Part shown: positions 1 through 64,000 of the stretch, piece after piece
Numbering within the stretch: position 1 is the stretch's first letter
How the letters are laid out: every line of letters starts with the position of its first letter
Source of the DNA: a virus
IMG/VR virus record: IMGVR_UViG_3300029258_001308
Coordinates: 1-64,000 of that record
Reading direction: 5' to 3' (one strand)
Length of the DNA stretch: 64,000 bases
The notes under the pieces: generated by a model
The model's database searches: none
What the model saw: the letters and a program-made list of their open reading frames with translations, nothing else
What the model was told of the DNA's origin: nothing
Program-made: the position numbers and the translations under genes

Positions 1-1430
1 CATCGCGTAGGCGCTCACGAACCCCTGGAAGATGCAGTCGGTGACCTCGGAATTGATCGAGGAGAGCATGAGCGCCACGCCCGTGCCCCTGCCCTCGAAT
101 GTACAGTTTCGCCAGACGCAGATCGTTCCGTTGTGCAGATAGTTTGACCCTGGCCAGTAGGCCACGTGGTCTACATTTGTGAAGCGGCAGGTATCTACAG
201 ACAAAGCCGCGTCATAGTTGTACGTGATCCCGCGGGCTCCAGAACCGTTGGGAGTATCGAAGGTACAGCGTTCGATCCTGTTCATCCGCGTACTGACCAG
301 ACTCAGGCAACCTGCTCCGCTCATCGCATCGTCAAAGGCGCAGTCGTGGATCCAAGTATGCCAAGCATACGCCAGCTTCACCTGTTCGGCAGGGCCGCCC
401 GAGAAATGGAGATCATCCAGCTCGACAACGTCATTAACCCCGCTCCACGTCTTCAGGAGCGTGGCGCTCGCGCTGCCCGTGACCTTGAGGTGACGCAGCA
501 CGAAGCCGTCGCAGTTGATGTAGAGCCCGTTGGTTCCGCCGGCCGCAGCGAGAATCATGTCGTCGCGGTCGTCATCGGGATCGCCCTCGATGACGAGCTG
601 GTAGCACTTGCCGGCGGCGGGGTTCAGGGAGGCGTTCGGGGTGATGTCGTTCTCGGTGTGGGTGCCCGCGAAGATGCGGATGTACTGCGAGGCGGCGAAC
701 TCCGTGGAGCCCTGGTCGGTCCAGAGCTGATCCAAGGCGCCCTGGACCGTGGTCCAGGCGTCGTAGATGTCGAGGTCGTCGGTGTCGAGCCAGTTGGCGA
801 GGCTGCCCTCGAGGGTGACTGTGGTGTTGTCGTGGCTGACGATTGCCCGCGTCTCGGCGCGCGTGGCGTTCGTGACGTAGCCGCCCTTGAAGGCGTCGGC
901 CGTGCCGAGGCCGCCGGTGGTGAGCGTGACCACCTGCCCGGCCGGGGCTCCAGACTGAGTGTCGTTGTTGTGAGTCGGGGCGGCCTTGACAGCGTAGTAG
1001 CCGGTGCCGGTGTGGGCGATGTTGACCGGCAGCGCCTTCTTCAGCAGCCGCATTCGGAGAGAGGCCATCTCGATCTTGAAGCGCGCGGCCTCTGCCGCCT
1101 CCTCGTTCGGCTGCTCGGTCGGGTCGAGCTCCAGGTCGGCGAGGGTGGTGGTGCCTTCGAGCGAGGGCCAGAGCGCGCCCCACTCGTCTTCGTCGGTGAC
1201 CGGGACCAGCGCGCCCCGCTCCACCTTGACCCGGCGCTTTCGGACGAGCTGGAGCATGGCCGCACTGAGGGCGAACCGCTTGCAGCGCCAGAAGCCCCGG
1301 CGATGAGCTGCGCCCGGTCGGGGGCCTCCAGGACGCGCGTCTCGCCGTCCTCGCCGACCTGCCACGAGGGCGCGGACTGGTAGGTGACGTAGACGTTTGT
1401 CTTCTCGATGGGTTCGGCTACTATCGGCAT
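1..1430 (-). CDS. tail spike/fibre, parallel beta-helix; partial and frameshifted
   Basis: Probable receptor-binding or glycan-cleaving tail spike. The frame opens at ATG 1430 (MPIVAEPIEK) and runs 44 residues. A one-base shift in the C/G run at about 1294-1301 is then needed to enter the frame that stays open to the left edge. That second frame has the look of a right-handed parallel beta-helix: short strands with turns repeating as DCAFDD, RCTFDT, TCRFTN, NCTFEG and DCIFQG. An N-terminal segment of roughly 90 residues after the shift (FWRCKRFALSAAML onward) may attach it to the virion. The gene is the last visible one of the leftward late operon. The break looks like a lost C (GCCCGGGG read as GCCGGGG) rather than a classic slippery site. 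No catalytic residues can be assigned. The fold call is fairly secure; enzymatic activity is unknown. Confidence 0.7.
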
Positions 1431-1494
1431 CTACAAACTCCTGTCCTCGAAGTCAGTCAGCTCGACCACGGTCTGCCCCGGAGCCGCGAGGCCC

Positions 1495-1749
1495 TCAGCG
1501 ATCTTGCTTCGAGTAGTCCTTGACAACGGTCGGCACCCCGGTCTCGGGGTCCGGCTCGCCGAGATGCTGACCTGATTCGTACATCTCCCTCAGGTCCAGA
1601 TCGTCGGCGATGTCGTTGAGACGCACCGGCACGAAGGTCGGCGGTCTCTCCCGTCGCCCCCAGTTGTGCGAGACCGGCCGCTGGTCAATGACCTCGCCTC
1701 GCCTATCGCCCTCTCTTGCGAGGACAAGAAGCTTCACGTCTTTCGCCAT
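1495..1749 (-). CDS. small phage protein, possible C-terminal frameshift
   Basis: An 84-residue protein (MAKDVKLLVL...) with a good ribosome site (GGAGG) before ATG 1749. I do not recognise the family. After its stop, a neighbouring frame continues for about 24 sensible residues (SKIAEGLAAPGQTVVELTDF) and ends with a TAG at 1431-1433, directly against the ATG of the tail spike gene. That tight junction suggests the true protein may end at 1431 and that one base near 1503-1510 is extra. It sits between a membrane protein and the tail spike, so a virion-assembly role is possible but unproven. Confidence 0.55.
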   Translation of the reverse strand: MAKDVKLLVLAREGDRRGEVIDQRPVSHNWGRRERPPTFVPVRLNDIADDLDLREMYESGQHLGEPDPETGVPTVVKDYSKQDR

Positions 1750-1751
1750 GA

Positions 1752-2138
1752 CTACGGTCCTCCGTTGTCAGGTAGCGCCCGGAGTATCTCGTCTAGCTTC
1801 TCGTCTTGAGTCTGCTGGACGGTGCGGATACTGTCGACGTCCTTCTCGATGTCAGAGACGTCATCGCTCACGCCATTGATCGAGCCCTTGATCTCGATCA
1901 CGGCCTTCTCGTTCCCGGTGATGCGTTCGTCCTGGCGTGACTGCTGAGAGTGGAACCAGATCATCACAGCCGCCGTAGTAGCGATCGCGAAGAACAGCCA
2001 TCCCGCTATCTTGACCAGGGTGTCAGCCGTGAACCCGTTGCGTCGAGGCGACTCGACTATGGACGAGCTCACCGGCTCATGAGCCATGGCTGGAGTTACG
2101 TCCCCTGCCATGTCAGCGGTAGTATCCAGGTCGGGCAT
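1752..2138 (-). CDS. single-pass membrane protein with coiled coil
   Basis: 128 residues. Residues about 41-62 (IAGWLFFAIATTAAVMIWF) form one transmembrane helix. The C-terminal half is a heptad-like helix (IKGSINGVSDDVSDIEKDVD) that probably forms a coiled coil. The topology could fit a holin-associated or spanin-like protein, but no family signature is visible. It is translationally close to its neighbours, with 3 nt from the upstream stop to ATG 2138. Position next to the tail spike gene is compatible with a late lysis role. That role is inference only. Confidence 0.55.
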   Translation of the reverse strand: MPDLDTTADMAGDVTPAMAHEPVSSSIVESPRRNGFTADTLVKIAGWLFFAIATTAAVMIWFHSQQSRQDERITGNEKAVIEIKGSINGVSDDVSDIEKDVDSIRTVQQTQDEKLDEILRALPDNGGP

Positions 2139-2141
2139 CGA

Positions 2142-2447
2142 TTAGAGCTCGAGCCTGACCGTCGGCGTACCCGCAGCTGCGATCAGGGTGAGGACCCGAA
2201 CGCCGCTCTCACCGGGCTTCCGGTTCTCGTAGACGTAGTCCTCTCCCTCATCGGCCGACGGATACTTGTCCGCATCGGCCACGACCTCGCGATCCTTCGA
2301 GATGAAGACCTCGCCACCCGAGCTCGCGGGGTTCTTGATCCGGAAGAAATCCACCGGTCTCCCGAGGTCCACTACCTGTGGAGAAGTCGAGAGCGCGATG
2401 TCTCGGCCGTTCCACCCGTCGTCTCTTGCCAGCACTATATCAGCCAA
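2142..2447 (-). CDS. small beta-rich virion-type protein
   Basis: 101 residues starting with TTG at 2447, chosen because a near-perfect ribosome site (AAGGAGG) lies 5 nt upstream. The sequence is rich in beta-forming residues (VDFFRIKNP, GEVFISKDRE, RVLTLIAAAGT) and has no charged tails. It resembles the small single-domain sheets that phages use as decoration or fibre-attachment proteins. I do not recognise a named family. Its place between terminase and tail spike supports a structural role, as inference. Confidence 0.5.
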   Translation of the reverse strand: MADIVLARDDGWNGRDIALSTSPQVVDLGRPVDFFRIKNPASSGGEVFISKDREVVADADKYPSADEGEDYVYENRKPGESGVRVLTLIAAAGTPTVRLEL

Positions 2448-2539
2448 GGGTTACCTCCTTCTATCATCAGCCCAGCTCTGATACATCAGCGACGTCTCGG
2501 ACTTACAGGTCCCTGGTCGGTCCCCGGCCGCTTCCCCAG

Positions 2540-2818
2540 TTAGGTCTCGGCTGGAGGCACGTACTCGTTCGGCTCCTCGTCGGGCCTTCTCCAGTAGTTG
2601 CCGTGAACCTTGGCGGACTCCTTGTGCATGATAGAAGTCAGTCTCTCGATCTGCCTACCGTACTCATCGGTGCTACCCTCGTTCGGGTCCACGATGACTA
2701 GGTTGATGCAGTGAGTGCAGCCTCCATGTACACAAGTCACCAACGCGTTCTGCGGCTTGCCCTTCGAGTCGTGGAACACTACGTGCTCGCCAACTCTGAC
2801 CTTCCTGTCGTCGCCCAT
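2540..2818 (-). CDS. conserved small phage protein, SH3/KOW-like
   Basis: 92 residues. It opens with a KOW-like strand pattern (KVRVGEHVVFHDSKGK) followed by CVHGGCTHCINLV, which carries three Cys and two His, and then YGRQIERLTSIMHKES. The ending HGNYWRRPDE is typical of small conserved proteins of unknown function found near terminase genes in many phages. The ATG at 2818 follows a GGGAGG site. Metal binding through the Cys/His cluster is possible. No function is assigned. Confidence 0.55.
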   Translation of the reverse strand: MGDDRKVRVGEHVVFHDSKGKPQNALVTCVHGGCTHCINLVIVDPNEGSTDEYGRQIERLTSIMHKESAKVHGNYWRRPDEEPNEYVPPAET

Positions 2819-2859
2819 GTATCATCACCTCCCTTCGGGCTTAGACCTTGTCTCGTACT

Positions 2860-3309
2860 CTACTTCGCCCCGAGCTCGAGGATGAAGTGATCCTCGGCTC
2901 CCTCTGTCTCGTTGAGTTCCACGCCGGGGAAGACCGCGTACTCGGCCTGCCAGCGGGTCTTCGCCGAGACGTAGGCGCGGACGGTCGTGGCTGTGACCCC
3001 GTCATCGTCCACGCACTCCGTGTCAGGACCGACATGCTGCCGGGCCACCCCGATGACCTTGTCGTCGAGATGGAGGATCAGGCAGCGATCGTCCGCGTGG
3101 AGTATCTGCTTGTTCTCGTACTCCTCGGCCAGGAGACGGCAGCCCACGCATCCCGGGAGACTGGGGCCCGTGGGAGCAGCCGCCAGCTCGGCATCCGTGG
3201 TCACGTCTTTCCTCGCCACCGACTTCTTCTCCTTCTTGGTGGCCTTCTTCTTCCCGGTCTTCTTTTTCTTGCTACTCTTCTTCGCCGGGGCCTTCTTTTT
3301 CTTGGCCAT
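2860..3309 (-). CDS. Lys-rich protein with CxxC pair
   Basis: 149 residues from ATG 3309, preferred over an upstream in-frame ATG because GAGAGGAGG sits just ahead of it. Residues 1-35 are almost all Lys, Ala, Ser and Thr (MAKKKKAPAKKSSKKKKTGK), the kind of tail that binds nucleic acid or acidic partners. The remainder is a mixed alpha/beta domain beginning LPGCVGCRLL, perhaps a zinc site, and ending acidic. Family unknown. Its start codon lies inside the 3' end of the preceding small gene. Confidence 0.6.
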   Translation of the reverse strand: MAKKKKAPAKKSSKKKKTGKKKATKKEKKSVARKDVTTDAELAAAPTGPSLPGCVGCRLLAEEYENKQILHADDRCLILHLDDKVIGVARQHVGPDTECVDDDGVTATTVRAYVSAKTRWQAEYAVFPGVELNETEGAEDHFILELGAK

Positions 3310-3481
3310 CGGACTTCCTCCTCTCAACTTGGAACTGACAGCCAATGATCTTGGCCGCCAGCCACATGAACCAGACCCCGAGTCTCAGCCGGAGTCGAAG
3401 CTTCCACAAAGAACGAAAGACGAAGGGAACAATGACCGTAATCTTGGCCTCTGTAGTTCGTCTTCCATTCATCAGTCTCAT
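3272..3481 (-). CDS. small basic, possibly membrane-associated protein
   Basis: 69 residues. The ATG overlaps the terminase stop as ATGA, the usual coupling in this genome, which is the main reason to accept it. The middle (VIVPFVFRSLWKLRLRLRLG, then VWFMWLAAKIIGC) alternates hydrophobic and Arg/Lys-rich stretches and could lie on a membrane. The tail overlaps the start of the next gene. No family is recognised. It could be a chance frame, but the start-stop overlap argues against that. Confidence 0.4.
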   Translation of the reverse strand: MRLMNGRRTTEAKITVIVPFVFRSLWKLRLRLRLGVWFMWLAAKIIGCQFQVERRKSDGQEKEGPGEEE

Positions 3482-4893
3482 ACCGAGAACACTTCCAGGT
3501 CTATTTCCTCGTCCTCGGGAGACGCGTTCTCGTCCACGGCGAAGGTCAAAGCCAGCGCGTCTCCTCGGTCTGGCGACCTGCCGAGCTTCTCCTTGATGTC
3601 CTCTTTCTTCTCGATCTTGATCTGGCCGCGAGAGGTGTGACCGTACTCGGTGACGATGAGATCAGCGATCAGTCTCTCGTCGTCCGGGATGGCAATGCCG
3701 ATCCCCTCTGGACCGAAAGCCTCTCGGCATCTCCAGTAACACTCGGCTCTCTTGTTCAGGAACTCGCCTGGGTCGTCGGCTGCTTCACCGAAGTTCACGG
3801 GCACGATATCGAAGCCGTGTTCACGGAGGCCATCAGAGACACCGTGTCCGATGCCTATGTCGTCGATGAATACGAATCTAGGGTTAGCGCCCGTCTCTTC
3901 TATGAGGCGCTTGGTACGGCCGACTGTTTCGGTAGTAGTCAGCTGGCGGGAGTTGTACGTCACTCCTATGAGTTCCTCGACTAGGCGGCCACGCCTGACG
4001 CACCACGTTGTCTCGTCACCGGAGAACTTGGCGACGTCAACCCCGATGCGAACTTCGTTGGTGGGGTTCTGGGACTCGTATCTCTCGATGGCATCCTTGA
4101 TCCACCCTCGAGGAACAAGGCCGAACTCGGAGATGTTGGGGAACTCGCCCATGACTCGAGACATGAAGAGCGGAGACGTCGCGCCCCACGCTGCCTTCTT
4201 CTCGTCGCACCACTCCTTAGTGGCGAGAGCCATGTTACCTGACTCCGCGGCTTCGTAGGAGGAGATCGCGATCTTCTGCCAGAGGGGAGAGTTGAAGCAG
4301 TCGTGAAACTGACCGACGGGGGCGAGAGGATTGCCGATGGCAACCCACCGAGTGTGCGGACCTGACATGGAACCTTCGGCCGCTTCCCAGATCTTCCTCT
4401 CGACACCGAAGGCCTCGTCGAACACGAACAAGACGTGCTCCTGGTGCACGCCCTGGAAGTTCACGGCCTTGTTGGTAGAGACGCCGATCGCGTACCACCC
4501 GGGCTTGACGTGGAGCCGAGTGGTAAGGAGTTCACCCCCGAGATAGACGTTATGGTCCTGAGCCTTGTCGTAGGCGATGGCTATCTCGTCCCAGAGAATG
4601 TCTCGGACCTGCCGGAGGGTTGGCGCGGTCGTGACGATCTTGGACGGCCGGAATGAGAATAGGAACCATAGCACTAAGCGCGCGACGGTCCAAGACTTCC
4701 CTACTTTATGGCCGGAGCGTACGGCGACCCGGGGGTGGTCGCGTACCGCGTTCATCACTTCGACTTGACGAGGCCATGGCTTCTCGCCAAGGACTTGCTC
4801 ACACCACCAGGCGGGGTTCTTTTGGAACCGGAGGAAGAGACGAGCTAGCTTCTGCTCGTCAGTCTCAGGTCTTGTCTTCGTCGCCGTCAGCAT
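3478..4893 (-). CDS. terL: terminase large subunit
   Basis: 471 residues, normal length for the DNA-packaging motor. The N-terminal ATPase has Walker A at about 59-68 (RSGHKVGKSW) and Walker B at 154-160 (VLFVFDE). The C-terminal RNase H-like nuclease has the first Asp at about 286 (GVDVAKFSGDE), a second acidic pair near 344 (FIDDIGIGHG) and a third site near 446 (SPDRGDALA). It cuts concatemeric phage DNA and pumps it into the prohead through the portal. The start overlaps the end of the small-subunit gene by 29 nt, so the two are translated together. Confidence 0.95.
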   Translation of the reverse strand: MLTATKTRPETDEQKLARLFLRFQKNPAWWCEQVLGEKPWPRQVEVMNAVRDHPRVAVRSGHKVGKSWTVARLVLWFLFSFRPSKIVTTAPTLRQVRDILWDEIAIAYDKAQDHNVYLGGELLTTRLHVKPGWYAIGVSTNKAVNFQGVHQEHVLFVFDEAFGVERKIWEAAEGSMSGPHTRWVAIGNPLAPVGQFHDCFNSPLWQKIAISSYEAAESGNMALATKEWCDEKKAAWGATSPLFMSRVMGEFPNISEFGLVPRGWIKDAIERYESQNPTNEVRIGVDVAKFSGDETTWCVRRGRLVEELIGVTYNSRQLTTTETVGRTKRLIEETGANPRFVFIDDIGIGHGVSDGLREHGFDIVPVNFGEAADDPGEFLNKRAECYWRCREAFGPEGIGIAIPDDERLIADLIVTEYGHTSRGQIKIEKKEDIKEKLGRSPDRGDALALTFAVDENASPEDEEIDLEVFSV

Positions 4894-5488
4894 CGGCCGA
4901 CTTGTCCGCCATCTCGAGTAGACTAGCGAGTGTTACCTCGCCCGAGTGCTCGACCTTAGTCGGCTGTCCAACGTTCTGGGCCTTGATGAGGTTTGCCTGC
5001 ATTCCCCCAAGGGCCTTCATCACGTTATCGAGTCGACCGTCGAACATGAGGAGCAGCTCCTTGAGATCGGCTGTTTCGAACTCTACCTCAGCCTTCTCCA
5101 GAATCTTGTTGACGAAGTTGGAGAACTTCCGGGTGAGCTGGAGCACGGTGTACGACGCAATCTCGAGGTCCACGTTGGGCCCCCTGATCTCCTCGAGGAG
5201 GATGTCGTCCACGCGCTTACGGTTGGCCCAGTTCAGGTCCTTTCGCCACTCGCCGATGGTAGCAGCAGCGACACCGATCAGCTCACCGACCTCCTGATCC
5301 GTCTTGCCCCTCTTGAACAAACGATAGGCACCTTCCCGAACCTCGGGAGGGTACCCCCTCTGACCATGTGGCTTGTTCTCAGGCGCAGCCTTCTTGCGCT
5401 TGGGCTTCTTGACCGAGAGCTTCTTGCTCTTGGTCTTCGCCTTGCGCTTGGGCTTCGCCTTCTTGGGTTTGTTCTTACTCTTCGCCAT
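4865..5488 (-). CDS. terS: terminase small subunit-like DNA-binding protein
   Basis: 207 residues from ATG 5488. A longer frame from TTG 5542 would begin upstream of the likely promoter, so the shorter start is preferred. Residues 1-40 are a Lys-rich tail. A helix-turn-helix follows (YPPEVREGAYRLFKRGKTDQ, then EVGELIGVAAATIGEWRKDL), as in small terminases that recognise pac or cos DNA. The C-terminal half is helical and would support ring assembly. Position directly before terL and overlap with it make the assignment likely. The highly basic N-terminus is unusual for this family. Confidence 0.75.
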   Translation of the reverse strand: MAKSKNKPKKAKPKRKAKTKSKKLSVKKPKRKKAAPENKPHGQRGYPPEVREGAYRLFKRGKTDQEVGELIGVAAATIGEWRKDLNWANRKRVDDILLEEIRGPNVDLEIASYTVLQLTRKFSNFVNKILEKAEVEFETADLKELLLMFDGRLDNVMKALGGMQANLIKAQNVGQPTKVEHSGEVTLASLLEMADKSADADGDEDKT

Positions 5489-5510
5489 AGCTGCGTCTTC
5501 CAAGCCCCTA

Positions 5511-5539
5511 ATTATATAAGGGGAACGCAGGTTTGTCCA
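5511..5539 (-). promoter_or_regulatory. leftward promoter before the terminase genes
   Basis: Reading leftward, TGGACA (5539-5534) is separated by exactly 17 nt from a perfect TATAAT (5516-5511). It lies in the short gap between the DHH gene and the small terminase start, giving a leader of about 16 nt. The same form recurs at other sites in this window, which strengthens the call. Confidence 0.65.
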
Positions 5540-5577
5540 CAACTTTTATATGCACGGTTTTCGCGGCGAGCTGCGTT

Positions 5578-6459
5578 CTACGAAGGCCTTACGATGTCGC
5601 CCGTGGGACACAGAAACGCCTGGAGCTGGTCAGTCTGGTACCCGGCTGCTCCCTTGTGACCACCCCCGCCGTTGTCCTTGGCGATGAGAGACACGTCGAC
5701 ACTGGCCGAGTACAGCGAGATGGTCCACTGCTTGCCGTCCCAGTAGAAGGGGCAGAGAATGTCGTAGCCTTCCCGCAGAGCCCCGGTCAACGATCCTGGG
5801 CCCCCGAATCCTTCCGATCCGCAGAAGGCCAGGTTCATGGCCAGGACCTTGTAACCCGCGAGCTCGGTCTCGAACGCGATCTTCCTGTAGTTCTCGAAGT
5901 ACTTGGTCCTGTAGCCCACGATCGTGCGTCCCATCTCGAGCACGGTCGAGACCATGGAAGAGTCCGTCCACCCGATGAGCTCGTCCCATATCCGCGCCTC
6001 AGGAGCGTGCTCCCACATCTCGAGGCCGGCATGGAAGAAGGCGGACTCGTCCCCATGCTTCCACGTCCAGGTGTCCCGGTCCGAGATCAGAGCCAAGGCT
6101 CGCGGGACCTCCAGCGTCTTCTCGAAGAAGCGGTAGGCCAAGACGCAGCCAGCGTCCCCGTCGCTAGCACGGATGCCGTCCAGCTTCTCCCAGGGAGTCC
6201 CGATGGCCCGGTCGTACGAGGTCTTGTGATGGTCGATCCAGATGATGTCCTTCGTTCTCTTCATCAGAGCGATACGATCATCGTCCTTCTGAAACGAGAA
6301 GTCCACGATGAACACCTTCTCACCCAGAGCCACCTGGTGATGAGGGACCGGGTCAGCATATCGCATCGGGATGCACTTGATGTCCTCGCTCCCCGAGAAC
6401 CTCCGCACCACGGCAGCAGCAGCTCGACCATCCTGGTCATCGTGATAGAAGCAGATCAT
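5578..6459 (-). CDS. DHH-family phosphoesterase (NrnB-like)
   Basis: 293 residues from ATG 6459, preceded by GGAGGG. Motifs of the DHH/DHHA1 superfamily are clear: FYHDDQDGRAAAAVV at the N-terminus, IDHHKTS in the middle and GGGGHKGAAGY near the C-terminus. Members are metal-dependent hydrolases acting on oligoribonucleotides, cyclic dinucleotides or ssDNA. The length fits the NrnB-type oligoribonuclease group rather than RecJ. In the phage it could degrade short RNA to recycle nucleotides or destroy host second messengers. The substrate cannot be told from the sequence. Confidence 0.8.
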   Translation of the reverse strand: MICFYHDDQDGRAAAAVVRRFSGSEDIKCIPMRYADPVPHHQVALGEKVFIVDFSFQKDDDRIALMKRTKDIIWIDHHKTSYDRAIGTPWEKLDGIRASDGDAGCVLAYRFFEKTLEVPRALALISDRDTWTWKHGDESAFFHAGLEMWEHAPEARIWDELIGWTDSSMVSTVLEMGRTIVGYRTKYFENYRKIAFETELAGYKVLAMNLAFCGSEGFGGPGSLTGALREGYDILCPFYWDGKQWTISLYSASVDVSLIAKDNGGGGHKGAAGYQTDQLQAFLCPTGDIVRPS

Positions 6460-6463
6460 TGGA

Positions 6464-7147
6464 TCACCCTCCTGGTCTCTGAGACCACAAGTACTCCCCG
6501 ATCCCACCCTTCCATCTGTCTTCTAACGGGGGCAGGACTTCTTCGAAAGAAACCGAGCGAGCCTTGAGCTCCTCGGGATTATCCCAGACGAACTGGATAT
6601 AGAACTGCTCGGCACACGAGGCTTCTCTGACCCAGTAGTCCTGACGGATCAAGGTCTCGTCCATGGCCCACGCCAGGTACCCGACAAAGTCCTCGAGCAT
6701 GGTGAGAGGATGGCCGGAGACCCGGGGTGAGAAGCCGATCTCGGTAGGACCCAGCTCGAAGCATCGCCACAGATGGTCCGAGTGCGGTTCGAAGAGTTCG
6801 TGGATCGCGGCAGGGACGTCGATGTATCCTGCTTTCCCGACACGAGCCATCTCGTTCACGACGGCTACAGGGTCCTGACAGTGATTCAAGGTCTCGGAGC
6901 AGAAGACGAAGTCGAAGTGCTGATCAGGGAAGGGCATCGCCTCTCCGCGACCCTCAACGATCTTTACGCCAGGAAGCCTGATGAACGGACGGCCTCCTCT
7001 CTGCATCATGCCCTCGGGACTCTCGTTGATGTAAGGATCGAGGACATGTGTGGCCAGCTTGAAAGGATCACCCCCTCCCCCGACATCGAGTATCCTCCCA
7101 CGACCAGGAACAAGTGGGGCGCAGAGAGTGTAGGCATTGGGTCGCAC
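6464..7147 (-). CDS. class I SAM-dependent methyltransferase
   Basis: 227 residues from GTG 7147, with AAAGGATG upstream. The SAM-binding loop is visible (ILDVGGGGDPF), followed by EGRGEAMPFPDQHFDFVFCS and ETLNHCQDPVAVVNEMARVG, the usual Methyltransf_11 order. The target is unknown and could be a small molecule, a sugar or a protein. It sits ahead of the DHH gene and overlaps its ribosome site, so the two are probably co-translated. Confidence 0.75.
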   Translation of the reverse strand: MRPNAYTLCAPLVPGRGRILDVGGGGDPFKLATHVLDPYINESPEGMMQRGGRPFIRLPGVKIVEGRGEAMPFPDQHFDFVFCSETLNHCQDPVAVVNEMARVGKAGYIDVPAAIHELFEPHSDHLWRCFELGPTEIGFSPRVSGHPLTMLEDFVGYLAWAMDETLIRQDYWVREASCAEQFYIQFVWDNPEELKARSVSFEEVLPPLEDRWKGGIGEYLWSQRPGG

Positions 7148-7150
7148 AGA

Positions 7151-7663
7151 TCACATCCTTTCCACATGGACCTCGATAGAGTTCGACACGTTCGGCCTCA
7201 CCACCAGTCTCCCCTCAAGCGACCTGATCTGCAGGCCCTTCTTGTCGGGAGAGAGCGAGACCTCGATACAGTTCGAGGCAAACTTCTTCCGCTTGCCGAG
7301 AGGCTCCCCGATATGGAAGTGGATGGTGGGGTTCTTGGGAAGCAGGGCCACGGTCTTCCAGTCTGGAGTCACGACCCTCGCTACTCGGATCGTATTGGGC
7401 GGGACCTTCCTCGATACTTTCTTGGGGCGTCGTATCCTAAGCTTCTTCTTCTGCTTCCCCGCCATGGTCCGCCTCCCTCCGGTCCCAGGGTCAATACCCA
7501 GGGCACGCAGCTTCCTACGAAGCCCACGAGTCGCTTCCCTCTCCTCGTAGTATCCACAGCCCTCCTCCTTGCACAGATCGTTCCCGGTCTGCTTGTACGG
7601 ACAAGACTTCGGCTCCGAGTATACGAGCCACCGCCTGGAGTTGGTGCAGAAGGGGTGCTTCAC
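7151..7663 (-). CDS. Cys-containing basic protein, possible dual start
   Basis: 170 residues if translation starts at GTG 7663, which overlaps the upstream stop as GTGA. The first part holds a Cys cluster (PKSCPYKQTG, CKEEGCGYYEE) that may bind zinc. A second start, ATG 7465, lies in the same frame behind a very strong site (GGAGGGAGG) and would give a 104-residue basic beta-rich protein beginning MAGKQKKKLRI. Either one protein with two products, or two genes that lost the stop between them. No family recognised. Confidence 0.5.
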   Translation of the reverse strand: MKHPFCTNSRRWLVYSEPKSCPYKQTGNDLCKEEGCGYYEEREATRGLRRKLRALGIDPGTGGRRTMAGKQKKKLRIRRPKKVSRKVPPNTIRVARVVTPDWKTVALLPKNPTIHFHIGEPLGKRKKFASNCIEVSLSPDKKGLQIRSLEGRLVVRPNVSNSIEVHVERM

Positions 7664-8019
7664 CTCCCCGTTCTCCTGTGCATCTCCTTCAGCTTCTCCT
7701 CGGCCCACTCCCTGATCCGACATGACTCGCAGGTCTGACGCTCGAGATCATGGAAACAGTCGACCTGGGATATCCCCAGCCTGATCCAGTCGCACCTCAG
7801 GGTCGTGAACTCGAAGAGACAGTGCTCAGGAACCTTGGTCCTCCCGTCCCTGTCCAGCTTCATGTAGTCGAGGGCTACGCCTCGTTTCCTAGACGCCGCT
7901 GTCGCTTCCTCCATCTTCTTGTTCTGGGTGCTTCTGATCCTCCAGCTCAGGACCAGGCCCAGCAGCACTCCCGCTGCTATCGCCCCCAGCAGAATGTACA
8001 TCACCGTGTTCGGGTCCAT
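7660..8019 (-). CDS. single-pass membrane protein
   Basis: 119 residues from ATG 8019, preceded by AAAGGAG. Residues about 6-27 (VMYILLGAIAAGVLLGLVLS) are one transmembrane helix at the N-terminus, followed by a basic stop-transfer segment. The cytoplasmic part has two close Cys pairs (CDWIRLGISQVDC and CESCRIREW). Its ribosome site and start lie at the end of a 33-bp tandem repeat. Function unknown. Confidence 0.55.
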   Translation of the reverse strand: MDPNTVMYILLGAIAAGVLLGLVLSWRIRSTQNKKMEEATAASRKRGVALDYMKLDRDGRTKVPEHCLFEFTTLRCDWIRLGISQVDCFHDLERQTCESCRIREWAEEKLKEMHRRTGR

Positions 8020-8497
8020 CGGGCTTCTCCTTTCTAGATGGCTCGGCCACCTCATCGGGATTATTTCTAGATGGGTCGTCCCCCTCATCTAGCTTTTTCC
8101 TAGATGGGTGCCGGACCCCATCTAGAACCTGCTTCTTGCTGAGCTTCCTGGGCTGAGGCAGCTCGACCCCCGACATGGCCGTGATAGCTGCGAGAGCAGC
8201 AGCAGCCCTCGGGCTAAGTGGCTTCTCGGCCCGCTCCTTGGCTGCTGCTTCCTTCAAGGACTTCTCAGCCTCGAGCTTGGCCTTCAGCTTGGGGCCGCAG
8301 CAGTGCTTCCACTTCTTGCCTGAACCGCACCCGCACCGTTCATTCGGTCGGGGCTTCCCCCGGCTCCTCATCGTCCCCGTGTAGGTGAACTCCTTCAGAC
8401 CCGCTTCCCGCATCTGTCTCTGCATCCTGATCTTCCGGAGGCGCTTCTCCTTCGGCTTCTTCTTGGGCTTCCTCGGCTTCTTCGCTTTCTTCTCCAT
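7889..8497 (-). CDS. SEC-C zinc-motif protein with repeat tail
   Basis: 202 residues from ATG 8497. A Lys-rich head is followed by a textbook SEC-C motif (RPNERCGCGSGKKWKHCCG), the zinc site also found at the SecA C-terminus. An Ala/Lys helical stretch and a repeated Pro-Ser-Arg segment (three copies, period 11 residues) follow. The last ~40 residues are encoded in another frame over the membrane-protein gene that starts at 8019, so the true C-terminus is uncertain. The motif often mediates protein or nucleic-acid contact. The role here is unknown. Confidence 0.6.
   Translation of the reverse strand: MEKKAKKPRKPKKKPKEKRLRKIRMQRQMREAGLKEFTYTGTMRSRGKPRPNERCGCGSGKKWKHCCGPKLKAKLEAEKSLKEAAAKERAEKPLSPRAAAALAAITAMSGVELPQPRKLSKKQVLDGVRHPSRKKLDEGDDPSRNNPDEVAEPSRKEKPDGPEHGDVHSAGGDSSGSAAGPGPELEDQKHPEQEDGGSDSGV
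8017..8125. repeat. 33-bp tandem repeat inside the SEC-C gene
   Basis: Two full 33-bp units and two partial ones, reading leftward as CTAGAAA...GATGAGG...CCAT. In the SEC-C protein they encode an 11-residue repeat starting Pro-Ser-Arg. The last partial unit also supplies the AAAGGAG ribosome site and the GATG start of the next gene, so the repeat serves as both coding and control sequence. Confidence 0.75.
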
Positions 8498-8729
8498 CCG
8501 CCCTCTCCCTTGCCGCTTCGACCTCAGCGTGCCTGGCCGCAGCTCTCTTCTTCTGCTCCACGACCTGAGCCACCAGGATGGCCTCGCTCCTGCTTATGTT
8601 CCTGACCAGGACCAGGCTCATGTCCGAGACCAGGCGGTTCAGCTCCAGCCACGCCGGCCTCAGGTTGTCATCGAAGTCCTTGTCCAGCGCATCCGCCACC
8701 TTCCTCAGCGTGTCACTGTACTTCTCCAT
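8340..8729 (-). CDS. helical protein with acidic tail
   Basis: 129 residues from ATG 8729 with AAGGAG upstream. Residues 1-60 are helical (YSDTLRKVADALDKDF, LNRLVSDMSLVLVRNISRS). The remainder is almost pure Glu/Ala (EESEEAEEAQEEAEGEAPPE). The acidic tail is read out of frame across the Lys-rich start of the SEC-C gene, a 158-nt overlap. It may pair with the basic proteins encoded next door, but that is speculation. No family recognised. Confidence 0.5.
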   Translation of the reverse strand: MEKYSDTLRKVADALDKDFDDNLRPAWLELNRLVSDMSLVLVRNISRSEAILVAQVVEQKKRAAARHAEVEAARERADGEESEEAEEAQEEAEGEAPPEDQDAETDAGSGSEGVHLHGDDEEPGEAPTE

Positions 8730-8741
8730 CGTCTCTTCTCC

Positions 8742-8873
8742 TTATGACTTCCTAGCTCTCGGTATGTATGGACGGGGGTGACCGCGGTGGGACTCGATGC
8801 CCGCCTCGTTCTTTCTCACCACGCCCTTCTTCTTGGCCTTCTTTTTCCTGGCCTTCCGCTTGTGGCTCTTCAT
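8742..8873 (-). CDS. 43-residue basic protein
   Basis: A short frame from ATG 8873 to TAA 8742, preceded by AAGAGGTG. The product is strongly basic at its start (MKSHKRKARKKKAKKKGVV) and ends with a Pro/Arg tail. It lies out of frame inside the 3' end of the neighbouring gene. The arrangement matches two neighbouring genes, where a Lys-rich start is overprinted by the acidic end of the upstream gene. Probably a nucleic-acid-binding peptide. Confidence 0.45.
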   Translation of the reverse strand: MKSHKRKARKKKAKKKGVVRKNEAGIESHRGHPRPYIPRARKS

Positions 8874-9267
8874 CGTTCACCTCTTCGTTGATTGGGGGCC
8901 AACACTTGTCCAGCTTCCTCGCCATCTCGTAGCTTGAGGCCACGAACAGCTCTCGACCGTCGCCCAAGATTATAGACCCCGGGCGACGCCCGTGTCCACA
9001 ACAAGATGCAATGGTGGCTACGCCTCCTTCGTTCAAGGCCAGCACGATCCCAGCGATACAAGCGTCAACCCCCACCCACTTGAGCCGAGCCTTCCCGGTG
9101 TGCGAGAGATGAGCGGGAACAGTGAGCTCGAGCACGGCTCTAGCGAACCCGCACTCGCGACAGGGACGAGGTCGATCCACGCGGACGCTGTGGCGACTGT
9201 CGTCGTAGACCCAGTGTCCCCCGATGTAACTGATCGGGTGTCCGTTCGCCTCGCTGTGTGCGGTCAT
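8752..9267 (-). CDS. conserved phage protein with SCCGHG motif
   Basis: 171 residues from ATG 9267. A CRECGFARA site is followed by VDACIAGIVLALNEGGVATI and ASCCGHGRRPGSIILGDGRE, a pattern seen in a phage protein family of unknown function that probably binds metal. The last ~40 residues are Glu/Gln/Gly-rich and overlap the 43-residue basic gene in another frame, so the true end may be variable between relatives. Confidence 0.6.
   Translation of the reverse strand: MTAHSEANGHPISYIGGHWVYDDSRHSVRVDRPRPCRECGFARAVLELTVPAHLSHTGKARLKWVGVDACIAGIVLALNEGGVATIASCCGHGRRPGSIILGDGRELFVASSYEMARKLDKCWPPINEEVNDEEPQAEGQEKEGQEEGRGEKERGGHRVPPRSPPSIHTES
8969..8998 (-). promoter_or_regulatory. possible internal leftward promoter
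   Basis: TGGACA (8998-8993), an 18-nt spacer and TATAAT (8974-8969), both hexamers perfect for the form used elsewhere in this genome. It lies within the coding sequence of the SCCGHG protein and would drive the genes from 8873 leftward. Coding constraint could produce it by chance. Confidence 0.35.
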
Positions 9268-9269
9268 GG

Positions 9270-9557
9270 CTACAACCCCGTGGCAGTGATCACGTCGTGA
9301 AGAAGAGAAGCAGCTAGGTCGGGGTCATCACCGCAGTAACCCAGAACCTGCCGCAGAATCAGGAACCCGTTTACCAGGTCCGCATCCGCCGTGTCAGGAA
9401 GCGTCACCCCCCTGGCCTCGAAGCATTCACGTATCCTCTTGACCTGGACCTTGATCTGCTCCAAGCACGGGGGGCAGAACAGCCGGCCCTTGTACCTGAA
9501 GAAGTTCACGACCGTGTCACCACGTCTGAAGCATGTACTCCAGGCCCCGATGCTCAT
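9270..9557 (-). CDS. small protein with CxxC
   Basis: 95 residues. The ATG overlaps the upstream stop as ATGA and has AAGGGAG ahead of it. It carries FCPPCLEQIKVQVKRIRECF, a possible zinc knuckle, and a helical C-terminus (LVNGFLILRQVLGYC). No family recognised. Confidence 0.5.
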   Translation of the reverse strand: MSIGAWSTCFRRGDTVVNFFRYKGRLFCPPCLEQIKVQVKRIRECFEARGVTLPDTADADLVNGFLILRQVLGYCGDDPDLAASLLHDVITATGL

Positions 9558-9850
9558 ACGTCGATCTCCCTTCCGAACTTCTTCGCGTTCCTGCGACGCA
9601 GCTTGATAACCTTCTTCCCTGTGAGGGGTGGCGGGTTATCCCCCTGCCGGTCGATCCAAGCCTTGACCTCGGACCACAGCCAGCGGTACTTGTTCCTCGC
9701 GAGTCTCTTGGGCTGGGGGAAGTCGTTCCTTCTCTCCCTTGCCTTGACACGCACCTGCCTCTGGCTTATCCCCAATATACGCCCTAGTTCTGAGGCGGAC
9801 AGGAGCTGGTCGGGAGGGGGGAGCCCGGAGTCCCTATGAACCCTAGCCAC
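9554..9850 (-). CDS. HTH DNA-binding protein (AlpA/excisionase-like)
   Basis: 98 residues from GTG 9850, with GGAG upstream and an 8-nt overlap with the resolvase gene. The centre (LSASELGRILGISQRQVRV) is a winged or MerR-type helix-turn-helix of the AlpA/excisionase type, followed by a basic tail (KKVIKLRRRNAKKFGRE). Such proteins act as small transcription regulators or as architectural partners of recombinases. No integrase is visible here, so a regulatory role is the better guess. Confidence 0.65.
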   Translation of the reverse strand: MARVHRDSGLPPPDQLLSASELGRILGISQRQVRVKARERRNDFPQPKRLARNKYRWLWSEVKAWIDRQGDNPPPLTGKKVIKLRRRNAKKFGREIDV

Positions 9851-10643
9851 GGGGGTGTAGCTCCTTGATCCAGTAGTATCTGCCTATCCCGATAGCATCC
9901 GTCACGTCGTTAGAGTCGGACGTTATTCCGAAGTCCTCCTTGACTCGCTTTGCCGTTACTTCCTTGGACACCTGGCCTTTCCACTTAGCTGGCGTTAGCA
10001 TCGTGGCCGTGAAGCCCATTCCCTGGGCCTGTCCTACTATGGCACCTGTCACCATGGCCAGTTTCAGGAGGTCGCCTGAGAGAGCTGCCCGTCGACTTCG
10101 CTTCGATCCCGCCCATACTTCGGGGGCCTCTACTACGACGCGTGTGACACCAGCTATACGCTTCCCTGAGAACAGACGCGAGACTATCTTAGGTATGCGC
10201 GCATAGGCCTTGTCGTCGTCTCCTTTGACGCCATCGACTGTACCATACATCTGCGGCTTCGGTATACGGCCCATGTGTGTCTCGATCCGCTCTCGCGGGT
10301 CCCACTTGCAGAAGGCGAGCTTATGCGCACGAGAGCTCGGGTCCACGGACAGAAGCGAGCCGTACCGAGGACCCCCTAGCCGTTCGATCGCGTAGAGTAC
10401 GACTTCGTCCCAGGAGTACAGGGCCTCCTGCGCACGAGGTCCTGGACGTCCGCGTACCTTCATCTTGGGAGCTCGCTTGTCGCCCCCTTTCGATAGGTAC
10501 CTTAGCTGCCGTACATCCAGGCCTAGGTACTCGGCCGCTACGCTAGCTGGCACTAGCTTCCCGCTGGCCATGCCCTTCTCTCGAGCCCGCCTTTTCCCGG
10601 CCTTCTCTGTGGTCGCCCTCTTCCCTGATCGCTTGATCTTCAT
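9843..10643 (-). CDS. RuvC-like Holliday junction resolvase with HTH
   Basis: 266 residues, longer than RuvC (about 170) because of an N-terminal basic tail plus an HTH-like segment (VAAEYLGLDVRQLRYLSKGG). The RNase H-fold core shows the first acidic residue in LLSVDPSSRAHK, the second in VVVEAPEVWAG and the last pair in SNDVTDAIGIGRYYW. The ending TPAKWKGQVSKEVTAKRVKE also fits phage RuvC relatives. It would resolve branched replication or recombination DNA before packaging. It is the first gene of the leftward block and sits next to the divergent control region. Confidence 0.8.
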   Translation of the reverse strand: MKIKRSGKRATTEKAGKRRAREKGMASGKLVPASVAAEYLGLDVRQLRYLSKGGDKRAPKMKVRGRPGPRAQEALYSWDEVVLYAIERLGGPRYGSLLSVDPSSRAHKLAFCKWDPRERIETHMGRIPKPQMYGTVDGVKGDDDKAYARIPKIVSRLFSGKRIAGVTRVVVEAPEVWAGSKRSRRAALSGDLLKLAMVTGAIVGQAQGMGFTATMLTPAKWKGQVSKEVTAKRVKEDFGITSDSNDVTDAIGIGRYYWIKELHPRG

Positions 10644-10684
10644 GATCCTCTCCCTGTGCGTATCCGAACGAATCGACGCGCGCC

Positions 10685-10719
10685 ATTATAACCGTGTGTA
10701 GCTGTCCCGGCCATGTCAA
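10685..10719 (-). promoter_or_regulatory. leftward promoter of the resolvase operon
   Basis: A perfect TATAAT (10690-10685) lies 42 nt before the resolvase ATG. At 17 nt spacing the -35 position reads TGGCCG, matching TGG.C. of the TGGACA form. A perfect TTGACA is also present, but at 23 nt spacing. The -10 call is good and the -35 is ambiguous. Confidence 0.5.
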
Positions 10720-10813
10720 TGTTAGCGAGATACCAATCACCAGAAAGCAATAAGTAAAAAGTAGCCGTACCCGGAAGGACGTAGTAACTAAAGGTCCGTT
10801 TCTCGTATCTCGT

Positions 10814-10834
10814 GGTAACCCTCGGATAGTTACC
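10814..10834. repeat. inverted repeat GGTAAC...GTTACC
   Basis: Perfect 6-bp arms with a CCTCGGATA spacer. The core CCCTCGGATAGTT is repeated with one change (CCCCCGGATAGTT) at 37458-37470 in the other large rightward intergenic region. A shorter match, CCCTCGGATA, lies on the minus strand at 43490-43500. Confidence 0.6.
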
Positions 10835-10854
10835 AATAATAATCACCACATATT

Positions 10855-10872
10855 ACTACTACTACTACTACT
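10855..10872. repeat. ACT trinucleotide microsatellite
   Basis: Six consecutive ACT units in the AT-rich divergent intergenic region. It is non-coding here and may ease strand opening or bend DNA. Confidence 0.8.
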
Positions 10873-10932
10873 AACTAATAAACTGTTTCTTCTTCTATTT
10901 ATTACTTCTTGCAATCTGGTAATTGGTAACTC

Positions 10933-11253
10933 CCCGTCCATAGACCCGTTCTGCTAAGACCCCGGAGACCCCCCGCTCGTAAGTCTAAGCAGGAATCTCA
11001 GCGACAGTCGGCACAAGTTACTCCCGGAGGATTCTGGGACCCCCCACATCCCCCTCTCCCGTCCTCTCTCACGGGGGACTCGCTATCCTGGCCGTACATA
11101 CCCCCGAGGACCCGAGTCCGAGACTTTCCTCCACAGTACACTGTGTCCCGTGCGTCTAGTCCCTCGAATCTCGCTACGTCCCCCGCTTCCTATATATGAT
11201 ACCTTATTATACCGCCAGACCGCCGAGTGCAGAGCCCCTCGTGGAATCGGCCA
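10933..11253. other. GC-rich intergenic stretch without visible gene
   Basis: C-rich runs (ACCCCCCACATCCCCC type) with no start codon backed by a ribosome site. An AT-rich patch at about 11200-11220 (TATATATGATACC) could hold a weak promoter. Nothing else is seen. Confidence 0.4.
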
Positions 11254-11283
11254 TGGACAAGGACCATACACAGGTCCTATAAT
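11254..11283 (+). promoter_or_regulatory. rightward early promoter
   Basis: TGGACA (11254-11259), an 18-nt spacer and TATAAT (11278-11283). It is followed after about 40 nt by the ribosome site of the first rightward gene. The -35 context CCATGGACAA is identical to that of the promoter at 37.64 kb, which supports a genome-wide consensus. Confidence 0.7.
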
Positions 11284-11325
11284 ACAGGCCGTACCCGCTA
11301 CAGGCCAGAACATGGGAGGTGTGAC

Positions 11326-11589
11326 ATGGCAGGCGAGACAGGCAGAGAGCCCACTCCGTGGGAGCAGCTACTCGAGCAGGTCAAGGAGATCGAGGGTGAG
11401 TCCAACTCGATGCTGGGTGACACGGCAGCCCTCAGGAATCATCTGATGGGACCCGTACCCGAGGCAGCAGACGACGGGACGGAGCCTTCCTCAGACGGTC
11501 TCCTCGACGACATGCGGATCAGGCTCAGGAACACCATGTCCCGAATCACCGAGTCGAGGGAGATCATACGCAAGCTGAGGAACGGGTAG
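11326..11589 (+). CDS. small helical protein, copy 1 of a paralogous pair
   Basis: 87 residues from ATG 11326 behind GGGAGGTG. It is the first gene after the early promoter. The second half (LRNHLMGPVPEA... MRIRLRNTMSRITESREIIR) matches the next gene in pattern and spacing (LRTHIMGPLDTS... IRATLHEAMSLMTDAKDRVR). The family is common in phage early regions, but I know no function for it. Being expressed first, it may act on the host. Confidence 0.6.
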   Translation: MAGETGREPTPWEQLLEQVKEIEGESNSMLGDTAALRNHLMGPVPEAADDGTEPSSDGLLDDMRIRLRNTMSRITESREIIRKLRNG

Positions 11590-11636
11590 CTCCGTCCCCC
11601 GTCCCACGTCCATCTACCCTAGCTAAGGAGACAGTC

Positions 11637-11915
11637 ATGCCCAAGGGAAACGAGGAGAAGAAGGACGCCGTTTCCAAGTGGGACTCGCTGGTGAGGCTGA
11701 GCCACGAGCTTCGCGTCGAGGCCGTCAACCTCAGAGACCTGACCCTCGAACTCCGCACCCACATCATGGGCCCGCTTGACACCTCCGCCAAAGACGAGAA
11801 GTGCAAAGTGGCTGAGACCCCCGCCTCCCTCTACGAGGAGATTCGTGCCACGCTCCACGAGGCCATGAGCCTGATGACCGATGCCAAGGACCGTGTCAGA
11901 GAGCTCAGGTCCTAG
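11637..11915 (+). CDS. small helical protein, copy 2 of a paralogous pair
   Basis: 92 residues with AAGGAG upstream. It shares with the preceding gene the LR.H.MGP motif and a C-terminal amphipathic helix of about 30 residues, so the two arose by duplication. Mostly alpha-helical and charged. Function unknown. Confidence 0.6.
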   Translation: MPKGNEEKKDAVSKWDSLVRLSHELRVEAVNLRDLTLELRTHIMGPLDTSAKDEKCKVAETPASLYEEIRATLHEAMSLMTDAKDRVRELRS

Positions 11916-11916
11916 C

Positions 11917-12303
11917 ATGCCGGGAGGAAAGATACCAGGGGCATTGCCCCCCACTCGCACCAGCCCGGTCTGCCGGGAGTGTCCACTCGACCGGTCGTGC
12001 TGCGACCCGGTGTGCATGTCCACCATGAAGCGGGACTGGGACGAGCGCATCCCTGACCACATCCTAATGAAGGCTATCTTCCTCAGGGTGGCTCGTCCCT
12101 CCCGCATACCCTCGACCCATCCCTGGCGATACGCCTATCGCTGCCTGTGGTACGATCCGAACCGCAAGGCCTGTCGTAACTACGAGAGGCGCCCGTATAT
12201 CTGTCGCTCATATCTGTGTGATAAAGCTATCCCGAAGGAGGTTCACGATGTCGACCAGCGGAAACATACCAGTCCTGGTGTCGAGAGGACGGTGCCTGCC
12301 TGA
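11917..12303 (+). CDS. YkgJ-type Cys-cluster protein
   Basis: 128 residues from ATG 11917. Cysteines are arranged as in the YkgJ family of zinc or iron-binding proteins: CRECPLDRSCCDPVC, then YRCLWYDPNRKACRNYERRP and ICRSYLC. These proteins bind metal through about eight Cys; their biochemical role is poorly known. The 3' end overlaps the next gene by 56 nt. Confidence 0.65.
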   Translation: MPGGKIPGALPPTRTSPVCRECPLDRSCCDPVCMSTMKRDWDERIPDHILMKAIFLRVARPSRIPSTHPWRYAYRCLWYDPNRKACRNYERRPYICRSYLCDKAIPKEVHDVDQRKHTSPGVERTVPA

Positions 12304-13159
12304 GGCGTGGGAACGCTCGCTCATCGAGCTCTACAGAAACGGGTGCAACGTCAGCACCCAGTACGACAAGCCGGGTGACCCGCCGTCCAAGGACGCCACC
12401 CACATCACCGTGGTCGACGACCCTCTGTGCGATCCGTGCATCCATCGTGCCTTCCCGGGCGGATTAGAAGACCTGGAGGAGTACCGCCTCGAGGTCGTTG
12501 AGGGTATCAAGGACCACTGGGTCCGTGACCCGAACAACCCCGAGGACACTCGCTGGGAGTACACGTACCACGGCAGGCTGACCGCCTACGACATGTATGC
12601 ACTGATCGAGAGGAAGGTCGGCGTGGAGAGCACTCGACACTTGAGCGTCCAGGCCGTCAAGGTCGATCAGCTCGAGGACATGGTCCAGGCTCTCGCCTCC
12701 TGTACCTATACAAGGCGCGCCACGGTCTCGACCTGGAATCCTTATCACGACGTCGGCATCAGCGACCCGCCGTGTCTCCAGTCCATCTGGTGCCGCATCC
12801 TTCCCGACGGCACTGGCCGACTCCAGCTGAACATGAATGTCCGCTTCCGGTCAAGAGATGCGTACGACGCGGCGTTCATGAACATGTGGGCCTTCATCGA
12901 TCTACAGGCCCACATCGCCGAGCGTGTCTCCATTCTGATCGACCAGCCGGTCTACGTCGGGCGGTACTGCGACTTCTCCGATTCGTATCACATCTACGGC
13001 TCCCGCTTGGCCCACTTCGAGGAGTCGTTCATGAAGATGATACGCGACCGGAAGTTCGAGGACCGCACCTGGACCCGCGAGTTCGCGCAGCCGTTCTTCG
13101 ACGAGGCCCGCCCGAAGATCATGGCTAAGGTCGCCGAGTACGACGGAAGGAAGAAGTAG
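12248..13159 (+). CDS. thymidylate synthase superfamily protein (dUMP-type Asn)
   Basis: 303 residues from ATG 12248 behind GAAGGAGG. Features of the ThyA fold appear in order: catalytic Cys in DPPCLQSIWCRI, an R-x-x-D box in FRSRDAYDAAFMN and the sugar-binding SYHIYGS. The residue eight after that Asp, which contacts the base, is Asn, as in enzymes using dUMP. It could methylate or hydroxymethylate dUMP. The sequence is far from cellular ThyA, so the reaction is uncertain. Three further paralogues lie at 31-34 kb. Confidence 0.65.
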   Translation: MSTSGNIPVLVSRGRCLPEAWERSLIELYRNGCNVSTQYDKPGDPPSKDATHITVVDDPLCDPCIHRAFPGGLEDLEEYRLEVVEGIKDHWVRDPNNPEDTRWEYTYHGRLTAYDMYALIERKVGVESTRHLSVQAVKVDQLEDMVQALASCTYTRRATVSTWNPYHDVGISDPPCLQSIWCRILPDGTGRLQLNMNVRFRSRDAYDAAFMNMWAFIDLQAHIAERVSILIDQPVYVGRYCDFSDSYHIYGSRLAHFEESFMKMIRDRKFEDRTWTREFAQPFFDEARPKIMAKVAEYDGRKK

Positions 13160-13160
13160 C

Positions 13161-13370
13161 ATGGCAAAGACATTCGGCCACAGCACAGGCGCGTGCTCGG
13201 TCTTCGGCCTTGTCCACAGGTTCAACAAGGTCACTCTTGGCCTTGCCGACCCTCAGCTCGAAGTTACATGCTGTGCATGCGGAGTCGTCCGTGTCAAGAC
13301 TCCGAAGAGCTGGGTCCACATCTACACCGATGGAACGGTGAAGCAGAAACCGAGGAAGGCCAAGTCATGA
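13161..13370 (+). CDS. small CxxC protein
   Basis: 69 residues, beginning 2 nt after the preceding stop. The centre reads LEVTCCACGVVRVKTPKSW and the C-terminus is basic. A zinc ribbon of two or three Cys is possible. Function unknown. Confidence 0.5.
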   Translation: MAKTFGHSTGACSVFGLVHRFNKVTLGLADPQLEVTCCACGVVRVKTPKSWVHIYTDGTVKQKPRKAKS

Positions 13371-13510
13371 GCTGGGTGACCGCCTTCCTACTCGGACTCA
13401 TAGCCGGGGTACTCTGGGGCCAGGCCTCGGTCTTCTCCTGGCTCAAGCGCAAGCGTCGCATCAAGTCCGGCGGCTGGTGGTACACAGCCGAGGAGGACCC
13501 CGATGTGTGA
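13367..13510 (+). CDS. 47-residue membrane protein
   Basis: The ATG overlaps the upstream stop as ATGA. The first 20 residues (WVTAFLLGLIAGVLWGQASV) form one transmembrane helix, followed by a KRKRR stop-transfer cluster. Its size and topology are those of a small phage membrane protein. No specific role can be given. Confidence 0.5.
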   Translation: MSWVTAFLLGLIAGVLWGQASVFSWLKRKRRIKSGGWWYTAEEDPDV

Positions 13511-13736
13511 GCGATGCCAGTACGACGAGATCGCCCATTGCTTCGACGCCACGGCTGCTGGAGCCAAGCGCATGGCCGAGTACATGAGGCTCTGCGGTAC
13601 TACCATGGAGCAGGCTACTAAGAACTTCCAGAACGCGGGCTTCGGCCGTCGGACCCCGACCACGAAGCGCCGTGACTACGTGCCTCACTACGACCGTGGC
13701 GGCCTAGACCGTGCACGTGCGAGAGGAACAGACTGA
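13503..13736 (+). CDS. small Cys-containing protein
   Basis: 77 residues starting MCERCQYDEIAHCFDATAAG. The N-terminal Cys may bind metal; the C-terminus is Arg-rich. It overlaps its neighbours by 8 nt and 1 nt, as expected for a coupled operon. Not recognised. Confidence 0.5.
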   Translation: MCERCQYDEIAHCFDATAAGAKRMAEYMRLCGTTMEQATKNFQNAGFGRRTPTTKRRDYVPHYDRGGLDRARARGTD

Positions 13737-14095
13737 TGCCTAAGACCACCGTCGTCAACAAGCGCAAGGAGAAGTTCGACGTCTACATCGGTCGTCCTTC
13801 CAAGTGGGGCAACCCGTACCAGATCGGGCCCGATGGCTCACGTGCCGAGGTCATCGAGGCTTTCCACCGCTTCATCCTCAAGCGGCCCAAGCTTCTCTAC
13901 GCGCTGAAGGACCTAAGAGGCAAGAAGCTCGGATGCTACTGTGCCCCGAAGCCGTGCCATGGTGATGTGCTCGCCCGCTTAGCTGACCTACCGTGTGTAC
14001 CGTGCGACTGCTCGGGGATATGTCCACTGGCCTTCGATCTCGAGGTCGTGGACCCGAACTGTAACATGGATTTCGAGGATGACGACATTGGCTAA
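13736..14095 (+). CDS. DUF4326-domain protein
   Basis: 119 residues. DUF4326 hallmarks are plain: VYIGRPSKWGNPYQIG near the start and RGKKLGCYCAPKPCHGDVLA in the middle. The family is widespread in phages and bacteria, and the Cys/His residues probably bind a metal. The reaction is not established. A further Cys cluster follows (CVPCDCSGICPLAF), outside the usual domain. Confidence 0.75.
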   Translation: MPKTTVVNKRKEKFDVYIGRPSKWGNPYQIGPDGSRAEVIEAFHRFILKRPKLLYALKDLRGKKLGCYCAPKPCHGDVLARLADLPCVPCDCSGICPLAFDLEVVDPNCNMDFEDDDIG

Positions 14096-14372
14096 GTCGG
14101 GTACCTACCATCCCGCCGTCTGTCCCAAGTGCCGACACAAGTGGGACGAGTACTTCGAGTACGGGTGCTACTGGAAGAAGGTCCGCTGCCCCGAGTGCAA
14201 CAACGTGTTCGGCACCGGCCTTCGTCGGCGAGGCTGTCGTCATCCGCGCTGGCAGTTCGCTGGTGGCATCCGCGGAGGCAGAGCCGAGTGGTGCCCGAAC
14301 TGTGGAGCCCTGGCCTACAAGAGGAAAGGCAAGCGGCGTGTCATCACGTACCCCAAGCGACGCTCGGTGTAG
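14079..14372 (+). CDS. zinc-ribbon protein
   Basis: 97 residues from ATG 14079. Four CxxC or single Cys ligands are spread over it (CPKCRHKW, CPECNNVF, RRGCRHPRW, CPNCGALA), enough for two zinc ribbons. Basic C-terminus (KRKGKRRVITYPKRRS). Likely a nucleic-acid binder or an adaptor. The start is uncertain because the ribosome site is weak. Confidence 0.5.
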   Translation: MTTLAKSGTYHPAVCPKCRHKWDEYFEYGCYWKKVRCPECNNVFGTGLRRRGCRHPRWQFAGGIRGGRAEWCPNCGALAYKRKGKRRVITYPKRRSV

Positions 14373-14553
14373 GAACTGCTGGCTGTCCAGGTTCCCCACC
14401 GGTAAGGAAGACCCCGATGTCATCCGTCAGTTCGACAACCCACGGCTGTGCGACGCCCGGACCCAGATCGTCGAGGCCGATAACGATGCGACGCACTGTC
14501 GTCACTATATCTCGGAGATCGAAGCGCTGAAGCGCGTGAGGAGAGGGATATGA
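14338..14553 (+). CDS. small Cys/His protein
   Basis: 71 residues from a probable GTG start at 14338, behind GAGGAAAGG. It carries CRNCWLSRF, CDARTQIVE and THCRHYISEIE, a set that could form one zinc site. It overlaps the zinc-ribbon gene and couples to the next gene (4-nt overlap). Confidence 0.45.
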   Translation: MSSRTPSDARCRNCWLSRFPTGKEDPDVIRQFDNPRLCDARTQIVEADNDATHCRHYISEIEALKRVRRGI

Positions 14554-15380
14554 AAGCCGAACATGATGGCATCTGGCTGACGGTATCGAGAGAGGACGAC
14601 ATCAAGAGCGGGTGGACTCTAGACATTCGCGGCATGCGCCCAGAGTCCGTGGCCTTTCTGGTCAGAAAGATCGAAGAGTACGAGTCTCGCCTCGAGCATC
14701 AGTTGACCTACTGCGTGTACTGCGGGAAGGCCTTTCCAGTCGATACTCATGCCGGCGAAGCTATCTCGCATCATATCCGGTCGTGTCCCAAGCACCCGCT
14801 CAAGGAGGCCATGGACCTGCTCTCGGGCATCCGCATCCACCAGGGAGACACGGGCTACTCTCTCAGGTTCTCGAACCCTGAAGACCCCGCAGCCTTCTGG
14901 GAGATCAACCTCACTGCCGACTTCAAGCCCGGCTCTATCCTCGTCATGGATCAGTGGAGGCAGAGGCACAAGAACTTCCTGTACAAGGAGCTGTACTCGC
15001 AGGGCACCGATCTCCTAACCGAGATTGACGAGGCCATCGAGAAAGTTTCTGAGGTCCCGACAGTCAGCTGCCTCTCCAGGGGATGCGGCTGGGAAGGACC
15101 TGCCTCCGAGTGCAAGCCCAGCATGTCGATCTACTCGGACATGCGGTGCCCGAAGTGCGGCACCTCTAACCTCGACACGTCAGACTGCTTGGCCAAGGAC
15201 CCGAACTATGGGTACGGCGAAGACAACTCGCTACACATCGAGACCAAGCCCAGACCCGACGACATGTGTCAGACGTGTAAGAAGCGAGAGGGCTCTGCCC
15301 GTACGCATCACGGTCTCCCGTCCGGGACTCACTGTGATCCGTGCTGGGCCGAGCTACTGGACGACTATCGGAAGGGATAG
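14550..15380 (+). CDS. multi-zinc-finger phage protein
   Basis: 276 residues with ATGA coupling. An N-terminal alpha/beta part is followed by a C2H2-like finger (CVYCGKAF ... HHIRSCP), then CLSRGCGWEG, a rubredoxin-like MRCPKCGTSNL and a last pair CQTCKKR/CDPCWAE. Such chains of zinc sites usually bind nucleic acid or proteins. No family name can be given. Unusually large among the small genes of this region. Confidence 0.55.
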   Translation: MKAEHDGIWLTVSREDDIKSGWTLDIRGMRPESVAFLVRKIEEYESRLEHQLTYCVYCGKAFPVDTHAGEAISHHIRSCPKHPLKEAMDLLSGIRIHQGDTGYSLRFSNPEDPAAFWEINLTADFKPGSILVMDQWRQRHKNFLYKELYSQGTDLLTEIDEAIEKVSEVPTVSCLSRGCGWEGPASECKPSMSIYSDMRCPKCGTSNLDTSDCLAKDPNYGYGEDNSLHIETKPRPDDMCQTCKKREGSARTHHGLPSGTHCDPCWAELLDDYRKG

Positions 15381-15382
15381 CC

Positions 15383-15862
15383 ATGCCGAAGAAGAAGAAG
15401 GATCACATGATCGTTGGCTTCACTGGCACCCAGATCGGGATGACCCCGTTCCAGCTCAAGTGGGTCAGAAAGATTCTGACTGATCTGGCTCCTAAGGCTC
15501 TCCATCACGGAGACTGCGTCGGGGCTGATGCCGAGGCCCACGAGATCGCTCTAAGCCTCGACATCCCGATCATCGGTCACCCACCCCTGAAGTCCTCGAA
15601 GCAGGCATTCTGCCGAGGCTTCGAGGAGCTCCGCGATCCCAAGCCTTACCTCGAGAGGAATCACGACATAGTAGACGAGTGTCACGTCCTTATAGCCGCG
15701 CCAGCTACCCCACATCAGCGCCGTAGGTCCGGGACCTGGGCAACGTATCGTTACGCTCACAAGACCTGGAAGCCGACGTACCTGGTGTATCCCATCCCTC
15801 AGGAGGTCTGCGTGGTTCAGACCCTCTACGGGGAGGACGGAGCGGAGGTGTCGTGGCGGTGA
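15383..15862 (+). CDS. SLOG/Rossmann-like nucleotide-binding protein
   Basis: 159 residues from ATG 15383 behind GGAAGGG. The order of motifs (IVGFTGTQIGMT, HHGDCVGADAEAHEIA, then RNHDIVDECHVLIAAPA) is that of the SLOG-type Rossmann fold, as in DprA/YpsA-like proteins. These bind nucleotides or nucleotide-derived signals. A role in nucleotide metabolism or in blocking host signalling is possible. The exact ligand is unknown. Confidence 0.55.
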   Translation: MPKKKKDHMIVGFTGTQIGMTPFQLKWVRKILTDLAPKALHHGDCVGADAEAHEIALSLDIPIIGHPPLKSSKQAFCRGFEELRDPKPYLERNHDIVDECHVLIAAPATPHQRRRSGTWATYRYAHKTWKPTYLVYPIPQEVCVVQTLYGEDGAEVSWR

Positions 15863-16071
15863 GCCTGAGCAACCTACACTGCGGTCGTTGCCACGCTCGG
15901 TTCTGCATCAAGTGCGACGGCACCGGAATCGCTGGACCTGTCGGCGCTTTCGGCCGCTGTAAGGCCTGCGACGGGAAGGGCTTTCAGAAGGACAAGACGG
16001 AGATGGGCCCCGACGATATAGCACCAGAGGACATTCTCTGTAAGGACTGTCGGAAGGAGCTCCACCCATGA
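15853..16071 (+). CDS. DnaJ-type zinc-finger small protein
   Basis: 72 residues. GTG 15853 (GGAGG 4 nt upstream) or GTG 15859 (GTGA overlap with the upstream stop) could start it. CGRCHARFCIKCDGTGIAG and CKACDGKGF match the CxxCxGxG repeats of the DnaJ zinc domain, plus a final CKDC. Probably a zinc-bound adaptor. Confidence 0.55.
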   Translation: MAVSLSNLHCGRCHARFCIKCDGTGIAGPVGAFGRCKACDGKGFQKDKTEMGPDDIAPEDILCKDCRKELHP

Positions 16072-16382
16072 AGAAGGCGAAGGAATATGCGGCAGACTTC
16101 GTAGCACGTGTTGGCCGCGGTGAAGACCCCGTGAAGTGCGCAGGAGACGTAGCTCGAGCCATGACCCTGGAGATCGAGGACATAGGCAAGATGCGACACG
16201 CGAAATCCTCCGAGGCTCTTACGGCAATAGTGCTAGAGCAGTCCAGGAAGTGGAAGGCCTTCGTGGCCAGGGTCCCGGAAAAGTTTAGCCTCAGTCCCTC
16301 TGGCTTCGCGCTTTACTTCAAGACTCACATGGAGGCGACGGCGAAAGAGATGCCTGTGGACGTTCTGAATCAGATGCTCTAG
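16068..16382 (+). CDS. helical protein of unknown function
   Basis: 104 residues with ATGA overlap. Mostly alpha-helical with mixed charge and no motif that I can name. Directly followed by the CAACAGT repeat cluster. Confidence 0.5.
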   Translation: MKKAKEYAADFVARVGRGEDPVKCAGDVARAMTLEIEDIGKMRHAKSSEALTAIVLEQSRKWKAFVARVPEKFSLSPSGFALYFKTHMEATAKEMPVDVLNQML

Positions 16383-16411
16383 GGAGGAAGCGACGAGGGG
16401 CAAGGGGGGGG

Positions 16412-16479
16412 ACTGTTGAACAAGCCAACAGTCATCAACAGAAGTCAACAGTTCTCAACAGTCGGCAACAGTCAACAGT
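16412..16479. repeat. CAACAGT iterons at 10-bp period
   Basis: CAACAG starts at 16426, 16436, 16446, 16456 and 16466, exactly one helical turn apart, and once more at 16473. One inverted copy (ACTGTTGA) lies at 16412-16419. All are in a 117-nt gap between genes. This phasing puts all copies on one DNA face and suggests cooperative binding by a replication initiator or repressor. Confidence 0.8.
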
Positions 16480-16499
16480 CGCTGGCGAGGGGAGAAGCC

Positions 16500-16925
16500 A
16501 TGGCAAGCCCGATACCGAATCACAAGGATGAGGAATGGCACATCTGGGCCAGCCCGGATTGGAACGATGGATACATGGCCGACTTCTCAGCGCTGGCCAC
16601 GGAGCCACGACCGACCGAGCTAACCGAAGACTCGCCGCGTCGAGACACTCTTCTCGGTCCCAAGGCGGAGGTCCTCGGTTCGAGCGAGTGGATGCGAGTG
16701 GACTTAGGCGATCTCGCTCTCATGGCCGCCGCCCCTATCGGGTACCGCATGGCTCGCGCCATCCTGCATCACAAGGGGTCGATCGGGGTCCCCGACCTTG
16801 TAGCTGATGCAGAGGCGTTCATGAAAAAGATTGTGGAGTCCATGGACAAACTGGGCACCACGGTATATAATGATGTCGACCCGCTAGGCCCCGAGGCAGA
16901 CGAGTTCGCGGAGATGGAGAAGTGA
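16500..16925 (+). CDS. unrecognised protein downstream of iterons
   Basis: 141 residues from ATG 16500 behind GGGGAG; an upstream in-frame ATG (16416) would translate the iterons and is rejected. A helical C-terminal half (VADAEAFMKKIVESMDKLGT) and an acidic end. Lying directly behind the CAACAGT iterons, it could encode their binding protein, but no DNA-binding motif is evident. Confidence 0.5.
   Translation: MASPIPNHKDEEWHIWASPDWNDGYMADFSALATEPRPTELTEDSPRRDTLLGPKAEVLGSSEWMRVDLGDLALMAAAPIGYRMARAILHHKGSIGVPDLVADAEAFMKKIVESMDKLGTTVYNDVDPLGPEADEFAEMEK
16843..16871 (+). promoter_or_regulatory. internal rightward promoter
   Basis: TGGACA (16843-16848), 17 nt, TATAAT (16866-16871), with the same CATGGACAA context as the other promoters. 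It lies at the 3' end of the preceding gene and would drive the membrane and lipoprotein genes that follow. Confidence 0.55.
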
Positions 16926-17101
16926 GTACTCAGACCGAGTCAGGTTTCTGCGGCATCATCTTCGGGGTGCTGATCATCATGGGCGTGCTCTGCTATCTGG
17001 GCTGCTCGCTCAAGGCAGCGGCCTGGACGACCGGAATCTTTCTAGCACTAGGCTTAGTAGCTACCATCGTCCACAAGCTCAGTCACGAGGAAGAGGGATG
17101 A
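16922..17101 (+). CDS. 59-residue protein with two membrane helices
   Basis: GTG start overlapping the upstream stop (GTGA). Two hydrophobic stretches (CGIIFGVLIIMGVLCYLGC and AAWTTGIFLALGLVATIV) are separated by a short loop, with an acidic end (HEEEG). Size and topology fit a small holin-like protein. The lipoprotein and 3D-domain genes downstream make a lysis cassette conceivable. Function not proven. Confidence 0.5.
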   Translation: MSTQTESGFCGIIFGVLIIMGVLCYLGCSLKAAAWTTGIFLALGLVATIVHKLSHEEEG

Positions 17102-17271
17102 CCGAACCTCTCAAGCTCATCATGGGTCACTGGTGGAAGCGGGTCATCTGCTGGGTGCGCGGTCATCGCTGGTTCGACCTGAACGTGATGACAAGGACGC
17201 CGATACTCGATATGCTGGGGATCAAGGACGAGACGAAGATATGTCTGCGGTGCGGAAAGGTGAAGAGATGA
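17098..17271 (+). CDS. 57-residue CxxC protein
   Basis: ATG overlaps the preceding stop as ATGA, and its own stop overlaps the next ATG in the same way. It is Trp-rich at the start (GHWWKRVICWVRGHRWFDL) and ends with ICLRCGKVKR. Probably a tiny zinc-binding protein. The perfect coupling on both sides is the best evidence that it is real. Confidence 0.45.
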   Translation: MTEPLKLIMGHWWKRVICWVRGHRWFDLNVMTRTPILDMLGIKDETKICLRCGKVKR

Positions 17272-17558
17272 CTGACTCGATAGTAGGCCAGAAGAGACTG
17301 GTCATCGTCATCCAGGCATCGGGTACGTACCCCGTTACCCGTGTCTTCTTCCAGAGGCCGACCGATACAGTGGACGAGATGCACGGCGACAAGTTCTGTG
17401 TCAAGCACCCGTCCCGTATGGCCGAGGCCCAGAAGATCACGCCTCTTCGTCCGCAGTGGACTGAGGGCATCTGTCAGAACCCGCACTGCTGGAAGGTCAA
17501 GAACGAAGAGCCGTGTCATCGCTATCGCGGAAGAGTGGAGTTCGACGACGTTCTCTAG
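17268..17558 (+). CDS. small Cys/His-rich protein
   Basis: 96 residues with ATGA start overlap. Beta-strands at the start (LVIVIQASGTYPVTRVFFQ), then Cys and His residues (DKFCVKH, GICQNPHCW, EPCHRYRG) that could hold one zinc. Family unknown. Confidence 0.5.
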   Translation: MTDSIVGQKRLVIVIQASGTYPVTRVFFQRPTDTVDEMHGDKFCVKHPSRMAEAQKITPLRPQWTEGICQNPHCWKVKNEEPCHRYRGRVEFDDVL

Positions 17559-17571
17559 AAAGGAGATCGCC

Positions 17572-17997
17572 ATGAGAAGTGTCTCGAAGTTCGCAGTGCT
17601 GTTCCTTGTGTTGGTCCTGGTAGCCGGGTGCGCTTCGATGAATGTCCAGAGGTCGGGCATTCGGGGAGCGGCGGACGTCATCACAACCGTCCGGCTCGAC
17701 AAGGTCGACGTGGACAAGGTGGATGACGAGCTGGCATCCATCAGAACCGTGACCGAGAAGATACTCGCCTACCTGGAAGAGGCGAGCATCATCGATCTCT
17801 CGGCGCTTGAGGACATACTCAAGCAACAGCTCGACGCCAAGTTCCATCCCTTCATCGAAGAGGGCGTCGAGGAGCTGAGACGGTTTGTCAAGAACGTGAA
17901 CATCAAGCCCTCCAATAAGAAGCGGGGCATCGCGTTCTGTCGCGGCATCCTCAAGTCATGCGACTTGTACGACAAGACGGACCGCGACGATGACTGA
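17572..17997 (+). CDS. phage lipoprotein
   Basis: 141 residues with AAAGGAG upstream. The first 20 residues are a lipoprotein signal (KFAVLFLVLVLVAGC, with LVAGC as lipobox), so the mature protein is expected to be lipid-anchored in the envelope. The remainder is helical and charged (VDVDKVDDELASIRTVTEKI). It could be an outer-membrane spanin or a superinfection-exclusion lipoprotein. The choice cannot be made from sequence. A lipobox points to a bacterial host. Confidence 0.65.
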   Translation: MRSVSKFAVLFLVLVLVAGCASMNVQRSGIRGAADVITTVRLDKVDVDKVDDELASIRTVTEKILAYLEEASIIDLSALEDILKQQLDAKFHPFIEEGVEELRRFVKNVNIKPSNKKRGIAFCRGILKSCDLYDKTDRDDD

Positions 17998-18184
17998 CGA
18001 GTGCGAGCACGACTTCGAGGTTCGTCGCGAGACAGACGAGAAGGTCATCCGCATCTGTGCATGGTGCGGGGAGATTCAGTTCTGTTGGAAGAAGATAGAG
18101 GGTCTCGAGGACGGTAGTTCCCAGGAGACCCTCCAAGTTTACCGCCGGATACCGGGGAGGAAGCATGGAGCCGAACGAGACTGA
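17990..18184 (+). CDS. 64-residue zinc-binding protein
   Basis: Starts MTDECEHDFEVRRETDEK and continues IRICAWCGEIQFCW. Cys and His spacing (C-x-H, C-x2-C) fits one zinc site. It overlaps both neighbours. Function unknown. Confidence 0.5.
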   Translation: MTDECEHDFEVRRETDEKVIRICAWCGEIQFCWKKIEGLEDGSSQETLQVYRRIPGRKHGAERD

Positions 18185-18791
18185 GGGAGAGTTGAAGTTC
18201 GGGGACGAGAGCGAGATGGCAGCTCGCCTCAGAAAGGTCCTCGGTGTCGGACCGTACGAGCAAGTCCACGTCCGGATGCCGCAGTTCGGACGTATCGACG
18301 GCCGAGAGATCGTGCACTACCCCGAGACCGAGGAGGACTGGAAGCAGCTGCCGACCTTGCCTCGCATAGCACTGGTCGAGCTGGGTCTCCAGCAGTGGGA
18401 CCCCGGTCATTGGCTCTATCCGGGCGAGTGGTACGAGCACATTCCGACGGGCCATCCCATCGTCGACATCTGTGGCGACAAGGAGCTCTTCGTTCCCGGT
18501 CAGACCGACGACGACCGTCGCTTCGGGGCACTGGCCTACGGCTTCAAGCGCGAAGAGCAGGAGGATGAGCTGGCGTGGTTCTGTCAGTCTCGGTCCATCA
18601 ACGTCCCCGACGACTACTGTGGCAAGCCAGCCGTGGACCGAGGCAAGTTCTGCAAAGCACACACGTGTGTCTTCGGTACGTGTCGAGATGAAGCCACTGC
18701 TATCTACCCGCTTCTCCCCGGAGAACCGGGCTTCTGCGCCACGCACCACGTGCCGCAGTACACAAGGAACTGGGGAGTCGATCAGAGCTAG
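18165..18791 (+). CDS. unrecognised protein with Cys-rich C-terminus
   Basis: 208 residues. The N-terminal ~130 residues have mixed alpha/beta character. The C-terminus carries WFCQSRS, DYCGKPA, GKFCKAHTCVFGTC and GFCATHH, a Cys/His set that may bind two metals. No named family. Its neighbours are a zinc protein and a Nudix hydrolase. Confidence 0.5.
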   Translation: MEPNETEGELKFGDESEMAARLRKVLGVGPYEQVHVRMPQFGRIDGREIVHYPETEEDWKQLPTLPRIALVELGLQQWDPGHWLYPGEWYEHIPTGHPIVDICGDKELFVPGQTDDDRRFGALAYGFKREEQEDELAWFCQSRSINVPDDYCGKPAVDRGKFCKAHTCVFGTCRDEATAIYPLLPGEPGFCATHHVPQYTRNWGVDQS

Positions 18792-18803
18792 GAGAGAGGT
18801 ACC

Positions 18804-19223
18804 ATGCAGGACGCAGTCTTAGGTTTCGCGTTCGACCCCAGCTCGGGCAAGGTGGCTCTGATCAAGAAGATCAAGCCGGCCTGGCAGTGCGGCCGTATCA
18901 ACGGCGTCGGTGGAAAGGTGGAGCCGTCGGAGACACCCGCACAAGCAATCGTGCGAGAGTTCAGAGAAGAGACGAGCCTCCAGATCGATGGTGACAAGTG
19001 GGAGCATGTGTTCACCTTCTTCGAGAACGGGTGGGGAGTCTGGGTCTACCGGGCTCGCGTTGACCTCTCGCACATCAGGTCACCTGAAGAGGAGAAGGTA
19101 GAACTGTACGACCCCACTGATCTGCCGGTGTCGGTGATGTCTAACCTCCGTTGGATCGTGCCGCTCCTGGCCTTCGAGGAAGTACAACATCCGTTCGCAA
19201 TCTGGACAGGGAGACCGAAATGA
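18804..19223 (+). CDS. Nudix hydrolase
   Basis: 139 residues, usual size. The Nudix box is intact: GGKVEPSETPAQAIV followed by REFREETSL, providing the metal-binding REFREE glutamates. These enzymes cleave nucleoside diphosphates linked to another moiety, such as oxidised dNTPs or RNA caps. In this phage it may remove unwanted dNTPs or host signals. Stop overlaps the next ATG (ATGA). Confidence 0.85.
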   Translation: MQDAVLGFAFDPSSGKVALIKKIKPAWQCGRINGVGGKVEPSETPAQAIVREFREETSLQIDGDKWEHVFTFFENGWGVWVYRARVDLSHIRSPEEEKVELYDPTDLPVSVMSNLRWIVPLLAFEEVQHPFAIWTGRPK

Positions 19224-20047
19224 AGTCAGTCCTACTAACGCTGCTGCTACTCCTGGCTTCGGTCCCAGCATGGGCCGAGTACGAGAACATCCGCGTCACC
19301 GTCACGGCGTACTGTCCGTGTCAGAAGTGTTGCGGGAGATGGGCGGACGGGAGGTACGCTACGGGTAGACGGATACGCAAATCAGACTACGCTTTCGCGG
19401 TATCACGTGACCTCAAGCAGTACCTCCCGCTCGACCGCTCGCAGATGCATATCCCCGGATACAACAAGTACCCTGAGCAGAGATCAGTCTGTCGAGACTT
19501 GATGGGTCGACAGGCTTGGCGTCAGATCGACGTGCTCATGACCGTTTGGAAGAACGGCAAGTCCCCGCACCAGCGAGCCTTGGCGTGGGGGAAGAAGACC
19601 CTGACGATACGGGTCAGAAAGGGAGGCATGGCATGGGGAAGTACTGGTTCTTCCACCTCAGAATCCATCGCGGGGGTAGAGTGTTACCTCGTGGCGGCAT
19701 CACCGTCTGTGCTCGAGAGATCGACGGTGGTATGCTTCGAATGGGAGCCGCCCTCTGCTCCGGGTTCGACACCTTCTGCAAGAAGACCGGACGAGAGATC
19801 GCACAGCGAAGAGCAGATGCCGACACCGCCCTCTATGACATCCGTTACACCACCGAGGTCCCGTTCAGCTTCGATCGACACCGGCCTCTCTCGCTCACGG
19901 GGCAGGTTCAGAACGAAGCAGAAATCTGGGCCACCGATCTCTTCGTCGAGAACTCTCGCAAGTCCATCGACATGGCCAAGGCCAACGACATCAAGCGGCC
20001 GAAAGTCCGCTATCGAACTAAGGTCAGGCACGAACTGCGAGATGTGA
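19220..20047 (+). CDS. secreted 3D-domain (double-psi barrel) cell-wall protein
   Basis: Signal peptide at residues 1-19 (SVLLTLLLLLASVPAWA). A 3D domain of the MltA/RlpA-like double-psi barrel type follows: VTAYCPCQKCCG, an Asp in CCGRWADGRYATGR and the later RDLMGRQAWRQIDVLM. Such domains bind or cleave peptidoglycan glycan, so this may be a lysis or entry enzyme. The recognisable domain ends near residue 135. The frame then runs without stop for about 410 nt over the next gene, with composition unlike a real protein. A stop may have been lost, or an indel may lie near 19620. Confidence 0.65.
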   Translation: MKSVLLTLLLLLASVPAWAEYENIRVTVTAYCPCQKCCGRWADGRYATGRRIRKSDYAFAVSRDLKQYLPLDRSQMHIPGYNKYPEQRSVCRDLMGRQAWRQIDVLMTVWKNGKSPHQRALAWGKKTLTIRVRKGGMAWGSTGSSTSESIAGVECYLVAASPSVLERSTVVCFEWEPPSAPGSTPSARRPDERSHSEEQMPTPPSMTSVTPPRSRSASIDTGLSRSRGRFRTKQKSGPPISSSRTLASPSTWPRPTTSSGRKSAIELRSGTNCEM

Positions 20048-20160
20048 GGCGCCAGATCGCCGAGCGTCGTGACGTGACACATGCTGAGCTCCTCGATCGG
20101 ATGCGTGTACTCGAGGACATGCTTGTCCATCGGAAGGGAACGAAGAAGCCGTGCTCCTAG
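19633..20160 (+). CDS. conserved phage protein of unknown function
   Basis: 175 residues from ATG 19633 behind AAGGGAGG. The start GRVLPRGGITVCAREID and CSGFDTFCKKTGREIAQRRA form a pattern I associate with a small phage family without known role. The C-terminal half is basic and helical. It overlaps the long tail of the 3D-domain frame. Confidence 0.55.
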   Translation: MGKYWFFHLRIHRGGRVLPRGGITVCAREIDGGMLRMGAALCSGFDTFCKKTGREIAQRRADADTALYDIRYTTEVPFSFDRHRPLSLTGQVQNEAEIWATDLFVENSRKSIDMAKANDIKRPKVRYRTKVRHELRDVRRQIAERRDVTHAELLDRMRVLEDMLVHRKGTKKPCS

Positions 20161-20519
20161 TATTCACATCTAAGCGAGGCTCCGTCTACTGCGGGGCACA
20201 GACCGTCGAGCTTTTCGAAGCTCTCCATACCCTGGGCATCGTGTGCCAGGAGGTGGAGAACCTCACTCCGTTCCCGGTATCCGAGGAGCTTCTTGTGGAG
20301 GCAGTGAGTGCGGCATGTCTCCATGACCTAGACTGGAAAGAGTTTCCGTGGCTGTACGACACCGAGACTCGCAAGACAGGAAGAACACTCCATGATCTTG
20401 AGATGGCTATCTGCACCTCGACTGTTTCTAACTCATCTGAAGACGATGCGGAAGGCGAGAGGTCTAACGCGCTTCGGCGCGATCAGGGTAGCACTGAGGC
20501 TGACCCTGAAGTTCATTAG
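20151..20519 (+). CDS. unrecognised small protein
   Basis: 122 residues from GTG 20151, overlapping the upstream stop. A beta-alpha start (LLVFTSKRGSVYCG) and an acidic, low-complexity C-terminus. No motif identified. Confidence 0.45.
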   Translation: MLLVFTSKRGSVYCGAQTVELFEALHTLGIVCQEVENLTPFPVSEELLVEAVSAACLHDLDWKEFPWLYDTETRKTGRTLHDLEMAICTSTVSNSSEDDAEGERSNALRRDQGSTEADPEVH

Positions 20520-20533
20520 GAGGGGGGATAGAG

Positions 20534-20788
20534 ATGGACAGTAAGCAGCTACTTGTGGAGCGTACGAACGGCCAGCAGATCGAGAAGGCCATCGGCCTTA
20601 CGGTCAGCAAGGAACGTGAGCGGCAGAACCTCACGACAACCGAGCTGGCCAAGAAGGTGGGCATCAGCCAGGCACAGATCAGCCGGCTGGAGAACGGGAA
20701 GCAGGGCTTCCGTTCGTCCACACTGGAGCGGGTAGCACACGCGCTCGGCGTCCAGCTGCTGGTACCGTACGGCCTGGCCACGAGCTAG
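20534..20788 (+). CDS. XRE/Cro-C1 helix-turn-helix regulator
   Basis: 84 residues behind AGGAGGGGGG. A complete HTH_3 domain fills it: LTTTELAKKVGISQAQISRL then ENGKQGFRSSTLERVAHALG. It should bind DNA as a dimer and act as a repressor or Cro-like switch. Nearby candidate operators are the CAACAGT iterons and the inverted repeats at 10.8 kb. Which one it uses is unknown. Confidence 0.8.
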   Translation: MDSKQLLVERTNGQQIEKAIGLTVSKERERQNLTTTELAKKVGISQAQISRLENGKQGFRSSTLERVAHALGVQLLVPYGLATS

Positions 20789-20898
20789 AGGAGAAGGGGC
20801 GGCGAGAACGAACGGCAGTCGGGAGAGGACGCTTGTCCCGTGACTGATACCGGCCGAATAAGGCGAGGCCGGCTCGCCCCCTAATCCAGGAGATGATC

Positions 20899-21267
20899 AT
20901 GGCGAAGCGGACCGACGAGTGGAGACCCCGGCACGAGCTGGACGACCAGCCGCCCGATCAGGAGATCATCCACGAGGAGAAGACCTTCTCGAGAGGGCAG
21001 CAGTTCATTCGACAGCTCAACCCTCTGACAGGTGGAGTCGTCAAGTTTGAGGTGCCCGTAAAGATACAGCTTCCATCCGAGACCCATCCCGGTTCGGGGT
21101 ACGTCTACTCCCGGCTGGCCTACATCAAGGCGTCATCCGTGCGGGAGGCGTTCAAGCTTCTCCCTCAGTTCATGGCGAAGGAGGAAGTCATAGCCAAGAA
21201 CGCTCAGAAGAAGGCGGACCACAAGATCATCGATCCAGGGTTCGGCCTGTTCGGGCCGACGCCCTAG
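20899..21267 (+). CDS. unrecognised protein
   Basis: 122 residues from ATG 20899 behind CCAGGAG. A charged start is followed by beta-strands (GGVVKFEVPVKIQLPSE) and a helical region (SVREAFKLLPQFMAKEEVIA). No family identified. The 110-nt gap ahead of it shows a GC-rich imperfect hairpin and nothing else. Confidence 0.5.
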   Translation: MAKRTDEWRPRHELDDQPPDQEIIHEEKTFSRGQQFIRQLNPLTGGVVKFEVPVKIQLPSETHPGSGYVYSRLAYIKASSVREAFKLLPQFMAKEEVIAKNAQKKADHKIIDPGFGLFGPTP

Positions 21268-21277
21268 CGGAGTGAAC

Positions 21278-21511
21278 ATGGACTACGTACTCGTCGCCCT
21301 ACTAACGGGCCTTCTCTCCTATCTGCTTCACCGCCGGACGGTACGGCTGGAGCGGGAGCAGGCAGCAGAGGAGAAGAAGTGGAGAGCGCTAGGCACGCCT
21401 CTTCGATTCGAGCGGCTTCTCCTGGAGGAGAACCGCATACTCAAGCAGCTGGTAAAGGCATATCAGTCATGGGCTATCTTAGATTCGCGGCGGTGCGATG
21501 GCTGGCGGTAG
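21278..21511 (+). CDS. small membrane-anchored protein
   Basis: 77 residues from ATG 21278. Residues 3-17 (YVLVALLTGLLSYLL) are a transmembrane helix, followed by a long basic/acidic helix that may be a coiled coil. Function unknown. Confidence 0.45.
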   Translation: MDYVLVALLTGLLSYLLHRRTVRLEREQAAEEKKWRALGTPLRFERLLLEENRILKQLVKAYQSWAILDSRRCDGWR

Positions 21512-21620
21512 CAGGCTTAGCCTGCCAGGGTTTGCCATGCCCTGCTCCCTTTCCTCCGGGGACTTCGTCTTCTTCGCCCTGGAGTTTGGACCGTCAGCCT
21601 CGCACCACGCTGGAGAGTAG
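21498..21620 (+). CDS. possible 40-residue protein
   Basis: An open frame from ATG 21498 to TAG 21620, one base before the helicase ATG. It contains SLSSGDFVFFALEFGPSA, which is plausible protein, but the ribosome site is weak. Reported because it fills an otherwise unexplained 110-nt gap with a start/stop arrangement typical of this operon. Confidence 0.3.
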   Translation: MAGGSRLSLPGFAMPCSLSSGDFVFFALEFGPSASHHAGE

Positions 21621-21621
21621 G

Positions 21622-23046
21622 ATGCGCTGTCACACTCGGCCTCGCGATCATCAACGTGATGCTCTTCGGTTCTGTAAGGGCCGGGACTTCGTCGGTCTTC
21701 TCATGGAGGTAGGAGCCGGGAAGACTTGGGTCGCAGAGAACTGGCTGGTCAACGACGACGACATGCTGCCCGCTCTGGTCCTCTGTCGGAAGGACGACAT
21801 CTGGACGTGGCTCGATCAGGTGAAGGAGCATGCGCCTAACACCCTGGGCAAACCGTTCGTAGCTACCCCACGAAGGCCGCGTCAGCGAGGGAAGCGCAAC
21901 GTCCTGATGCGGCAGCAACTACGGGACAATCCTAACACCCCACTCTGGCTGGCCAATCACGATGCAGCCAAGACACACTACGCTCAGTTCGCTCGAGGCC
22001 CGTGGAAGACCCTCATCATAGACGAGTCGACGGATTGCATCAAGAAGCACAACACCGATCGCACCCGCAAGATCACCAACCTTGGCAAGCGAGTATCCAA
22101 GCGAATGATCATGACGGGGACGCCCATCACCAACAAGCCGGACGACATCTTCTCGCAGCTGAGGTTCCTAAGCCCCACTCTGCTGGGCTCGAACTTCTAC
22201 AAGTTCCGCGAGAGATTCTATTGGCCGGAGCCGTCGGGATACGCCTGGCATCTGCTGAAGCGCAACGAACACAAGCTCACGGAGATCATCAACTCCTGCT
22301 GCTTCCGAGTCCTGCTTGACGAGTGCAGCGATCTACCGAAGCCCATCTACAAGGTCATCCGAGTTCCACAGTCTCCCGAGCAGGCCCGGCTACTGAAGCA
22401 AGTTCGTCTCGAGTATCGCGCACAGTTCGAGGAGCAGGGTGTTCTCCAGACCATCGAGTTGAACTACTCGCTGTCGCAACTTCAGAAGGCGCTGCAGATA
22501 ACCGGCGGCTTCATGTACGTTGATCGACAGCACTCGGTCCACGAGGTCAAGACCTACAAGCCAGACGCACTGGCCGCTCTGCTTCGATCAGAGCTAGCCC
22601 CGGTACCGAAGATCGTGATCTGGTGTTCGTTCGTTCACGAGGTCAGGATCATCTCACGCCTGCTGGACGAGATGGGCATCAAGCACGTCAGACTCTGGAA
22701 GAAGACGAAGGATAGATACAAGCCTCGTCGCCAATTCAGAGACGACCCGAGAGCTCGAATCTTCTTATCACAGGTGGGGTACGGTACGGGGATGAACGAA
22801 CTCATCTGTGCTAACACGGCCGTCTACTATTCCAACTCGCTGAAGCTGAAGGACAGGATTCAATCTCAGGGCCGGACCCGGAGGACCGGTTCGGAGATTC
22901 ACAAGCACATCCTGTACTACGATCTATTGACCCAGGGGGGTTCGGACTTGACGTTGTATCGGCGGCTTCGACAGCATCACAACGTGGCGTCCCGAATCGT
23001 GGACCCCGCCTATGCGTCGGAGATCATTTTCGGTGTGGACATCTAG
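21622..23046 (+). CDS. SNF2-family DNA-dependent ATPase
   Basis: 474 residues from ATG 21622 behind GGAGAG; an upstream extension lacks protein-like composition. Helicase superfamily 2 motifs: I (LLMEVGAGKTWVAENW), II (LIIDESTD), III (MTGTPITNKPDD), V (QVGYGTGMNEL) and VI (RIQSQGRTRRTGS). It moves along duplex DNA and may remodel bound proteins during replication or start of infection. It is the first gene of the DNA-metabolism block. Confidence 0.85.
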   Translation: MRCHTRPRDHQRDALRFCKGRDFVGLLMEVGAGKTWVAENWLVNDDDMLPALVLCRKDDIWTWLDQVKEHAPNTLGKPFVATPRRPRQRGKRNVLMRQQLRDNPNTPLWLANHDAAKTHYAQFARGPWKTLIIDESTDCIKKHNTDRTRKITNLGKRVSKRMIMTGTPITNKPDDIFSQLRFLSPTLLGSNFYKFRERFYWPEPSGYAWHLLKRNEHKLTEIINSCCFRVLLDECSDLPKPIYKVIRVPQSPEQARLLKQVRLEYRAQFEEQGVLQTIELNYSLSQLQKALQITGGFMYVDRQHSVHEVKTYKPDALAALLRSELAPVPKIVIWCSFVHEVRIISRLLDEMGIKHVRLWKKTKDRYKPRRQFRDDPRARIFLSQVGYGTGMNELICANTAVYYSNSLKLKDRIQSQGRTRRTGSEIHKHILYYDLLTQGGSDLTLYRRLRQHHNVASRIVDPAYASEIIFGVDI

Positions 23047-23064
23047 AGCACAGAGGCATATAAT
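23036..23064 (+). promoter_or_regulatory. promoter-like element ahead of the pseudo-receiver gene
   Basis: TGGACA (23036-23041), 17 nt, TATAAT (23059-23064), directly abutting the ATG at 23065. Transcription from it would start inside the coding sequence, so it cannot serve this ATG in the normal way. It may drive a shorter product or downstream genes, or be fortuitous. Confidence 0.4.
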
Positions 23065-23946
23065 ATGGCCAGTCGTCGCGGTCTCAGGTTCACCATTTCA
23101 GACCCTGCAACCGGACAGGAATTCGAAGTTGTCGACAAGTATGTGGGAGCCGAGCTTCTTGGGTTCAGTGTCAACTACTTTCTTCACACGGTCGCTCGAG
23201 CCCTGCCAGCCTACGAGGTTCAGGGTCAGCGGAGGAACTTCTGGAAGCTCGAGGCCATCAAGACTTGGAAAGCTGCTCGAGACTCATGGAAGAAACTGAG
23301 ATGCGAGATATGCAAAAGAGAAGAACGCGGCGAGAGCCGAGACTTGTACTACTCGTATCAGCGGCGATCGGACAACTCGTGGTACTCGCTCTGCAAGAAG
23401 TGCCACAAGAGATTCGTCCGACTGTGCACACCCTGGGGCCATCACGAGCTGCCAGGAGAAACGATCGAGGAGAAGCAGACCTGGGGATGGATGCTGCTGG
23501 CCCACTCGATGTCAATGCTCCGTCGCAATCTCGACTTGCTGGAGAGCGGCGAGTGGAAGATGAACTGGAAGAAGAAGCGAGTCCTCATCGTCGAAGAAGA
23601 CAAGCTGCTGCGAGAACTATTGGAAGAGACACTGCGGAGAGAAGGCTGCGTCGTCAACACCAAGGCGTCGTTGACCGCGGGCATCAAGAGGTGGCGACAC
23701 TACAAATGGGATGGGCTCTACACTTCGTATCAACTCGGCAACCGCACAGCCAAGAAGTTGATTCGTCGGGCCCGAAAAGACGGGAGTCTTCCGATCATCA
23801 CCTCGTTGTCAGAGCCGCTTCAGAACGGAGACGTCGAAGAGTTGATCGACCTGGAGGTGAAGGGGATAGACAAGCCCTTCTCATTCGACCAGGTTATTCG
23901 GTACTTCAGGAAAGCATGGCGAGAAGAAGAAGTTAGGAGGCCGTGA
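23065..23946 (+). CDS. zinc-binding protein fused to a pseudo-receiver domain
   Basis: 293 residues. The N-terminal half holds LRCEICKREERG and SLCKKCHKRFVRLC, an HNH-like zinc arrangement. From about residue 170 there is a CheY-like receiver fold: VLIVEEDKLLRELLEETLRR, the strand KWDGLYTSYQLG, then SLPIITSLSE and the conserved Lys in GIDKPFSFDQVI. The position that is normally the phospho-accepting Asp is Ser (YTSYQL), so it is probably not a standard phosphorylated receiver. It may bind DNA and mimic or titrate host signalling proteins. The fusion is unusual for a phage. Confidence 0.6.
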   Translation: MASRRGLRFTISDPATGQEFEVVDKYVGAELLGFSVNYFLHTVARALPAYEVQGQRRNFWKLEAIKTWKAARDSWKKLRCEICKREERGESRDLYYSYQRRSDNSWYSLCKKCHKRFVRLCTPWGHHELPGETIEEKQTWGWMLLAHSMSMLRRNLDLLESGEWKMNWKKKRVLIVEEDKLLRELLEETLRREGCVVNTKASLTAGIKRWRHYKWDGLYTSYQLGNRTAKKLIRRARKDGSLPIITSLSEPLQNGDVEELIDLEVKGIDKPFSFDQVIRYFRKAWREEEVRRP

Positions 23947-24152
23947 TGTCCCGGGAGCGAGGATTCCTTTCCATCTACTTCAAGGACGAGGGTGTCCTGA
24001 AGGATCTGGACCAGGTCATGAAGGAGAGGCTGCCCGGCCAGTCTGTCAGTTCATTCGTCTGCGGGGTTATGGGTCAGGTGCTTGATCAGATCAAGAGCGC
24101 GCCTGCCAAACGAAAGACGCTCAAGGCTACGGTCCTGATCAAACTGGACTGA
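23946..24152 (+). CDS. small protein, possible ribbon-helix-helix
   Basis: 68 residues from ATG 23946 behind AGGAGG. The start GFLSIYFKDEGVLKDLDQVM with LPGQSVSSFVCGVMGQVL fits the strand-helix-helix layout of CopG/MetJ-like DNA-binding proteins. It may regulate the nuclease operon that follows. Confidence 0.45.
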   Translation: MSRERGFLSIYFKDEGVLKDLDQVMKERLPGQSVSSFVCGVMGQVLDQIKSAPAKRKTLKATVLIKLD

Positions 24153-24162
24153 AGGAGGAGAG

Positions 24163-25224
24163 ATGGCCAAGCTCAAGGTCAAGAAGCGGAAGAAGAGGGG
24201 CAAGAAGCGGGCGGGTAAGACCAAGCTCATCAGGCTGCCGGAGATCAAGATACCGGATGAGTTCACCCTCTCGCACTCCTCGAAGAAGTGCTTGGGAGGA
24301 TGCCGCAGGAAGTTCCTTCTGCGCTACCTGATGAGGCTTCGCCCGACTCGGGTACAGATTCCGCTCTATATCGGCAGCATCTTCCACGACTGGATAGTCA
24401 AGTTCTACCGAGGCATCGACTACGAGAAGCCGCTCCGGAAGTTCATGAAGGCTGAGGAGAAGAAGGCGTTGGCACAACCTGGTCTCTCGCCTGAGGGCGA
24501 GGAGAAGCTGGTCGTCGGGCTCGCCAACATGGAGGCCATCCTTCTCAACTACCGCGAATACTACGCCAAGGACCTCAAGCATTACAAGGTCATAGGAGGC
24601 GAGGAGGACTTGCAGTTCGAGTTCCCGCTGACCGACCGTGTCAAGATGGGAGGCAAGCCGGACCTCCTTGTCGAGTCCAGAAAGAAGAAGGAGAAGGGCC
24701 GCAAGATTCTCTGGGAGCACAAGACCTCGAGCAAGCTGGACAAGAACTACATCGCTCGACTCCCGCTGGATTCACAGGTCACTACCTACTGCGTGGGCTG
24801 TGAACACTCGGTAGGAATCTCGCCGACCGACGTGATGTACAACGTGGCAAAGAAGACCAAGCTTCGCCGCAGAAAGAAAGAGACCTTCCACGGTTTCGTC
24901 AAGCGGGTGATGGAGGACTACGCGCTCCGACCTGAGTTCTACTACTATCGGGAGCCACTCATCCGCGACCTCTCGAGTCAGGCCGAGTTGATGGCCGAGC
25001 TGCGGGTCATTGCAGCCCAGCTCGAGAGAGACTTCGAACTGAAAGGACAGGAATTGATCCTCGCGTTCTGGAAGAACGACGGGGCCTGTGCTACCTGGTC
25101 GGGTTGCGAATACCTGCCGATCTGTCTGAGAGGCGGGCTCTTCCCGGATATGAAGAGGGACTTCCATGTATCCAAGCATCGCAACCCCGAACTGGCCGGA
25201 GACGAAGAGGGCGAGGACGACTGA
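24163..25224 (+). CDS. Cas4/RecB-like PD-(D/E)XK exonuclease
   Basis: 353 residues. After a Lys-rich head, CLGGCRRKFLLRYL gives the first Cys, and CATWSGCEYLPIC near the C-terminus gives the rest of a probable 4Fe-4S site. Catalytic core: MGGKPDLLVES (Asp about 167) and LWEHKTSSK (Glu and Lys about 185). This is the Cas4/AddB-type nuclease plan, used in phages for end resection. It is followed by a Sak4-like ATPase and an SSB, so together they form a recombination module. Confidence 0.8.
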   Translation: MAKLKVKKRKKRGKKRAGKTKLIRLPEIKIPDEFTLSHSSKKCLGGCRRKFLLRYLMRLRPTRVQIPLYIGSIFHDWIVKFYRGIDYEKPLRKFMKAEEKKALAQPGLSPEGEEKLVVGLANMEAILLNYREYYAKDLKHYKVIGGEEDLQFEFPLTDRVKMGGKPDLLVESRKKKEKGRKILWEHKTSSKLDKNYIARLPLDSQVTTYCVGCEHSVGISPTDVMYNVAKKTKLRRRKKETFHGFVKRVMEDYALRPEFYYYREPLIRDLSSQAELMAELRVIAAQLERDFELKGQELILAFWKNDGACATWSGCEYLPICLRGGLFPDMKRDFHVSKHRNPELAGDEEGEDD

Positions 25225-25255
25225 TCCCGCTCCCTAACGATTGGAGGTGAGGAGC

Positions 25256-26047
25256 ATGTCTGTGGAGCATCTGCCGAAGAAGAAGAGGAAGGTTAGCTTC
25301 AACCTGTCGGACCATATCATCCTCGTCTATGGTCCGCCGGGGGTGGGCAAGACAACGTGGGCGTCGAGATTCCCCGACGCTTTGTTCCTGGCGACTGAGG
25401 ACGGGCAGCGCGCGGTCGAGTGCTACCATGTCGAGGTCAACGACTGGAAGGACTTTGTCGCCGCGACTAAGCTGATAAGAGGAAAGGAGGGCAAGCGGTT
25501 CCGCACCATCATCATCGACATCGTGGACAACCTCTACAAGTTTGCTCAGGACGCGGCCTGTGCAAAGCTTGGCATCGAGCACCCGGCTGACGAGGACTGG
25601 GGCAAGGGCTGGGAGGCAACGCGCGATCTGTTCAAGAAGGGAATCTCCGCGCTCACCTCGACAGGCAAGGGCCTGATACTGATCTCGCACTCGATGGAAC
25701 GCGAGGTCAAGACCCGCGCACTCTCGATCACCAAGACCATGCCGTCCTTCTCGCGAGGAGCGGCCAAGGTCATCGAGCCCATGGCCGGCATCATCGTCTA
25801 TGCCGGGTTCAAGTGGGTGAAGAACAAGAAGACGGACGAGAAGGAGGAGAAGCGTTACGCGATCGTCAAGCCACAGGAATCGCTAGAGGCCAAGGACAGA
25901 ACGGGCCGGCTGCCCACTGCCCTGCCTCTGGACGGAGATCTCTTTCAGGAAGTGTTCGAGAAAGGAGGTACCGGGAAGAAAAAGAAAGGCTCGAAGTCGC
26001 GAGCCAAGAAGAAGAAGAAGAGTGGCGGTCTGCGTATTGGCCGCTAG
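25256..26047 (+). CDS. Sak4-like RecA-fold ATPase
   Basis: 263 residues from ATG 25256 behind GGAGGTGAGGAG. Walker A at about 28-36 (GPPGVGKTTW) and Walker B (TIIIDIVDN) identify the AAA_24/Sak4 group of phage single-strand annealing or RecA-like ATPases. The C-terminus carries a Lys-rich tail (KKKKGSKSRAKKKKKSGGL). It probably loads or anneals single strands together with the SSB encoded next. Confidence 0.8.
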   Translation: MSVEHLPKKKRKVSFNLSDHIILVYGPPGVGKTTWASRFPDALFLATEDGQRAVECYHVEVNDWKDFVAATKLIRGKEGKRFRTIIIDIVDNLYKFAQDAACAKLGIEHPADEDWGKGWEATRDLFKKGISALTSTGKGLILISHSMEREVKTRALSITKTMPSFSRGAAKVIEPMAGIIVYAGFKWVKNKKTDEKEEKRYAIVKPQESLEAKDRTGRLPTALPLDGDLFQEVFEKGGTGKKKKGSKSRAKKKKKSGGLRIGR

Positions 26048-26080
26048 GGTTCGAGGTCAACTGGGAAGGAGTTAGTAGCA

Positions 26081-27115
26081 ATGGCTAAGAAGAAAGCCAA
26101 GAAGAAGGGCAGCAAGAAGTCGGCCAAGAAGAGCAGCAAGAAGGCGCCGACTTCCAAGAAAAAGAAGAAGGGCAAGAAGAAGGGCAGCAAGAAGTCGAGC
26201 GGCGGGGACATCGAGGACGAACTCGCCGAACTCGAGGACCAGTGGGACGATGCCGAGGAGATGGAGTTCGGCGACGTCCCCGACGGGCGCTACCAGGCCT
26301 CGGTTACCGGGGTCGAGGTCGCGCACTCCAAGTCGTCCGGCCGTCTCCAGATCAACGTCGAGTTCACCATTCTCTCTGGCGAGTTCCGCAACCGGAAGCT
26401 CTTCGAGCACTGGGGACTCGACACTCCGGAGGGCATCTCCTGGGCCAAGACGTATCTCGCCAGGATGGGCCTGACGTGCTCGATGAAGGAGCTGGCCGAC
26501 AAGCTCGAGGAGCTGAAGGGTACGGCTGTCGAGGTCAACGTCAAGACCAAGGGCGATTTCCAGAACGTCCGTCCCACCAAGGAGATCGAGGCGCCCGAGG
26601 AAGGTGCCGCGGCTCCGGACGTCTCTGACTTCGATCCGGATGACGGGGACGACGACGGAGACGAGGACGGAGACGAGGACGTCGAGCTCAAGAAGGGCAT
26701 GATGGTCAAGTTCGACGACGACGGTGAGGAAGTCGTCGGCAAGATCACCAAGCTCAACGAGAAGGACGAGACGGTCAACATCGAGACGGACGACGCGAAG
26801 TACAAGGACGTCGATGTCTCCGAGCTCTCGCTCGCCGAGGATGAGGATGGCGACGAGGACGGGGACGACGACGATGACGGAGACGGCGACGACGACGGAG
26901 ATGACGACGACGGCGACGATGACAGCGACGGAGATGACGACGACGATGACGCCGGCTTCGAGAAGGGTGACGAGGTCACCTGGGGCAAGGGCAAGAAGAA
27001 GAAGACCGGCAAGATCGTGTCAGTCGACGAGGAGGAAGAGGAAGCCGTCGTCAAGGTGGGTAAGAAGAAGCACACGGTTTCCTTCGACAAGCTCGACTAC
27101 GTCGAGGAAGACTAG
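26081..27115 (+). CDS. ssDNA-binding protein (DUF669-like) with acidic KOW-like tail
   Basis: 344 residues. Layout: Lys-rich head (1-45); DUF669-type ssDNA-binding core about 60-175 (PDGRYQASVTGVEVAHSKSS, FEHWGLDTPEGISWAKTYLA); acidic stretch; first KOW-like unit (KKGMMVKFDDDGEEVVGKIT); a run of about 40 Asp/Gly/Glu; second unit (KGDEVTWGKGKKKKTGKIVS). An acidic tail recruiting partners is usual for SSBs; two SH3-like units are not. It is the last gene before a strong terminator, and lies beside Sak4, a common partner. Confidence 0.75.
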   Translation: MAKKKAKKKGSKKSAKKSSKKAPTSKKKKKGKKKGSKKSSGGDIEDELAELEDQWDDAEEMEFGDVPDGRYQASVTGVEVAHSKSSGRLQINVEFTILSGEFRNRKLFEHWGLDTPEGISWAKTYLARMGLTCSMKELADKLEELKGTAVEVNVKTKGDFQNVRPTKEIEAPEEGAAAPDVSDFDPDDGDDDGDEDGDEDVELKKGMMVKFDDDGEEVVGKITKLNEKDETVNIETDDAKYKDVDVSELSLAEDEDGDEDGDDDDDGDGDDDGDDDDGDDDSDGDDDDDDAGFEKGDEVTWGKGKKKKTGKIVSVDEEEEEAVVKVGKKKHTVSFDKLDYVEED

Positions 27116-27128
27116 CAGCCAGACCATC

Positions 27129-27163
27129 GTGAAGGCGGGGAGCTCATCCCTCCCCGCCTTCAC
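27129..27163 (+). terminator. intrinsic terminator after the ssDNA-binding gene
   Basis: A perfect 13-bp stem (GTGAAGGCGGGGA/TCCCCGCCTTCAC) with a 9-nt loop, followed by TTCTATAT. The strongest hairpin seen in the window. It separates the recombination genes from the primase-helicase gene. Confidence 0.85.
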
Positions 27164-27174
27164 TTCTATATAGA

Positions 27175-30105
27175 TTGGGCTACGACGTGGAACGTATTCC
27201 CGAACTCAAAGAGCTGCTTATCAAGCGGATCGACTTCGAGCAGTTCTTGCTTGACACTCTCGAGCTCGATGAACTGAAGTGGTCGCACGACGAAGTCCAG
27301 CTCTACTGCCCATTCCACAACCCAAGGTGGCGGGAGAAGAAGGGTAAGTCCCCAAGTCTGGGCATCAACCGGTCGGGAAAGTTCAACTGCTTCTCAGCAG
27401 CCTGTGGCGCTAGAGGCTCGAACGCCGTCAACTTCTACGAGCAGTACCACGACGTCGAGTACGAGGAAGCTCTGCGCGATCTCTACGACAAGTACGTTCA
27501 TCCGCTGGTCCCTGACGAAGAGGTGGCCGAGAATCACCGCGTTCTCTTGGACACCCCGTCCGTTCTGCATTACATCCACGGCAGGGGAATCTCGACGGAG
27601 ACCTTGAAGCGATTCCAGATTGGATGGGACGGACTTCGTATCACCTTCCCAATCCGCAATCGCTTCGGCCTCTGCGAGAATCTTCGCAGATACAACCCGT
27701 CTCGGAAGGCCGAGAGGAAGATACTATCGTACGGTGAAGGGTATGGCGGCCTCAAGCTCTACCCCATCAACGTCCTGCTTGACCCGAGGAACAAGGACAT
27801 CATTCTGTGCGAGGGCGAATGGGACGCGCTGCTCTCGATACAGAAAGGATTCAACGCCGTCACGATAACCGGCGGAGCCGGGAGCTGGGCGGACTATCTG
27901 ACGCCTCCCTTTGACGACAAGAACGTGGCCATAGTCTACGACGTAAACGATGCAGATGAGGCCGGTCAGATCGGTGCGATGAAGGTGGCCGACTACCTGA
28001 AGGGTACCGCTTCCTCGATCAGAGTGGTCGAGCTCCCACTCTCAAAGAGGGGCGGAGACCTGACCGACTTCTTCAAGGATCGAGAGAACAAGCCGAAGGA
28101 CCTGCGTGACCTGGTCCGAGCAACTGACCCCATCCGCAGCAAGAGGACCAAGACCAAGAAGAAGAAGGAAGAGACGGGTGAGTTCAAGGGGGCTGCTCCG
28201 TTCAGCTTCAACGCAAAGGAAGCCAAGCTAGTCTCGTTGGCCGAGGCTTCTGGGTCCAAGTACTACTTCACCCCCATCTGCATGGATTGCCTCATCTCCG
28301 GCAAGAACCTGTCTCCGTATCTACTACCGCTAGAAGTAGAGGTATCCTGCGAGGGCGGAAAGAAGTCGTGCAACACTTGCCCTCACGGTCTGAACGGCGG
28401 GACCCGGATGTTCAAGGTACCGCTGAAGTCCAAGGAGACGCTTCAGTTAGTCGGCTCTACAGAACGATCGATCCGCAAAGTACTGGCCGACATGTTTGAT
28501 CTTCCGGCCGGATGCAAGTACCGCTTCGAGGTCAAGTCCACCTTCAACATCGAAGAGCTCAGGCTGATACCAGCCGTTGACTTCTCGGACGAGACGGGAT
28601 CGTACGTGGTGCGCCGAGGATTCTTCGTAGGGCACGGCATCGAATCGAACTCTACTTATCGCCTCTACGGTTACACAGTGCCTGATCCTCGGACGCAGCA
28701 CGCGGTCCACGTTCTTCTCAAGGCTCACCCGGTTCAGGACTCGTTGGATAACTTCAAGCTGACGAAGAGAGAGGCCAAACGAATCGCCAGGATGCTTCGA
28801 CCCGACGACGACGAATCCGTCCGCGAGAAGATGGACGACATAGTAGAATGGGAGGCAGAGCACGTCACGTCGATCAAGCAACGGCCTGATCTGCACATGG
28901 GCGTGGACCTGGTCTTCCACTCCCCGCTTCAGTTCTACTTCAACAAGGAGTTCGTCCAGAAGGGTTGGCTCGAACTCTTAGTACTGGGTGACACCAGGTG
29001 CGGGAAGGGCTATGTGGCTGAGGGCATGGTCAAGTTCTATCGTCTAGGCGAGGTAGCTTCGGGCGAGAACTGTTCGTTCTCGGGGCTGGTCGGTGGTCTC
29101 CAGCAGAGCGATAAGTACTGGATGATCACGTGGGGAAAGATACCGCTCAACGATCGACGCCTTGTCGTACTAGACGAGGTCAACGCTATCGCTCAGGAAG
29201 ACATCGGTCGCATGTCTCGAGTGAGGTCTGAGGGCATAGCCGAGATCGTGAAGATTCAGAGCGAGAGAACTAGAGCACGGACTCGTCTGATCTGGCTAGC
29301 CAATCCTCGATCGGGCCGCACGCTCTCCACTTACAACTCGGGAGTGGAGGCGGTTCGTGAACTGATCGGGGCGTCCGAGGATATCTCTCGATTCGACTTC
29401 GCTCTCACCGTGGCTTCGTCTGAGGTTCCGTCCGACGTCATCAACGCGCTTCGCACCAAGAACAAGACGGCCGAAGACAAGTACGACCAGGAGCTGATGC
29501 AGAAGCTGGTGCTCTGGATATGGAGTCGGAAGTCGAGGCAGGTCAGATTCACTAAGGCTGCTACTCGCCGAATCCTCAAGCTGGCCATCCGATTAGGCAA
29601 GCGCTACAGCCCCAGCATCCCGCTGGTCCAGGGAGAGAACGCTCGCATCAAGCTGGCCAAGCTTTCTGCTGCCGTTGCATCAAGGCTCTTCTCCACTGAC
29701 GACGAGTACAACAGTATCGTGGTACGGAAGGAACACGTGAACTTCGTCGAGGAGTTCATGCACGAGATATATGCCAAGGGCTCCATGGCCTACGACGTCT
29801 ATTCGAAGGTGGACACAGCGAGAGAGACCTTGGACGACCCGCAGGCTCTGCGAGATGTGATCGATACACTCGGAGCTCAGGTGGCTACGTTCGTGGAGGG
29901 AATGCTCGAGCACAGGAGGATCACGATCGATGGTCTGTCCGACTACATCGGTCGAGATAGATACGCCGCCAAGGAACTGGTCGGGCAGCTTGTCAGAATG
30001 AAGTGCGTCTCCAAGGACAACACCTTCTATGTCAAGCGGCCTGCCTTCATCCAGTTCCTTCGGACGCTGCGGGATGAACTGAAGAGAAAGGAGCGGAGGA
30101 GATGA
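27175..30105 (+). CDS. Toprim primase fused to MCM-like helicase
   Basis: 976 residues. N-terminal zinc site of the CHC2 kind: C45, H48 (YCPFHNP), C72 and C77 (FNCFSAACGARG). Toprim domain about 205-300 (IILCEGEWDALLS, IVYDVNDADEAG). A Cys cluster near 365-405 (CMDCLISG, CNTCPHG) may hold another metal. The C-terminal AAA+ unit resembles MCM: Walker A about 604 (GDTRCGKGY), Walker B about 668 (LVVLDEVNAI), sensor (WLANPRSGR) and an arginine-finger-like ISRFDFAL. Primer synthesis and unwinding are thus joined in one chain. The start is unclear: TTG 27175 or GTG 27187, neither with a ribosome site, just after a terminator. Confidence 0.8.
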   Translation: MGYDVERIPELKELLIKRIDFEQFLLDTLELDELKWSHDEVQLYCPFHNPRWREKKGKSPSLGINRSGKFNCFSAACGARGSNAVNFYEQYHDVEYEEALRDLYDKYVHPLVPDEEVAENHRVLLDTPSVLHYIHGRGISTETLKRFQIGWDGLRITFPIRNRFGLCENLRRYNPSRKAERKILSYGEGYGGLKLYPINVLLDPRNKDIILCEGEWDALLSIQKGFNAVTITGGAGSWADYLTPPFDDKNVAIVYDVNDADEAGQIGAMKVADYLKGTASSIRVVELPLSKRGGDLTDFFKDRENKPKDLRDLVRATDPIRSKRTKTKKKKEETGEFKGAAPFSFNAKEAKLVSLAEASGSKYYFTPICMDCLISGKNLSPYLLPLEVEVSCEGGKKSCNTCPHGLNGGTRMFKVPLKSKETLQLVGSTERSIRKVLADMFDLPAGCKYRFEVKSTFNIEELRLIPAVDFSDETGSYVVRRGFFVGHGIESNSTYRLYGYTVPDPRTQHAVHVLLKAHPVQDSLDNFKLTKREAKRIARMLRPDDDESVREKMDDIVEWEAEHVTSIKQRPDLHMGVDLVFHSPLQFYFNKEFVQKGWLELLVLGDTRCGKGYVAEGMVKFYRLGEVASGENCSFSGLVGGLQQSDKYWMITWGKIPLNDRRLVVLDEVNAIAQEDIGRMSRVRSEGIAEIVKIQSERTRARTRLIWLANPRSGRTLSTYNSGVEAVRELIGASEDISRFDFALTVASSEVPSDVINALRTKNKTAEDKYDQELMQKLVLWIWSRKSRQVRFTKAATRRILKLAIRLGKRYSPSIPLVQGENARIKLAKLSAAVASRLFSTDDEYNSIVVRKEHVNFVEEFMHEIYAKGSMAYDVYSKVDTARETLDDPQALRDVIDTLGAQVATFVEGMLEHRRITIDGLSDYIGRDRYAAKELVGQLVRMKCVSKDNTFYVKRPAFIQFLRTLRDELKRKERRR

Positions 30106-30665
30106 CGCACAACGAGCTGCTTGACGAGAAGTACAAGATGATCATAGCCGACGAGGCCTGGGAGAAGGGCGGTCGTCCCATGGGCTTCCCGACCGGGTCG
30201 GTCTCGACCGACAAGGTCATCGACTTCCTGCATGAGCTGATGGAGTCCCTGAGGCAGGTGGCCGAGATGGAAGTGCAGCGACCCAAGCCACGTGACGAGA
30301 TCATCCAGCCGCTGATCACAGAGCAAGCTCTTAGGATAGCCATCAGCGCAATCAATGGCTGGGACATCTATCTGGCCGTGATCTCTCTCCGCTTTCAGTG
30401 GAGTCCCGAGGGGCTCCTCAAGGAGGTCATCAACAAGCTCAAGCAGAAGCACGAGGACTACGGCAACGCCTCGCTCATCCGCTACGGGGTCTTTGGATTC
30501 CTGGTCAAGATACATCAGAAGATCGACAGGCTGCAGAACCTGATCGGGTCCAAGGGTCCGGTCGACTACAGAGAGACGCAGAACGAGCCGGTTGAGGATA
30601 CCTGGCTCGACATCGCTGGCTATGGTATTCTCCTGCTCATGTACGGGCGGGGAGAACTAGACTAG
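30102..30665 (+). CDS. Nmad1/DUF1599-like nucleotide protein
   Basis: 187 residues with ATGA overlap. The C-terminal part (NKLKQKHEDYGNASLIRYG ... KIHQKIDRLQNLIG ... VEDTWLDIAGYGILLLM) matches DUF1599, also called Nmad1, an all-alpha domain related to MazG-type pyrophosphatases and linked to nucleotide modification. Its place at the head of the nucleotide genes fits that role. Substrate unknown. Confidence 0.65.
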   Translation: MTHNELLDEKYKMIIADEAWEKGGRPMGFPTGSVSTDKVIDFLHELMESLRQVAEMEVQRPKPRDEIIQPLITEQALRIAISAINGWDIYLAVISLRFQWSPEGLLKEVINKLKQKHEDYGNASLIRYGVFGFLVKIHQKIDRLQNLIGSKGPVDYRETQNEPVEDTWLDIAGYGILLLMYGRGELD

Positions 30666-30679
30666 GAAGGAGCAGGAGG

Positions 30680-31327
30680 ATGAACATCCACGACGTGACG
30701 GACGTGGAGATACCCACGGACGAGTGCTGGCTTGCCAAGATGTTCGAGCGGCAGAAAGAACTGATGGACAAGTACCACCACATCGAGCGAGATAGCGGGC
30801 TTCTTCAGACCGAGCAGGAGCCGCCGCTCGACCATCACTGCAAGTTCGCACAGGCTCGGTTCAAGGACTTCTCGTGGCGTGTGACCGAGGAACTCGCCGA
30901 AGCCATGGAGGCGAAGGACGACGAAGTCCACATGGTCGAGGAGATTATCGACGGTCTCCACTTCCTGCTCGAGCTGACCATCCTCGTCGGGGTCACCCAC
31001 GAAGAACTTGTTGTGGAGGAGGTAGTGAACGGGCCTAGCTCCCGGTTGCAGAACCTTCTCGACTATCACGACCAGGCCGACTCCATCGAGGGTCAGTGCT
31101 GGCGAGTTGTCTACGAACTCGGCCTCGCCGCCAACTGTCTGAAGAACAAGCCCTGGAAGCAGGCTCACATGATGACTGACTCCAACAAGTTCAAGGCCCA
31201 GATCATCAAGGCCTGGAGCGAGTTCGGAGCTCTGCTAAGAACGGCGAAACTCTCGGCCGAGGAGGTCTTCGTCTTCTACTTCAAGAAGAGCGAGGTGAAC
31301 AAGTTCCGCCAGAGGAGCAAGTACTAA
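30680..31327 (+). CDS. dimeric dUTPase/MazG-like NTP pyrophosphatase
   Basis: 215 residues. All-alpha NTP-pyrophosphatase motifs: VTEELAEAMEAKDDE (EExxE) and EEIIDGLHFLLELT (ExxD), with a C-terminal KSEVNKFRQRSKY that matches dUTPase_2-type enzymes. It would hydrolyse dUTP to dUMP, feeding the neighbouring thymidylate-synthase-like enzymes and keeping uracil out of DNA. An all-alpha dUTPase replaces the usual trimeric beta form here. Confidence 0.7.
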   Translation: MNIHDVTDVEIPTDECWLAKMFERQKELMDKYHHIERDSGLLQTEQEPPLDHHCKFAQARFKDFSWRVTEELAEAMEAKDDEVHMVEEIIDGLHFLLELTILVGVTHEELVVEEVVNGPSSRLQNLLDYHDQADSIEGQCWRVVYELGLAANCLKNKPWKQAHMMTDSNKFKAQIIKAWSEFGALLRTAKLSAEEVFVFYFKKSEVNKFRQRSKY

Positions 31328-32157
31328 TGGCCTCGAACATCTGGATCACCGATCCACGCCCGCTGTGGCAGGTCTACGCTAACCTGAATGCCGGGATGTG
31401 GTCAAGACCGCACGCTGAAGCCCGCACCTCGCTGAGGAAGGTGCGCTTCGACGGGTACGCCATCGTAAGGGGATGGGAGTTGTTCGGATACTGGGCCTAC
31501 TCTGGGTACACGTCGAGGAAATTGAAGGCTCTGATCCGCGACTATCTTCCGCCACACTCACTCGACCTGGCCAAGGCTCGCATCGAACGTCGGCTCAAGG
31601 AGCGGGTCTTCCAGTCCATAGGAGTACCGATTGGGACAGGCAAGAAGGACAAGCCGGAGAAGACGGGGCAGTGCATCACGGGAATGGAGATCAAGTGGAT
31701 ACCGAAGGGACGAGGTCGCGAGTTCCGTGTGCACGCCTCGGTATCGTTCCGAGTGTCCGAGATAACACGTCGCTTGCTTGGCGACTTCCTCTTCATCGAG
31801 TATATACTGAACGACATCCTCAACGAGTTCGACTGGAGGGACAAGCTCGAGACGGTCTCTCTGTACTTCGGTTCCTACTACGTGACCCTGGATAACCTGC
31901 CGGTCTGGAAAGGCATGTGGCCGGGGCAGCGCCGAGACCGAGGCGATATCTATACAGGTAAGGAGTGGGAGAAGTATCTCCAGCAAGGACGGACCGGGAA
32001 GTCCACGGTGTCCGGGAAGAAGCTGAAGCACGGGGCCAAGGTCCGGGCTCATCAGATATATGTCAAGGCTCAGGACCTCGGACCGCTCTTCCTATATCGT
32101 GACGGGAAGCTGGTGCTGAAGAACAGCAGGAAGGAATGGGATGGACCGGACGTTTGA
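31327..32157 (+). CDS. divergent thymidylate synthase superfamily protein A
   Basis: 276 residues. The catalytic-Cys region reads GQCITGMEIKW; the R-x-x-E box is SFRVSEITRRLLGD, with Asp eight residues after the Glu, where dCMP-using relatives have Asp and dUMP-using ones Asn. The usual HxY motif is replaced by GSYYVTL. Paralogous to the next gene. The fold call rests on motif spacing alone; activity is uncertain. Confidence 0.45.
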   Translation: MASNIWITDPRPLWQVYANLNAGMWSRPHAEARTSLRKVRFDGYAIVRGWELFGYWAYSGYTSRKLKALIRDYLPPHSLDLAKARIERRLKERVFQSIGVPIGTGKKDKPEKTGQCITGMEIKWIPKGRGREFRVHASVSFRVSEITRRLLGDFLFIEYILNDILNEFDWRDKLETVSLYFGSYYVTLDNLPVWKGMWPGQRRDRGDIYTGKEWEKYLQQGRTGKSTVSGKKLKHGAKVRAHQIYVKAQDLGPLFLYRDGKLVLKNSRKEWDGPDV

Positions 32158-33040
32158 CATCATAGCAAGTTCGGCGGGACTAGCCTACTGGCAGATGAAC
32201 GCCATGGGGTTCTGCCCTGGTGACGACGACAAGATCGGGTCGAGGTCGTTTGTCTCGGACCTGTTCTACGACTGCGAGTGGACTAGCTTCCGCTCCGAGG
32301 TCATGGCCATCTGGGCTCGACTCGGGTACAGCAAGTACAAGATGACTCAGCTCAAGCGAGTCTATCTTGACACCGACCGTTTCTTTCTTCTGTCTCAGCG
32401 GTTCAAGAAGCGTCTCTCCGAACGGAAGTTCTTCACCATCGGGATGAACTTCGGTACCGACTCCAAGAAGGCCGAGGATCAGACCGGGGAATGCATGACA
32501 GGCATCGGTCTCTACGGCTTCCAACGCAGAGACCTGGATGGAAAGAAAGGGATTGGTGTCAAGGTCAAGGTCTTCTGGCGAGCAACCGAAGGAACTCGTC
32601 GATTCCCGGCCGATCTCAAGTTCATACTCTGGATGCTGGACGAACTGAAGGATTGGGTCAAGACGGATACGATCTGGTGGTTCGAAGGGATACAACTGTT
32701 CGTCGGGTTCGCGTACTTCAACATCTGGGCCTACCCCCTCTGGGCCCAGATGTTCCCGGCGATGAAGAAGTACATCGACAAGCGGACAGGGTGGGGAAAG
32801 GGATTGACCGATGCGCTTGAAAAGGCGAAGGCGTTCACTGCTGGACGAGATAGAGAGACTATCAAGTACAAGCCTCGCCGCCGACTATTCCAAGCGTATC
32901 GCGAGAATCAAGAATCGAAACTGCCGACGTTGTTCACTGCATCGAACAGCGCAGTCCGTGTGCACACTGGGAGAAGGAAACCCGCTAAGCCCGCTGGTGC
33001 TGGTGGGAGAGGCCCCGGGAAAAAGAGAGGACGATCTTGA
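32141..33040 (+). CDS. divergent thymidylate synthase superfamily protein B
   Basis: 299 residues. It matches the preceding protein in GECMTGIGLYGF (Cys), FWRATEGTRRFPAD (Arg box, with Asp eight after Glu) and VGFAYFNIW in place of GDxHxY. The last ~75 residues are read over the start of the glycosylase gene in another frame (230 nt) and are basic and low in complexity, so the natural end may be earlier. The loss of the His suggests an altered reaction or a structural partner of an active paralogue. Confidence 0.45.
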   Translation: MDRTFDIIASSAGLAYWQMNAMGFCPGDDDKIGSRSFVSDLFYDCEWTSFRSEVMAIWARLGYSKYKMTQLKRVYLDTDRFFLLSQRFKKRLSERKFFTIGMNFGTDSKKAEDQTGECMTGIGLYGFQRRDLDGKKGIGVKVKVFWRATEGTRRFPADLKFILWMLDELKDWVKTDTIWWFEGIQLFVGFAYFNIWAYPLWAQMFPAMKKYIDKRTGWGKGLTDALEKAKAFTAGRDRETIKYKPRRRLFQAYRENQESKLPTLFTASNSAVRVHTGRRKPAKPAGAGGRGPGKKRGRS

Positions 33041-33515
33041 GAAGCCATTCCAGGGCAAGGCCGGTCAGCTGCTCGACAAGATTCTCAAGGTACATGGCAT
33101 GACCAGGAGGCATGTCTACATCACGAACGTCTGTCGCTGTCGTCCTAAGGACAACAGGAAGCCAGACCAAGAGGAGGCGAGGGCGTGCGAGAAGTACCTG
33201 ATCAAGGAGCTCTCGATCATTCAGCCTCGAGTAGTAGTGACGTTGGGAGGCACAGCAACGCTATCCATGACAGGGTTCGGGAAGATATCAATGGTGAGAG
33301 GTCGGCCAGTCTTCCCGAAGTCGTGGGGCTTGATGATCATCCCCACCTGGCACCCGTCCTACTGTGTAAGGAATGGGGGCGAGAGCAGGCTCGCCAAATA
33401 CTTGGAGACCGGAGAGCGGAAGGCAGACTGGTCCGTCTTCCAGCTCATGGACGATATAGGCCTGGCCGTGAAAGCCCTAGGGACTAAGATTCCCTGGAAC
33501 GTTAGGAGGAAGTGA
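32811..33515 (+). CDS. 4Fe-4S uracil-DNA glycosylase (family 4-like)
   Basis: 234 residues. Cluster Cys in CRRCSLHR, then VCTLGEG, the active-site strand LVLVGEAPGKREDDLEKPFQ, NVCRCRPKDNRKPDQEE and TWHPSYCVRN near the end, all typical of family 4 UDGs. The ATG at 32811 is backed by GGGAAAGGG. It excises uracil from DNA. A phage that carries UDG presumably does not use uracil in place of thymine, but may guard against cytosine deamination or host uracil. Confidence 0.85.
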   Translation: MRLKRRRRSLLDEIERLSSTSLAADYSKRIARIKNRNCRRCSLHRTAQSVCTLGEGNPLSPLVLVGEAPGKREDDLEKPFQGKAGQLLDKILKVHGMTRRHVYITNVCRCRPKDNRKPDQEEARACEKYLIKELSIIQPRVVVTLGGTATLSMTGFGKISMVRGRPVFPKSWGLMIIPTWHPSYCVRNGGESRLAKYLETGERKADWSVFQLMDDIGLAVKALGTKIPWNVRRK

Positions 33516-34264
33516 TGCGAATCTTCAAGGACTGTTTCGAAGCAACGCGGGAAGCCGAGCGAGATCTGTGGGAGATGGGCGTCGAGGTCTGGCCGGAGAC
33601 GATGCAGGACAAGGACGTCCGCGGTGACGAAGGGTTCAAGACCAAGGAGGTCTCGTCCTACTCCTTCATGATCACGAACCCGTTGGCTATGCGGGAGGAG
33701 GCCGTTCTCTACTTCGTCGACACCGATCCGACTCTCGAGGGCGAGGAGAAGGAGAGGGCCAAGCGAAGGCTCATGGGGTACTGCCGTCAGGAGATCGAAG
33801 GCCGAACCTCCTTCAAGATCATGAACCCCGGTACTTCGTGGAAGAACCGCCCGGAAATCTGGGAGGAGTTCATCCACGAAGGGAAGTTCGCCTACTCGTA
33901 CTACGAGCGCATCTCTCCGCAGTTGCCTCGCATCATCGACGAACTGGGCCGCCGTCCCAACACTCGGCAGGCCATCATCAACATCCACTCGAACTTCTAC
34001 GGCGACATACAAGGGATGGGCGGACACGGTCGAGTTCCTTGCTCCATGTACTACCAGGTCATGCGGAGAGAGGGCAAGCTGAACCTCATCTACTGCATGC
34101 GGTCCTGCGACCTGCTCATCCACTTCCCCGTCGACGTGTACCTCGCCATCGGGATGCAGAAGTTCATAGCCAAGCAATTGAAGATTCCGGTGGGACAGTA
34201 CTCCATGTTCATGGGTTCGTTCCACGCGTACTACAAGGACATCGAGCCGAGAGGGATATTCTAA
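33515..34264 (+). CDS. thymidylate synthase superfamily, predicted dCMP hydroxymethylase-like
   Basis: 249 residues from ATG 33515 behind AGGAGG. The clearest ThyA-fold member here: RRPNTRQAIIN, catalytic Cys in GHGRVPCSMYY, QVMRREGKLNLIYCMRSCD, then HFPVDVYLA and FHAYYKDI for the HxY motif. The residue aligned with the dUMP-binding Asn of ThyA is Asp (PVD). Asp there is the hallmark of T4 dCMP hydroxymethylase and makes ThyA prefer dCMP. So the product is predicted as 5-hydroxymethyl- or 5-methyl-dCMP. It is followed by dCMP deaminase and the polymerase. Confidence 0.75.
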   Translation: MRIFKDCFEATREAERDLWEMGVEVWPETMQDKDVRGDEGFKTKEVSSYSFMITNPLAMREEAVLYFVDTDPTLEGEEKERAKRRLMGYCRQEIEGRTSFKIMNPGTSWKNRPEIWEEFIHEGKFAYSYYERISPQLPRIIDELGRRPNTRQAIINIHSNFYGDIQGMGGHGRVPCSMYYQVMRREGKLNLIYCMRSCDLLIHFPVDVYLAIGMQKFIAKQLKIPVGQYSMFMGSFHAYYKDIEPRGIF

Positions 34265-34728
34265 TGGCCTTGAGTCGACCCACGATGGTGTCGGTGTATC
34301 TTCGTTTCGCTCGGATAGTGAGTGAACGCTCTACCTGTGCTCGTCTCAAGGTGGGTGCAGTGATCACTACTTCCGACATGGAACAAGTTCTTGCACTGGG
34401 ATATAATGGGAATGCGAAAGGCTTCCCGAACGAATGCGATTCAGACGAGCCAGGCAAGTGCGGGTGTATCCACGCCGAGGTCAACGCGCTGATCAAGTGT
34501 GGGAAGAAGGACCGCAAGAAGGTGATGTTCGTAACGAACGCCCCATGCGCCCACTGCGCCAAGCTCATCGTGAACTCAGGGTTCTCCCTGGTCCACTACT
34601 TGGACGACTATCGAAGTTCAGCAGGGCTTCTCATTCTCAAGCAGGCGGGGATCACGGTCAGAAGGTTCGAAGAGGGAATAGTCGAAGATGATAGCTCCGG
34701 ACCTGATAACGGTCGGCCACAAGACTAA
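34264..34728 (+). CDS. dCMP deaminase
   Basis: 154 residues. Zinc-dependent cytidine-deaminase motifs CIHAEVNAL and APCAHCAKLIVNSG are intact, with the N-terminal RTFxxV-like SERSTCARLKVGAVI. It converts dCMP to dUMP for thymidylate synthesis. ATG overlaps the upstream stop (TAATG), and its end overlaps the polymerase start by 41 nt. If the neighbouring enzyme uses dCMP, the two would compete for, or balance, the dCMP pool. Confidence 0.9.
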   Translation: MALSRPTMVSVYLRFARIVSERSTCARLKVGAVITTSDMEQVLALGYNGNAKGFPNECDSDEPGKCGCIHAEVNALIKCGKKDRKKVMFVTNAPCAHCAKLIVNSGFSLVHYLDDYRSSAGLLILKQAGITVRRFEEGIVEDDSSGPDNGRPQD

Positions 34729-36640
34729 GCGGCTGATCAGCAAACAGGGCAAGCCGCCCAAGCTGAAGGGCAAGGTCGTGGCTCTCGACACAGAGACGAC
34801 CGGGCTCCAAGGATGGAAAGGCGCCCGGATATTCATGGTCTCGTACGCCACCGAGAAAGGCGAGAAGGGATATCTCTACGCAACGAAGGCCGTGATCGAG
34901 TGGTTCATCAACATCCTCAAAGACCCGAACATGACCGTCATCTTCCAGAACGGAAAGTTCGACTTCAAGATGCTGGCCTACGAGGGCCTGTCGGTCTGGG
35001 ATATCAAGTGCGAGTTGCACGACACGTTGATCATGAGCGTCCTCCTCCACGAGTTAGGCAAGCATAACCTCGCTGCTCTGGTCCGACGTTACCTCAAGAA
35101 GCCGGCCGACGAGAAGTCGGCGGTGGACGAATGGATAAGCGCGCACAAGAAGAAGAACGGTGAGTGGGTCAAGAAGCACGGGCGTCAGCCGAACTTCTCG
35201 GACGCTCCACCCAAGATAGTCCAGAAGCGGGCGATCTGGGACGTGGTCCATACCCTCAAGCTCTACTACTTATTCAAGAAGCCCATCCGCAAAGACTTCT
35301 GGGACCTGTATCGGCAGGAGGTCGAACTGTTTCTCTGCACCGTGGAGATGGAAGACCGCGGAGTCCTTGTTGACCTTGACCGGATAGCCAAGCTGAAGAA
35401 GCAGGCCAAGTCCGACCTCAAGTGGCTTGAGAAGAAGATGCGGAAGATAGTAGGCCGAGACTTCGTTATCAAAGGGACCGGTTCGAAGAAGGATTTCTAC
35501 CAGGTCATCACCGAGGACTTTGGGTGGAAGATCAAGTCAAGGACCGAGAAGGGCAACCCACAGTTCGACGAGTTCGCGATGCTCAAGTACCTGGACGAGT
35601 CTCTCCACCAGTATGTCCGAGCGAACTCCGAGGAGACGCCCACCCGAGAGTACATCAAAGGATTACTCTCAGAGCTGAGGAAGAAGAAGCTGCCGAAGAA
35701 ACAGAGCTTCGGGCCGATGATCACGAAGTGGCGCGAGCTCGACAAGATGGTGGGCACCTACTACGAGAACTTCGAAGAGATGGCCATCCCGATCAAGAGC
35801 AAGCGCAACGTCGGGGTCATCCACTGCAAGTTCAACTCAACGGCGGCGATCACCGGTCGGTTCTCCAGCTCGGAGCCGAACCTACAGAACGTGCCGAGAG
35901 TCCTCGGTCCCCGCGAATGCTTCACCACTCGACGTGGCTACGTCAACTATCACTTCGACTATTCGCAGATCGAGATCAGGCTCTTTGTTCACTACGCTCA
36001 GGACGAGGAATTGCGAGAGGCGCTGCTCAACGGGGCGGACATGCACATGCTGACCGCTCTGGCTATCCACCACAAGAAGGACCCGAAGAACGTCACCAAG
36101 GAACAGAGGAAGGTTGCGAAGACCGTGAACTTCGGCATCATCTACGGTGCCGGGGCTAAGACCCTAGCCCACAGCCTCACCGTCAAGACGGGTATCCCGC
36201 ACACTCGTGCCATGGCCAAGTCGTTCCTCGACGCCTATCACTCTCAGTACCCTTCGGTCCGGCGGATCATGGGCAAGCTGAAGGCCGAGATACTTCGGAG
36301 AGGGTTCGTTCAGAACGAGTTCGGCCGTCGCCACCGGGTCCCGGTCAAGGCGAACTACAAGGCACTCAACGCTTTGATCCAAGGATGCGCAGCCGACATC
36401 ATGAAGCGGGCCATGCTCCGCGTCTGGCACTTCCTCCACGAGCATGGCTGTCGCTCCCGGTTGATCATGACGATACACGACGAGATCGTCCTCGAGATAT
36501 GGCACGAGGAAGAGGCGTGGCTCGTACCCAAGGTCAAGGAACTGATGGAGATGGACAGCCCGAAGTTCTTCCTCCCGGTACCGACCGACATCGAGAAGAC
36601 CGCTACCTACTGGAGCGAGAAGAAGGACGTGGCGGCATGA
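34688..36640 (+). CDS. polA: family A DNA polymerase with 3'-5' exonuclease
   Basis: 650 residues, without the 5' nuclease of bacterial Pol I. Exonuclease: DTETTG at 34-39, NGKFDF about 88-93 and a later helix. Polymerase: TAAITGRFSSSEPNLQNVP, motif A FDYSQIEIRL (about 423), motif B RKVAKTVNFGIIYGAG and motif C MTIHDEIVLE (about 597). The aromatic position of motif B, E. coli 762, is Phe. It is the replicative polymerase of the phage, working with the primase-helicase and SSB upstream. Confidence 0.95.
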   Translation: MIAPDLITVGHKTKRLISKQGKPPKLKGKVVALDTETTGLQGWKGARIFMVSYATEKGEKGYLYATKAVIEWFINILKDPNMTVIFQNGKFDFKMLAYEGLSVWDIKCELHDTLIMSVLLHELGKHNLAALVRRYLKKPADEKSAVDEWISAHKKKNGEWVKKHGRQPNFSDAPPKIVQKRAIWDVVHTLKLYYLFKKPIRKDFWDLYRQEVELFLCTVEMEDRGVLVDLDRIAKLKKQAKSDLKWLEKKMRKIVGRDFVIKGTGSKKDFYQVITEDFGWKIKSRTEKGNPQFDEFAMLKYLDESLHQYVRANSEETPTREYIKGLLSELRKKKLPKKQSFGPMITKWRELDKMVGTYYENFEEMAIPIKSKRNVGVIHCKFNSTAAITGRFSSSEPNLQNVPRVLGPRECFTTRRGYVNYHFDYSQIEIRLFVHYAQDEELREALLNGADMHMLTALAIHHKKDPKNVTKEQRKVAKTVNFGIIYGAGAKTLAHSLTVKTGIPHTRAMAKSFLDAYHSQYPSVRRIMGKLKAEILRRGFVQNEFGRRHRVPVKANYKALNALIQGCAADIMKRAMLRVWHFLHEHGCRSRLIMTIHDEIVLEIWHEEEAWLVPKVKELMEMDSPKFFLPVPTDIEKTATYWSEKKDVAA

Positions 36641-37347
36641 GACTGAAGAAGAGAGAGAAGACTATTCCGTTCGGGATCGAGGGCCACCACTCGGCCAGCT
36701 TCTTCCTGGACTATGACATGCTGAGGGCCATGAAGTCCAAGGTCTATCAGATAGCTCGGACCATCAGCGCCCACAACCCGAAGGCCGGGAAGAAGTTTGA
36801 TGCCGAGTGGGAGAAGGAACGAAACCGTCAGAGGGATAGGTCGATGGAGTTGGCGGGGGAAAGGAAAGCCGCCATCGACAAGATCATGTCCGAGTGTGCT
36901 AAGAAGGGGAACAAGATCGGCCGCACCGGATACCAGCGCATGATTGACGTGGGGATAGAAGTACTGAAGGGACTGGGCTTCAGTTCTAGCGAGATTCAAC
37001 GTGGACTAACTGAGGACTCTGGGATAGAATCAGCACCTCAAGTCGGAGGGGCGAGACGTAGGGGAAGAAAAAAGAGAAGGAGGATTCTTACCATGGCCAA
37101 GAAAAAGAAGGCCAAGAAAAAGAAGACCAAGAAGGGCGCCGGCGGCAAGTCGGTGAAGGAGCTCATGGCCGAGCTCGAGAAGTGCAAGGACCCGTCCAAG
37201 GCCAGGAAGTTGCGCAAGCAGCTCCGGGACGCGGGCCACTCGGGCGGACTCGGGAAGCCCAAGGGCGAGAACCTGTCCAAGGCCCGGGCCGCGAAGGGCA
37301 AGAAGAAGAAGGTCAAGAAGACCAAGAAGAGCAAGAAGTCCAAGTAA
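36637..37347 (+). CDS. Lys-rich protein with GHxGGL module; internal start
   Basis: 236 residues with ATGA overlap to the polymerase. The first 150 residues are helical and basic. At 37093 an in-frame ATG behind AAGGAGG would give an 84-residue product: MAKKKKAKKKKTKKG, then a ~36-residue module (VKELMAELEKCKDPSKARKL ... LRDAGHSGGL) and a Lys tail. The same module ends three other proteins in this block. One gene with two products, or two genes with a lost stop. Function unknown; likely DNA-binding. Confidence 0.55.
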   Translation: MRLKKREKTIPFGIEGHHSASFFLDYDMLRAMKSKVYQIARTISAHNPKAGKKFDAEWEKERNRQRDRSMELAGERKAAIDKIMSECAKKGNKIGRTGYQRMIDVGIEVLKGLGFSSSEIQRGLTEDSGIESAPQVGGARRRGRKKRRRILTMAKKKKAKKKKTKKGAGGKSVKELMAELEKCKDPSKARKLRKQLRDAGHSGGLGKPKGENLSKARAAKGKKKKVKKTKKSKKSK

Positions 37348-37390
37348 CTCCCCTGACCCAAGCCCTCTCAGACGTCCCTCTGAGTCCAAG

Positions 37391-37420
37391 CCCCTCCTCG
37401 GTTTCAACGCCGAGGAGGGG
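37391..37420 (+). terminator. terminator hairpin after the polymerase operon
   Basis: An 11-bp perfect GC stem (CCCCTCCTCGG/CCGAGGAGGGG) with an 8-nt loop, followed by TCCGTT rather than a long T run. A smaller hairpin (CTCAGA/TCTGAG) precedes it. It ends the nucleotide and polymerase genes before a new promoter. Confidence 0.7.
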
Positions 37421-37643
37421 TCCGTTCTGACCCCTCGAAACCTGTAACTAGGTAGAACCCCCGGATAGTTGTCCCGGAGTAAACCCGAGGCCTTCGGCAC
37501 CCCTCGAAAGCCGACTGTGGTGTGTGATTCGTGGAATATAGGGGTGGGGGATTATCGGGAAACGGCGTCCCCCACAGCCCTAGGACGGCGTATAACGCAG
37601 TATACTGAATAGGGCTAATCCTATAATATAGTCAAAATTCCCA
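37421..37643. other. intergenic control region
   Basis: No gene is seen. It contains CCCCCGGATAGTT (37458-37470), nearly identical to the motif at 10819-10831, and AT-rich segments (GTATACTGAATAGGGC, CTATAATATAG) just upstream of a promoter. A second TATAAT at 37622 lacks a good -35. Confidence 0.5.
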
Positions 37644-37671
37644 TGGACAAACGTCGAACGGGGGGTATAAT
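37644..37671 (+). promoter_or_regulatory. rightward promoter of the Lys-rich gene block
   Basis: TGGACA (37644-37649), a 16-nt spacer and TATAAT (37666-37671), in the same CCATGGACAA context as the promoter at 11254. Transcripts would begin about 110 nt before the first gene of the 37.8-43.3 kb block. Confidence 0.65.
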
Positions 37672-37783
37672 ATACATGGTCCACGAGCAGGAGCGACATA
37701 TATGGACACGCGCGGGCAATCCATATACAGCGCCACAGGGGTGGCGACCCCGGGGACCCCCGGACCCGCAGGAGGAGGCGAGC

Positions 37784-37924
37784 ATGGCGAGCACGAGGAA
37801 GCGGCCGAAGCGAAGGAGAGCGAAGGAGTGCGAGGGATGCGGAGCTCGGTACTACAAGCGAACGAAGTACACCGGGTACTGCAAGCACTGCTGCGCCGCC
37901 CACGACGAAGACATGAGGAGCTAG
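37784..37924 (+). CDS. 46-residue zinc-knuckle protein
   Basis: ATG 37784 behind GGAGGAGG. A basic start (STRKRPKRRRAK) and two CxxC pairs (CEGCGARYY, YCKHCCAAH) make a compact zinc ribbon. Likely nucleic-acid binding. Confidence 0.55.
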   Translation: MASTRKRPKRRRAKECEGCGARYYKRTKYTGYCKHCCAAHDEDMRS

Positions 37925-37957
37925 GGGACATGCGAGCCCCGGAAGGAGGAGCGAACG

Positions 37958-38149
37958 ATGGCAAGGAACGTAGCAGCAGACGCGTACGAGTCGAGACAGC
38001 GAAGGATCAAGGAACTCATCGAGCAGATCGGAGCGAGCCTCAGCTCCCACGAGAAGAGGCATCTCGAGGACTCGAAGAACTGGGGGCTTGTCGGGGACCT
38101 CGCTCACGTCGAGGCCCAGCTTCAGGAAGTAGCCGACTTCATCGAATAG
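37958..38149 (+). CDS. 63-residue helical protein
   Basis: Behind GGAAGGAGGAG. Almost wholly helical (RQRRIKELIEQIGASLSSHE, LAHVEAQLQEVADFIE); possibly a small dimer. Unrecognised. Confidence 0.5.
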   Translation: MARNVAADAYESRQRRIKELIEQIGASLSSHEKRHLEDSKNWGLVGDLAHVEAQLQEVADFIE

Positions 38150-38181
38150 GGGACGAGCGAGCCCCGGAGAGGAGAGCAGGG

Positions 38182-38394
38182 ATGTCCGAGTTCATTCTCA
38201 ACGCCGAACTGGTCGGGGTCGAGAAGGACGGGATGCAGCAGTGGCGGGTTGAGGACCCGCCCTCCGATCATCTCGACACATTGTTCATTCGGCCCGCTCA
38301 GTCGAAGCGGGGAGTCAAGGTTGGAGACAAGGGAGTACTCGAGTTCCGGAGCTCGGCAAGCTTCGGGCTCTGGTACGTCCGGGAACTTCTCTAG
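38182..38394 (+). CDS. 70-residue beta-rich protein
   Basis: ATG 38182 behind GAGAGGAGAG. Short beta strands (FILNAELVGVEKDGMQQWRV, KVGDKGVLEFRS) suggest a small barrel, perhaps SH3-like. Unrecognised. Confidence 0.5.
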   Translation: MSEFILNAELVGVEKDGMQQWRVEDPPSDHLDTLFIRPAQSKRGVKVGDKGVLEFRSSASFGLWYVRELL

Positions 38395-38411
38395 AAAGGG
38401 AGGAGACGAAG

Positions 38412-38954
38412 ATGGCAGAGAAGAAAAAGAAGCAGAAGCTATCGGCCCAGGTCCGGGCAAGGATCGAGGCCAAGGTGGACAAGATCATCAGGATGAAGAA
38501 GGGAGCGGACAGGAAGACCGGCATGCTCGAGCTGGCCGTAACATACGAGACGCCCGAGCTGGTCGAGTACCTCGAGCGAATCCTCGAGGCCGAGAAGGAG
38601 CGCAAGGGATTCGGGAAGAACAAGGAAGTGATCAGCATCACCCGCAACAAGATCAAGGCCCTCAGCAAACTCGGCAAGAAGAAGAAGAAGAAGTCCAAGA
38701 AGCTCAAGCTCAAGCGCAAGCGGATGAAGGACTTCGAGACTCCAGGCGACTACTACGCCTACCAGGTCGAGCACTGGCAGAAGAAGCTCGACAGCTGGAA
38801 CCGGGGGAAGAAGGCGAGGAGAAGCAAGAAGCTGACGAAGGCCGAGAAGGTCAGAGCCGCACTGGTCGAGTACAAGAACGACCCGGACGTGCGGGACATC
38901 TTCGACGACATCACGATCAAGAACCCGGGCAAGGTTGCCGACGGAGAGGAGTAG
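38412..38954 (+). CDS. Lys-rich helical protein
   Basis: 180 residues behind AAGGGAGGAG. Long helices with several Lys runs (KLGKKKKKKSKKLKLKRKRM) and an acidic end. Composition suggests DNA or RNA binding. No family match can be named. Confidence 0.5.
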   Translation: MAEKKKKQKLSAQVRARIEAKVDKIIRMKKGADRKTGMLELAVTYETPELVEYLERILEAEKERKGFGKNKEVISITRNKIKALSKLGKKKKKKSKKLKLKRKRMKDFETPGDYYAYQVEHWQKKLDSWNRGKKARRSKKLTKAEKVRAALVEYKNDPDVRDIFDDITIKNPGKVADGEE

Positions 38955-38958
38955 GAAG

Positions 38959-39375
38959 ATGGCACGAGACCCAATAGCCAGACGGCGCATCTGCAAATCG
39001 AAGAAGCGCAAGAAGAGAAAGGACCCGGAGGCGGAGAAGCAGAAGAGGGCCGCCAAGAAACTCGACAAGGGTCGAAAGGACACTGCGCGCGAGGAGCGGA
39101 TGGAGCGGAGTCTCGCCAAGATCAAGGAGGCGAAGGACGGGCTACTCGACGTTCGGAAGCTGCTCGTCCTCACCGACAAGCTTCTGACGAAGAAGATCGC
39201 AAGGTACAACGAACTTGGCGTCGAGATCGATGAGCACGAGGAAACGCTCAAGAAACTTCCCGACAGGATCAGAGAAAGGAGGGACGAGTACCGCCAGACA
39301 ATCTACGAGTTCATCGACGATTTCCCGGAGCACGTCGAGATACTAGGTCTCGACGACGAAGAGGGAGACAAGTAG
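38959..39375 (+). CDS. basic coiled-coil protein
   Basis: 138 residues from ATG 38959 behind GGAG. A basic N-terminus (ARRRICKSKKRKKRK) precedes a long helix (LDVRKLLVLTDKLLTKKIA, EIDEHEETLKKLPDRIRERR) that probably forms a coiled coil, and an acidic tail. Unrecognised. Confidence 0.5.
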   Translation: MARDPIARRRICKSKKRKKRKDPEAEKQKRAAKKLDKGRKDTAREERMERSLAKIKEAKDGLLDVRKLLVLTDKLLTKKIARYNELGVEIDEHEETLKKLPDRIRERRDEYRQTIYEFIDDFPEHVEILGLDDEEGDK

Positions 39376-39376
39376 G

Positions 39377-39928
39377 ATGCCCGGATATACGGTGGCCAAG
39401 TGGGTTGGACTCAAGCCCGAGATACTCGGATACCTATATGCCGGGACTAGGAAGGCTGCAGTCAGGAAGGCGGGTCGCCTGACGGGTCTCAGCACATCAT
39501 CTCTCGACGACCCGCATGTTTCTCTCACCCCCTTCGGGGCGAGAGGAGGACCACGAGGATACGTAGTTCGCCACGCAATGGCGCGTGGCAACTTGGATGA
39601 CGAGGCCTCAGAGGCCCGAAGAAAGGTGGACGAGATGAAGATGAAGAAGACGAAGAAGACGGAGAAGAAGGGCAAGGAGAAGAAGGCCACGAAGAAGGCG
39701 GCGAAGAAGACAGCGAAGAAACCCGCCGCCAAGAAGACCGCGGCCAAGAAGCCGGCGGCGAAGAAGCCCGCCAAGAAGGCCGCGAAGAAGACAACGGCCA
39801 AGGGCGACAAGGCCCAGATCGCCGACCTGGTCAAGCAGCTCGGGAAGTGCAAGGACGACCAGAAGGCGAAGAACATCCGCCGCAAGCTCCGCAAGCTGGG
39901 GCACAAGGGCGGCCTCCGGAAGAAGTAG
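39377..39928 (+). CDS. histone H1-like protein with GHxGGL module
   Basis: 183 residues. The N-terminal 80 residues form a small domain (YTVAKWVGLKPEILGYLYAG). The middle is a Lys/Ala/Pro stretch (KKPAAKKTAAKKPAAKKPAK) like histone H1 tails. It ends in the shared module (IADLVKQLGKCKDDQKAK ... RKLRKLGHKGGL). Probably binds or compacts DNA. The Ala/Pro/Lys stretch may be prone to slippage. Confidence 0.6.
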   Translation: MPGYTVAKWVGLKPEILGYLYAGTRKAAVRKAGRLTGLSTSSLDDPHVSLTPFGARGGPRGYVVRHAMARGNLDDEASEARRKVDEMKMKKTKKTEKKGKEKKATKKAAKKTAKKPAAKKTAAKKPAAKKPAKKAAKKTTAKGDKAQIADLVKQLGKCKDDQKAKNIRRKLRKLGHKGGLRKK

Positions 39929-39939
39929 CCGCGGGCCTT

Positions 39940-39977
39940 CCACGGTCGGGCCTTCCTTCGGGAGGGCCCCTCCGTGG
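39940..39977 (+). terminator. two-tier hairpin with UUCG loop
   Basis: Inner stem GGGCCTTCC/GGAGGGCCC with a stable TTCG loop (one wobble), enclosed by CCACGG/CCGTGG. No T run, so it may be an attenuator or RNA-stability element as well as a terminator. Confidence 0.6.
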
Positions 39978-40023
39978 CGAGTCCGGGTAGTCCGGGCCAA
40001 GCCTAGAGAAAGGGAGGACGAAC

Positions 40024-40518
40024 ATGGCATTCGAAAGAGGGGAGCTCACTGCCGAGGAATTCAAGAAATTCATCCTCGCGGGTCGAGCTATCGTCACCAT
40101 CGAGAACGAGGAGAGCCGTGGTCGCTTCACCTATCGAGTGAAGCACAAGAAAGGAGCCGGGGAACACGGGCCGTACTTCGTTGCGGTCCTTGCAGGGCCT
40201 GACAACAATCACCACTATATGTACATCGGGACCCTCTGGTATGGAAGAGGAGGGCACTACGACTACAAGCACGAGGGCGGGTTCGTCCCGGACCTATACT
40301 TCAGGCACTCGCCCAAGAGCCGGGTGGGCAAAGAGACGGCAACCTTCCAGAGCTTCCTCTGGGTTACCAAGAGGCTGAACGCCACGAGCCCTGATCGTCC
40401 GTGGCCTCCACATATCAAGCTCTACCACGAAGGACGGTGCGGAAGATGCGGGAGACGGCTAACCGTCCCCGAGTCAATCAAGGCGGGCTACGGCCCGGAG
40501 TGTATCCAGTTCGTATAG
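40024..40518 (+). CDS. DUF6011-type protein
   Basis: 164 residues behind GGGAGGACG. The N-terminal domain is beta-rich with aromatic residues (HYMYIGTLWYGRGGHYDY). The C-terminus (EGRCGRCGRRLTVPESIKAG) is the DUF6011 zinc motif common to phage proteins. Function of the family is unknown. Confidence 0.65.
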   Translation: MAFERGELTAEEFKKFILAGRAIVTIENEESRGRFTYRVKHKKGAGEHGPYFVAVLAGPDNNHHYMYIGTLWYGRGGHYDYKHEGGFVPDLYFRHSPKSRVGKETATFQSFLWVTKRLNATSPDRPWPPHIKLYHEGRCGRCGRRLTVPESIKAGYGPECIQFV

Positions 40519-40530
40519 GAGAGAGGGACC

Positions 40531-40869
40531 ATGGCCAAGAAGAAGACGAAGAAGAAGAAGGCGAGCGACAAGGATAAGCGGGTGAAGATCCTGGGGGAGG
40601 CGCTGAGCTTGAGCCCGGTGGATTTCCGCTGGCTACTGGACGAGCTCATCAGTACATCGAAGAGTCGCCGCAGAGCCAACAACATGATGGCCGCAGCGGA
40701 CCTCTACCCTGGAGCCAAGGTCAAGTGGACGGGTCCGGAGAAGCGGGGATTCAAGGTCGGGATGAAGGGCATGGTAACGAAGGTGGGCCGCACGCGGGTC
40801 CACGTTGACTTCGGCGGCACGAAGGGCATCTGGAAGGTCGGTGCCAATTTCCTGGAGAAGGACGAGTAG
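40531..40869 (+). CDS. Lys-rich protein with KOW/SH3-like domain
   Basis: 112 residues. A Lys head, a helical part (SLSPVDFRWLLDELISTS), then a KOW-like barrel (GAKVKWTGPEKRGFKVGMKG ... TRVHVDFGGTKGIWKVG). The barrel resembles the repeats at the end of the phage SSB. It may bind RNA, DNA or RNA polymerase. Confidence 0.55.
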   Translation: MAKKKTKKKKASDKDKRVKILGEALSLSPVDFRWLLDELISTSKSRRRANNMMAAADLYPGAKVKWTGPEKRGFKVGMKGMVTKVGRTRVHVDFGGTKGIWKVGANFLEKDE

Positions 40870-40904
40870 GACTTGAGCCACAGGCTCAGAAAGGGAGGAC
40901 AGTC

Positions 40905-41234
40905 ATGGCAGGATTCGATGCGGACAAGATGAAGAAGATCAAGGAGGTGGACCTGGACGGGATCGTCATCTCGGTCTCGACCTACGACAACGGTCCCGCT
41001 AAGGTCGGGATCAATCGTTACTACGCGAAGCAGGGAGACGACGGGAAGGAGGAGATCAGGTTCAGGAAGCTTGGGCGCCTCTCGACCGAGGAGGCCAAGG
41101 GTATCGTGGAGTTCTTGCCGGAGTTGATCGAGGTCGCTGAGGCGGCGAACGCCAAGGGCGGCGGCAAGAAGGGCAGCAAGAAGAAGGCGAAGAAGAAGGG
41201 CGGCAAGAAGAAGAGCCGCGGAAAGGACAAGTAA
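40905..41234 (+). CDS. PC4-like ssDNA-binding protein
   Basis: 109 residues behind AAGGGAGG. The core (VISVSTYDNGPAKVGINRYY, then IRFRKLGRLSTEEAKGIVEF) follows the strand order and RYY motif of the PC4/p15 transcription-coactivator family, which binds ssDNA as a dimer. A Lys/Gly tail follows. It may help melt promoters or protect ssDNA. Confidence 0.55.
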   Translation: MAGFDADKMKKIKEVDLDGIVISVSTYDNGPAKVGINRYYAKQGDDGKEEIRFRKLGRLSTEEAKGIVEFLPELIEVAEAANAKGGGKKGSKKKAKKKGGKKKSRGKDK

Positions 41235-41236
41235 CA

Positions 41237-41542
41237 ATGCCCTCTAACGGGAAGCCAATCTACTCCGGCAGCGACGACGAGTTGCTAGCCATAGCCCACA
41301 AGTCGACTCCAGCGGAGATCGACCTTGGGCTGGGGCGCCCGGACAAAGAGGTCAGAATGGGGGCGCTGGTCAACGCTAAGTTGATGGTAGCGCACCTCGT
41401 GGCTTCGGCTCTCCAAGCCTTCTCCAACGGGGACGAAGACATGGAGGTCCGAGTACAGGCCGAGGATGTCTTGGACGACATGCTCGAAATCGTCGAGCAG
41501 TCCCAGGAGGCAATGAGCCGCCGCGGGATTTCTCACAAGTAA
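41237..41542 (+). CDS. helical protein of unknown function
   Basis: 101 residues, 2 nt after the PC4-like gene. Mostly alpha-helical with an acidic middle (NGDEDMEVRVQAEDVLDDML). Unrecognised. Confidence 0.5.
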   Translation: MPSNGKPIYSGSDDELLAIAHKSTPAEIDLGLGRPDKEVRMGALVNAKLMVAHLVASALQAFSNGDEDMEVRVQAEDVLDDMLEIVEQSQEAMSRRGISHK

Positions 41543-41552
41543 GGGGAGGGTC

Positions 41553-41807
41553 ATGGCAACGAACGGGACGATTGAACACGTCGGGGTTGTGGAGCGGGCC
41601 AACGAGGCGGCCCGGAACAAAAGGATCACAAGGAAGGAGGCGATCAAAGTACTGCAGCGTCTGATGCCCGGGTGCTACAAGCAGAGCGACTTCCGCTCGG
41701 CGGACATGGTCAGGCGGGAGCTGAGGCTCCTGCTCAAGCTCTCGCCACTCCAGCTTCGCCGCCGGAGGAGGAGAGCCATGGCGAGGAAGGGAGGGAGCCG
41801 TGGCTAA
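41553..41807 (+). CDS. small Arg-rich protein
   Basis: 84 residues behind AAGGGGAGG. A helical body ending in a run of Arg (LSPLQLRRRRRRAMARKGG). Overlaps the next gene by 8 nt. Possibly nucleic-acid binding. Confidence 0.5.
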   Translation: MATNGTIEHVGVVERANEAARNKRITRKEAIKVLQRLMPGCYKQSDFRSADMVRRELRLLLKLSPLQLRRRRRRAMARKGGSRG

Positions 41808-42747
41808 GCGGAGACGCAAGCCGCTATCAGAGGCCGAGAAGCAGAAGAGGAAGGACCGTCGACGTGCTAGCAAAGAGAGGAGGGCCGAACGAGACGAGAT
41901 CGCCAGGCAGCACAAGGTAGCTCAGCGACAGAAGAGCCTGGAGCGAAAGACGAACTACAAGCTCCAGGTTCTCAGCAAGCTGCCGGCCCAACGAATCCGT
42001 GATCTCATCCAACGGTGCGATGTCTGGACAGCACCGTACGGGTTGGCCTCGAAGATCATAGCTCGAGCCTTCCCGAAGTTGTACAAGATGGGTCTCCGGT
42101 TCACGTCAGGACATGGTCTGGTCACCGAGCTCAGAGCGATCGGGGCATGTCGACCCACCAGGCTATCCATCGCGACCGAGCGGTACGACAAGGAGACCAA
42201 GAAACTTTCAACAGTCATCGCTCGGGAGGGTGAGATACCGCTGAGCGGACTCACCATCTATCGAGAACTCTACGACGAAGACCCTCCCGTCAACAAGCCC
42301 GAGTTCATCGGGATGAAGGCGGTCTACAAGTATCAACTCCTAATCTGGATCACTCAGAAGACCACGCCCAGTGGACTCATGTACACGTCGTTCGATCGAG
42401 CCAACAAGGTTCTTCATGCCCAGAGCCAGGCCCAGTTAGACGAGGCGTTGGAAGGAAGGGGCTTCTGGAAGACCTGGCTGTCATCGGCTGCTGGAGCCGA
42501 GGCAGGTGTTCGAGTATCTGGCGGGAAGGTGAAGCGGGCTCGATCCAAGGGCGGGGCCATAGCCAAGGATGGCACGAACCTCGAGATGTTGACAGTCGAG
42601 GAACTCCTCAAGCGAAAGGAGAAGGTGGGCAAGACCGAGCAACGAAAGATACGGCGGCTTCTCCGGGCTCGAGGACACTCGATCAGGAACACGGAGAAGG
42701 GGGGCGGCAAGAAGAAGAAGACAGGGGGAAGGAAGGAGAAGAAGTAA
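41800..42747 (+). CDS. large basic protein with module-like C-terminus
   Basis: 315 residues from GTG 41800 behind GGGAGGGAG. A basic helical start (KRRRKPLSEAEKQKRKDRRR), a ~200-residue alpha/beta middle (LPAQRIRDLIQRCDVWTAPY ... LMYTSFDRANKVLHA) and a Lys-rich end that contains a degenerate copy of the shared module (TVEELLKRKEKVGK, RKIRRLLRARGHS). No family recognised. The largest protein of this block. Confidence 0.55.
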   Translation: MAKRRRKPLSEAEKQKRKDRRRASKERRAERDEIARQHKVAQRQKSLERKTNYKLQVLSKLPAQRIRDLIQRCDVWTAPYGLASKIIARAFPKLYKMGLRFTSGHGLVTELRAIGACRPTRLSIATERYDKETKKLSTVIAREGEIPLSGLTIYRELYDEDPPVNKPEFIGMKAVYKYQLLIWITQKTTPSGLMYTSFDRANKVLHAQSQAQLDEALEGRGFWKTWLSSAAGAEAGVRVSGGKVKRARSKGGAIAKDGTNLEMLTVEELLKRKEKVGKTEQRKIRRLLRARGHSIRNTEKGGGKKKKTGGRKEKK

Positions 42748-43280
42748 TGCCCTACGGTCCTCCGCCATTCGAGATCATTACACATCAAGCATATCAGATG
42801 ATCGCTGAGTGTATGGCTAAGCAGGAGATGGGCTACTCCTTTCTCAGCGACGTCCCCCACATACTCGGGAAGGAGATGGAAAAGCGTGGGGTCTCGGAGA
42901 CCCAGGCCCGACGCATCTGGGAACTGGAAGTGGTCAACTGGCGGCTAGAGTTACGTCAGAAGCCCATGATCACATGGCGATACACGGAAGAGATATTCGT
43001 CTGGGTCAAGAGCAGACTGAAGGGGAACAAGAAGGTTCACTTCGTGATGCGTCGGAGAAGGAAGAACCCATTCTTCAGCGAGGTTGAGATCGGCCGAGAC
43101 CTCGCACTTCTCAAGCGCCTCAAGAAACACAAGCCCAAGAAGCAGAAGTCCAAGACCCCGAAGAAGGACAAGGTCAAGAGACTTCGAGCAGAACTCGAGG
43201 CCGCTACCTCGCAGAAAGACAAGCGAGCACTCCGCCGCAAGTTGCGGAGGCTCGGGCACAAGGGGGGTCTGGGGTCCTAG
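42747..43280 (+). CDS. basic protein ending in the GHxGGL module
   Basis: 177 residues with TAATG overlap. The N-terminal ~100 residues are helical with Trp. A Lys linker (KKHKPKKQKSKTPKKDK) leads to the shared module (VKRLRAELEAATSQKDKRA ... RRKLRRLGHKGGL) at the very C-terminus. Last gene of the rightward block. Confidence 0.55.
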   Translation: MPYGPPPFEIITHQAYQMIAECMAKQEMGYSFLSDVPHILGKEMEKRGVSETQARRIWELEVVNWRLELRQKPMITWRYTEEIFVWVKSRLKGNKKVHFVMRRRRKNPFFSEVEIGRDLALLKRLKKHKPKKQKSKTPKKDKVKRLRAELEAATSQKDKRALRRKLRRLGHKGGLGS

Positions 43281-43290
43281 CCCCAGGCCC
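43265..43290 (+). terminator. hairpin over the last rightward stop codon
   Basis: GGGTCTGGGG/CCCCAGGCCC pairs over 10 bp with one wobble and a TCCTAG loop that holds the stop codon. Likely part of the end signal of the rightward transcript. Confidence 0.5.
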
Positions 43291-43527
43291 CTCGCGGGCT
43301 TCCCCTCGAACATCACTAATACAGTATATATCCCAAGTAGGAATCAAGCCGTATACGGCCGTATAAGGCCTGCGTTTTTTCCTCCCGTCAAATCACACCG
43401 GGACCTGGAAGAACGGCCGTACGCTACGCCGTACGGCTAGCCCGTAACGGCCCTGCTACGCCGTCCACGAGGACCGTTCCGGGGTCCGGTATCCGAGGGG
43501 TCTATATACCGGTAAGGTTATACCTAT
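43291..43527. other. convergent intergenic region rich in palindromes
   Basis: Lies between the ends of the rightward and leftward blocks. It contains the palindromes GCCGTATACGGC (43349-43360) and TATACGGCCGTATA (43352-43365), a T6 run at 43375-43380, the arms CCGTAC/GTACGG (43417-43436) and, on the minus strand, CCCTCGGATA at 43490-43500. It probably terminates transcription from both sides. No gene is seen. Confidence 0.5.
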
Positions 43528-44406
43528 TTAGTCGAGGGGTCCCAGGTCCTTCCCCAGGTCCTGGACCTCGTCGAGGGTTGCAGCCACGGTCCCGTGATGT
43601 CGGACAACAGCGGCCGCTGCGAGGTTGGCGAACTTCACGGCCTCGGGTAGAATGACCCCGCGCTCAAGCTGAACAGCCAGAGCAGCGATCACGGTATCTC
43701 CCGCGCCCGTTACGTCGAACACTTCTACCTGATGACCGGGACAGTGGCCACTCGAGCCCTGGTCATACCAGAAGATGCCGTTGGAGCCGTCGGTCACGAT
43801 GGCTCGTGTCTCCCATAACTTGGCCAGAGCCTCGGCGCACTCGTCAGCCCGGGCCATCCGGTAGCGGTGACCGAGCATGACGCGTGCTTCGTGCTTGTTG
43901 GGCTTCAGGTAGGTCAAGCCCTTCAGAGCGGGGGTGATTCGCTTAGGATCAACGATCGTTGGAATCCCTCGGCTCTTTAGGGACTCGATCAGCTCGTCTG
44001 TAACTATCCCGTGCTGGTAGTCCTGAAGGATCACGAACCTTGTATCTTCGATCAGGTCCTCAGGTATCTCAGTGATGCCCGTGTTCTCTCTGGCCCTGTC
44101 GATACGACACACTACTTGACGGTCGGCTACTATCCTCTGCTTGACCGTAGTCTGACCGGGGATTCGAGTGAAGTCGCACTTGAGTAAGGACTCGAGTCGG
44201 AGCCCGTCCTCGTCGAGGTCCCAGGCTCCAAGGAGACGTGACTTGCCTCCGAGAGTCCGGACATTCTGAGCCACGTTGGCCGCACCGCCAGCCATGTACT
44301 CGTGGTGCTTTGGATAGAGGACGGGTACGGGAGCCGTGGGCTCCAGCCTTCCCGCCATGTGGTGAGAGAAGATGTCCAGGATAGCATCGCCGATTGTCAG
44401 GATCAT
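43528..44406 (-). CDS. HldE/RfaE-type PfkB sugar kinase
   Basis: 292 residues from ATG 44406, which overlaps the upstream stop (ATGA); an upstream extension is not needed. PfkB signatures: GDAILDIFSHHMAGRLEPTA with APVPV, GGAANVAQNVRTLGGKS near the N-terminus and DVTGAGDTVIAALA near the C-terminus. The closest known type is the kinase part of HldE/RfaE, which phosphorylates D-glycero-D-manno-heptose-7-phosphate on the way to ADP-heptose. It follows a heptosyltransferase-like gene, so the two may supply and attach a heptose-like sugar. Confidence 0.8.
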   Translation of the reverse strand: MILTIGDAILDIFSHHMAGRLEPTAPVPVLYPKHHEYMAGGAANVAQNVRTLGGKSRLLGAWDLDEDGLRLESLLKCDFTRIPGQTTVKQRIVADRQVVCRIDRARENTGITEIPEDLIEDTRFVILQDYQHGIVTDELIESLKSRGIPTIVDPKRITPALKGLTYLKPNKHEARVMLGHRYRMARADECAEALAKLWETRAIVTDGSNGIFWYDQGSSGHCPGHQVEVFDVTGAGDTVIAALAVQLERGVILPEAVKFANLAAAAVVRHHGTVAATLDEVQDLGKDLGPLD

Positions 44407-45359
44407 GAGTACGCCCTCAGCATCTGAATGGCCATAAGGAAAACCTGCTCTGGCTCGATCGCGTTGAGAATCGAGCACCCAGACTGACGACACTTGCCAG
44501 AAATCTCTTTGGGAGGAAGCAGCTGACACGGAGGCTTGCAGCCTTCACGATGCTCGGTGATCGGGAAGATGGGATGCGTCTTTCGATACGGGTGACAGGT
44601 AACCCATCCGTTAGTGGACCCGAATAGAGATAGAGTCGGGACATCCAAGAAAGATGCAAAGTGAAGAAGCCCCGAGTCGGGTGTGATCATGAGCGAGCAG
44701 CGTTGAATAAGAGAGGCCACCTTCGTGAAGGAGAGCCGCATGGCCAACGCTCCGGGGAAGTTCCTTAGACGACGTGGTACATGGTCGAACGAGATGATGT
44801 TGAGGCCGGCCTTGTCGAGAAGCTCGGCCAGCTTCCTCCACTTCTCCGGCGGCCAATTCCTGAGAGGATCGGTTGAGTACGGTTCGAGCCCTACGACGAT
44901 GCCGTGCGTGTTGACCCAGTTACCGTCGAGCCAGCCTTGAGCCCAGTTCTTCTCGGCCTCGGTTACCCGATAGCAGTCGACCACAAGGGGAACGTCGTAG
45001 ATGTCCGAGGCCTCACAGAAACATCTGATCCTTGACTTGTGTCGTTTCTCTCGGAACTCCTTCTCATGTGCCCAGCCGGGACAGTACAGGGAATAGGTGG
45101 CGTCGGCATCATCGGTCTCTTTGAGGTATGGGTATCGCTCGGAGTCGAACGGTCCGTCCTGGGGGCGGCGACGATGGATCGAGGTCTCTGACCAACGATC
45201 TACGTACGGGCAGTGCTCGACGAGTTCTCGGTAGGTCCGGATGCCGACGTACGTGATCTCGACATCAGGCTGTCTAAGCTTCCAGCCCTTGGCCACCGGG
45301 AGTGTGCAGAGAACGTCGCCTAACCCGCCGGCTTCTCTGAGGAGTCGCACCTTGTACAA
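44403..45359 (-). CDS. glycosyltransferase family 9 (heptosyltransferase-like)
   Basis: 318 residues from TTG 45359, chosen for its GGAG at the right distance; GTG 45350 is the alternative. GT-B fold marks: EAGGLGDVLCTLPVAKGWK at the N-terminus, VVGLEPYSTDPLRNWPPEKW in the second domain and ITPDSGLLHFASFL, the GT9 signature. Such enzymes transfer heptose from ADP-heptose to a glycan. A short Cys-bearing C-terminus (PPCQLLPPKE, GKCRQSGCS) is extra. Overlaps the radical SAM gene by 40 nt. Confidence 0.8.
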   Translation of the reverse strand: MYKVRLLREAGGLGDVLCTLPVAKGWKLRQPDVEITYVGIRTYRELVEHCPYVDRWSETSIHRRRPQDGPFDSERYPYLKETDDADATYSLYCPGWAHEKEFREKRHKSRIRCFCEASDIYDVPLVVDCYRVTEAEKNWAQGWLDGNWVNTHGIVVGLEPYSTDPLRNWPPEKWRKLAELLDKAGLNIISFDHVPRRLRNFPGALAMRLSFTKVASLIQRCSLMITPDSGLLHFASFLDVPTLSLFGSTNGWVTCHPYRKTHPIFPITEHREGCKPPCQLLPPKEISGKCRQSGCSILNAIEPEQVFLMAIQMLRAYS

Positions 45360-46756
45360 GACTGTTCTCCAGCTCTCTCTGTCTGAGCCTGAGCATGGCG
45401 TGGCTCAGCGTTGATCCAATCGCTCTGGGTGGTCTCGCTAAGAATCCAAGCACATTCCTTGAGCCAGACCTTCTTGAACATACAGAGTGCAGGGTCGGAG
45501 TTGTGGATGTCTCCGGTGTGTTGCTTCGAGACTACTCGACACCCTCCACCACAGTAGTTCCGTGCCCAGCACGATGGACACTTCGTTCGACAGTACCACC
45601 TGTTGTCCTTCCACTCTTCTCGAGCTTGCTCGCTGATTCCATAGGCTAGACTTCCGATGGGGTCCACGCCCTCACGGTGACACGGCAGGATATCACCGCT
45701 AGGATTCACGGCGTAGAATCCCCAGGCAGCTCCACACTCGGAAGGCTGTGGCATTCTCCGAGCCAGCCGTCTCAGCGTGGCTTCGAAGTGGAAGAACCGA
45801 GGATTGTAGCTGGTCTTCCTACGAGACACGAACCACTCGGCGGCCTCGTAGTACTGTCTATTGACAAGCTCTCGATGTTCGTCCGAGGTCCCGAAGATCA
45901 TCTGCTTCTCGCCGATATTGTGGCAGGAGGTCTCGGATAGATTCAGAGGCTCGACGGATACTGATCCCGCCATCCCCTTCCTCACCAACTCGTTGAGGAA
46001 CTCTAACCTCGAGACCAGCTGAACGTCGTCGGCCCCGAATGTTGCTCGAAGCGTGGTCCTCTTAGCCAAGCCAGGATAGTCAAGCATCTTTTCGAGGGCC
46101 TGCATCGTGCTCTCCCAGGAATTGAAGGTGTCTCTCCTGGCCGGGCGATTCTTGTTGTGGATGTCCTCAGGTCCATCTATCGAAATGATCATGGAGAAAT
46201 TCTGCTGACTGAGGAAGTCGAGCTTTTCCTTATCGAGACATGTCCCGTTAGTGGTGATATGAAGATTCAGGTACGACTGCCTCATCTCGGCTAATGATCG
46301 TGCGTACAGGGCTCCTTCCTTGACAAGCTTCCACGACTTGGGAAGAGTGGGCTCCCCACCGAAGAAAGAAATCCCGAAGCGGCCCCTCTTACCAAGCTGA
46401 GGAATACCGTTGAAGTAGTGATCGATCGCCTGTTGAAGAACAGTGGGTGTCATGTACTTGAGTTCCTTCGTCGCGGAGTAGTGACGAACGAAGCAGTAAC
46501 GACATCCGAGATTGCAGTCATGGCAGACGTTCAGACAGAGCTGTACCGGGAACGGCCTGACGAAGTAAGGAAAGTTGGGGGCGTCGAAAGAAGCAGCCGG
46601 CTCGGTATCCCACTCCTCTAATTCGAAGAGCTCCATCGAGTTGGGATCGTAAGCTAACCTCTTCCCATGGGTGCGAAGAACGTGTATCCTAGCGTTCTCG
46701 GCGGGGTATCGTTTGAGGCGGGGGGACTTCTCCACCGCAGGGTTCAAGGACTGCAT
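45320..46756 (-). CDS. SPASM-domain radical SAM peptide maturase
   Basis: 478 residues. The radical SAM Cys triad is C81, C85 and C88 (CNLGCRYCF). GISFFGGEPTL and LNLHITTNGTCLD follow, then IISIDGPEDIHNKNRP, as in sulfatase-maturase-like enzymes. The C-terminal SPASM region has ECGAAWGFYAVNPSGDILPC, then CRTKCPSCWARNYCGGGCR and a late Cys for two extra 4Fe-4S clusters. Members modify peptides, including thioether linkage of Cys. The gene lies 36 nt after a tail tip gene with an exceptional Cys array, the obvious candidate substrate. Confidence 0.85.
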   Translation of the reverse strand: MQSLNPAVEKSPRLKRYPAENARIHVLRTHGKRLAYDPNSMELFELEEWDTEPAASFDAPNFPYFVRPFPVQLCLNVCHDCNLGCRYCFVRHYSATKELKYMTPTVLQQAIDHYFNGIPQLGKRGRFGISFFGGEPTLPKSWKLVKEGALYARSLAEMRQSYLNLHITTNGTCLDKEKLDFLSQQNFSMIISIDGPEDIHNKNRPARRDTFNSWESTMQALEKMLDYPGLAKRTTLRATFGADDVQLVSRLEFLNELVRKGMAGSVSVEPLNLSETSCHNIGEKQMIFGTSDEHRELVNRQYYEAAEWFVSRRKTSYNPRFFHFEATLRRLARRMPQPSECGAAWGFYAVNPSGDILPCHREGVDPIGSLAYGISEQAREEWKDNRWYCRTKCPSCWARNYCGGGCRVVSKQHTGDIHNSDPALCMFKKVWLKECAWILSETTQSDWINAEPRHAQAQTERAGEQSCTRCDSSEKPAG

Positions 46757-46792
46757 TGTTCTACTCTCCTTTCTTTCTCAACGCCTCTTTAG

Positions 46793-49700
46793 TTAGGGCG
46801 AGGAGATTGAGTCAACCTTGGCATTGTCAGTGTAGCCAGGTCCTTGTACATTCAGACCGAGAGAGTGGCTCGAGTACTCTCCAGCGACGGCCACGCTTCG
46901 AACAGCCGAGTGTCCGTCGAACTCGGCCTTGACCTGAGTTGGTGTGATGATGAGCTTCAGCGTCCCCGATTTTGAGAAGAGATCAGTCGTCCAGCTTCCT
47001 GCCCACACGGTCACGTCGGCGTAACCCGAGACCGAGATTCTAGCACCCGTGCGTCCCTCGAAGTACCATTCAGGTTCCTCTCCTTGCCACCGGCCCTGAA
47101 TCAACGCCCACGCGGTCAAACCCTTCCCGCCTTTGACCGAGCCCCAAGCAATATCTGCACTGTAGATCGGGTCGTAGGGATAACCAGAGTATTGTGCGAT
47201 ATAGCACGGGAGTGTGAAGGTGGCTGATTGATCGGGGTTCCTTCTCTGATCCGCCCAACTAAGGCTGCCACTCGAATTCCCCGCCTTGAGCTTTACCTCC
47301 CCGCCGACGATTTCGAAGACGGGTGTCTCGGCGTCAATCCAGAGTGAGAGGTCACCGCTGAATCCATCGTTCGGCCACGTCCCGTACTCGTAAGGCTCGG
47401 TCGAGACACCCTGAGTCTCAGCTGATCCGGAGGTACAGTCGTGATCACAGGTCGTCTCGCATCCGGTGGACTCGCACTGCGACTCGCAGTACATCTCGCA
47501 GCAGGTCTCTTGACCAATGGCTCCGCCCGGGAGCATGATCATGCAGAAGACCATGCAAGCCTGGAGTGCGCAAGGAGGCCCGCCCTGATCTGCGGCCGCG
47601 GCGCAGAGTAGTTCGCACACGTTGACGCAGGACCCTTCACACGCATACTCGCATGTGAACTCGCAGCCGGTCTGAGTCCATATCTCGCAGACCGACTCGC
47701 ATCCCGTCTGACACTCGGTCTCACAGGCGGTAAGACATCCGGCCCAGACAGGAAGACGAAGCTCGAACTCGATCTCGTCCATCTTGGCGTCAGCGCCTGC
47801 ACCGGGACTGTGCCTCAATCCTACTACGTCGCCTTTCTGACCAGAAAGGAAGTAGTCGGTTAGATCGAGAGAGACCCAGTCTCCACGCTGAAGGTCGAGC
47901 TCGGTTAGATAGGTCTTGAAACTTACTCGTCGACGAAGACGCCTCCGCATAGCCAGCCAGAACGACGCGATGCTAGAGACGTACTGCTTCTGGCCGTAGG
48001 CCCAGAAGTCGTATCGCTCGGCCCTTCTACCATAGGCTGCTTCAGCCGCGGTGTCCCGAACCGTCAGCTCCTTCTCTTCACCACGCTCGTTCCATACTGC
48101 CACGATCTCCGAAAGGACGTAATCGAAGTCGTCCCACGAGAGCTTCACTGAATCAACCGTGATCTCGTCGTCACCCGTGATAGTAGCGGCGACAGACCCA
48201 GCGCCGTTCCTGAGGAAGCCGATAGTAGCGAGACCGTCTTCCCACTTGAACTCGGACCGAGCCTGGAAGCCCATGTCAGCACAGAGGTCCATGAGGTTTC
48301 TTTGACTGCCGAGCGCGAAGCCGAACCGCAGCCAGCCAGTCGCGGACTCAACCGATGAGAATGCAGACGTGTCTATCTCCGAGGCGCCCACTCCTCCCCA
48401 GGTCTCGAGGAACTTCTTGATAACGGCGGCGGGATTCTCGATGACAGTTCCCGACCCGTCTCCCACGCTGTCGAGTCCCTCGATGTCAACCTTGATGTCG
48501 TTGGTGGAAATCTGGTAGCCCGGGATGAACTTCGGTGGATTGTAGAACGTGATGGTGGTACAGTTGTGGCCGAGAATCCCGACGAACTGCGAGTCATTGA
48601 GGTTCACATCGTAGTGTTCAGGGTGGATTACGATGTCGCGGTCTTCCTCGGAATCAGCAACCTGACCGATGAGATACGCGTCTTCCCAGTTCGGATTCGG
48701 GATTCCGGGTACTCCACCGCCAAGGCCGATTCGATTGAGAACCGTCTCGGTGTCGGTCTGGAGCGATAGTAGCTTCTTCCCGTGAACATAGACGTTGTTG
48801 ACCCGGGCCGACGGGTACTCGTTCACTATCCAGGTGTACTGATCGAGCAGCCGATAGCACTCAGAGCCCGCGTCATGAGCCGTAGGAATCCCGACGATCG
48901 AGTACCCATGTCCGTAGGGAAGAGTATAGACATGACCGACACATGTAAAAGTATCGCCTTCGATGAACGTCGGCCCTTCAAGCATGAACTCGGGCATGTA
49001 GTAGATGGTCTTCGAAGTGCCGTCGTATCTCCAGATCTTTCTCCACTGCCACCCCGCTGCAGAGTAATCGGGTCTCGGAGTATTGGAGACCGAGATGGGA
49101 ACTTCTCTGAAGGCGGGATTGATGTACCCGGGGACCCAGGTCTTCACGTAGAACCCGGTGTACGCGTTGTCCCCGTCAGCGGGAAGGTCACCGTCTATGA
49201 AGGCGCCGTTGTACTCCGGGTGAGAGCCCTTGACCGTACCAGTGTAGATCGCTTCGCCTCTAGCTAGAACCGTGAAGGTTCGGCCGTCGATGGTACCTCG
49301 AACTACTTCCTCATTGATCCGAAGAGTAAGCTCGGTCCCGGGGGCCATATCCTCGAAACCTTCGATGAACCAGTTATCGATCTGAGATGCCGATACCGGG
49401 TTCATCAATCGCCCAATCTTACCCATTGTGACGTTCACAGGCTCGACCATCTGCGGCTTCCCAACGCAGATGGGAATCATTCGACCCTCGTGATTCTCGG
49501 CGATGTCGGGGAAGTCATCGATCGTGGCCAGCACTCCTACTGTACGATTGTAGTGCACAGCCTTGGAGACGAGGTCAAGCGTGATCTTCCTATTGTTCTC
49601 GTCCCAGTCGAATGGCCCGGAGACGAACCCGTCGATCAGTGTGACAAGGTCAGTCTCGAGAAGCCCGGCCTCGGTCCAGAACTGATACATCGCGACAGGC

Positions 49701-50707
49701 TTGTCCTGGACTTCGATGTCGTCGAAGTAGGAGAGGAGTGAGCGATCGTGGTCCTGGAGTTGGACCTTCATGTCCGTGACCGGGAGCTGTTGATTTCCAC
49801 GGACAATGGCTCGGTCCATGAGACCCCAGTTCACGACTCGTGCGTCCATTCTTCCAACGGCCGCCTTGACTTGGTAGTCGTCGAACGCCTCTCCTATAGC
49901 GAGGAAGGTCTGGCTGATGTTGCCGTCGAACTCGGTCAACCACGGACCGCCGCCATTGTAGTTGCCGACTGCGAGGTTCTTCGTTCCAGTCTGTCGGATG
50001 TGCGTCCCGAGGGAACCCTGCCAAGTTATTGTCTGAGCTACGCCATCGACGTAGATCACGACCTGTTCGTCGGGGGTGGCCTGAGTGAGGTCAACAACAA
50101 TAGCGATGGAGTGCCACGCGTTCAGGGAAGGAGCGGGGAAAGATGCACCCGCCGTGTGGATAGTTGTGCCGACTTTCGTGTCGAGGTTGAACCGGAGGAC
50201 AGTTGGCGTGAGGAAGAAGAGGAGCCAGCCGGTCCCGTTCCCCATCTCCGCGAAACATCCAGCGTCGTTCTCTCCATCGGATAGCGCCTTGGCGTTGATG
50301 ATGAAGGTGAACTTCTGCTCGTTGTCGAGATCGAACCACGCGTCCGTCTTGTCGGTATGGTAGTTGCTTGTACCTCCCGTGAACTTCAGACTGGTCGTAC
50401 CGCCGAATGGATCAGGTGTCGAGGTGTCCCAGATACCGCTGGCTGACAGAGTTAGATCACGAGCGGCCGTACCTTCCTCGTTGTCGGCTGTGACGCCGGA
50501 ACCTTCGTCGAATTTCCACATAGCCCCATCGAGTGAGGCATAGTCTGGAAGGTCAGCCCAGTCGAAGTTCCACGGTACAGTGAACTCGGAATCCGAGAAC
50601 CACCGTGTCCCCAAGGCACCGCCGGCCATGAGCTTGACAAGATTACGAGGCTTAGCCCCAGACGACAGCGCTTCAGCCTGGGCCCCAGATGAAAGTGTCC
50701 GGACCAC
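46793..50707 (-). CDS. tail tip/receptor-binding protein with Cys array
   Basis: 1304 residues from GTG 50707, overlapping the upstream stop by 1 nt. Layout: an LamG-like concanavalin domain about 60-300 (GAMWKFDEGSG ... NAWHSIAIVVDLTQA); a hub-like part about 300-980 (MKVQLQDHDRSLLSYFDDIE, LQRGDWVSLDLTDYF); residues 991-1091 with 21 Cys, many in C-x3-C steps (CLTACETECQTGCESVCE, CEFTCEYACEGSCVNVCE); and a second jellyroll-like C-terminal domain. The LamG and end domains suggest carbohydrate or surface binding. The Cys array is unlike any ordinary tail protein and is discussed in the findings. Confidence 0.75.
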   Translation of the reverse strand: MVRTLSSGAQAEALSSGAKPRNLVKLMAGGALGTRWFSDSEFTVPWNFDWADLPDYASLDGAMWKFDEGSGVTADNEEGTAARDLTLSASGIWDTSTPDPFGGTTSLKFTGGTSNYHTDKTDAWFDLDNEQKFTFIINAKALSDGENDAGCFAEMGNGTGWLLFFLTPTVLRFNLDTKVGTTIHTAGASFPAPSLNAWHSIAIVVDLTQATPDEQVVIYVDGVAQTITWQGSLGTHIRQTGTKNLAVGNYNGGGPWLTEFDGNISQTFLAIGEAFDDYQVKAAVGRMDARVVNWGLMDRAIVRGNQQLPVTDMKVQLQDHDRSLLSYFDDIEVQDKPVAMYQFWTEAGLLETDLVTLIDGFVSGPFDWDENNRKITLDLVSKAVHYNRTVGVLATIDDFPDIAENHEGRMIPICVGKPQMVEPVNVTMGKIGRLMNPVSASQIDNWFIEGFEDMAPGTELTLRINEEVVRGTIDGRTFTVLARGEAIYTGTVKGSHPEYNGAFIDGDLPADGDNAYTGFYVKTWVPGYINPAFREVPISVSNTPRPDYSAAGWQWRKIWRYDGTSKTIYYMPEFMLEGPTFIEGDTFTCVGHVYTLPYGHGYSIVGIPTAHDAGSECYRLLDQYTWIVNEYPSARVNNVYVHGKKLLSLQTDTETVLNRIGLGGGVPGIPNPNWEDAYLIGQVADSEEDRDIVIHPEHYDVNLNDSQFVGILGHNCTTITFYNPPKFIPGYQISTNDIKVDIEGLDSVGDGSGTVIENPAAVIKKFLETWGGVGASEIDTSAFSSVESATGWLRFGFALGSQRNLMDLCADMGFQARSEFKWEDGLATIGFLRNGAGSVAATITGDDEITVDSVKLSWDDFDYVLSEIVAVWNERGEEKELTVRDTAAEAAYGRRAERYDFWAYGQKQYVSSIASFWLAMRRRLRRRVSFKTYLTELDLQRGDWVSLDLTDYFLSGQKGDVVGLRHSPGAGADAKMDEIEFELRLPVWAGCLTACETECQTGCESVCEIWTQTGCEFTCEYACEGSCVNVCELLCAAAADQGGPPCALQACMVFCMIMLPGGAIGQETCCEMYCESQCESTGCETTCDHDCTSGSAETQGVSTEPYEYGTWPNDGFSGDLSLWIDAETPVFEIVGGEVKLKAGNSSGSLSWADQRRNPDQSATFTLPCYIAQYSGYPYDPIYSADIAWGSVKGGKGLTAWALIQGRWQGEEPEWYFEGRTGARISVSGYADVTVWAGSWTTDLFSKSGTLKLIITPTQVKAEFDGHSAVRSVAVAGEYSSHSLGLNVQGPGYTDNAKVDSISSP

Positions 50708-51072
50708 TAGCCCACTACCTCCAGTTGAAAGCGGATAGACCAGCCAGAGTCACGATCCTCGGTGAAGTCGAGAGTCGCATTGACGAACTTCACTGTCCAG
50801 TCAACATCGTTGTGATCTCTGAACGTGAACTCCTCCATGATGCCATCGGACGTATTCTCGAAGAAGTCCTCGATGTCATCCTTCTCGTCGTTGGTCAGAT
50901 AGGTCAGACGGATGTCAAGGTACTCGACCTTGATACCCTTGTCGTAGTTGAACCTGGTCCCGCCTCGAGTCCGGCCGAGCACTTGGAACATGGTATGCCT
51001 GTTCATGTTCCCGAACTCTGGAGAACGAGAGATGTCTTTGTCGACGGCACCTTTGATGAAATGGCATCCCAT
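50707..51072 (-). CDS. minor tail protein
   Basis: 121 residues, between the tape measure and tail tip genes, where distal tail proteins usually lie. Beta-rich sequence (YLDIRLTYLTNDEKDDIEDF, DWTVKFVNATLDFTED) fits the distal-tail class. No specific family is named. Confidence 0.6.
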   Translation of the reverse strand: MGCHFIKGAVDKDISRSPEFGNMNRHTMFQVLGRTRGGTRFNYDKGIKVEYLDIRLTYLTNDEKDDIEDFFENTSDGIMEEFTFRDHNDVDWTVKFVNATLDFTEDRDSGWSIRFQLEVVG

Positions 51073-51075
51073 CGT

Positions 51076-53598
51076 TTATATCCTCCCCCGCTTCCGAGCC
51101 GTGGCAATCTCGGGGATGATGACTGAACGAGTCAGCTCTCTCCCGACAGGCTGGCCAAGCAGCGTGAGATTGATGTCACCTTCGTAGTGGGTCGTGATGT
51201 GAGTCGGAGAATGATGCTCCGTAGTACCACGACCCGGTCCTGCCTCGGCGCCAGGCTCCCGTGTAGTGGGGCTTCCGGCGATCGAGACGCCAAGTTCGCC
51301 AAGGCCTGCCAGCTCTTCCCTCATCTTCGCAATGAAGGCTCGCATCTGAGCCTCAGCTTCTGGTAGCCCAACAAGCTCGACGTTCCACTGAAGATGTCTC
51401 TCAGCAAACGTCTTCAGATCAGAGAGGTCCTTCCGGATATTCTCGAAGGTATGCTGTGCCTCTTCCAGCAGTCCCTTAGCGCCCTCCTCTTGCTCCTCCC
51501 AGGCGATCTCGCCCAGTTCCTGCAGGTCCTTCATTCCCTCGATGGCTGCCTCTCTGAAGTTCTCGACGATGCCGTACCCAGCCTCGCCTTCTGCTATCTG
51601 GACATCAGCAATGTTGCGATAGAGTTCGGCCGACTCCTGCTGAAGTCGAGCGAATTCATCGTAGTCGGATCGAGCCAGTGCAGCGGCAGCTTCTTGAGCA
51701 CGGGTTCTGGCCAGATAGTACTCAGAGACTGCTCGTGTTCCTTCGTCAAGGCCGCCCAACTGCAGGTCAAGGATGGAGCGATCGATGGAACGAGACCAGT
51801 CGGCGTGTCGTTCCTGGAGGTTCTGAAGTCTGTCCTGATGTCCCTTGACCTCGTCGAACTGTTCTTTCAGCGCGTCCCGAAGATAGCTTATCTGGTCGAT
51901 GTAGTTTTTCTTGAAGTCCTGCGTGGCTCTTTTCCAGTGATCTCTCTTCATGGCAAGAACCGCGGCAGCATGTCGCTTCTGTTCTGCGACGAGATTCGCC
52001 TCAGCGTCAGCTATCTTTCTGAGGTACTCCTTCGCAAGTTCTGCGTTCTTCTTTCGTGAAGCCATTCTCTTGATGAGCTCGATGTTGCCTTCCTTCATGG
52101 CCTTGTTGAGAATCTCTTCCTGACGGAGAGCCTCGGCTCGTGCAGCCGCCTGAATCTTGGCTACGTCCTCGTGAGCCTTCATCTCCTTCGGGGCCTTGGC
52201 TATCAGATCGGCGATCTTTTCGTCAAGCTGGGTGTACTTGGCGATGAGCGACCCGACAGCAAAGCCCGCTGCTCCTACCGCGATTCCCATAGCTGCCCAA
52301 GGATGGGCCTTCGCTAGGTTGACCAGGTGAGGCAGGCCGTCCATGGCTGTGAAGGTCAGGCGGAGCAGCTTGTCGGTGAGCCAGACGACCTTCCCACCGT
52401 ACTTGGCTATGAAGCTCACCCCTGTCGAGAGCGCGAAGGTCACGGCCGCGATGGACAAGGCTGTTGCACCCCAAGCCGCAATAGTCGCAGCGTTCTCCTT
52501 GACCCAGCTCATCCACTCGGCCTTGTTCTTCTCTACCCAGTCGGTGAATTCGATGAGCTTCGGTAGAAGAGCCTCGCCGAGTGTGATCATGACGTCCATG
52601 AAGAACGACTTGATCTTCTTCAGCGCACGGCCAGCGGTCTTGGCCATCTTTTCGTACGCCTCTGCCGATGCACCTTGGCTCTTGACGTTTGCTTCGATGA
52701 TACGACCGAACTCGTCAGCCTGCTTTCCAGCCAGGGATGACACGGCTGTGAACGCACGAACATTCGGGAAGAGGGCAGCCAGCGCTTCAACATTATCACC
52801 AGCTGCCTCTTCTATCTCACGAAGAGCGACGCCAAGACCCTTGGACTTGAGAGCTGTAGCCGAGAGCTCGACGCCGAGTTCTTGGGCAATCTCCTGGGCT
52901 TCTTTCGTCGGAGAGATGAAGGTAACGATGGCCTGCCTGACCGCAGTCACTGCTTCGTCGAATTGGATACCACCCTTGGTCAGGGTAGCAAGCGAGGCCG
53001 TCAGCTCTTCGAGTGGGATGCCGGCGGTAGCAGCGATACCCGTCACCCGACCCAACCCGGAAGCCAGCTGTGGGAAGGTCAGCACGCCCTCTTTGACCGT
53101 GGAGAAGAAGATGTCCGAGACCCGCTCAGCCTGATCAGTACCCATCCCGTAGGCGTTGAGTGTCTGGACGATCCCACGAAGAGACGTGTTCACGTCGGTG
53201 ACGCCCGCAATAGCCGCGCGGTTCGCGACGCTCAGGAGCTCGATGGACTCGGTCGCATCAACACCAGCTGACAAGGTGTTGTAGAGCGCGGTGGTCATCG
53301 TACTATGTGACTCGCCGAATTCGACCGACAGCGATCGGACGCCGTCCTCGAGATTCTGCATATCGACGAGTGTCGTGTCCACCAGTGTAGAGACCTCAGC
53401 CATCCCGGTCTCGAAGGAGGTAGCAAAGTAGAGCGCTGCACCTCCGGCTGCACTTAGGGCTAGGGCCATCTTCTTGGAGGCGCTAGCGACTTTGTCAGCC
53501 GTATTCTCGACGGTCTTGGCCACCTTGTCGAAGTTCTCGTAGAACTCCGAGGTGTCAGCGGTGACCTCGGCGACCAGCTTTTCCACGAACGTTGGCAC
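51076..53598 (-). CDS. tail tape measure protein
   Basis: 840 residues from GTG 53598, backed by AGGAGAGGAAG; the frame upstream of it is not protein-like. The N-terminal part matches the TIGR01760-type core (GMAEVSTLVDTTLVDMQNLE, VNTSLRGIVQTLNAYGMGTD, GIPLEELTASLATLTKGGIQ). It contains hydrophobic helices about 375-475 (ATIAAWGATALSIAAVTFAL, AAMGIAVGAAGFAVGSLIA) and long coiled-coil stretches. It sets tail length and may help DNA entry. The start lies inside the chaperone frameshift product. Confidence 0.9.
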   Translation of the reverse strand: MPTFVEKLVAEVTADTSEFYENFDKVAKTVENTADKVASASKKMALALSAAGGAALYFATSFETGMAEVSTLVDTTLVDMQNLEDGVRSLSVEFGESHSTMTTALYNTLSAGVDATESIELLSVANRAAIAGVTDVNTSLRGIVQTLNAYGMGTDQAERVSDIFFSTVKEGVLTFPQLASGLGRVTGIAATAGIPLEELTASLATLTKGGIQFDEAVTAVRQAIVTFISPTKEAQEIAQELGVELSATALKSKGLGVALREIEEAAGDNVEALAALFPNVRAFTAVSSLAGKQADEFGRIIEANVKSQGASAEAYEKMAKTAGRALKKIKSFFMDVMITLGEALLPKLIEFTDWVEKNKAEWMSWVKENAATIAAWGATALSIAAVTFALSTGVSFIAKYGGKVVWLTDKLLRLTFTAMDGLPHLVNLAKAHPWAAMGIAVGAAGFAVGSLIAKYTQLDEKIADLIAKAPKEMKAHEDVAKIQAAARAEALRQEEILNKAMKEGNIELIKRMASRKKNAELAKEYLRKIADAEANLVAEQKRHAAAVLAMKRDHWKRATQDFKKNYIDQISYLRDALKEQFDEVKGHQDRLQNLQERHADWSRSIDRSILDLQLGGLDEGTRAVSEYYLARTRAQEAAAALARSDYDEFARLQQESAELYRNIADVQIAEGEAGYGIVENFREAAIEGMKDLQELGEIAWEEQEEGAKGLLEEAQHTFENIRKDLSDLKTFAERHLQWNVELVGLPEAEAQMRAFIAKMREELAGLGELGVSIAGSPTTREPGAEAGPGRGTTEHHSPTHITTHYEGDINLTLLGQPVGRELTRSVIIPEIATARKRGRI

Positions 53599-53766
53599 GC
53601 TTCTTCCTCTCCTTATCGTCCTCACGGTTGCGCAGGGAATGGTACGCAACCATGTACTGCTGGCTAGTCAACGGCAGCGAGTAGAATCTCTCGAGGTCTA
53701 TCTTGAACCGATCGCATGTCGCAAGAACAAGATAGAGCGTCGTCCTACCGCTGCCGTCTATTCCCC
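53555..53766 (-). CDS. -1 frameshift extension of the tail assembly chaperone
   Basis: After the GGG codon at 53766-53764 (sequence GAG GGG GAA TAG), a -1 slip gives a frame running 69 codons to TGA 53557-53555, containing LYLVLATCDRFKIDLERFYS and LPLTSQQYMVAYHSL. It overlaps the tape measure start by 43 nt, the classic position of the longer tail assembly chaperone (gpGT-like). The slip site G GGG GAA is not the best-known heptamer but allows perfect P-site re-pairing. Confidence 0.7.
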
Positions 53767-54261
53767 CTCTCCTACGAGGTCCTCCATCGCGTTCTCGATC
53801 TGGGCCTTCTGCAACCCGGAGACCTCCGAGATCGCCCGCTGCAGAAGGATGATCTCTCCCGTCGTGAGCGGGAAGTCCTTCAACTCCTGGAGGATGGATG
53901 TCGCGAACTGCTCTTTGTTCTTCTCGTCGTTCGGATCACCCTCCGACTCCCACTCGATCTCGGTGTCGGCCCGGAGCCCGTGGTAGATCATGAGAGCCGA
54001 CTCGAGCATGTTGACTCGGCGATTCTCCGTCTTGTACCCGGGGTCCTCTTCGTCGCGATGCTTGGCGACCTTCCCCTCCTTGTCACGGAGTATCTTGCCC
54101 TTTCGGTCACGGGCGAACTCCAGGGGAGGCGTGGGACGAGGAAGACCTCTGCCGAGTTCTTCCATCGCCCCGAACGCCAGCCCCTTGACTCGGAACGTGA
54201 ACTCACCTATTGGGACAGTCTTCTCGGGGAGACTGCCACGCTTCTTTCCACCGTGCTTCAT
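53758..54261 (-). CDS. tail assembly chaperone, short form
   Basis: 167 residues. Charged helical protein (KHRDEEDPGYKTENRRVN, FATSILQELKDFPLTTGEII) encoded between the tail tube and tape measure genes, the usual place of gpG. The short form ends at TAG 53760-53758; a -1 slip just before produces the long form. It keeps the tape measure protein soluble and helps tail tube assembly around it. Confidence 0.75.
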   Translation of the reverse strand: MKHGGKKRGSLPEKTVPIGEFTFRVKGLAFGAMEELGRGLPRPTPPLEFARDRKGKILRDKEGKVAKHRDEEDPGYKTENRRVNMLESALMIYHGLRADTEIEWESEGDPNDEKNKEQFATSILQELKDFPLTTGEIILLQRAISEVSGLQKAQIENAMEDLVGEGE

Positions 54262-54291
54262 CGCTCCTCTCCTCTCAGTGGTCGCGTCCTA

Positions 54292-54771
54292 TTACGCGAC
54301 CTTTTCGAGTGTCGGGCCCGTGACGAACGCGGTCCCGTCAACCGTAAGCGTGTTGTACTCGTCGCCCTCGGCGAACTCGATCGACTCGTAAGCGAAGTCG
54401 TCGAGCGTAACCTTCTCGTCGTCCCCACCGTCGGGGTTGTCGATCGTGAACTCGAGGTTGACTGCGTACACGTCGCTTGCTGAGGTGCTCTGCCAGGCGG
54501 CTGCGTTGCCGATCTGCTTCAGCGCCTCATATGGGGTAGCGGGCTGCCCTGAGCCTCCGATGTACTCCACGAACTTCAGCGTGAAGCTCACCGCAACAGG
54601 GTCCTCGTCTCCCGGTCTTCGATGGTCGAGTGCTCCGCGATCGAGGACGTTGATGAGGTTCTGAGTCTCGCCGACTGTGAGGTCTCCCTCATCCAGTGCG
54701 ACAGTGATCTCCTCAGACCCTCCGTCCTTGATCTTCAGCTCTCCATCTCGGAGATTTCTGGTCAATGACAC
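54292..54771 (-). CDS. major tail tube protein
   Basis: 159 residues. A single beta-rich domain (ELKIKDGGSEEITVALDEGD, VAVSFTLKFVEYIGG, LEFTIDNPDGGDDEKVTLDD) of the size and position expected for the tail tube subunit. No C-terminal Ig-like extension. Confidence 0.75.
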   Translation of the reverse strand: MSLTRNLRDGELKIKDGGSEEITVALDEGDLTVGETQNLINVLDRGALDHRRPGDEDPVAVSFTLKFVEYIGGSGQPATPYEALKQIGNAAAWQSTSASDVYAVNLEFTIDNPDGGDDEKVTLDDFAYESIEFAEGDEYNTLTVDGTAFVTGPTLEKVA

Positions 54772-54788
54772 TAGCTCTCACCTCCCCT

Positions 54789-55190
54789 CTATGTTCTCTC
54801 AAGAGTCCCTGAAATACGAACCGAGTGTTGCTGAAGGTCCAGCTCATTCGGCACATCGCTAACAGATGCCTCCCTCAGTCTGAGGAACCGTTCTGGAGTT
54901 CCTGCGACCGAGATGTTCTTGTGCTCCAGCATCGAGACCACCGCATCAGAGATGGTGTCGACGCGATATAGAGAAGTCCCGAACTTGCAGAAGACGTTGA
55001 TCTCTACATCGATGTCACGGAACTCGACCTCGGGGCTTCTCATCGCAGCCTGGTCGACATCGCTCATGCTGACCTGAATCCACTCAGAATGATCCTGAGT
55101 CTGGAACTTCGAGCCGGGCCAGTGCACCTCGGTCTCGGTCCAGTTGTCCTTGATATAGGTCCAGAGTGCTTTCTTCGCATCTTCAAGCAT
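54789..55190 (-). CDS. tail terminator/completion-type protein
   Basis: 133 residues. The start EDAKKALWTYIKDNWTETE and the strand VEFRDIDVEINVFCK match the alpha/beta layout of tail terminator proteins such as gpU or gp17-like. Its place just before the tail tube gene agrees. It would cap the tail and join it to the head. Confidence 0.65.
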   Translation of the reverse strand: MLEDAKKALWTYIKDNWTETEVHWPGSKFQTQDHSEWIQVSMSDVDQAAMRSPEVEFRDIDVEINVFCKFGTSLYRVDTISDAVVSMLEHKNISVAGTPERFLRLREASVSDVPNELDLQQHSVRISGTLERT

Positions 55191-55196
55191 GGCTCT

Positions 55197-55715
55197 CTAC
55201 CTGAACAGTTCCGCGAACTCTTGTCGAAGCTTCCGTCGCGTGATCTTCATTCCCGGCCTGAGCATCCCGCGAGGAGCTTGCTTACTCCATCCGAACTCGA
55301 GCCTGAGGATGTACGGTACGTGGCTAGCAACCTTGATCGTGAAAGCCCGTCCCGATTTAGACTCGTCCCAACTCCCCTCGTCCTCGCCTTCCTTCTCGGC
55401 AGCCCGTGAATAGTTGGCCGTAACCTTCCCCGCTCCTGGTACTGCTCCACCCACCTCTCGGAGATAGGGCATCCAAGAACCACGAGCGAACCCGGTCTTG
55501 ATCGGCGTCAGCTTGATGACCTCGCCCAGTAGAAAGAACATGACGTTCCGAAGGGTCGGCTCCTTCTTGACCTCGGCCTTCTTCAGCACCCGCTGAAGGT
55601 CCTTGTTGAAAGCCTCTGTGTGGAGCTCCACATTCATGATGCGAGACTTGGCCGACTTTCTGAAGGCCTTCGATCTCCTACCCGGCATCGTCAGTCTTCG
55701 ACCCTTGATCGCCAT
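55197..55715 (-). CDS. HK97 gp10-like neck protein
   Basis: 172 residues with TAATG overlap. The motif LLGEVIKLTPIKTGFARGSW and the late VPYILRLEFGWSKQAPRGM are characteristic of the HK97 gp10/minor tail completion family. It links head and tail at the neck. Confidence 0.8.
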   Translation of the reverse strand: MAIKGRRLTMPGRRSKAFRKSAKSRIMNVELHTEAFNKDLQRVLKKAEVKKEPTLRNVMFFLLGEVIKLTPIKTGFARGSWMPYLREVGGAVPGAGKVTANYSRAAEKEGEDEGSWDESKSGRAFTIKVASHVPYILRLEFGWSKQAPRGMLRPGMKITRRKLRQEFAELFR

Positions 55716-56089
55716 TACAGCTTCTCACAATGCAAACGATGGAGAACCTTCAGCCCGTCATGGTCCGCGTTGAATACGTTGTACTCTTGCGAGTCGTCAT
55801 CTACTACCGAGTCGATAGTAGAAGGATCGATCCCGGCAGACTCGATGTGAGCCTGCTGAATGTAGAAGAAGTACCGGCGGGTCTGAATAGCGTCCGTGCC
55901 CCGCTCGTCCTTCCTCTCCTTGTAAGCCGTCCTCACGGCGTAGAGCGTGACGTCCGTCGGGTCAGGCGCGACCTCTCCGGTCTCCACGTCCACGACAGGC
56001 GCCGCAGCATTCAACTTCAGCGTCACCTGCTTCCGCCAGTACGGCCAGGCCTGAACCAGCGCATCTTCGACTACGCTCTTGAATGACAT
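55715..56089 (-). CDS. head closure (stopper) protein
   Basis: 124 residues, directly after the connector gene. Beta-rich (QVTLKLNAAAPVVDVETG, RRYFFYIQQAHIESAG), as in head closure proteins that plug the portal after packaging. The family assignment rests on order and size. Confidence 0.65.
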   Translation of the reverse strand: MSFKSVVEDALVQAWPYWRKQVTLKLNAAAPVVDVETGEVAPDPTDVTLYAVRTAYKERKDERGTDAIQTRRYFFYIQQAHIESAGIDPSTIDSVVDDDSQEYNVFNADHDGLKVLHRLHCEKL

Positions 56090-56728
56090 CTATACAATCC
56101 CCAGTTGTGGGACGTCGTTGTGGTAGTTGGCGAGGAGACGGTCCACCGCTTTGTTCCCGGTCGTCCCCCCTGTTTCTGTCCCGCCAGATTCCTCGAGAGT
56201 GAACGAGAAGTCGCCAAGCTTCGCCGACTTGATGTCACCCTCGGTCGAGATACCCTCTGTGATGTCGTCCATCTTCTGAGCCGCCAAGATGGCGCAAGCC
56301 TTCGCGATGTTTCGGGGAGTCTTTTTCCATCCCCACTTCCCGGTGATCTGGACGTTCTGATTACCCTTGGGCCAGATCGGAGCATCGTCTCCCCACCGAG
56401 CACTTGCTCGCAGAGAGATGTCGTACTCGAGCGTGACCCTTCGTTCGTAGACCTTGTAGTCGCTAGAGTCTACGTCAGTGGTCGAGCCATCGGCCGGGTC
56501 CACGATCACGATGGATGTGATCTCGAGACACCTCAGCAGAGTGAGCTCCGGGAACAGAATGTCCGAGTGCCCAGTCCCATCGAAGTTGAAGGTCTTGTCG
56601 TCAGGCTCGAAGTGATCATCGCACTCTTCGTCGATCATCTCCATGGCCTCACGGATGGCTTGCTCGAACTCCTTGTTTGTCTCACCAGAGTCGTGAAACT
56701 TTCGTACGTCTGCTATTCGGCAGTACAT
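56090..56728 (-). CDS. head-tail connector (adaptor)
   Basis: 212 residues. Helical N-terminus (NKEFEQAIREAMEMIDEECD), a beta stretch and a helical end (NIAKACAILAAQKMDDI), typical of gp6-like adaptor proteins that bind the portal ring. The first gene of the connector set. It is separated from the capsid gene by the sugar-transfer cassette. Confidence 0.75.
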   Translation of the reverse strand: MYCRIADVRKFHDSGETNKEFEQAIREAMEMIDEECDDHFEPDDKTFNFDGTGHSDILFPELTLLRCLEITSIVIVDPADGSTTDVDSSDYKVYERRVTLEYDISLRASARWGDDAPIWPKGNQNVQITGKWGWKKTPRNIAKACAILAAQKMDDITEGISTEGDIKSAKLGDFSFTLEESGGTETGGTTGNKAVDRLLANYHNDVPQLGIV

Positions 56729-57765
56729 GGGACGCCCTCCATGATCTCCACTACCGCGTCAGCCACCTGCTCCGGAGTGATGAGCTCGTAGCAGGGGGTG
56801 TCCCGAAAGCACTTCTTCCTGTAGCATCCAAGGCAGTCAGAGTCGGGAACTAGCTTGACGCCTCGGCCATACATATCGATGTCGTCGGCTGGAGTAGAAC
56901 CGAAGATGGTCACGACTCTTCGTCTCAGAGCAATACCCAAGTGCATGCCGAACGAATCCATCGTGACCACGCAAGAGCATGAGGCCACCCAGCCAACGTA
57001 GTCCATGATCGATCGTCTCTGTTCTTGCATCTCCGGCTTGTAACCTCGCTCCTTCAGGAGCTCAGCTAACTTCTCCCAGCCTTTCCACTTCTTGAAGAAT
57101 CGATCTCCGGCCATGTAGTTCAGGCCGACCTTGCCAATTTCCTCCTTGGCCTTGAAGCCCGTGAAGAACGGGTAGTCGTCAGGCTCCTCTACTCCTATCA
57201 TCTTAGCACAGAGCTGCTGGTAGGTCAAGCAGCTCAGTCTCTTGGCTTCGTCGTCGATGCCGAGCTGGAAGGCCTCGCGAGCAGAGTCGGACATGGCGGC
57301 GGTGTTCCCGTACTGATCCATGCCGAACCCGTATCTCTCCTCGGCCTCGACAGCCACGGCTATGGCCGTACTCTCAGGCTCCTTATCCAAGCAGATCACG
57401 GCCTGGAACTTCATGACCATGATCGAGACCTGGCTCTTCCAGTTGTAGGGAATCAGCTTGTCAATCCCCTTGATTCTTCGCAGAATCTGAAACCCTTCGT
57501 CTGAGGTCAGCCATGTGATGTGGCAGTCGCTCCCGTACTTGGCCCTGATCGGACCAAGCAGAGAGGCGGTTCTGACCACATCCCCCATGGCGGCAAGCTT
57601 GATAAGCAGGACTCGAGTTCGAGTCGGCCTATAGTGCTTGCATCCTAGGCATCTCTGCCCGAACTTCTTGTGGGGCCAGCAAGGCTTGAACCCCTTGAAG
57701 TAGCGGCAGTCCGTGAGGATGCCCTCGAACTTGGCAACGTCTGCTAGTCGTCTACCGGTACCCAT
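56713..57765 (-). CDS. glycosyltransferase family 9-like protein with Cys-rich head
   Basis: 350 residues. The GT-B start RVLLIKLAAMGDVVRTASLL appears after a ~45-residue extension with Cys (DCRYFKGFKPCW, RCLGCKHYRP). The donor-site motif is VTMDSFGMHLGIAL, a variant of GT9 PDSG, and a second Cys set (SDCLGCYRKKCF) follows. It belongs with heptosyltransferases, but the acceptor may differ. Overlaps the connector gene by 16 nt. Confidence 0.75.
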   Translation of the reverse strand: MGTGRRLADVAKFEGILTDCRYFKGFKPCWPHKKFGQRCLGCKHYRPTRTRVLLIKLAAMGDVVRTASLLGPIRAKYGSDCHITWLTSDEGFQILRRIKGIDKLIPYNWKSQVSIMVMKFQAVICLDKEPESTAIAVAVEAEERYGFGMDQYGNTAAMSDSAREAFQLGIDDEAKRLSCLTYQQLCAKMIGVEEPDDYPFFTGFKAKEEIGKVGLNYMAGDRFFKKWKGWEKLAELLKERGYKPEMQEQRRSIMDYVGWVASCSCVVTMDSFGMHLGIALRRRVVTIFGSTPADDIDMYGRGVKLVPDSDCLGCYRKKCFRDTPCYELITPEQVADAVVEIMEGVPCTAE

Positions 57766-58583
57766 CTGTCTGGATTAGTCTCCATCCAAGCCCGAAGGCG
57801 CCCTTGGAACTTCTCCTCGTCCTGCAGCTGAAGCTGCCGACGCTGCTGGGAGTGCAGAGGATTAGCCGAGTCTCGAGACCCGCCACCCTCGGCCTCCATG
57901 TGCCACGACCTGACCCAAGGAAGATACAGACATTTGAACCCGGCGAAGTAGAGCCGGAGTGAAACGTCTGTCTCCTCCCGATGGCCCAGGTTTGTACACC
58001 ATGTAGCGAACCCGCCCACGTCTTGGAGAGCCTGCTTCCAGTAGATGAACCCGCCGTGCATGTGGCAAACTTCGATGGGCTCATTGTGGTCGATCCAGTG
58101 CTGCTGCATATCGTAGGGCTCGAGGATCATCCCCGTCTCGATCTTCTTCCGGGCAAACCCGTTCTGACTGGGACCCTGATTCAGTATTCTCCCACGATGC
58201 GCGTTGAGGAGACATCCTCCAGCCGCTGCCACCTCTGTCCTGTCCTGATCCACGATGAAGTCGTGCAGAAGCTGGATATAGTCGCGAGGAACAACTATAT
58301 CATCCTCGTGACGGATGCAGAGCTCGGCCTGGGCCGCCTCCATGGACTGCTGATAGGCGAAGGGTATTCCTTCGTTGGTACCACGAACCACGTTCACCCT
58401 GACCCCGTCATCCTCCAACATCCTGATCAGCAGTCTGATATGGTAGTGCGAGAGCACGTCGGGGTCCGAGTCGTCAACGATGACCAGCTCCCAGTCCTTG
58501 TGGGTCTGGAAGACAAGGCTAGCCAGAGCGGCGGACAAGTAGTTCGGCCGATTGCGAGTGATGATATGGAAGGACACTCTCAT
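57744..58583 (-). CDS. glycosyltransferase family 2
   Basis: 279 residues. GT-A fold: VSFHIITRNRPNYLSAALAS, VIVDDSDPDV, the DxD-like RHEDDIVVPRDY, and HREETDVSLRLYFAGFK as the acceptor/base loop. It transfers a sugar from a nucleotide donor. No membrane helix is visible, so it acts in the cytoplasm, perhaps on capsid or tail protein. Overlaps the GT9 gene. Confidence 0.85.
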   Translation of the reverse strand: MRVSFHIITRNRPNYLSAALASLVFQTHKDWELVIVDDSDPDVLSHYHIRLLIRMLEDDGVRVNVVRGTNEGIPFAYQQSMEAAQAELCIRHEDDIVVPRDYIQLLHDFIVDQDRTEVAAAGGCLLNAHRGRILNQGPSQNGFARKKIETGMILEPYDMQQHWIDHNEPIEVCHMHGGFIYWKQALQDVGGFATWCTNLGHREETDVSLRLYFAGFKCLYLPWVRSWHMEAEGGGSRDSANPLHSQQRRQLQLQDEEKFQGRLRAWMETNPDRWVPVDD

Positions 58584-58585
58584 AG

Positions 58586-59185
58586 CTAGCTCCTTGTCAC
58601 TGCGATTAGGATGAAGTCCTTACCCTTGGTATACTTCACCCTGTTGACCTCGAAGTCGTTGGGAACTCCCTCGAAGAGTCTCTTCACGGACTCCTCTGTT
58701 ACATGCCATTCGTGCGAAGGGTTGTCAACCATGGCCGGATCGTACCCCTCCTTCGCGAATGGCATCGTGATGACAACCTTCTTAGAGGCTACCCGAATAG
58801 CCTCGAAGACAACCTGTCTAGCATCCTCGATCGAGATGTGCTCCAGCATCTCGGCGATGACCACGGTGTCGAACTCCTCGTGATGGAAGGGAAGCCCAAA
58901 GGTGACGTCCATACAGAAGTACTTGCAGTCAGGGTATCTGAGCTTGGCTGCTCTGAGTCTCTCTCGATCAATGTCAACACCGACCCGAACTCCCGCCAAC
59001 CTTCCTAAGATGTAGCCCTCTGCACAGCCGAGATCGAGTATCGACCCCTCTGCTTTTCGGATGATCCAGTTGACCCTTTCCCTCTGGGCCTCTGATATAT
59101 AGCCACCATCATCCGACGGAGGCTGACGAATCTCGTCCAGCCTGGCAACATCAAGGTGGACCCGATAGTCTTCCGCGTCACTCAC
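58586..59185 (-). CDS. SAM-dependent methyltransferase in the sugar cassette
   Basis: 199 residues. SAM motif ILDLGCAEGYILGRLAG, VGVDIDRERL and the post-motif FDTVVIAEMLEHI. Placed between a radical SAM gene and a GT2 gene, it may methylate the sugar that the cassette attaches. Distinct from the methyltransferase at 6464. Confidence 0.8.
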   Translation of the reverse strand: MSDAEDYRVHLDVARLDEIRQPPSDDGGYISEAQRERVNWIIRKAEGSILDLGCAEGYILGRLAGVRVGVDIDRERLRAAKLRYPDCKYFCMDVTFGLPFHHEEFDTVVIAEMLEHISIEDARQVVFEAIRVASKKVVITMPFAKEGYDPAMVDNPSHEWHVTEESVKRLFEGVPNDFEVNRVKYTKGKDFILIAVTRS

Positions 59186-60483
59186 TTGTGTCTTCCCTCA
59201 TCTCGCATATAGTCCATCAGCCTCTTGCGGGCCTGGACTAAGGCGGGGACGTCCATCTCGGGAGTCCTAGCCGCGAAGCCTTCGTTCGTATCCTCCCAAC
59301 CCAGAAGCCAGTATCGAGACCAGTCCCTTGAAAAGATCTCGATCTCGAACTCCTCGGGATGATCGTAGATGGGAGAGCCAGGATATGGCTGGAACGTCGA
59401 GAGCGTGCAGCGATCAGGCTGAACCCTCTCGATGAAGTCTACCGTATCCTGGACCGAGCTCGGAGATTCTCCCGGAAGCCCGATGATGAAGTAAGCTTTT
59501 GAGACCATGCCGACTTCCTTAGTCCATGCGATGGCCTGCTCAGCTTGCTCTATCGAGACACCCTTCCGGATATGATTGAGAATCCGCTGCGACCCGGACT
59601 CCACTCCGAACGCCACCTCCACGCAACCCGCATCACGGAGGGTGACGAGATTCGGTCGGGTGGTAAGATCGCATCTCAAATGCGTTCTGAACTTCAGCTC
59701 CGTCTTCCGGAACTGGTCGCAGATCGCCGTCAATCTCTCGGGCTTGAGTCCGATGATCTCGTCGACAAGTCGCACTTCTGTCACACCAAGTATCTTCTTC
59801 ATCAGCCGCAGCTCTTCGTATACCCACTCGGCAGAGTGGAGCCTGACCTTCCCCTCCCAGGTCGCATTGGAACAGAAGGCACAGCGATACGGACAGCCAC
59901 GAGATGTGGAGATACATGAGGCTCGCTCTCCTTCTTCTACGAGTTCATAGGAGACAGCCGAGTCTTCAGCGATGTCCTGCCAAGCGAGGTGCGGAAGTGA
60001 GTCAAGCTCCTTGATGCTCTCCCGCTTCGTGTTGACATAGATCGCTCCCCATCCATCCTTGTAAGCCAAGCCATCGATCACGTCCAATGGCTTCCCGGCT
60101 ACTATCTCGGACAAGGTCTTCTCGCCTTCTCCGAAGACGGCGTAGTCGAAGTCGGTCTTGAGGAGAGTATCCTTCGCAAGCACTGAGGCGTGCGCCCCTC
60201 CTATGATTCGATAAGCCGAGGAACGATGCTCCTTCAGCCAGGTGGCCACTCGGGCCGCGTAACCCATGTCCCCGGTGGTGGCCGAGACACCGAAGTAGTG
60301 AGCCTCGGGAATGACGTCACCCCACTGCTCCTCGGTGTATCTTCCTGACAGATCAACGATGCTGACTTCGCAGTCAACGGTCCGTCTGAGATACGCAGCT
60401 AGAGCGAGAAGACCTAGAGGAGCCTGGAGCCGCTCGTTCCAAAGCATCTTGTTGGGAAGCCTGATGAGAGCTACTTGATTCAT
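59182..60483 (-). CDS. B12-binding-type radical SAM protein
   Basis: 433 residues from ATG 60483 (TGATG overlap with the upstream gene). The N-terminal 150 residues resemble a cobalamin-binding Rossmann domain (PLGLLALAAYLRRTVDCEVS, YRIIGGAHASVLAKD, FDYAVFGEGEKTL), then the radical SAM triad CPYRCAFC near 193, FGVESGSQRILNHIRKG and YFIIGLPGES. Class B enzymes of this plan methylate unreactive carbons or rearrange sugars and peptides. Here it may modify the sugar or the acceptor. Confidence 0.8.
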   Translation of the reverse strand: MNQVALIRLPNKMLWNERLQAPLGLLALAAYLRRTVDCEVSIVDLSGRYTEEQWGDVIPEAHYFGVSATTGDMGYAARVATWLKEHRSSAYRIIGGAHASVLAKDTLLKTDFDYAVFGEGEKTLSEIVAGKPLDVIDGLAYKDGWGAIYVNTKRESIKELDSLPHLAWQDIAEDSAVSYELVEEGERASCISTSRGCPYRCAFCSNATWEGKVRLHSAEWVYEELRLMKKILGVTEVRLVDEIIGLKPERLTAICDQFRKTELKFRTHLRCDLTTRPNLVTLRDAGCVEVAFGVESGSQRILNHIRKGVSIEQAEQAIAWTKEVGMVSKAYFIIGLPGESPSSVQDTVDFIERVQPDRCTLSTFQPYPGSPIYDHPEEFEIEIFSRDWSRYWLLGWEDTNEGFAARTPEMDVPALVQARKRLMDYMRDEGRHK

Positions 60484-62651
60484 CACGGTAGCTCTCCCCT
60501 CAGAGCCTCGATGACCCGCTCCGAAGTGATGGCCTTCATGCAAACCTTACCTTGCCCACGGATACATCGAGTCAGCCAGTCGCTGGCTTCCCACCAGCAG
60601 GGAGGACACACATGTGCATTGATGTTGATGTTGTCCAAGTACCCGAAGACTCGCTCGTCGGTGGGACCGAAAAGAACCAGGCTCCGGGTATGCACGGCCC
60701 TGGCCAAGTGGACCAGCCCACCCTCCGGGCCCATGTGAAGCCTAGCTCCCTCCAGTACTCCCGCCAACTCGTCGACTCTGAACTTGCCTAGCATCGGCTC
60801 AGCCAACGGAAGCTTAGACTCCCCAGACCGGCCGACCTGGACAACGTTGAAGCCTTGATCCTTGACGAACCCAATGACCTCGGCCCATCGCTCAGGCTCC
60901 CATACTTTTACTGTCTCCCCTTCGTTCGAGGAGTTGTTCACGGTGACATAGGGCTGAAGCTTCTCGAGTGGCTTCCTCTTCTTGCCTTGAACGTCCCCCA
61001 ACTTCCAGGACAGCCGAAGATCGTCGCCGCCTAGCGGGACACCCAACATTCTCGCGGCAAACTCGGTGATGTGAAGCCCAGAGAGGCCGATACAGTGATA
61101 CCGCATCGGACGACCTACAGACTCAAGCAACTTCCAGTATCCCTCATAGAAAGGAGAGAGGAAGGAGCCAAGCATCTCCACGGCCTTGTCGGAGAAGAGA
61201 ATCTCGGGAGTGCAGAGACAATCCATGTAGATGTCGTAATCGCGACCATACCTCTGCCGGGCTGCGCTGTTGTCGACAGCGATCTGACGAACAGAATCTA
61301 CAGTGTTGTCCTTGGCGAACAAGTCTCGATGCTGCCCGATGTTCAACTCAACGAAGGCCTGAGGGTAGGCTCGCTTAGCTGCTTTCGCAATCCCGAAAGA
61401 GATCAGCGTATCTCCCAATCCCGCTACCTCAGTGATCCCTATCTTGAGCCCGGTCCCCGTTCGATCACTGGCCTCAGCCACCGCGATGGGTCTTCGAGGT
61501 GGAGACTTGGACCGGGTCATAAGCTCGAGATTCGGGACCTCCATGATTCGAGGATCATCGAGAAGACGGAGAACAGACTGGAAGGCCAGGTGGGCCGAGA
61601 TCTTCCCGACACAGTCGTGGCCAAGCCGACAGTCGTCTCGATGCGTGAAGCAAGGAGCGCAAGGAAGGTCTGTTTCAAGAGCTATGAAGCCAGACTCATG
61701 AGTGACCCGAAGCCGAGCGGGAAAAGGACCGTACAGACCCACTGCGGGGACACCCAGTGCAGAGGCCACCTGTATGAACCCTGAGTCGGGGCCGACTAGA
61801 CAGCTAGACCTTTCGATGATCGCTGCGGCCTGAGCTGGGGTTGTCTTCCCCGTCAAGTTGATACAGTCGGGCACATCCTTGAGATGTTTCTCAAGAGCGA
61901 CGCACGTATAGCCCTTCTCGTTCAACTTCTTGATCAACTGCTTGCAATGCCTGAAGGGCCACGAACGAGCTGAAGACGATGCCGCAAGATGGACGGCGAT
62001 GATCTTCTCGCGAGGTACATCCACCAACTGCTTATCTGCCCAAGCCCTGGCCGACTCTGATACGAAGACATCAGGGTTCCGATCACTCGGGGCTTCTATC
62101 CCGAGCCAGTCGGCATAGCAGTCGACCATGTGAAGTTGGTCGGCGTTTGGGTTGTTCTCGACTGCGCCGGCCAGGTCGATGGTGAAGTCGAACTCGTCGG
62201 TGTGCGCTAGCGCTGTCCGTGAGGACAGAACCTTATTGACGTACCTGAATCGAAGGAACGAGTGCCACTCCTGGAATGCAGCCAAGCTGATCGAGAGAGT
62301 GGGAAACCTCTTCTTCAGATCCCTCATCAGTGGAGTTAGGAGAAGTATGTCCCCTATCCCACCATGGCGAATCAGGAGGAGAGCCTTCCCATTGAGATCA
62401 GCCGGGAGGACGTCTACGGGTGGACGGTCCTTGATTCGAATTCCACGACGCTCTAGCTGAAGAACGTCGTCGTGGGTCGCGTCAAGGAGAGTGAAGCTCG
62501 GCTTACCCTTACCGTCTTTCTGATTGAGTAGGTATTCCGAGTCGCGATCATCCGCTATCTGGCGGACCTCGCCCTTCTTCACGGAGAACTTGTTCCGTGA
62601 GAAGGGCAAGGTCGTTGCCAGCGAAAGACCATCATATCTGAGGGTCTTCAT
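60483..62651 (-). CDS. tandem double GT9 glycosyltransferase
   Basis: 722 residues, two GT-B units in one chain. After a ~90-residue N-terminal domain (VKKGEVRQIADDRDSEYLLN), unit 1 has LLIRHGGIGDILLLTPLMRD and VGPDSGFIQVASAL; unit 2 has IGITEVAGLGDTLISFGIAK and MGPEGGLVHLARAV. Both follow the GT9 plan of heptosyltransferases. Each unit also has a Cys group (CAPCFTHRDDC, CPPCWWEASD). Start behind AAGGAAGAAAC. It lies directly after the capsid gene, so it is likely expressed at high level. Confidence 0.8.
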   Translation of the reverse strand: MKTLRYDGLSLATTLPFSRNKFSVKKGEVRQIADDRDSEYLLNQKDGKGKPSFTLLDATHDDVLQLERRGIRIKDRPPVDVLPADLNGKALLLIRHGGIGDILLLTPLMRDLKKRFPTLSISLAAFQEWHSFLRFRYVNKVLSSRTALAHTDEFDFTIDLAGAVENNPNADQLHMVDCYADWLGIEAPSDRNPDVFVSESARAWADKQLVDVPREKIIAVHLAASSSARSWPFRHCKQLIKKLNEKGYTCVALEKHLKDVPDCINLTGKTTPAQAAAIIERSSCLVGPDSGFIQVASALGVPAVGLYGPFPARLRVTHESGFIALETDLPCAPCFTHRDDCRLGHDCVGKISAHLAFQSVLRLLDDPRIMEVPNLELMTRSKSPPRRPIAVAEASDRTGTGLKIGITEVAGLGDTLISFGIAKAAKRAYPQAFVELNIGQHRDLFAKDNTVDSVRQIAVDNSAARQRYGRDYDIYMDCLCTPEILFSDKAVEMLGSFLSPFYEGYWKLLESVGRPMRYHCIGLSGLHITEFAARMLGVPLGGDDLRLSWKLGDVQGKKRKPLEKLQPYVTVNNSSNEGETVKVWEPERWAEVIGFVKDQGFNVVQVGRSGESKLPLAEPMLGKFRVDELAGVLEGARLHMGPEGGLVHLARAVHTRSLVLFGPTDERVFGYLDNININAHVCPPCWWEASDWLTRCIRGQGKVCMKAITSERVIEALRGELP

Positions 62652-62683
62652 CTTTCTTCGTTTCTTCCTTTTTGCTCACCGGC

Positions 62684-63661
62684 TTACGAGTAATCGGAGC
62701 CGGAGAGGCTGAGCTGTTTCGCGAGCACGATCGCGTCCGTGTTCTCGATGACGTAGTCGTTCTCGTGATAAGTGGTGCACTCCCACTTATCCGTCCTGGG
62801 CTTGAACTCCCAGTAGACGTCGAACTGCCTGAGCGGTACGTAGATGAACTGCATGGTGTTGCACAGCCAGACGAACGAGAGATCGGTGTACGCCGTGGTG
62901 CCGATGGTGGCCTCCAGATCCTCGGGGATCAGGGGAACCTCCACCAGCTCGATGCCGAACGGGCGCAGAGGCACTGACCTCTGGTGGGCTGCGTCGCCCA
63001 ACGCCGTCGCTCTCCCGGACACCGCGTTCGCGTAGTGCTGGTAGACCTTCGGTGAAGCAAGGAACTTCCAGTTTGCGCGATCCATGGAGTACTTGGAGGG
63101 CATGGCATCGATCATGTCCGAGAACAGCTTCTGCGAGACGTGAGCACCGGCGGCGTCGACCTCGTGAGCCACGCCCAGAGTCTGCTTGTACCAACCGTTG
63201 TTCCTCTTGAGCAGTCGGTCCAAGGCAGTGGTACCAGTTATGGTCTCATCGCCCTGGATGCCCAGAAGTTCAAGGTCAGTCGACATCCTCTTGGCGAATG
63301 ACTTGTAGAGGCTCTGCCTCCAGCCCTCTCGCTCTATGTTGCGCTCGAGAGCCTCCTTGGTCAGATCGAAAGCGGACCTCAGCTTCTTCACAACGAACTC
63401 GACCTTCGAAAGCGTCGGCTCGTAGAGGTTGCCGGAGTCTGCGTTCTCATCGGCCGACTCCGTTACCGGAGCGCCGATGTTCATCAGGTCGACTTCCCCC
63501 TTGTGAACGTCCATCTTCTCGGTTCTGACCATCTTCATGAGGCGGGTCTCATCGACCGTGAGATCGATGAACTTGTCGGCCTGATAGCCGAGAAGCTCAC
63601 CACCGGACGCCAGGTCCGTTGAGTCGATGGCCTTCATGATCTCTTCCTGAGTCTTAGGCAA
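62684..63661 (-). CDS. major capsid protein (HK97 fold)
   Basis: 325 residues from TTG 63661, chosen because AAGGGAGGTGAT lies 4 nt ahead. The long N-terminal helix, E-loop region (TRLMKMVRTEKMDVHKGEVD), spine helix (LRSAFDLTKEALERNIERE) and P-domain/A-domain sequences (DAMPSKYSMDRANWKFLASP, YVPLRQFDVYWEFKPRTD) are those of HK97-like capsid proteins. It forms the shell. The glycosyltransferases next to it make it a candidate glycan acceptor. Confidence 0.85.
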   Translation of the reverse strand: MPKTQEEIMKAIDSTDLASGGELLGYQADKFIDLTVDETRLMKMVRTEKMDVHKGEVDLMNIGAPVTESADENADSGNLYEPTLSKVEFVVKKLRSAFDLTKEALERNIEREGWRQSLYKSFAKRMSTDLELLGIQGDETITGTTALDRLLKRNNGWYKQTLGVAHEVDAAGAHVSQKLFSDMIDAMPSKYSMDRANWKFLASPKVYQHYANAVSGRATALGDAAHQRSVPLRPFGIELVEVPLIPEDLEATIGTTAYTDLSFVWLCNTMQFIYVPLRQFDVYWEFKPRTDKWECTTYHENDYVIENTDAIVLAKQLSLSGSDYS

Positions 63662-63710
63662 TTGTATCACCTCCCTTCCTGTTTCCTGTAGACTCGGAAA
63701 TGTACTCTTG

Positions 63711-63729
63711 CTTCCCTATGTTAGGGAAG
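63711..63729 (-). terminator. short hairpin before the capsid gene
   Basis: CTTCCCTA/TAGGGAAG, 8 bp with a TGT loop, in the 70-nt gap between the acidic protein and the capsid gene. No T run. It may protect or process the very abundant capsid mRNA rather than end transcription. Confidence 0.5.
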
Positions 63730-63735
63730 AGGTTC

Positions 63736-64000
63736 TTACGACTTCGGGGTGCCCGGGGGCATCGGGAAGCCTATGTCCTCTTCCTCCTTGGTCGCGTCCT
63801 CCAGAAGCTGGGAGCCGCCGGTCGCCTTGCAGATGACGTCGAGCTTCTTCTCTATGTCGCTCATCCTGTCGTCCGCGCTCTTCGTCTTCTCTTTGGCGTC
63901 GCCGTCGTCTTCCTTCTTCTCGGAGTCGTCGCCGTCCTCGGAGCCCTTCTCCTCGTCGGCCTCGTCCTTGTCGCCCTTGTCGGCGTCGTCGGACTTCTCG
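63736..64000 (-). CDS. acidic protein upstream of the capsid gene, partial
   Basis: The C-terminal 88 residues are seen; the gene enters from the right edge. Rich in Asp, Glu and Lys (SDDADKGDKDEADEEKGSED), then KSADDRMSDIEKKLDVICKA, ending PMPPGTPKS. Position directly before the capsid gene and composition fit a scaffold or the tail of a protease-scaffold protein. Confidence 0.6.
   Translation of the reverse strand, partial: EKSDDADKGDKDEADEEKGSEDGDDSEKKEDDGDAKEKTKSADDRMSDIEKKLDVICKATGGSQLLEDATKEEEDIGFPMPPGTPKS

Follow-up and report, generated by a model that had tools for sequence, protein, structure and literature searches.

A gene for a radical SAM/SPASM enzyme lies directly behind that of a putative tail tip protein with a Cys array in the window analysed here (64,000 nucleotides of the 76.8-kb IMG/VR virus record IMGVR_UViG_3300029258_001308), which raises the question of what this enzyme acts on. 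The initial annotation had proposed that its substrate is the array itself, a claim which survives the refutation tests that can be computed and is, taken as a whole, partly supported. The reading favoured here, to which we give a probability of roughly two in three, is that of a maturation module for a virion protein, in which the enzyme would cross-link the array by Cys thioethers and a GT9 heptosyltransferase-like protein would then glycosylate the same protein. The features of the locus are collected in Table 1.

Table 1. Features of the locus, in positions of the window.
Feature	Position	Strand	Basis
Heptose-7-phosphate kinase-like protein (HldE/RfaE domain I type)	43528..44529	-	TIGR02198, PfkB
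GT9 heptosyltransferase-like protein	44403..45359	-	PF01075, E 6e-17; next gene, its start overlapping the maturase gene
Radical SAM/SPASM maturase, 478 aa, proposed array modifier	45320..46756	-	PF04055, TIGR04085, likeness to CteB
Seven-Cys SPASM domain (Cys 341, 359, 393, 396, 402, 406, 425)	45482..45736	-	TIGR04085; nearly invariant in 40 array-linked enzymes
CxxxCxxC cluster motif (Cys 81, 85, 88; residues 81-88)	46493..46516	-	Almost without variation in the 40 array-linked enzymes
Tail tip (TipJ-like) protein, 1304 aa	46793..50707	-	ORF, order of the tail genes, Foldseek search with the backbone
Cys array, residues 991-1091, 21 Cys, mostly C-x3-C	47435..47737	-	Counted (Cys 991 at 47735-47737, Cys 1091 at 47435-47437); in-register arrays in homologues
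TipJ-like backbone, residues 270-988	47744..49900	-	Homologues in six more viral or MAG loci
Small tail gene, conserved, flanked by the tape measure and tail tip genes	50707..51072	-	phmmer relatives at the equivalent position in L362, L363, L364, L365, L366
Tape measure protein, anchor of the tail-gene context	51076..53649	-	PHROG tape measure families, best E 1e-58

The Cys array of a tail tip protein

In the protein carrying the array, a hub domain is followed by the array and then by a C-terminal domain. Its assignment as a tail tip protein, already made in the initial annotation, is supported by the gene order, the succession of tape measure, small gene and tip being kept in loci L364, L365 and L366, and by a Foldseek search with a low-confidence model of the backbone (pLDDT 60), which retrieved lambda J and the T5, JBD30 and Chi tail tips. 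The match to the NCBIfam TipJ model NF040662 is weak (E 0.013, 14 bits against a cut-off of 140). The protein matched no PHROG or Pfam family, and both the sequence comparison with solved structures and a tblastn search of the phage collection returned zero matches. The same pair of tail tip protein and enzyme is found in another record of this virus (IMGVR 3300017987_000608).

Of its 28 Cys, 21 are found within a single stretch of 101 residues, and the protein has 14 C-x3-C steps; the exact recount agrees with what had been read from the sequence initially. When the protein's own residues were shuffled 5000 times, the densest 101-residue stretch held 5.8 Cys on average and 11 at most, and the number of C-x3-C steps had a mean of 0.6 and a maximum of 4. 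None of the Pfam, PHROG and NCBIfam models matches the array. Arrays of the same type, in register with it, are present in the homologues L217, L227, L138, L335, L316 and L277/L367.

Across loci, the grammar of the array is C-[E/Q]-[T/S/V]-[S/G/A/T], with a spacing of 4 in 74% of the steps from Cys to Cys; in the window protein, 12 of the 21 array Cys are directly followed by E/Q. Seven of eight homologous pairs keep 93-100% of the Cys positions, while identity at the other array residues goes down to 33%, and the conserved Cys codons carry synonymous TGT/TGC changes. These computations show that selection acts on the array Cys, and a Cys as the conserved target residue is what is expected of thioether donors. 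Whatever the spacing, the E/Q residue is linked to the Cys that it follows, and not to a fixed distance before the next one, so that the known NxxC and C-x3-D geometries cannot be directly mapped onto the array. An acceptor three residues ahead of the following Cys (position -3, the NxxC geometry of NxxcA) was rejected for the same reason, and because arrays show no enrichment of E/Q ahead of their first Cys.

The enzyme and its likely chemistry

The gene of the enzyme is found 36 nt downstream of the tail tip gene and on the same strand, in agreement with the initial annotation. Its product contains a radical SAM domain (PF04055, E 3.5e-14) and a seven-Cys SPASM domain (TIGR04085, residues 341-425, 46 bits against a cut-off of 27). 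The best NCBIfam family scores are those for the SCIFF maturase TIGR03974 (188 bits, equivalog cut-off 425) and PapB NF047865 (170 bits, equivalog cut-off 340); those for the QhpD maturase TIGR03906 (133 bits, cut-off 453) and the CXXX-repeat maturase TIGR04115 (46 bits, cut-off 350) are lower. As all of these lie below the cut-offs, membership in the SCIFF, PapB or CXXX family is ruled out, and the type of bond cannot be read from the family. Neither a clear RiPP leader nor an RRE turned up, which also counts against the reading favoured here. The nearest solved structure is CteB (5WGG, profile E 4e-93), which is also the top Foldseek match of the AF2 model (pLDDT 85). All 40 of the array-linked enzymes match the PapB model; a single family for them is ruled out by their tree, which has several separate clades. 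They resemble the thioether-forming CteB and PapB, yet form clades of their own.

The enzyme could also modify the array by another chemistry, such as alpha-carbon sactionine formation, epimerisation, the making of C-C or cyclophane links, or an oxidation of Cys as known from the anaerobic sulfatase maturases. SPASM enzymes as a group perform all of these, strong structural matches were also obtained with the sulfatase maturase (4k36) and with further RiPP maturases, and the sulfatase maturase model is matched by 39 of the 40 array-linked enzymes. We nevertheless regard this as unlikely, because the best match by both sequence and fold is a non-alpha thioether maturase, because the two highest family scores are those of SCIFF and PapB, and because the residue conserved in the arrays is Cys itself.

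Pairing of arrays and enzymes across viruses

Arrays were collected by DNA-pattern scans that were blind to the enzyme, and simple repeats were excluded. Most matches of a first scan (seven Cys in C-x3-C) were simple DNA repeats and not genuine arrays; only L066, L095 and L098 were kept from it, and others served as controls. A radical SAM protein is encoded in 41 of the 46 array-bearing viral records and in 3 of the 50 control viral records (p = 6e-18 in a simple Fisher test, a value which overstates independence, as several records are near-duplicates). As a rule, its gene is adjacent to that of the array protein or no more than about 8 kb away, and the genes often overlap. Five array records have no enzyme; in four cases the record breaks off near the array or is short, at 5-27 kb, and the only long one is G022 (35.6 kb). 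In the reverse test, for which relatives of the enzyme were searched with the window clade as query, a strict array was found within about 9 kb in 20 of 27 close viral relatives, and a looser Cys-rich protein was found near another three. Among distant relatives, 9 out of 42 have a strict array, most of these nine with another Cys-array type. Within the phage collection, the window enzyme matched mainly gut fragments; three matches (L124, L126 and L127) are true SCIFF maturases, scoring 766-817 bits on TIGR03974.

The virion proteins that carry the arrays are of several unrelated kinds (tail fibres, TipJ-like tail tips and a Hoc-like head decoration protein), and the enzyme, represented by several distinct clades, accompanies them on these unrelated backbones. 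The module is also present in cultured isolates, e.g. Clostridium tepidiprofundi DSM 19306 and Clostridiaceae bacterium M8S5, and the named cellular hosts of an adjacent pair are anaerobes. The pairing is thus real, well supported and found in dozens of unrelated viruses. The co-occurrence on which the initial annotation had staked its proposal was confirmed in both directions, while the GT9 gene and the wide spread over unrelated virion proteins had escaped it.

It could be argued that the array forms disulfides or binds metal or Fe-S, and that the enzyme serves something else, for example a glycan cassette, both being common in phages of anaerobes. The window does contain a second radical SAM gene, of the B12 type, amid glycosyltransferases, which indicates that glycan functions, too, are served by radical SAM genes in this virus, and metal binding is possible for Cys-rich tetrads. 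This explanation is however improbable given the scarcity of radical SAM genes of any kind in the controls, the adjacency and frequent overlap of the two genes, and the recurrence of the pairing with several enzyme clades and unrelated backbones. Moreover, arrays without an enzyme mostly differ in composition. Against the reading favoured here, some cellular arrays (Planctomycetes, Myxococcota), which differ in composition too, lack an enzyme in their vicinity.

A third possibility is that the enzyme acts on a short RiPP precursor encoded separately, the tail array being coincidental. Although such a layout is standard in SCIFF and PapB systems, we hold this to be very improbable, since only two ORFs of the 76.8-kb record, those of the enzyme and of the tail tip protein, have at least four C-x3-C steps, which leaves no separate precursor, and since the constant neighbour in relatives is the array protein and not a short peptide. 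The short Cys-rich ORFs of the record appear zinc-finger-like or antisense, with no convincing candidate for a SCIFF-type precursor (six Cys in 45 residues) among them. A short precursor elsewhere in the genome, which the initial annotation had named as evidence against its proposal, was thus not found in the record.

A possible maturation pathway and its closest relatives

The GT9 protein has an invariant C-terminal C-x3-C motif in the alignment, and its gene follows that of the maturase in most loci of the window enzyme clade. As a universal partner of the arrays it was rejected (12 of 49 records against 3 of 50 controls), as it goes with this clade and its near relatives. It probably glycosylates the tail tip protein, and the kinase-like protein, which scores 210 bits on TIGR02198 (below the cut-off of 345) and matches PfkB with E 2e-33, is likely to supply the sugar donor for this step.

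In the maturation that we propose, the tip protein would be made in an anaerobic, reducing cytoplasm, where disulfides cannot form. The enzyme would then cleave SAM and abstract a hydrogen from a non-alpha carbon of an array residue neighbouring a Cys, the likeliest acceptors being Glu/Gln at +1 (compare QhpD and PapB) or Thr/Ser/Val at +2 (compare CteA). The Cys sulfur would bond to the acceptor carbon with a loss of 2 Da per bond, and repetition along the array would give a ladder of small thioether rings. After the addition of heptose by GT9, the product may be a stiff stalk, proof against reduction and proteases and possibly sugar-coated, at the host-contacting end of the tail.

We are inclined to extend this reading to many tailed phage lineages and some anaerobic bacteria and archaea, which would share a modular system for hardening proteins, made up of a Cys-array tag graftable onto any exposed virion protein, a thioether ladder made by a dedicated radical SAM enzyme and, in some clades, heptosylation. 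Our results suggest a chemical hardening of virion parts by phages, for which we have so far found no description. In the open-licence literature, no radical SAM enzyme was found tied to a phage tail, a virion, or a Cys-rich or ranthipeptide phage system, which is weak evidence. We know of no earlier array of this kind in a virion with enzymatic, non-disulfide cross-links. If the reading is true, viruses use the chemistry of small-peptide natural products to build their outer machinery, which would explain an unannotated class of Cys-rich virion proteins as well as many so far unexplained radical SAM genes in viral metagenomes. Enzymes able to cross-link long arrays in proteins would then also be available from nature. 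Both arrays and enzymes are short enough for co-expression, so the hypothesis is directly testable.

Among known systems, the TipJ and lambda J tail tips resemble the window protein in backbone fold, as far as the low-confidence model goes, and in gene position, but differ from it in the Cys array that follows the hub domain. The CXXX-repeat systems (maturase TIGR04115, targets TIGR04114 and TIGR04117), on which no paper was found in the open-licence literature, share with it a Cys at every fourth residue and a neighbouring radical SAM/SPASM gene. Two sister phage enzymes are true members of TIGR04115 (L098 with 386 bits and L209 with 486 bits, cut-off 350), and the array of L209 matches the target model TIGR04114. 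The window enzyme is not a member, given its score, and the window array differs in being placed inside a large virion protein, in its C-[E/Q] grammar and in the GT9 gene.

The best solved relative by profile and fold, the SCIFF/ranthipeptide maturase CteB (ScfB family, TIGR03974), forms a thioether to a non-alpha carbon, including one from Cys to the Thr two residues on (Cys32-Thr34 of CteA, PMC8326336). Its substrate is however a Cys-rich peptide of 45 residues, unlike the window array, and the tree separates the window clade from the true SCIFF maturases. PapB, the model of which is matched by every array-linked enzyme, makes Cys-Asp/Glu links in repeated motifs, both in-line and nested, and accepts Cys-Xn-Asp for any n between 0 and 6 (PMC9413430), but it naturally acts on a short peptide that carries Cys-X3-Asp motifs. 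QhpD, the maturase of quinohemoprotein amine dehydrogenase, introduces thioether links (Cys-Asp and Cys-Glu) into a subunit of a working protein and not into a natural product (PMC8326336). There, a few specific links are made in a small enzyme subunit, whereas the candidate substrate in the window is a repeat array in a virion.

The tail tip protein and its locus

The window is part of an IMG/VR virus record of 76,805 bases, and the genes of the array locus are listed in the table below. The initial annotation had proposed that a SPASM enzyme cross-links a Cys-rich array in a tail tip protein, and its array coordinates and Cys counts were exact on recount: the 1304-aa protein has 28 Cys in total, 21 of them within residues 991-1091, and 14 C-x3-C steps. 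When the protein was shuffled (its own residues, 5000 times), such a stretch held at most 11 Cys, and the shuffled protein had at most 4 C-x3-C steps. No Pfam or PHROG family match was obtained for it. Six further array-bearing proteins, from viruses or MAGs, share 27-35% identity with the backbone (residues 270-988). The structure model of the backbone is poor overall (pLDDT 60); phage tails, tail tips and baseplates account for all of its 15 top PDB matches, among them lambda J, T5, JBD30, Chi, T1, Sf11 and DT57C. On the basis of the fold matches of this low-confidence model and of the gene order, the protein is a predicted tail tip protein. A glycan cassette is also present between the tail and capsid genes, with three GT9 domains in two genes, a GT2, a methyltransferase and an HpnJ-like, B12-type radical SAM protein.

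Features of the array locus and the glycan cassette in the window
Feature	Position	Strand	Remark
Tape measure	51076-53649	-	First in gene order of the locus
Small gene	50707-51072	-	Between tape measure and 1304-aa protein
1304-aa array protein	46793-50707	-	Upstream neighbour of radical SAM/SPASM gene
Cys array (residues 991-1091)	47435-47737		Within 1304-aa protein
Radical SAM/SPASM gene	45320-46756	-	Followed by GT9 gene
GT9 glycosyltransferase	44403-45359	-	After radical SAM/SPASM gene
Heptose-kinase-like gene	43528-44529	-	Last in the order
Glycan cassette	56713-62651		Between tail and capsid genes
B12-type radical SAM protein	59182-60543		Within glycan cassette

Pairing of arrays with radical SAM enzymes

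Viral contigs were scanned, blind to the enzyme, for DNA patterns that would encode successive C-x3-C steps; arrays were considered genuine when formed by diverse quartets within a real ORF, and simple DNA repeats were split off. A Radical_SAM match was found in 20 of 23 records with genuine arrays in the first set, in 21 of another 23 records obtained by a complete scan with a stricter pattern (four listed records that lacked a genuine array were left out, as were two cellular genomes), and in 3 of 50 controls, which are simple-repeat matches from the same scans. Pooled, this gives 41/46 array records against 3/50 controls (Fisher p 6e-18, in a test that ignores shared descent), counting the near-duplicates L209/L239 and L227/L329 and, as positives, G001, whose clear radical SAM genes are about 75 kb from the array, and G008 and G075, which have only a match below Pfam's cut-off. 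The co-occurrence that the initial annotation put forward as a test is borne out in viral records. Four of the five enzyme-less records are short fragments or end near the array, and in the great majority of array records the enzyme is the adjacent gene or within about 8 kb. In the reverse direction, starting from 27 close viral relatives of the enzyme, a strict array lies in the flank of 20; among the 27, looser Cys-rich proteins were seen in L400, L401 and L413, and the L412 sequence breaks off at the enzyme.

The backbone search returned ten loci. The window virus and L345, L346, L348, L349, L350 and L351 have an array or Cys-rich region and the enzyme (7 kb away in L351), while in L344 and L347 the array is present and the sequence stops there. 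The most distant homologue, L352, has neither array nor SPASM enzyme across 13 kb, a single case which points weakly in the right direction. When the arrays are masked, their carrier proteins separate into many unrelated groups; among those other than the TipJ-like ones are a tail-tip fibre protein (PF09327), a Hoc-like head decoration protein (Peptoniphilus), a PHROG tail protein, and a protein that combines an Ig domain with an M23 peptidase. The array-linked enzymes occupy several clades in the tree, and within the window enzyme's clade the enzyme is constant and the backbone varies. The shared partner of the enzyme is the array, not the backbone.

Several loci depart from the simple pair. 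Two to four radical SAM genes stand in tandem at L376 (G003), L370 (G077) and L369 (G011), which suggests multi-step modification. The 292-kb viral contig L066 encodes a very irregular 45-Cys protein (5715-6815), with clear radical SAM genes distant from the array. A second grammar, CNCNYC(T/A)C repeats, occurs in tail-fibre-like phage proteins (L427:13030-13716, L445:10185-10925, L446:12224-12799, L460:11640-12161), with distant SPASM enzymes 0.8-3.6 kb off, often two per genome; one such protein has a terminal S74-chaperone-like domain by eye. Pro/Ala- or Gly-rich C-x3-C arrays of Planctomycetes and Myxococcota (L278, L283, L298, L302, L303, L304) have no nearby radical SAM gene and are probably a different, secreted class.

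The named cellular genomes with an adjacent pair (Clostridium tepidiprofundi, Peptoniphilus, Vallitalea, Bathyarchaeota) are those of anaerobes. Large array proteins with the enzyme and no obvious signal peptide are found in C. tepidiprofundi (L378), Vallitalea (L381) and Clostridiaceae M8S5 (L377), adjoining a small sigma-factor-like gene that looks similar to UviA/TcdR types by eye (for example L378 4589-5119, L381 12725-13252); these loci are possibly bacteriocin- or tailocin-like. Arrays with an adjacent enzyme also occur in archaeal bins, with binning taken as given (Thorarchaeota MAG L385, Bathyarchaeota MAGs L383 and L384). L385 is probably a virus, since a tape-measure-like gene immediately precedes its array.

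Array grammar and proposed modification

In a set of 38 array proteins, a spacing of four separates 74% of adjacent Cys. Glu or Gln directly follows Cys in 86% of quartets (60% outside the stretches favoured by the search pattern), followed by Thr/Ser/Val and then Ser/Gly/Ala/Thr. Where adjacent Cys are not four apart, E/Q remains directly behind the earlier Cys (58-69%), with no set distance of three residues to the later one; this argues against an NxxC-type geometry. Cys positions are retained at 93-100% in seven of eight pairwise comparisons and at 75% in the Peptoniphilus pair L284/L310. For L319/L331, all 44 of 44 Cys are retained, with 33% identity among the remaining array residues and a TGT/TGC difference in half of the Cys codons. 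Judged from these comparisons, the arrays are translated and under selection for Cys.

QhpD forms links from Cys to Asp or Glu within a protein subunit, and CteB links Cys32 to Thr34 (PMC8326336); PapB forms Cys-Asp/Glu links in repeated motifs and tolerates Cys-Xn-Asp with n of 0-6, in line and nested (PMC9413430). Such chemistry fits the array. The residue at +1 of an array Cys is usually Glu/Gln and the one at +2 is often Thr/Ser/Val, so either could be the thioether acceptor. We propose that the enzyme would install a ladder of thioether rings along the array, presumably stiffening it, and would do so inside the cytoplasm, a compartment that does not allow disulfides. No obvious signal peptide was seen by eye at the start of twelve array proteins.

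In most loci of the window clade, the gene after the enzyme encodes a GT9 protein (window, L357, L358, L359, L360, L361, L363, L364, L365, L366), and GT9 was found in 12 of 49 searched array-set records against 3 of 50 controls. In the GT9 proteins, a C-x3-C motif close to the C-terminus is invariant; autotransporter-modifying heptosyltransferases are likewise GT9 proteins with a Cys motif. The window also encodes a heptose-7-phosphate kinase-like protein. The tail tip protein is probably also glycosylated, presumably in a second step after the enzyme.

Relation to known maturases

The window enzyme has a CxxxCxxC motif and a full seven-Cys SPASM domain. Its best curated families are the SCIFF maturase (188 bits, cut-off 425) and the PapB ranthipeptide maturase (170, cut-off 340). 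A profile from 40 array-linked enzymes matched CteB (5WGG), a SCIFF thioether maturase, with E 4e-93, and CteB is also the top fold match of the predicted structure (pLDDT 85). The enzyme is therefore of the ranthipeptide-maturase type but, with its scores below the cut-offs, belongs to none of the named families. In the tree it falls in a fully supported 12-member clade, separate from true SCIFF maturases.

A CXXX-repeat maturase (TIGR04115) and its repeat targets (TIGR04114 and TIGR04117) are already named in NCBIfam. The sister systems L098, which adjoins phage head genes, and L209 belong to TIGR04115, unlike the window enzyme, which lies outside it. No description of an array and radical SAM system in virions was found in the literature searched. 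Neither the enzyme class nor the concept of a Cys-repeat target is new; what appears to be new is the application to virion proteins, together with the wide spread, the C-[E/Q] grammar and the partnership with GT9.
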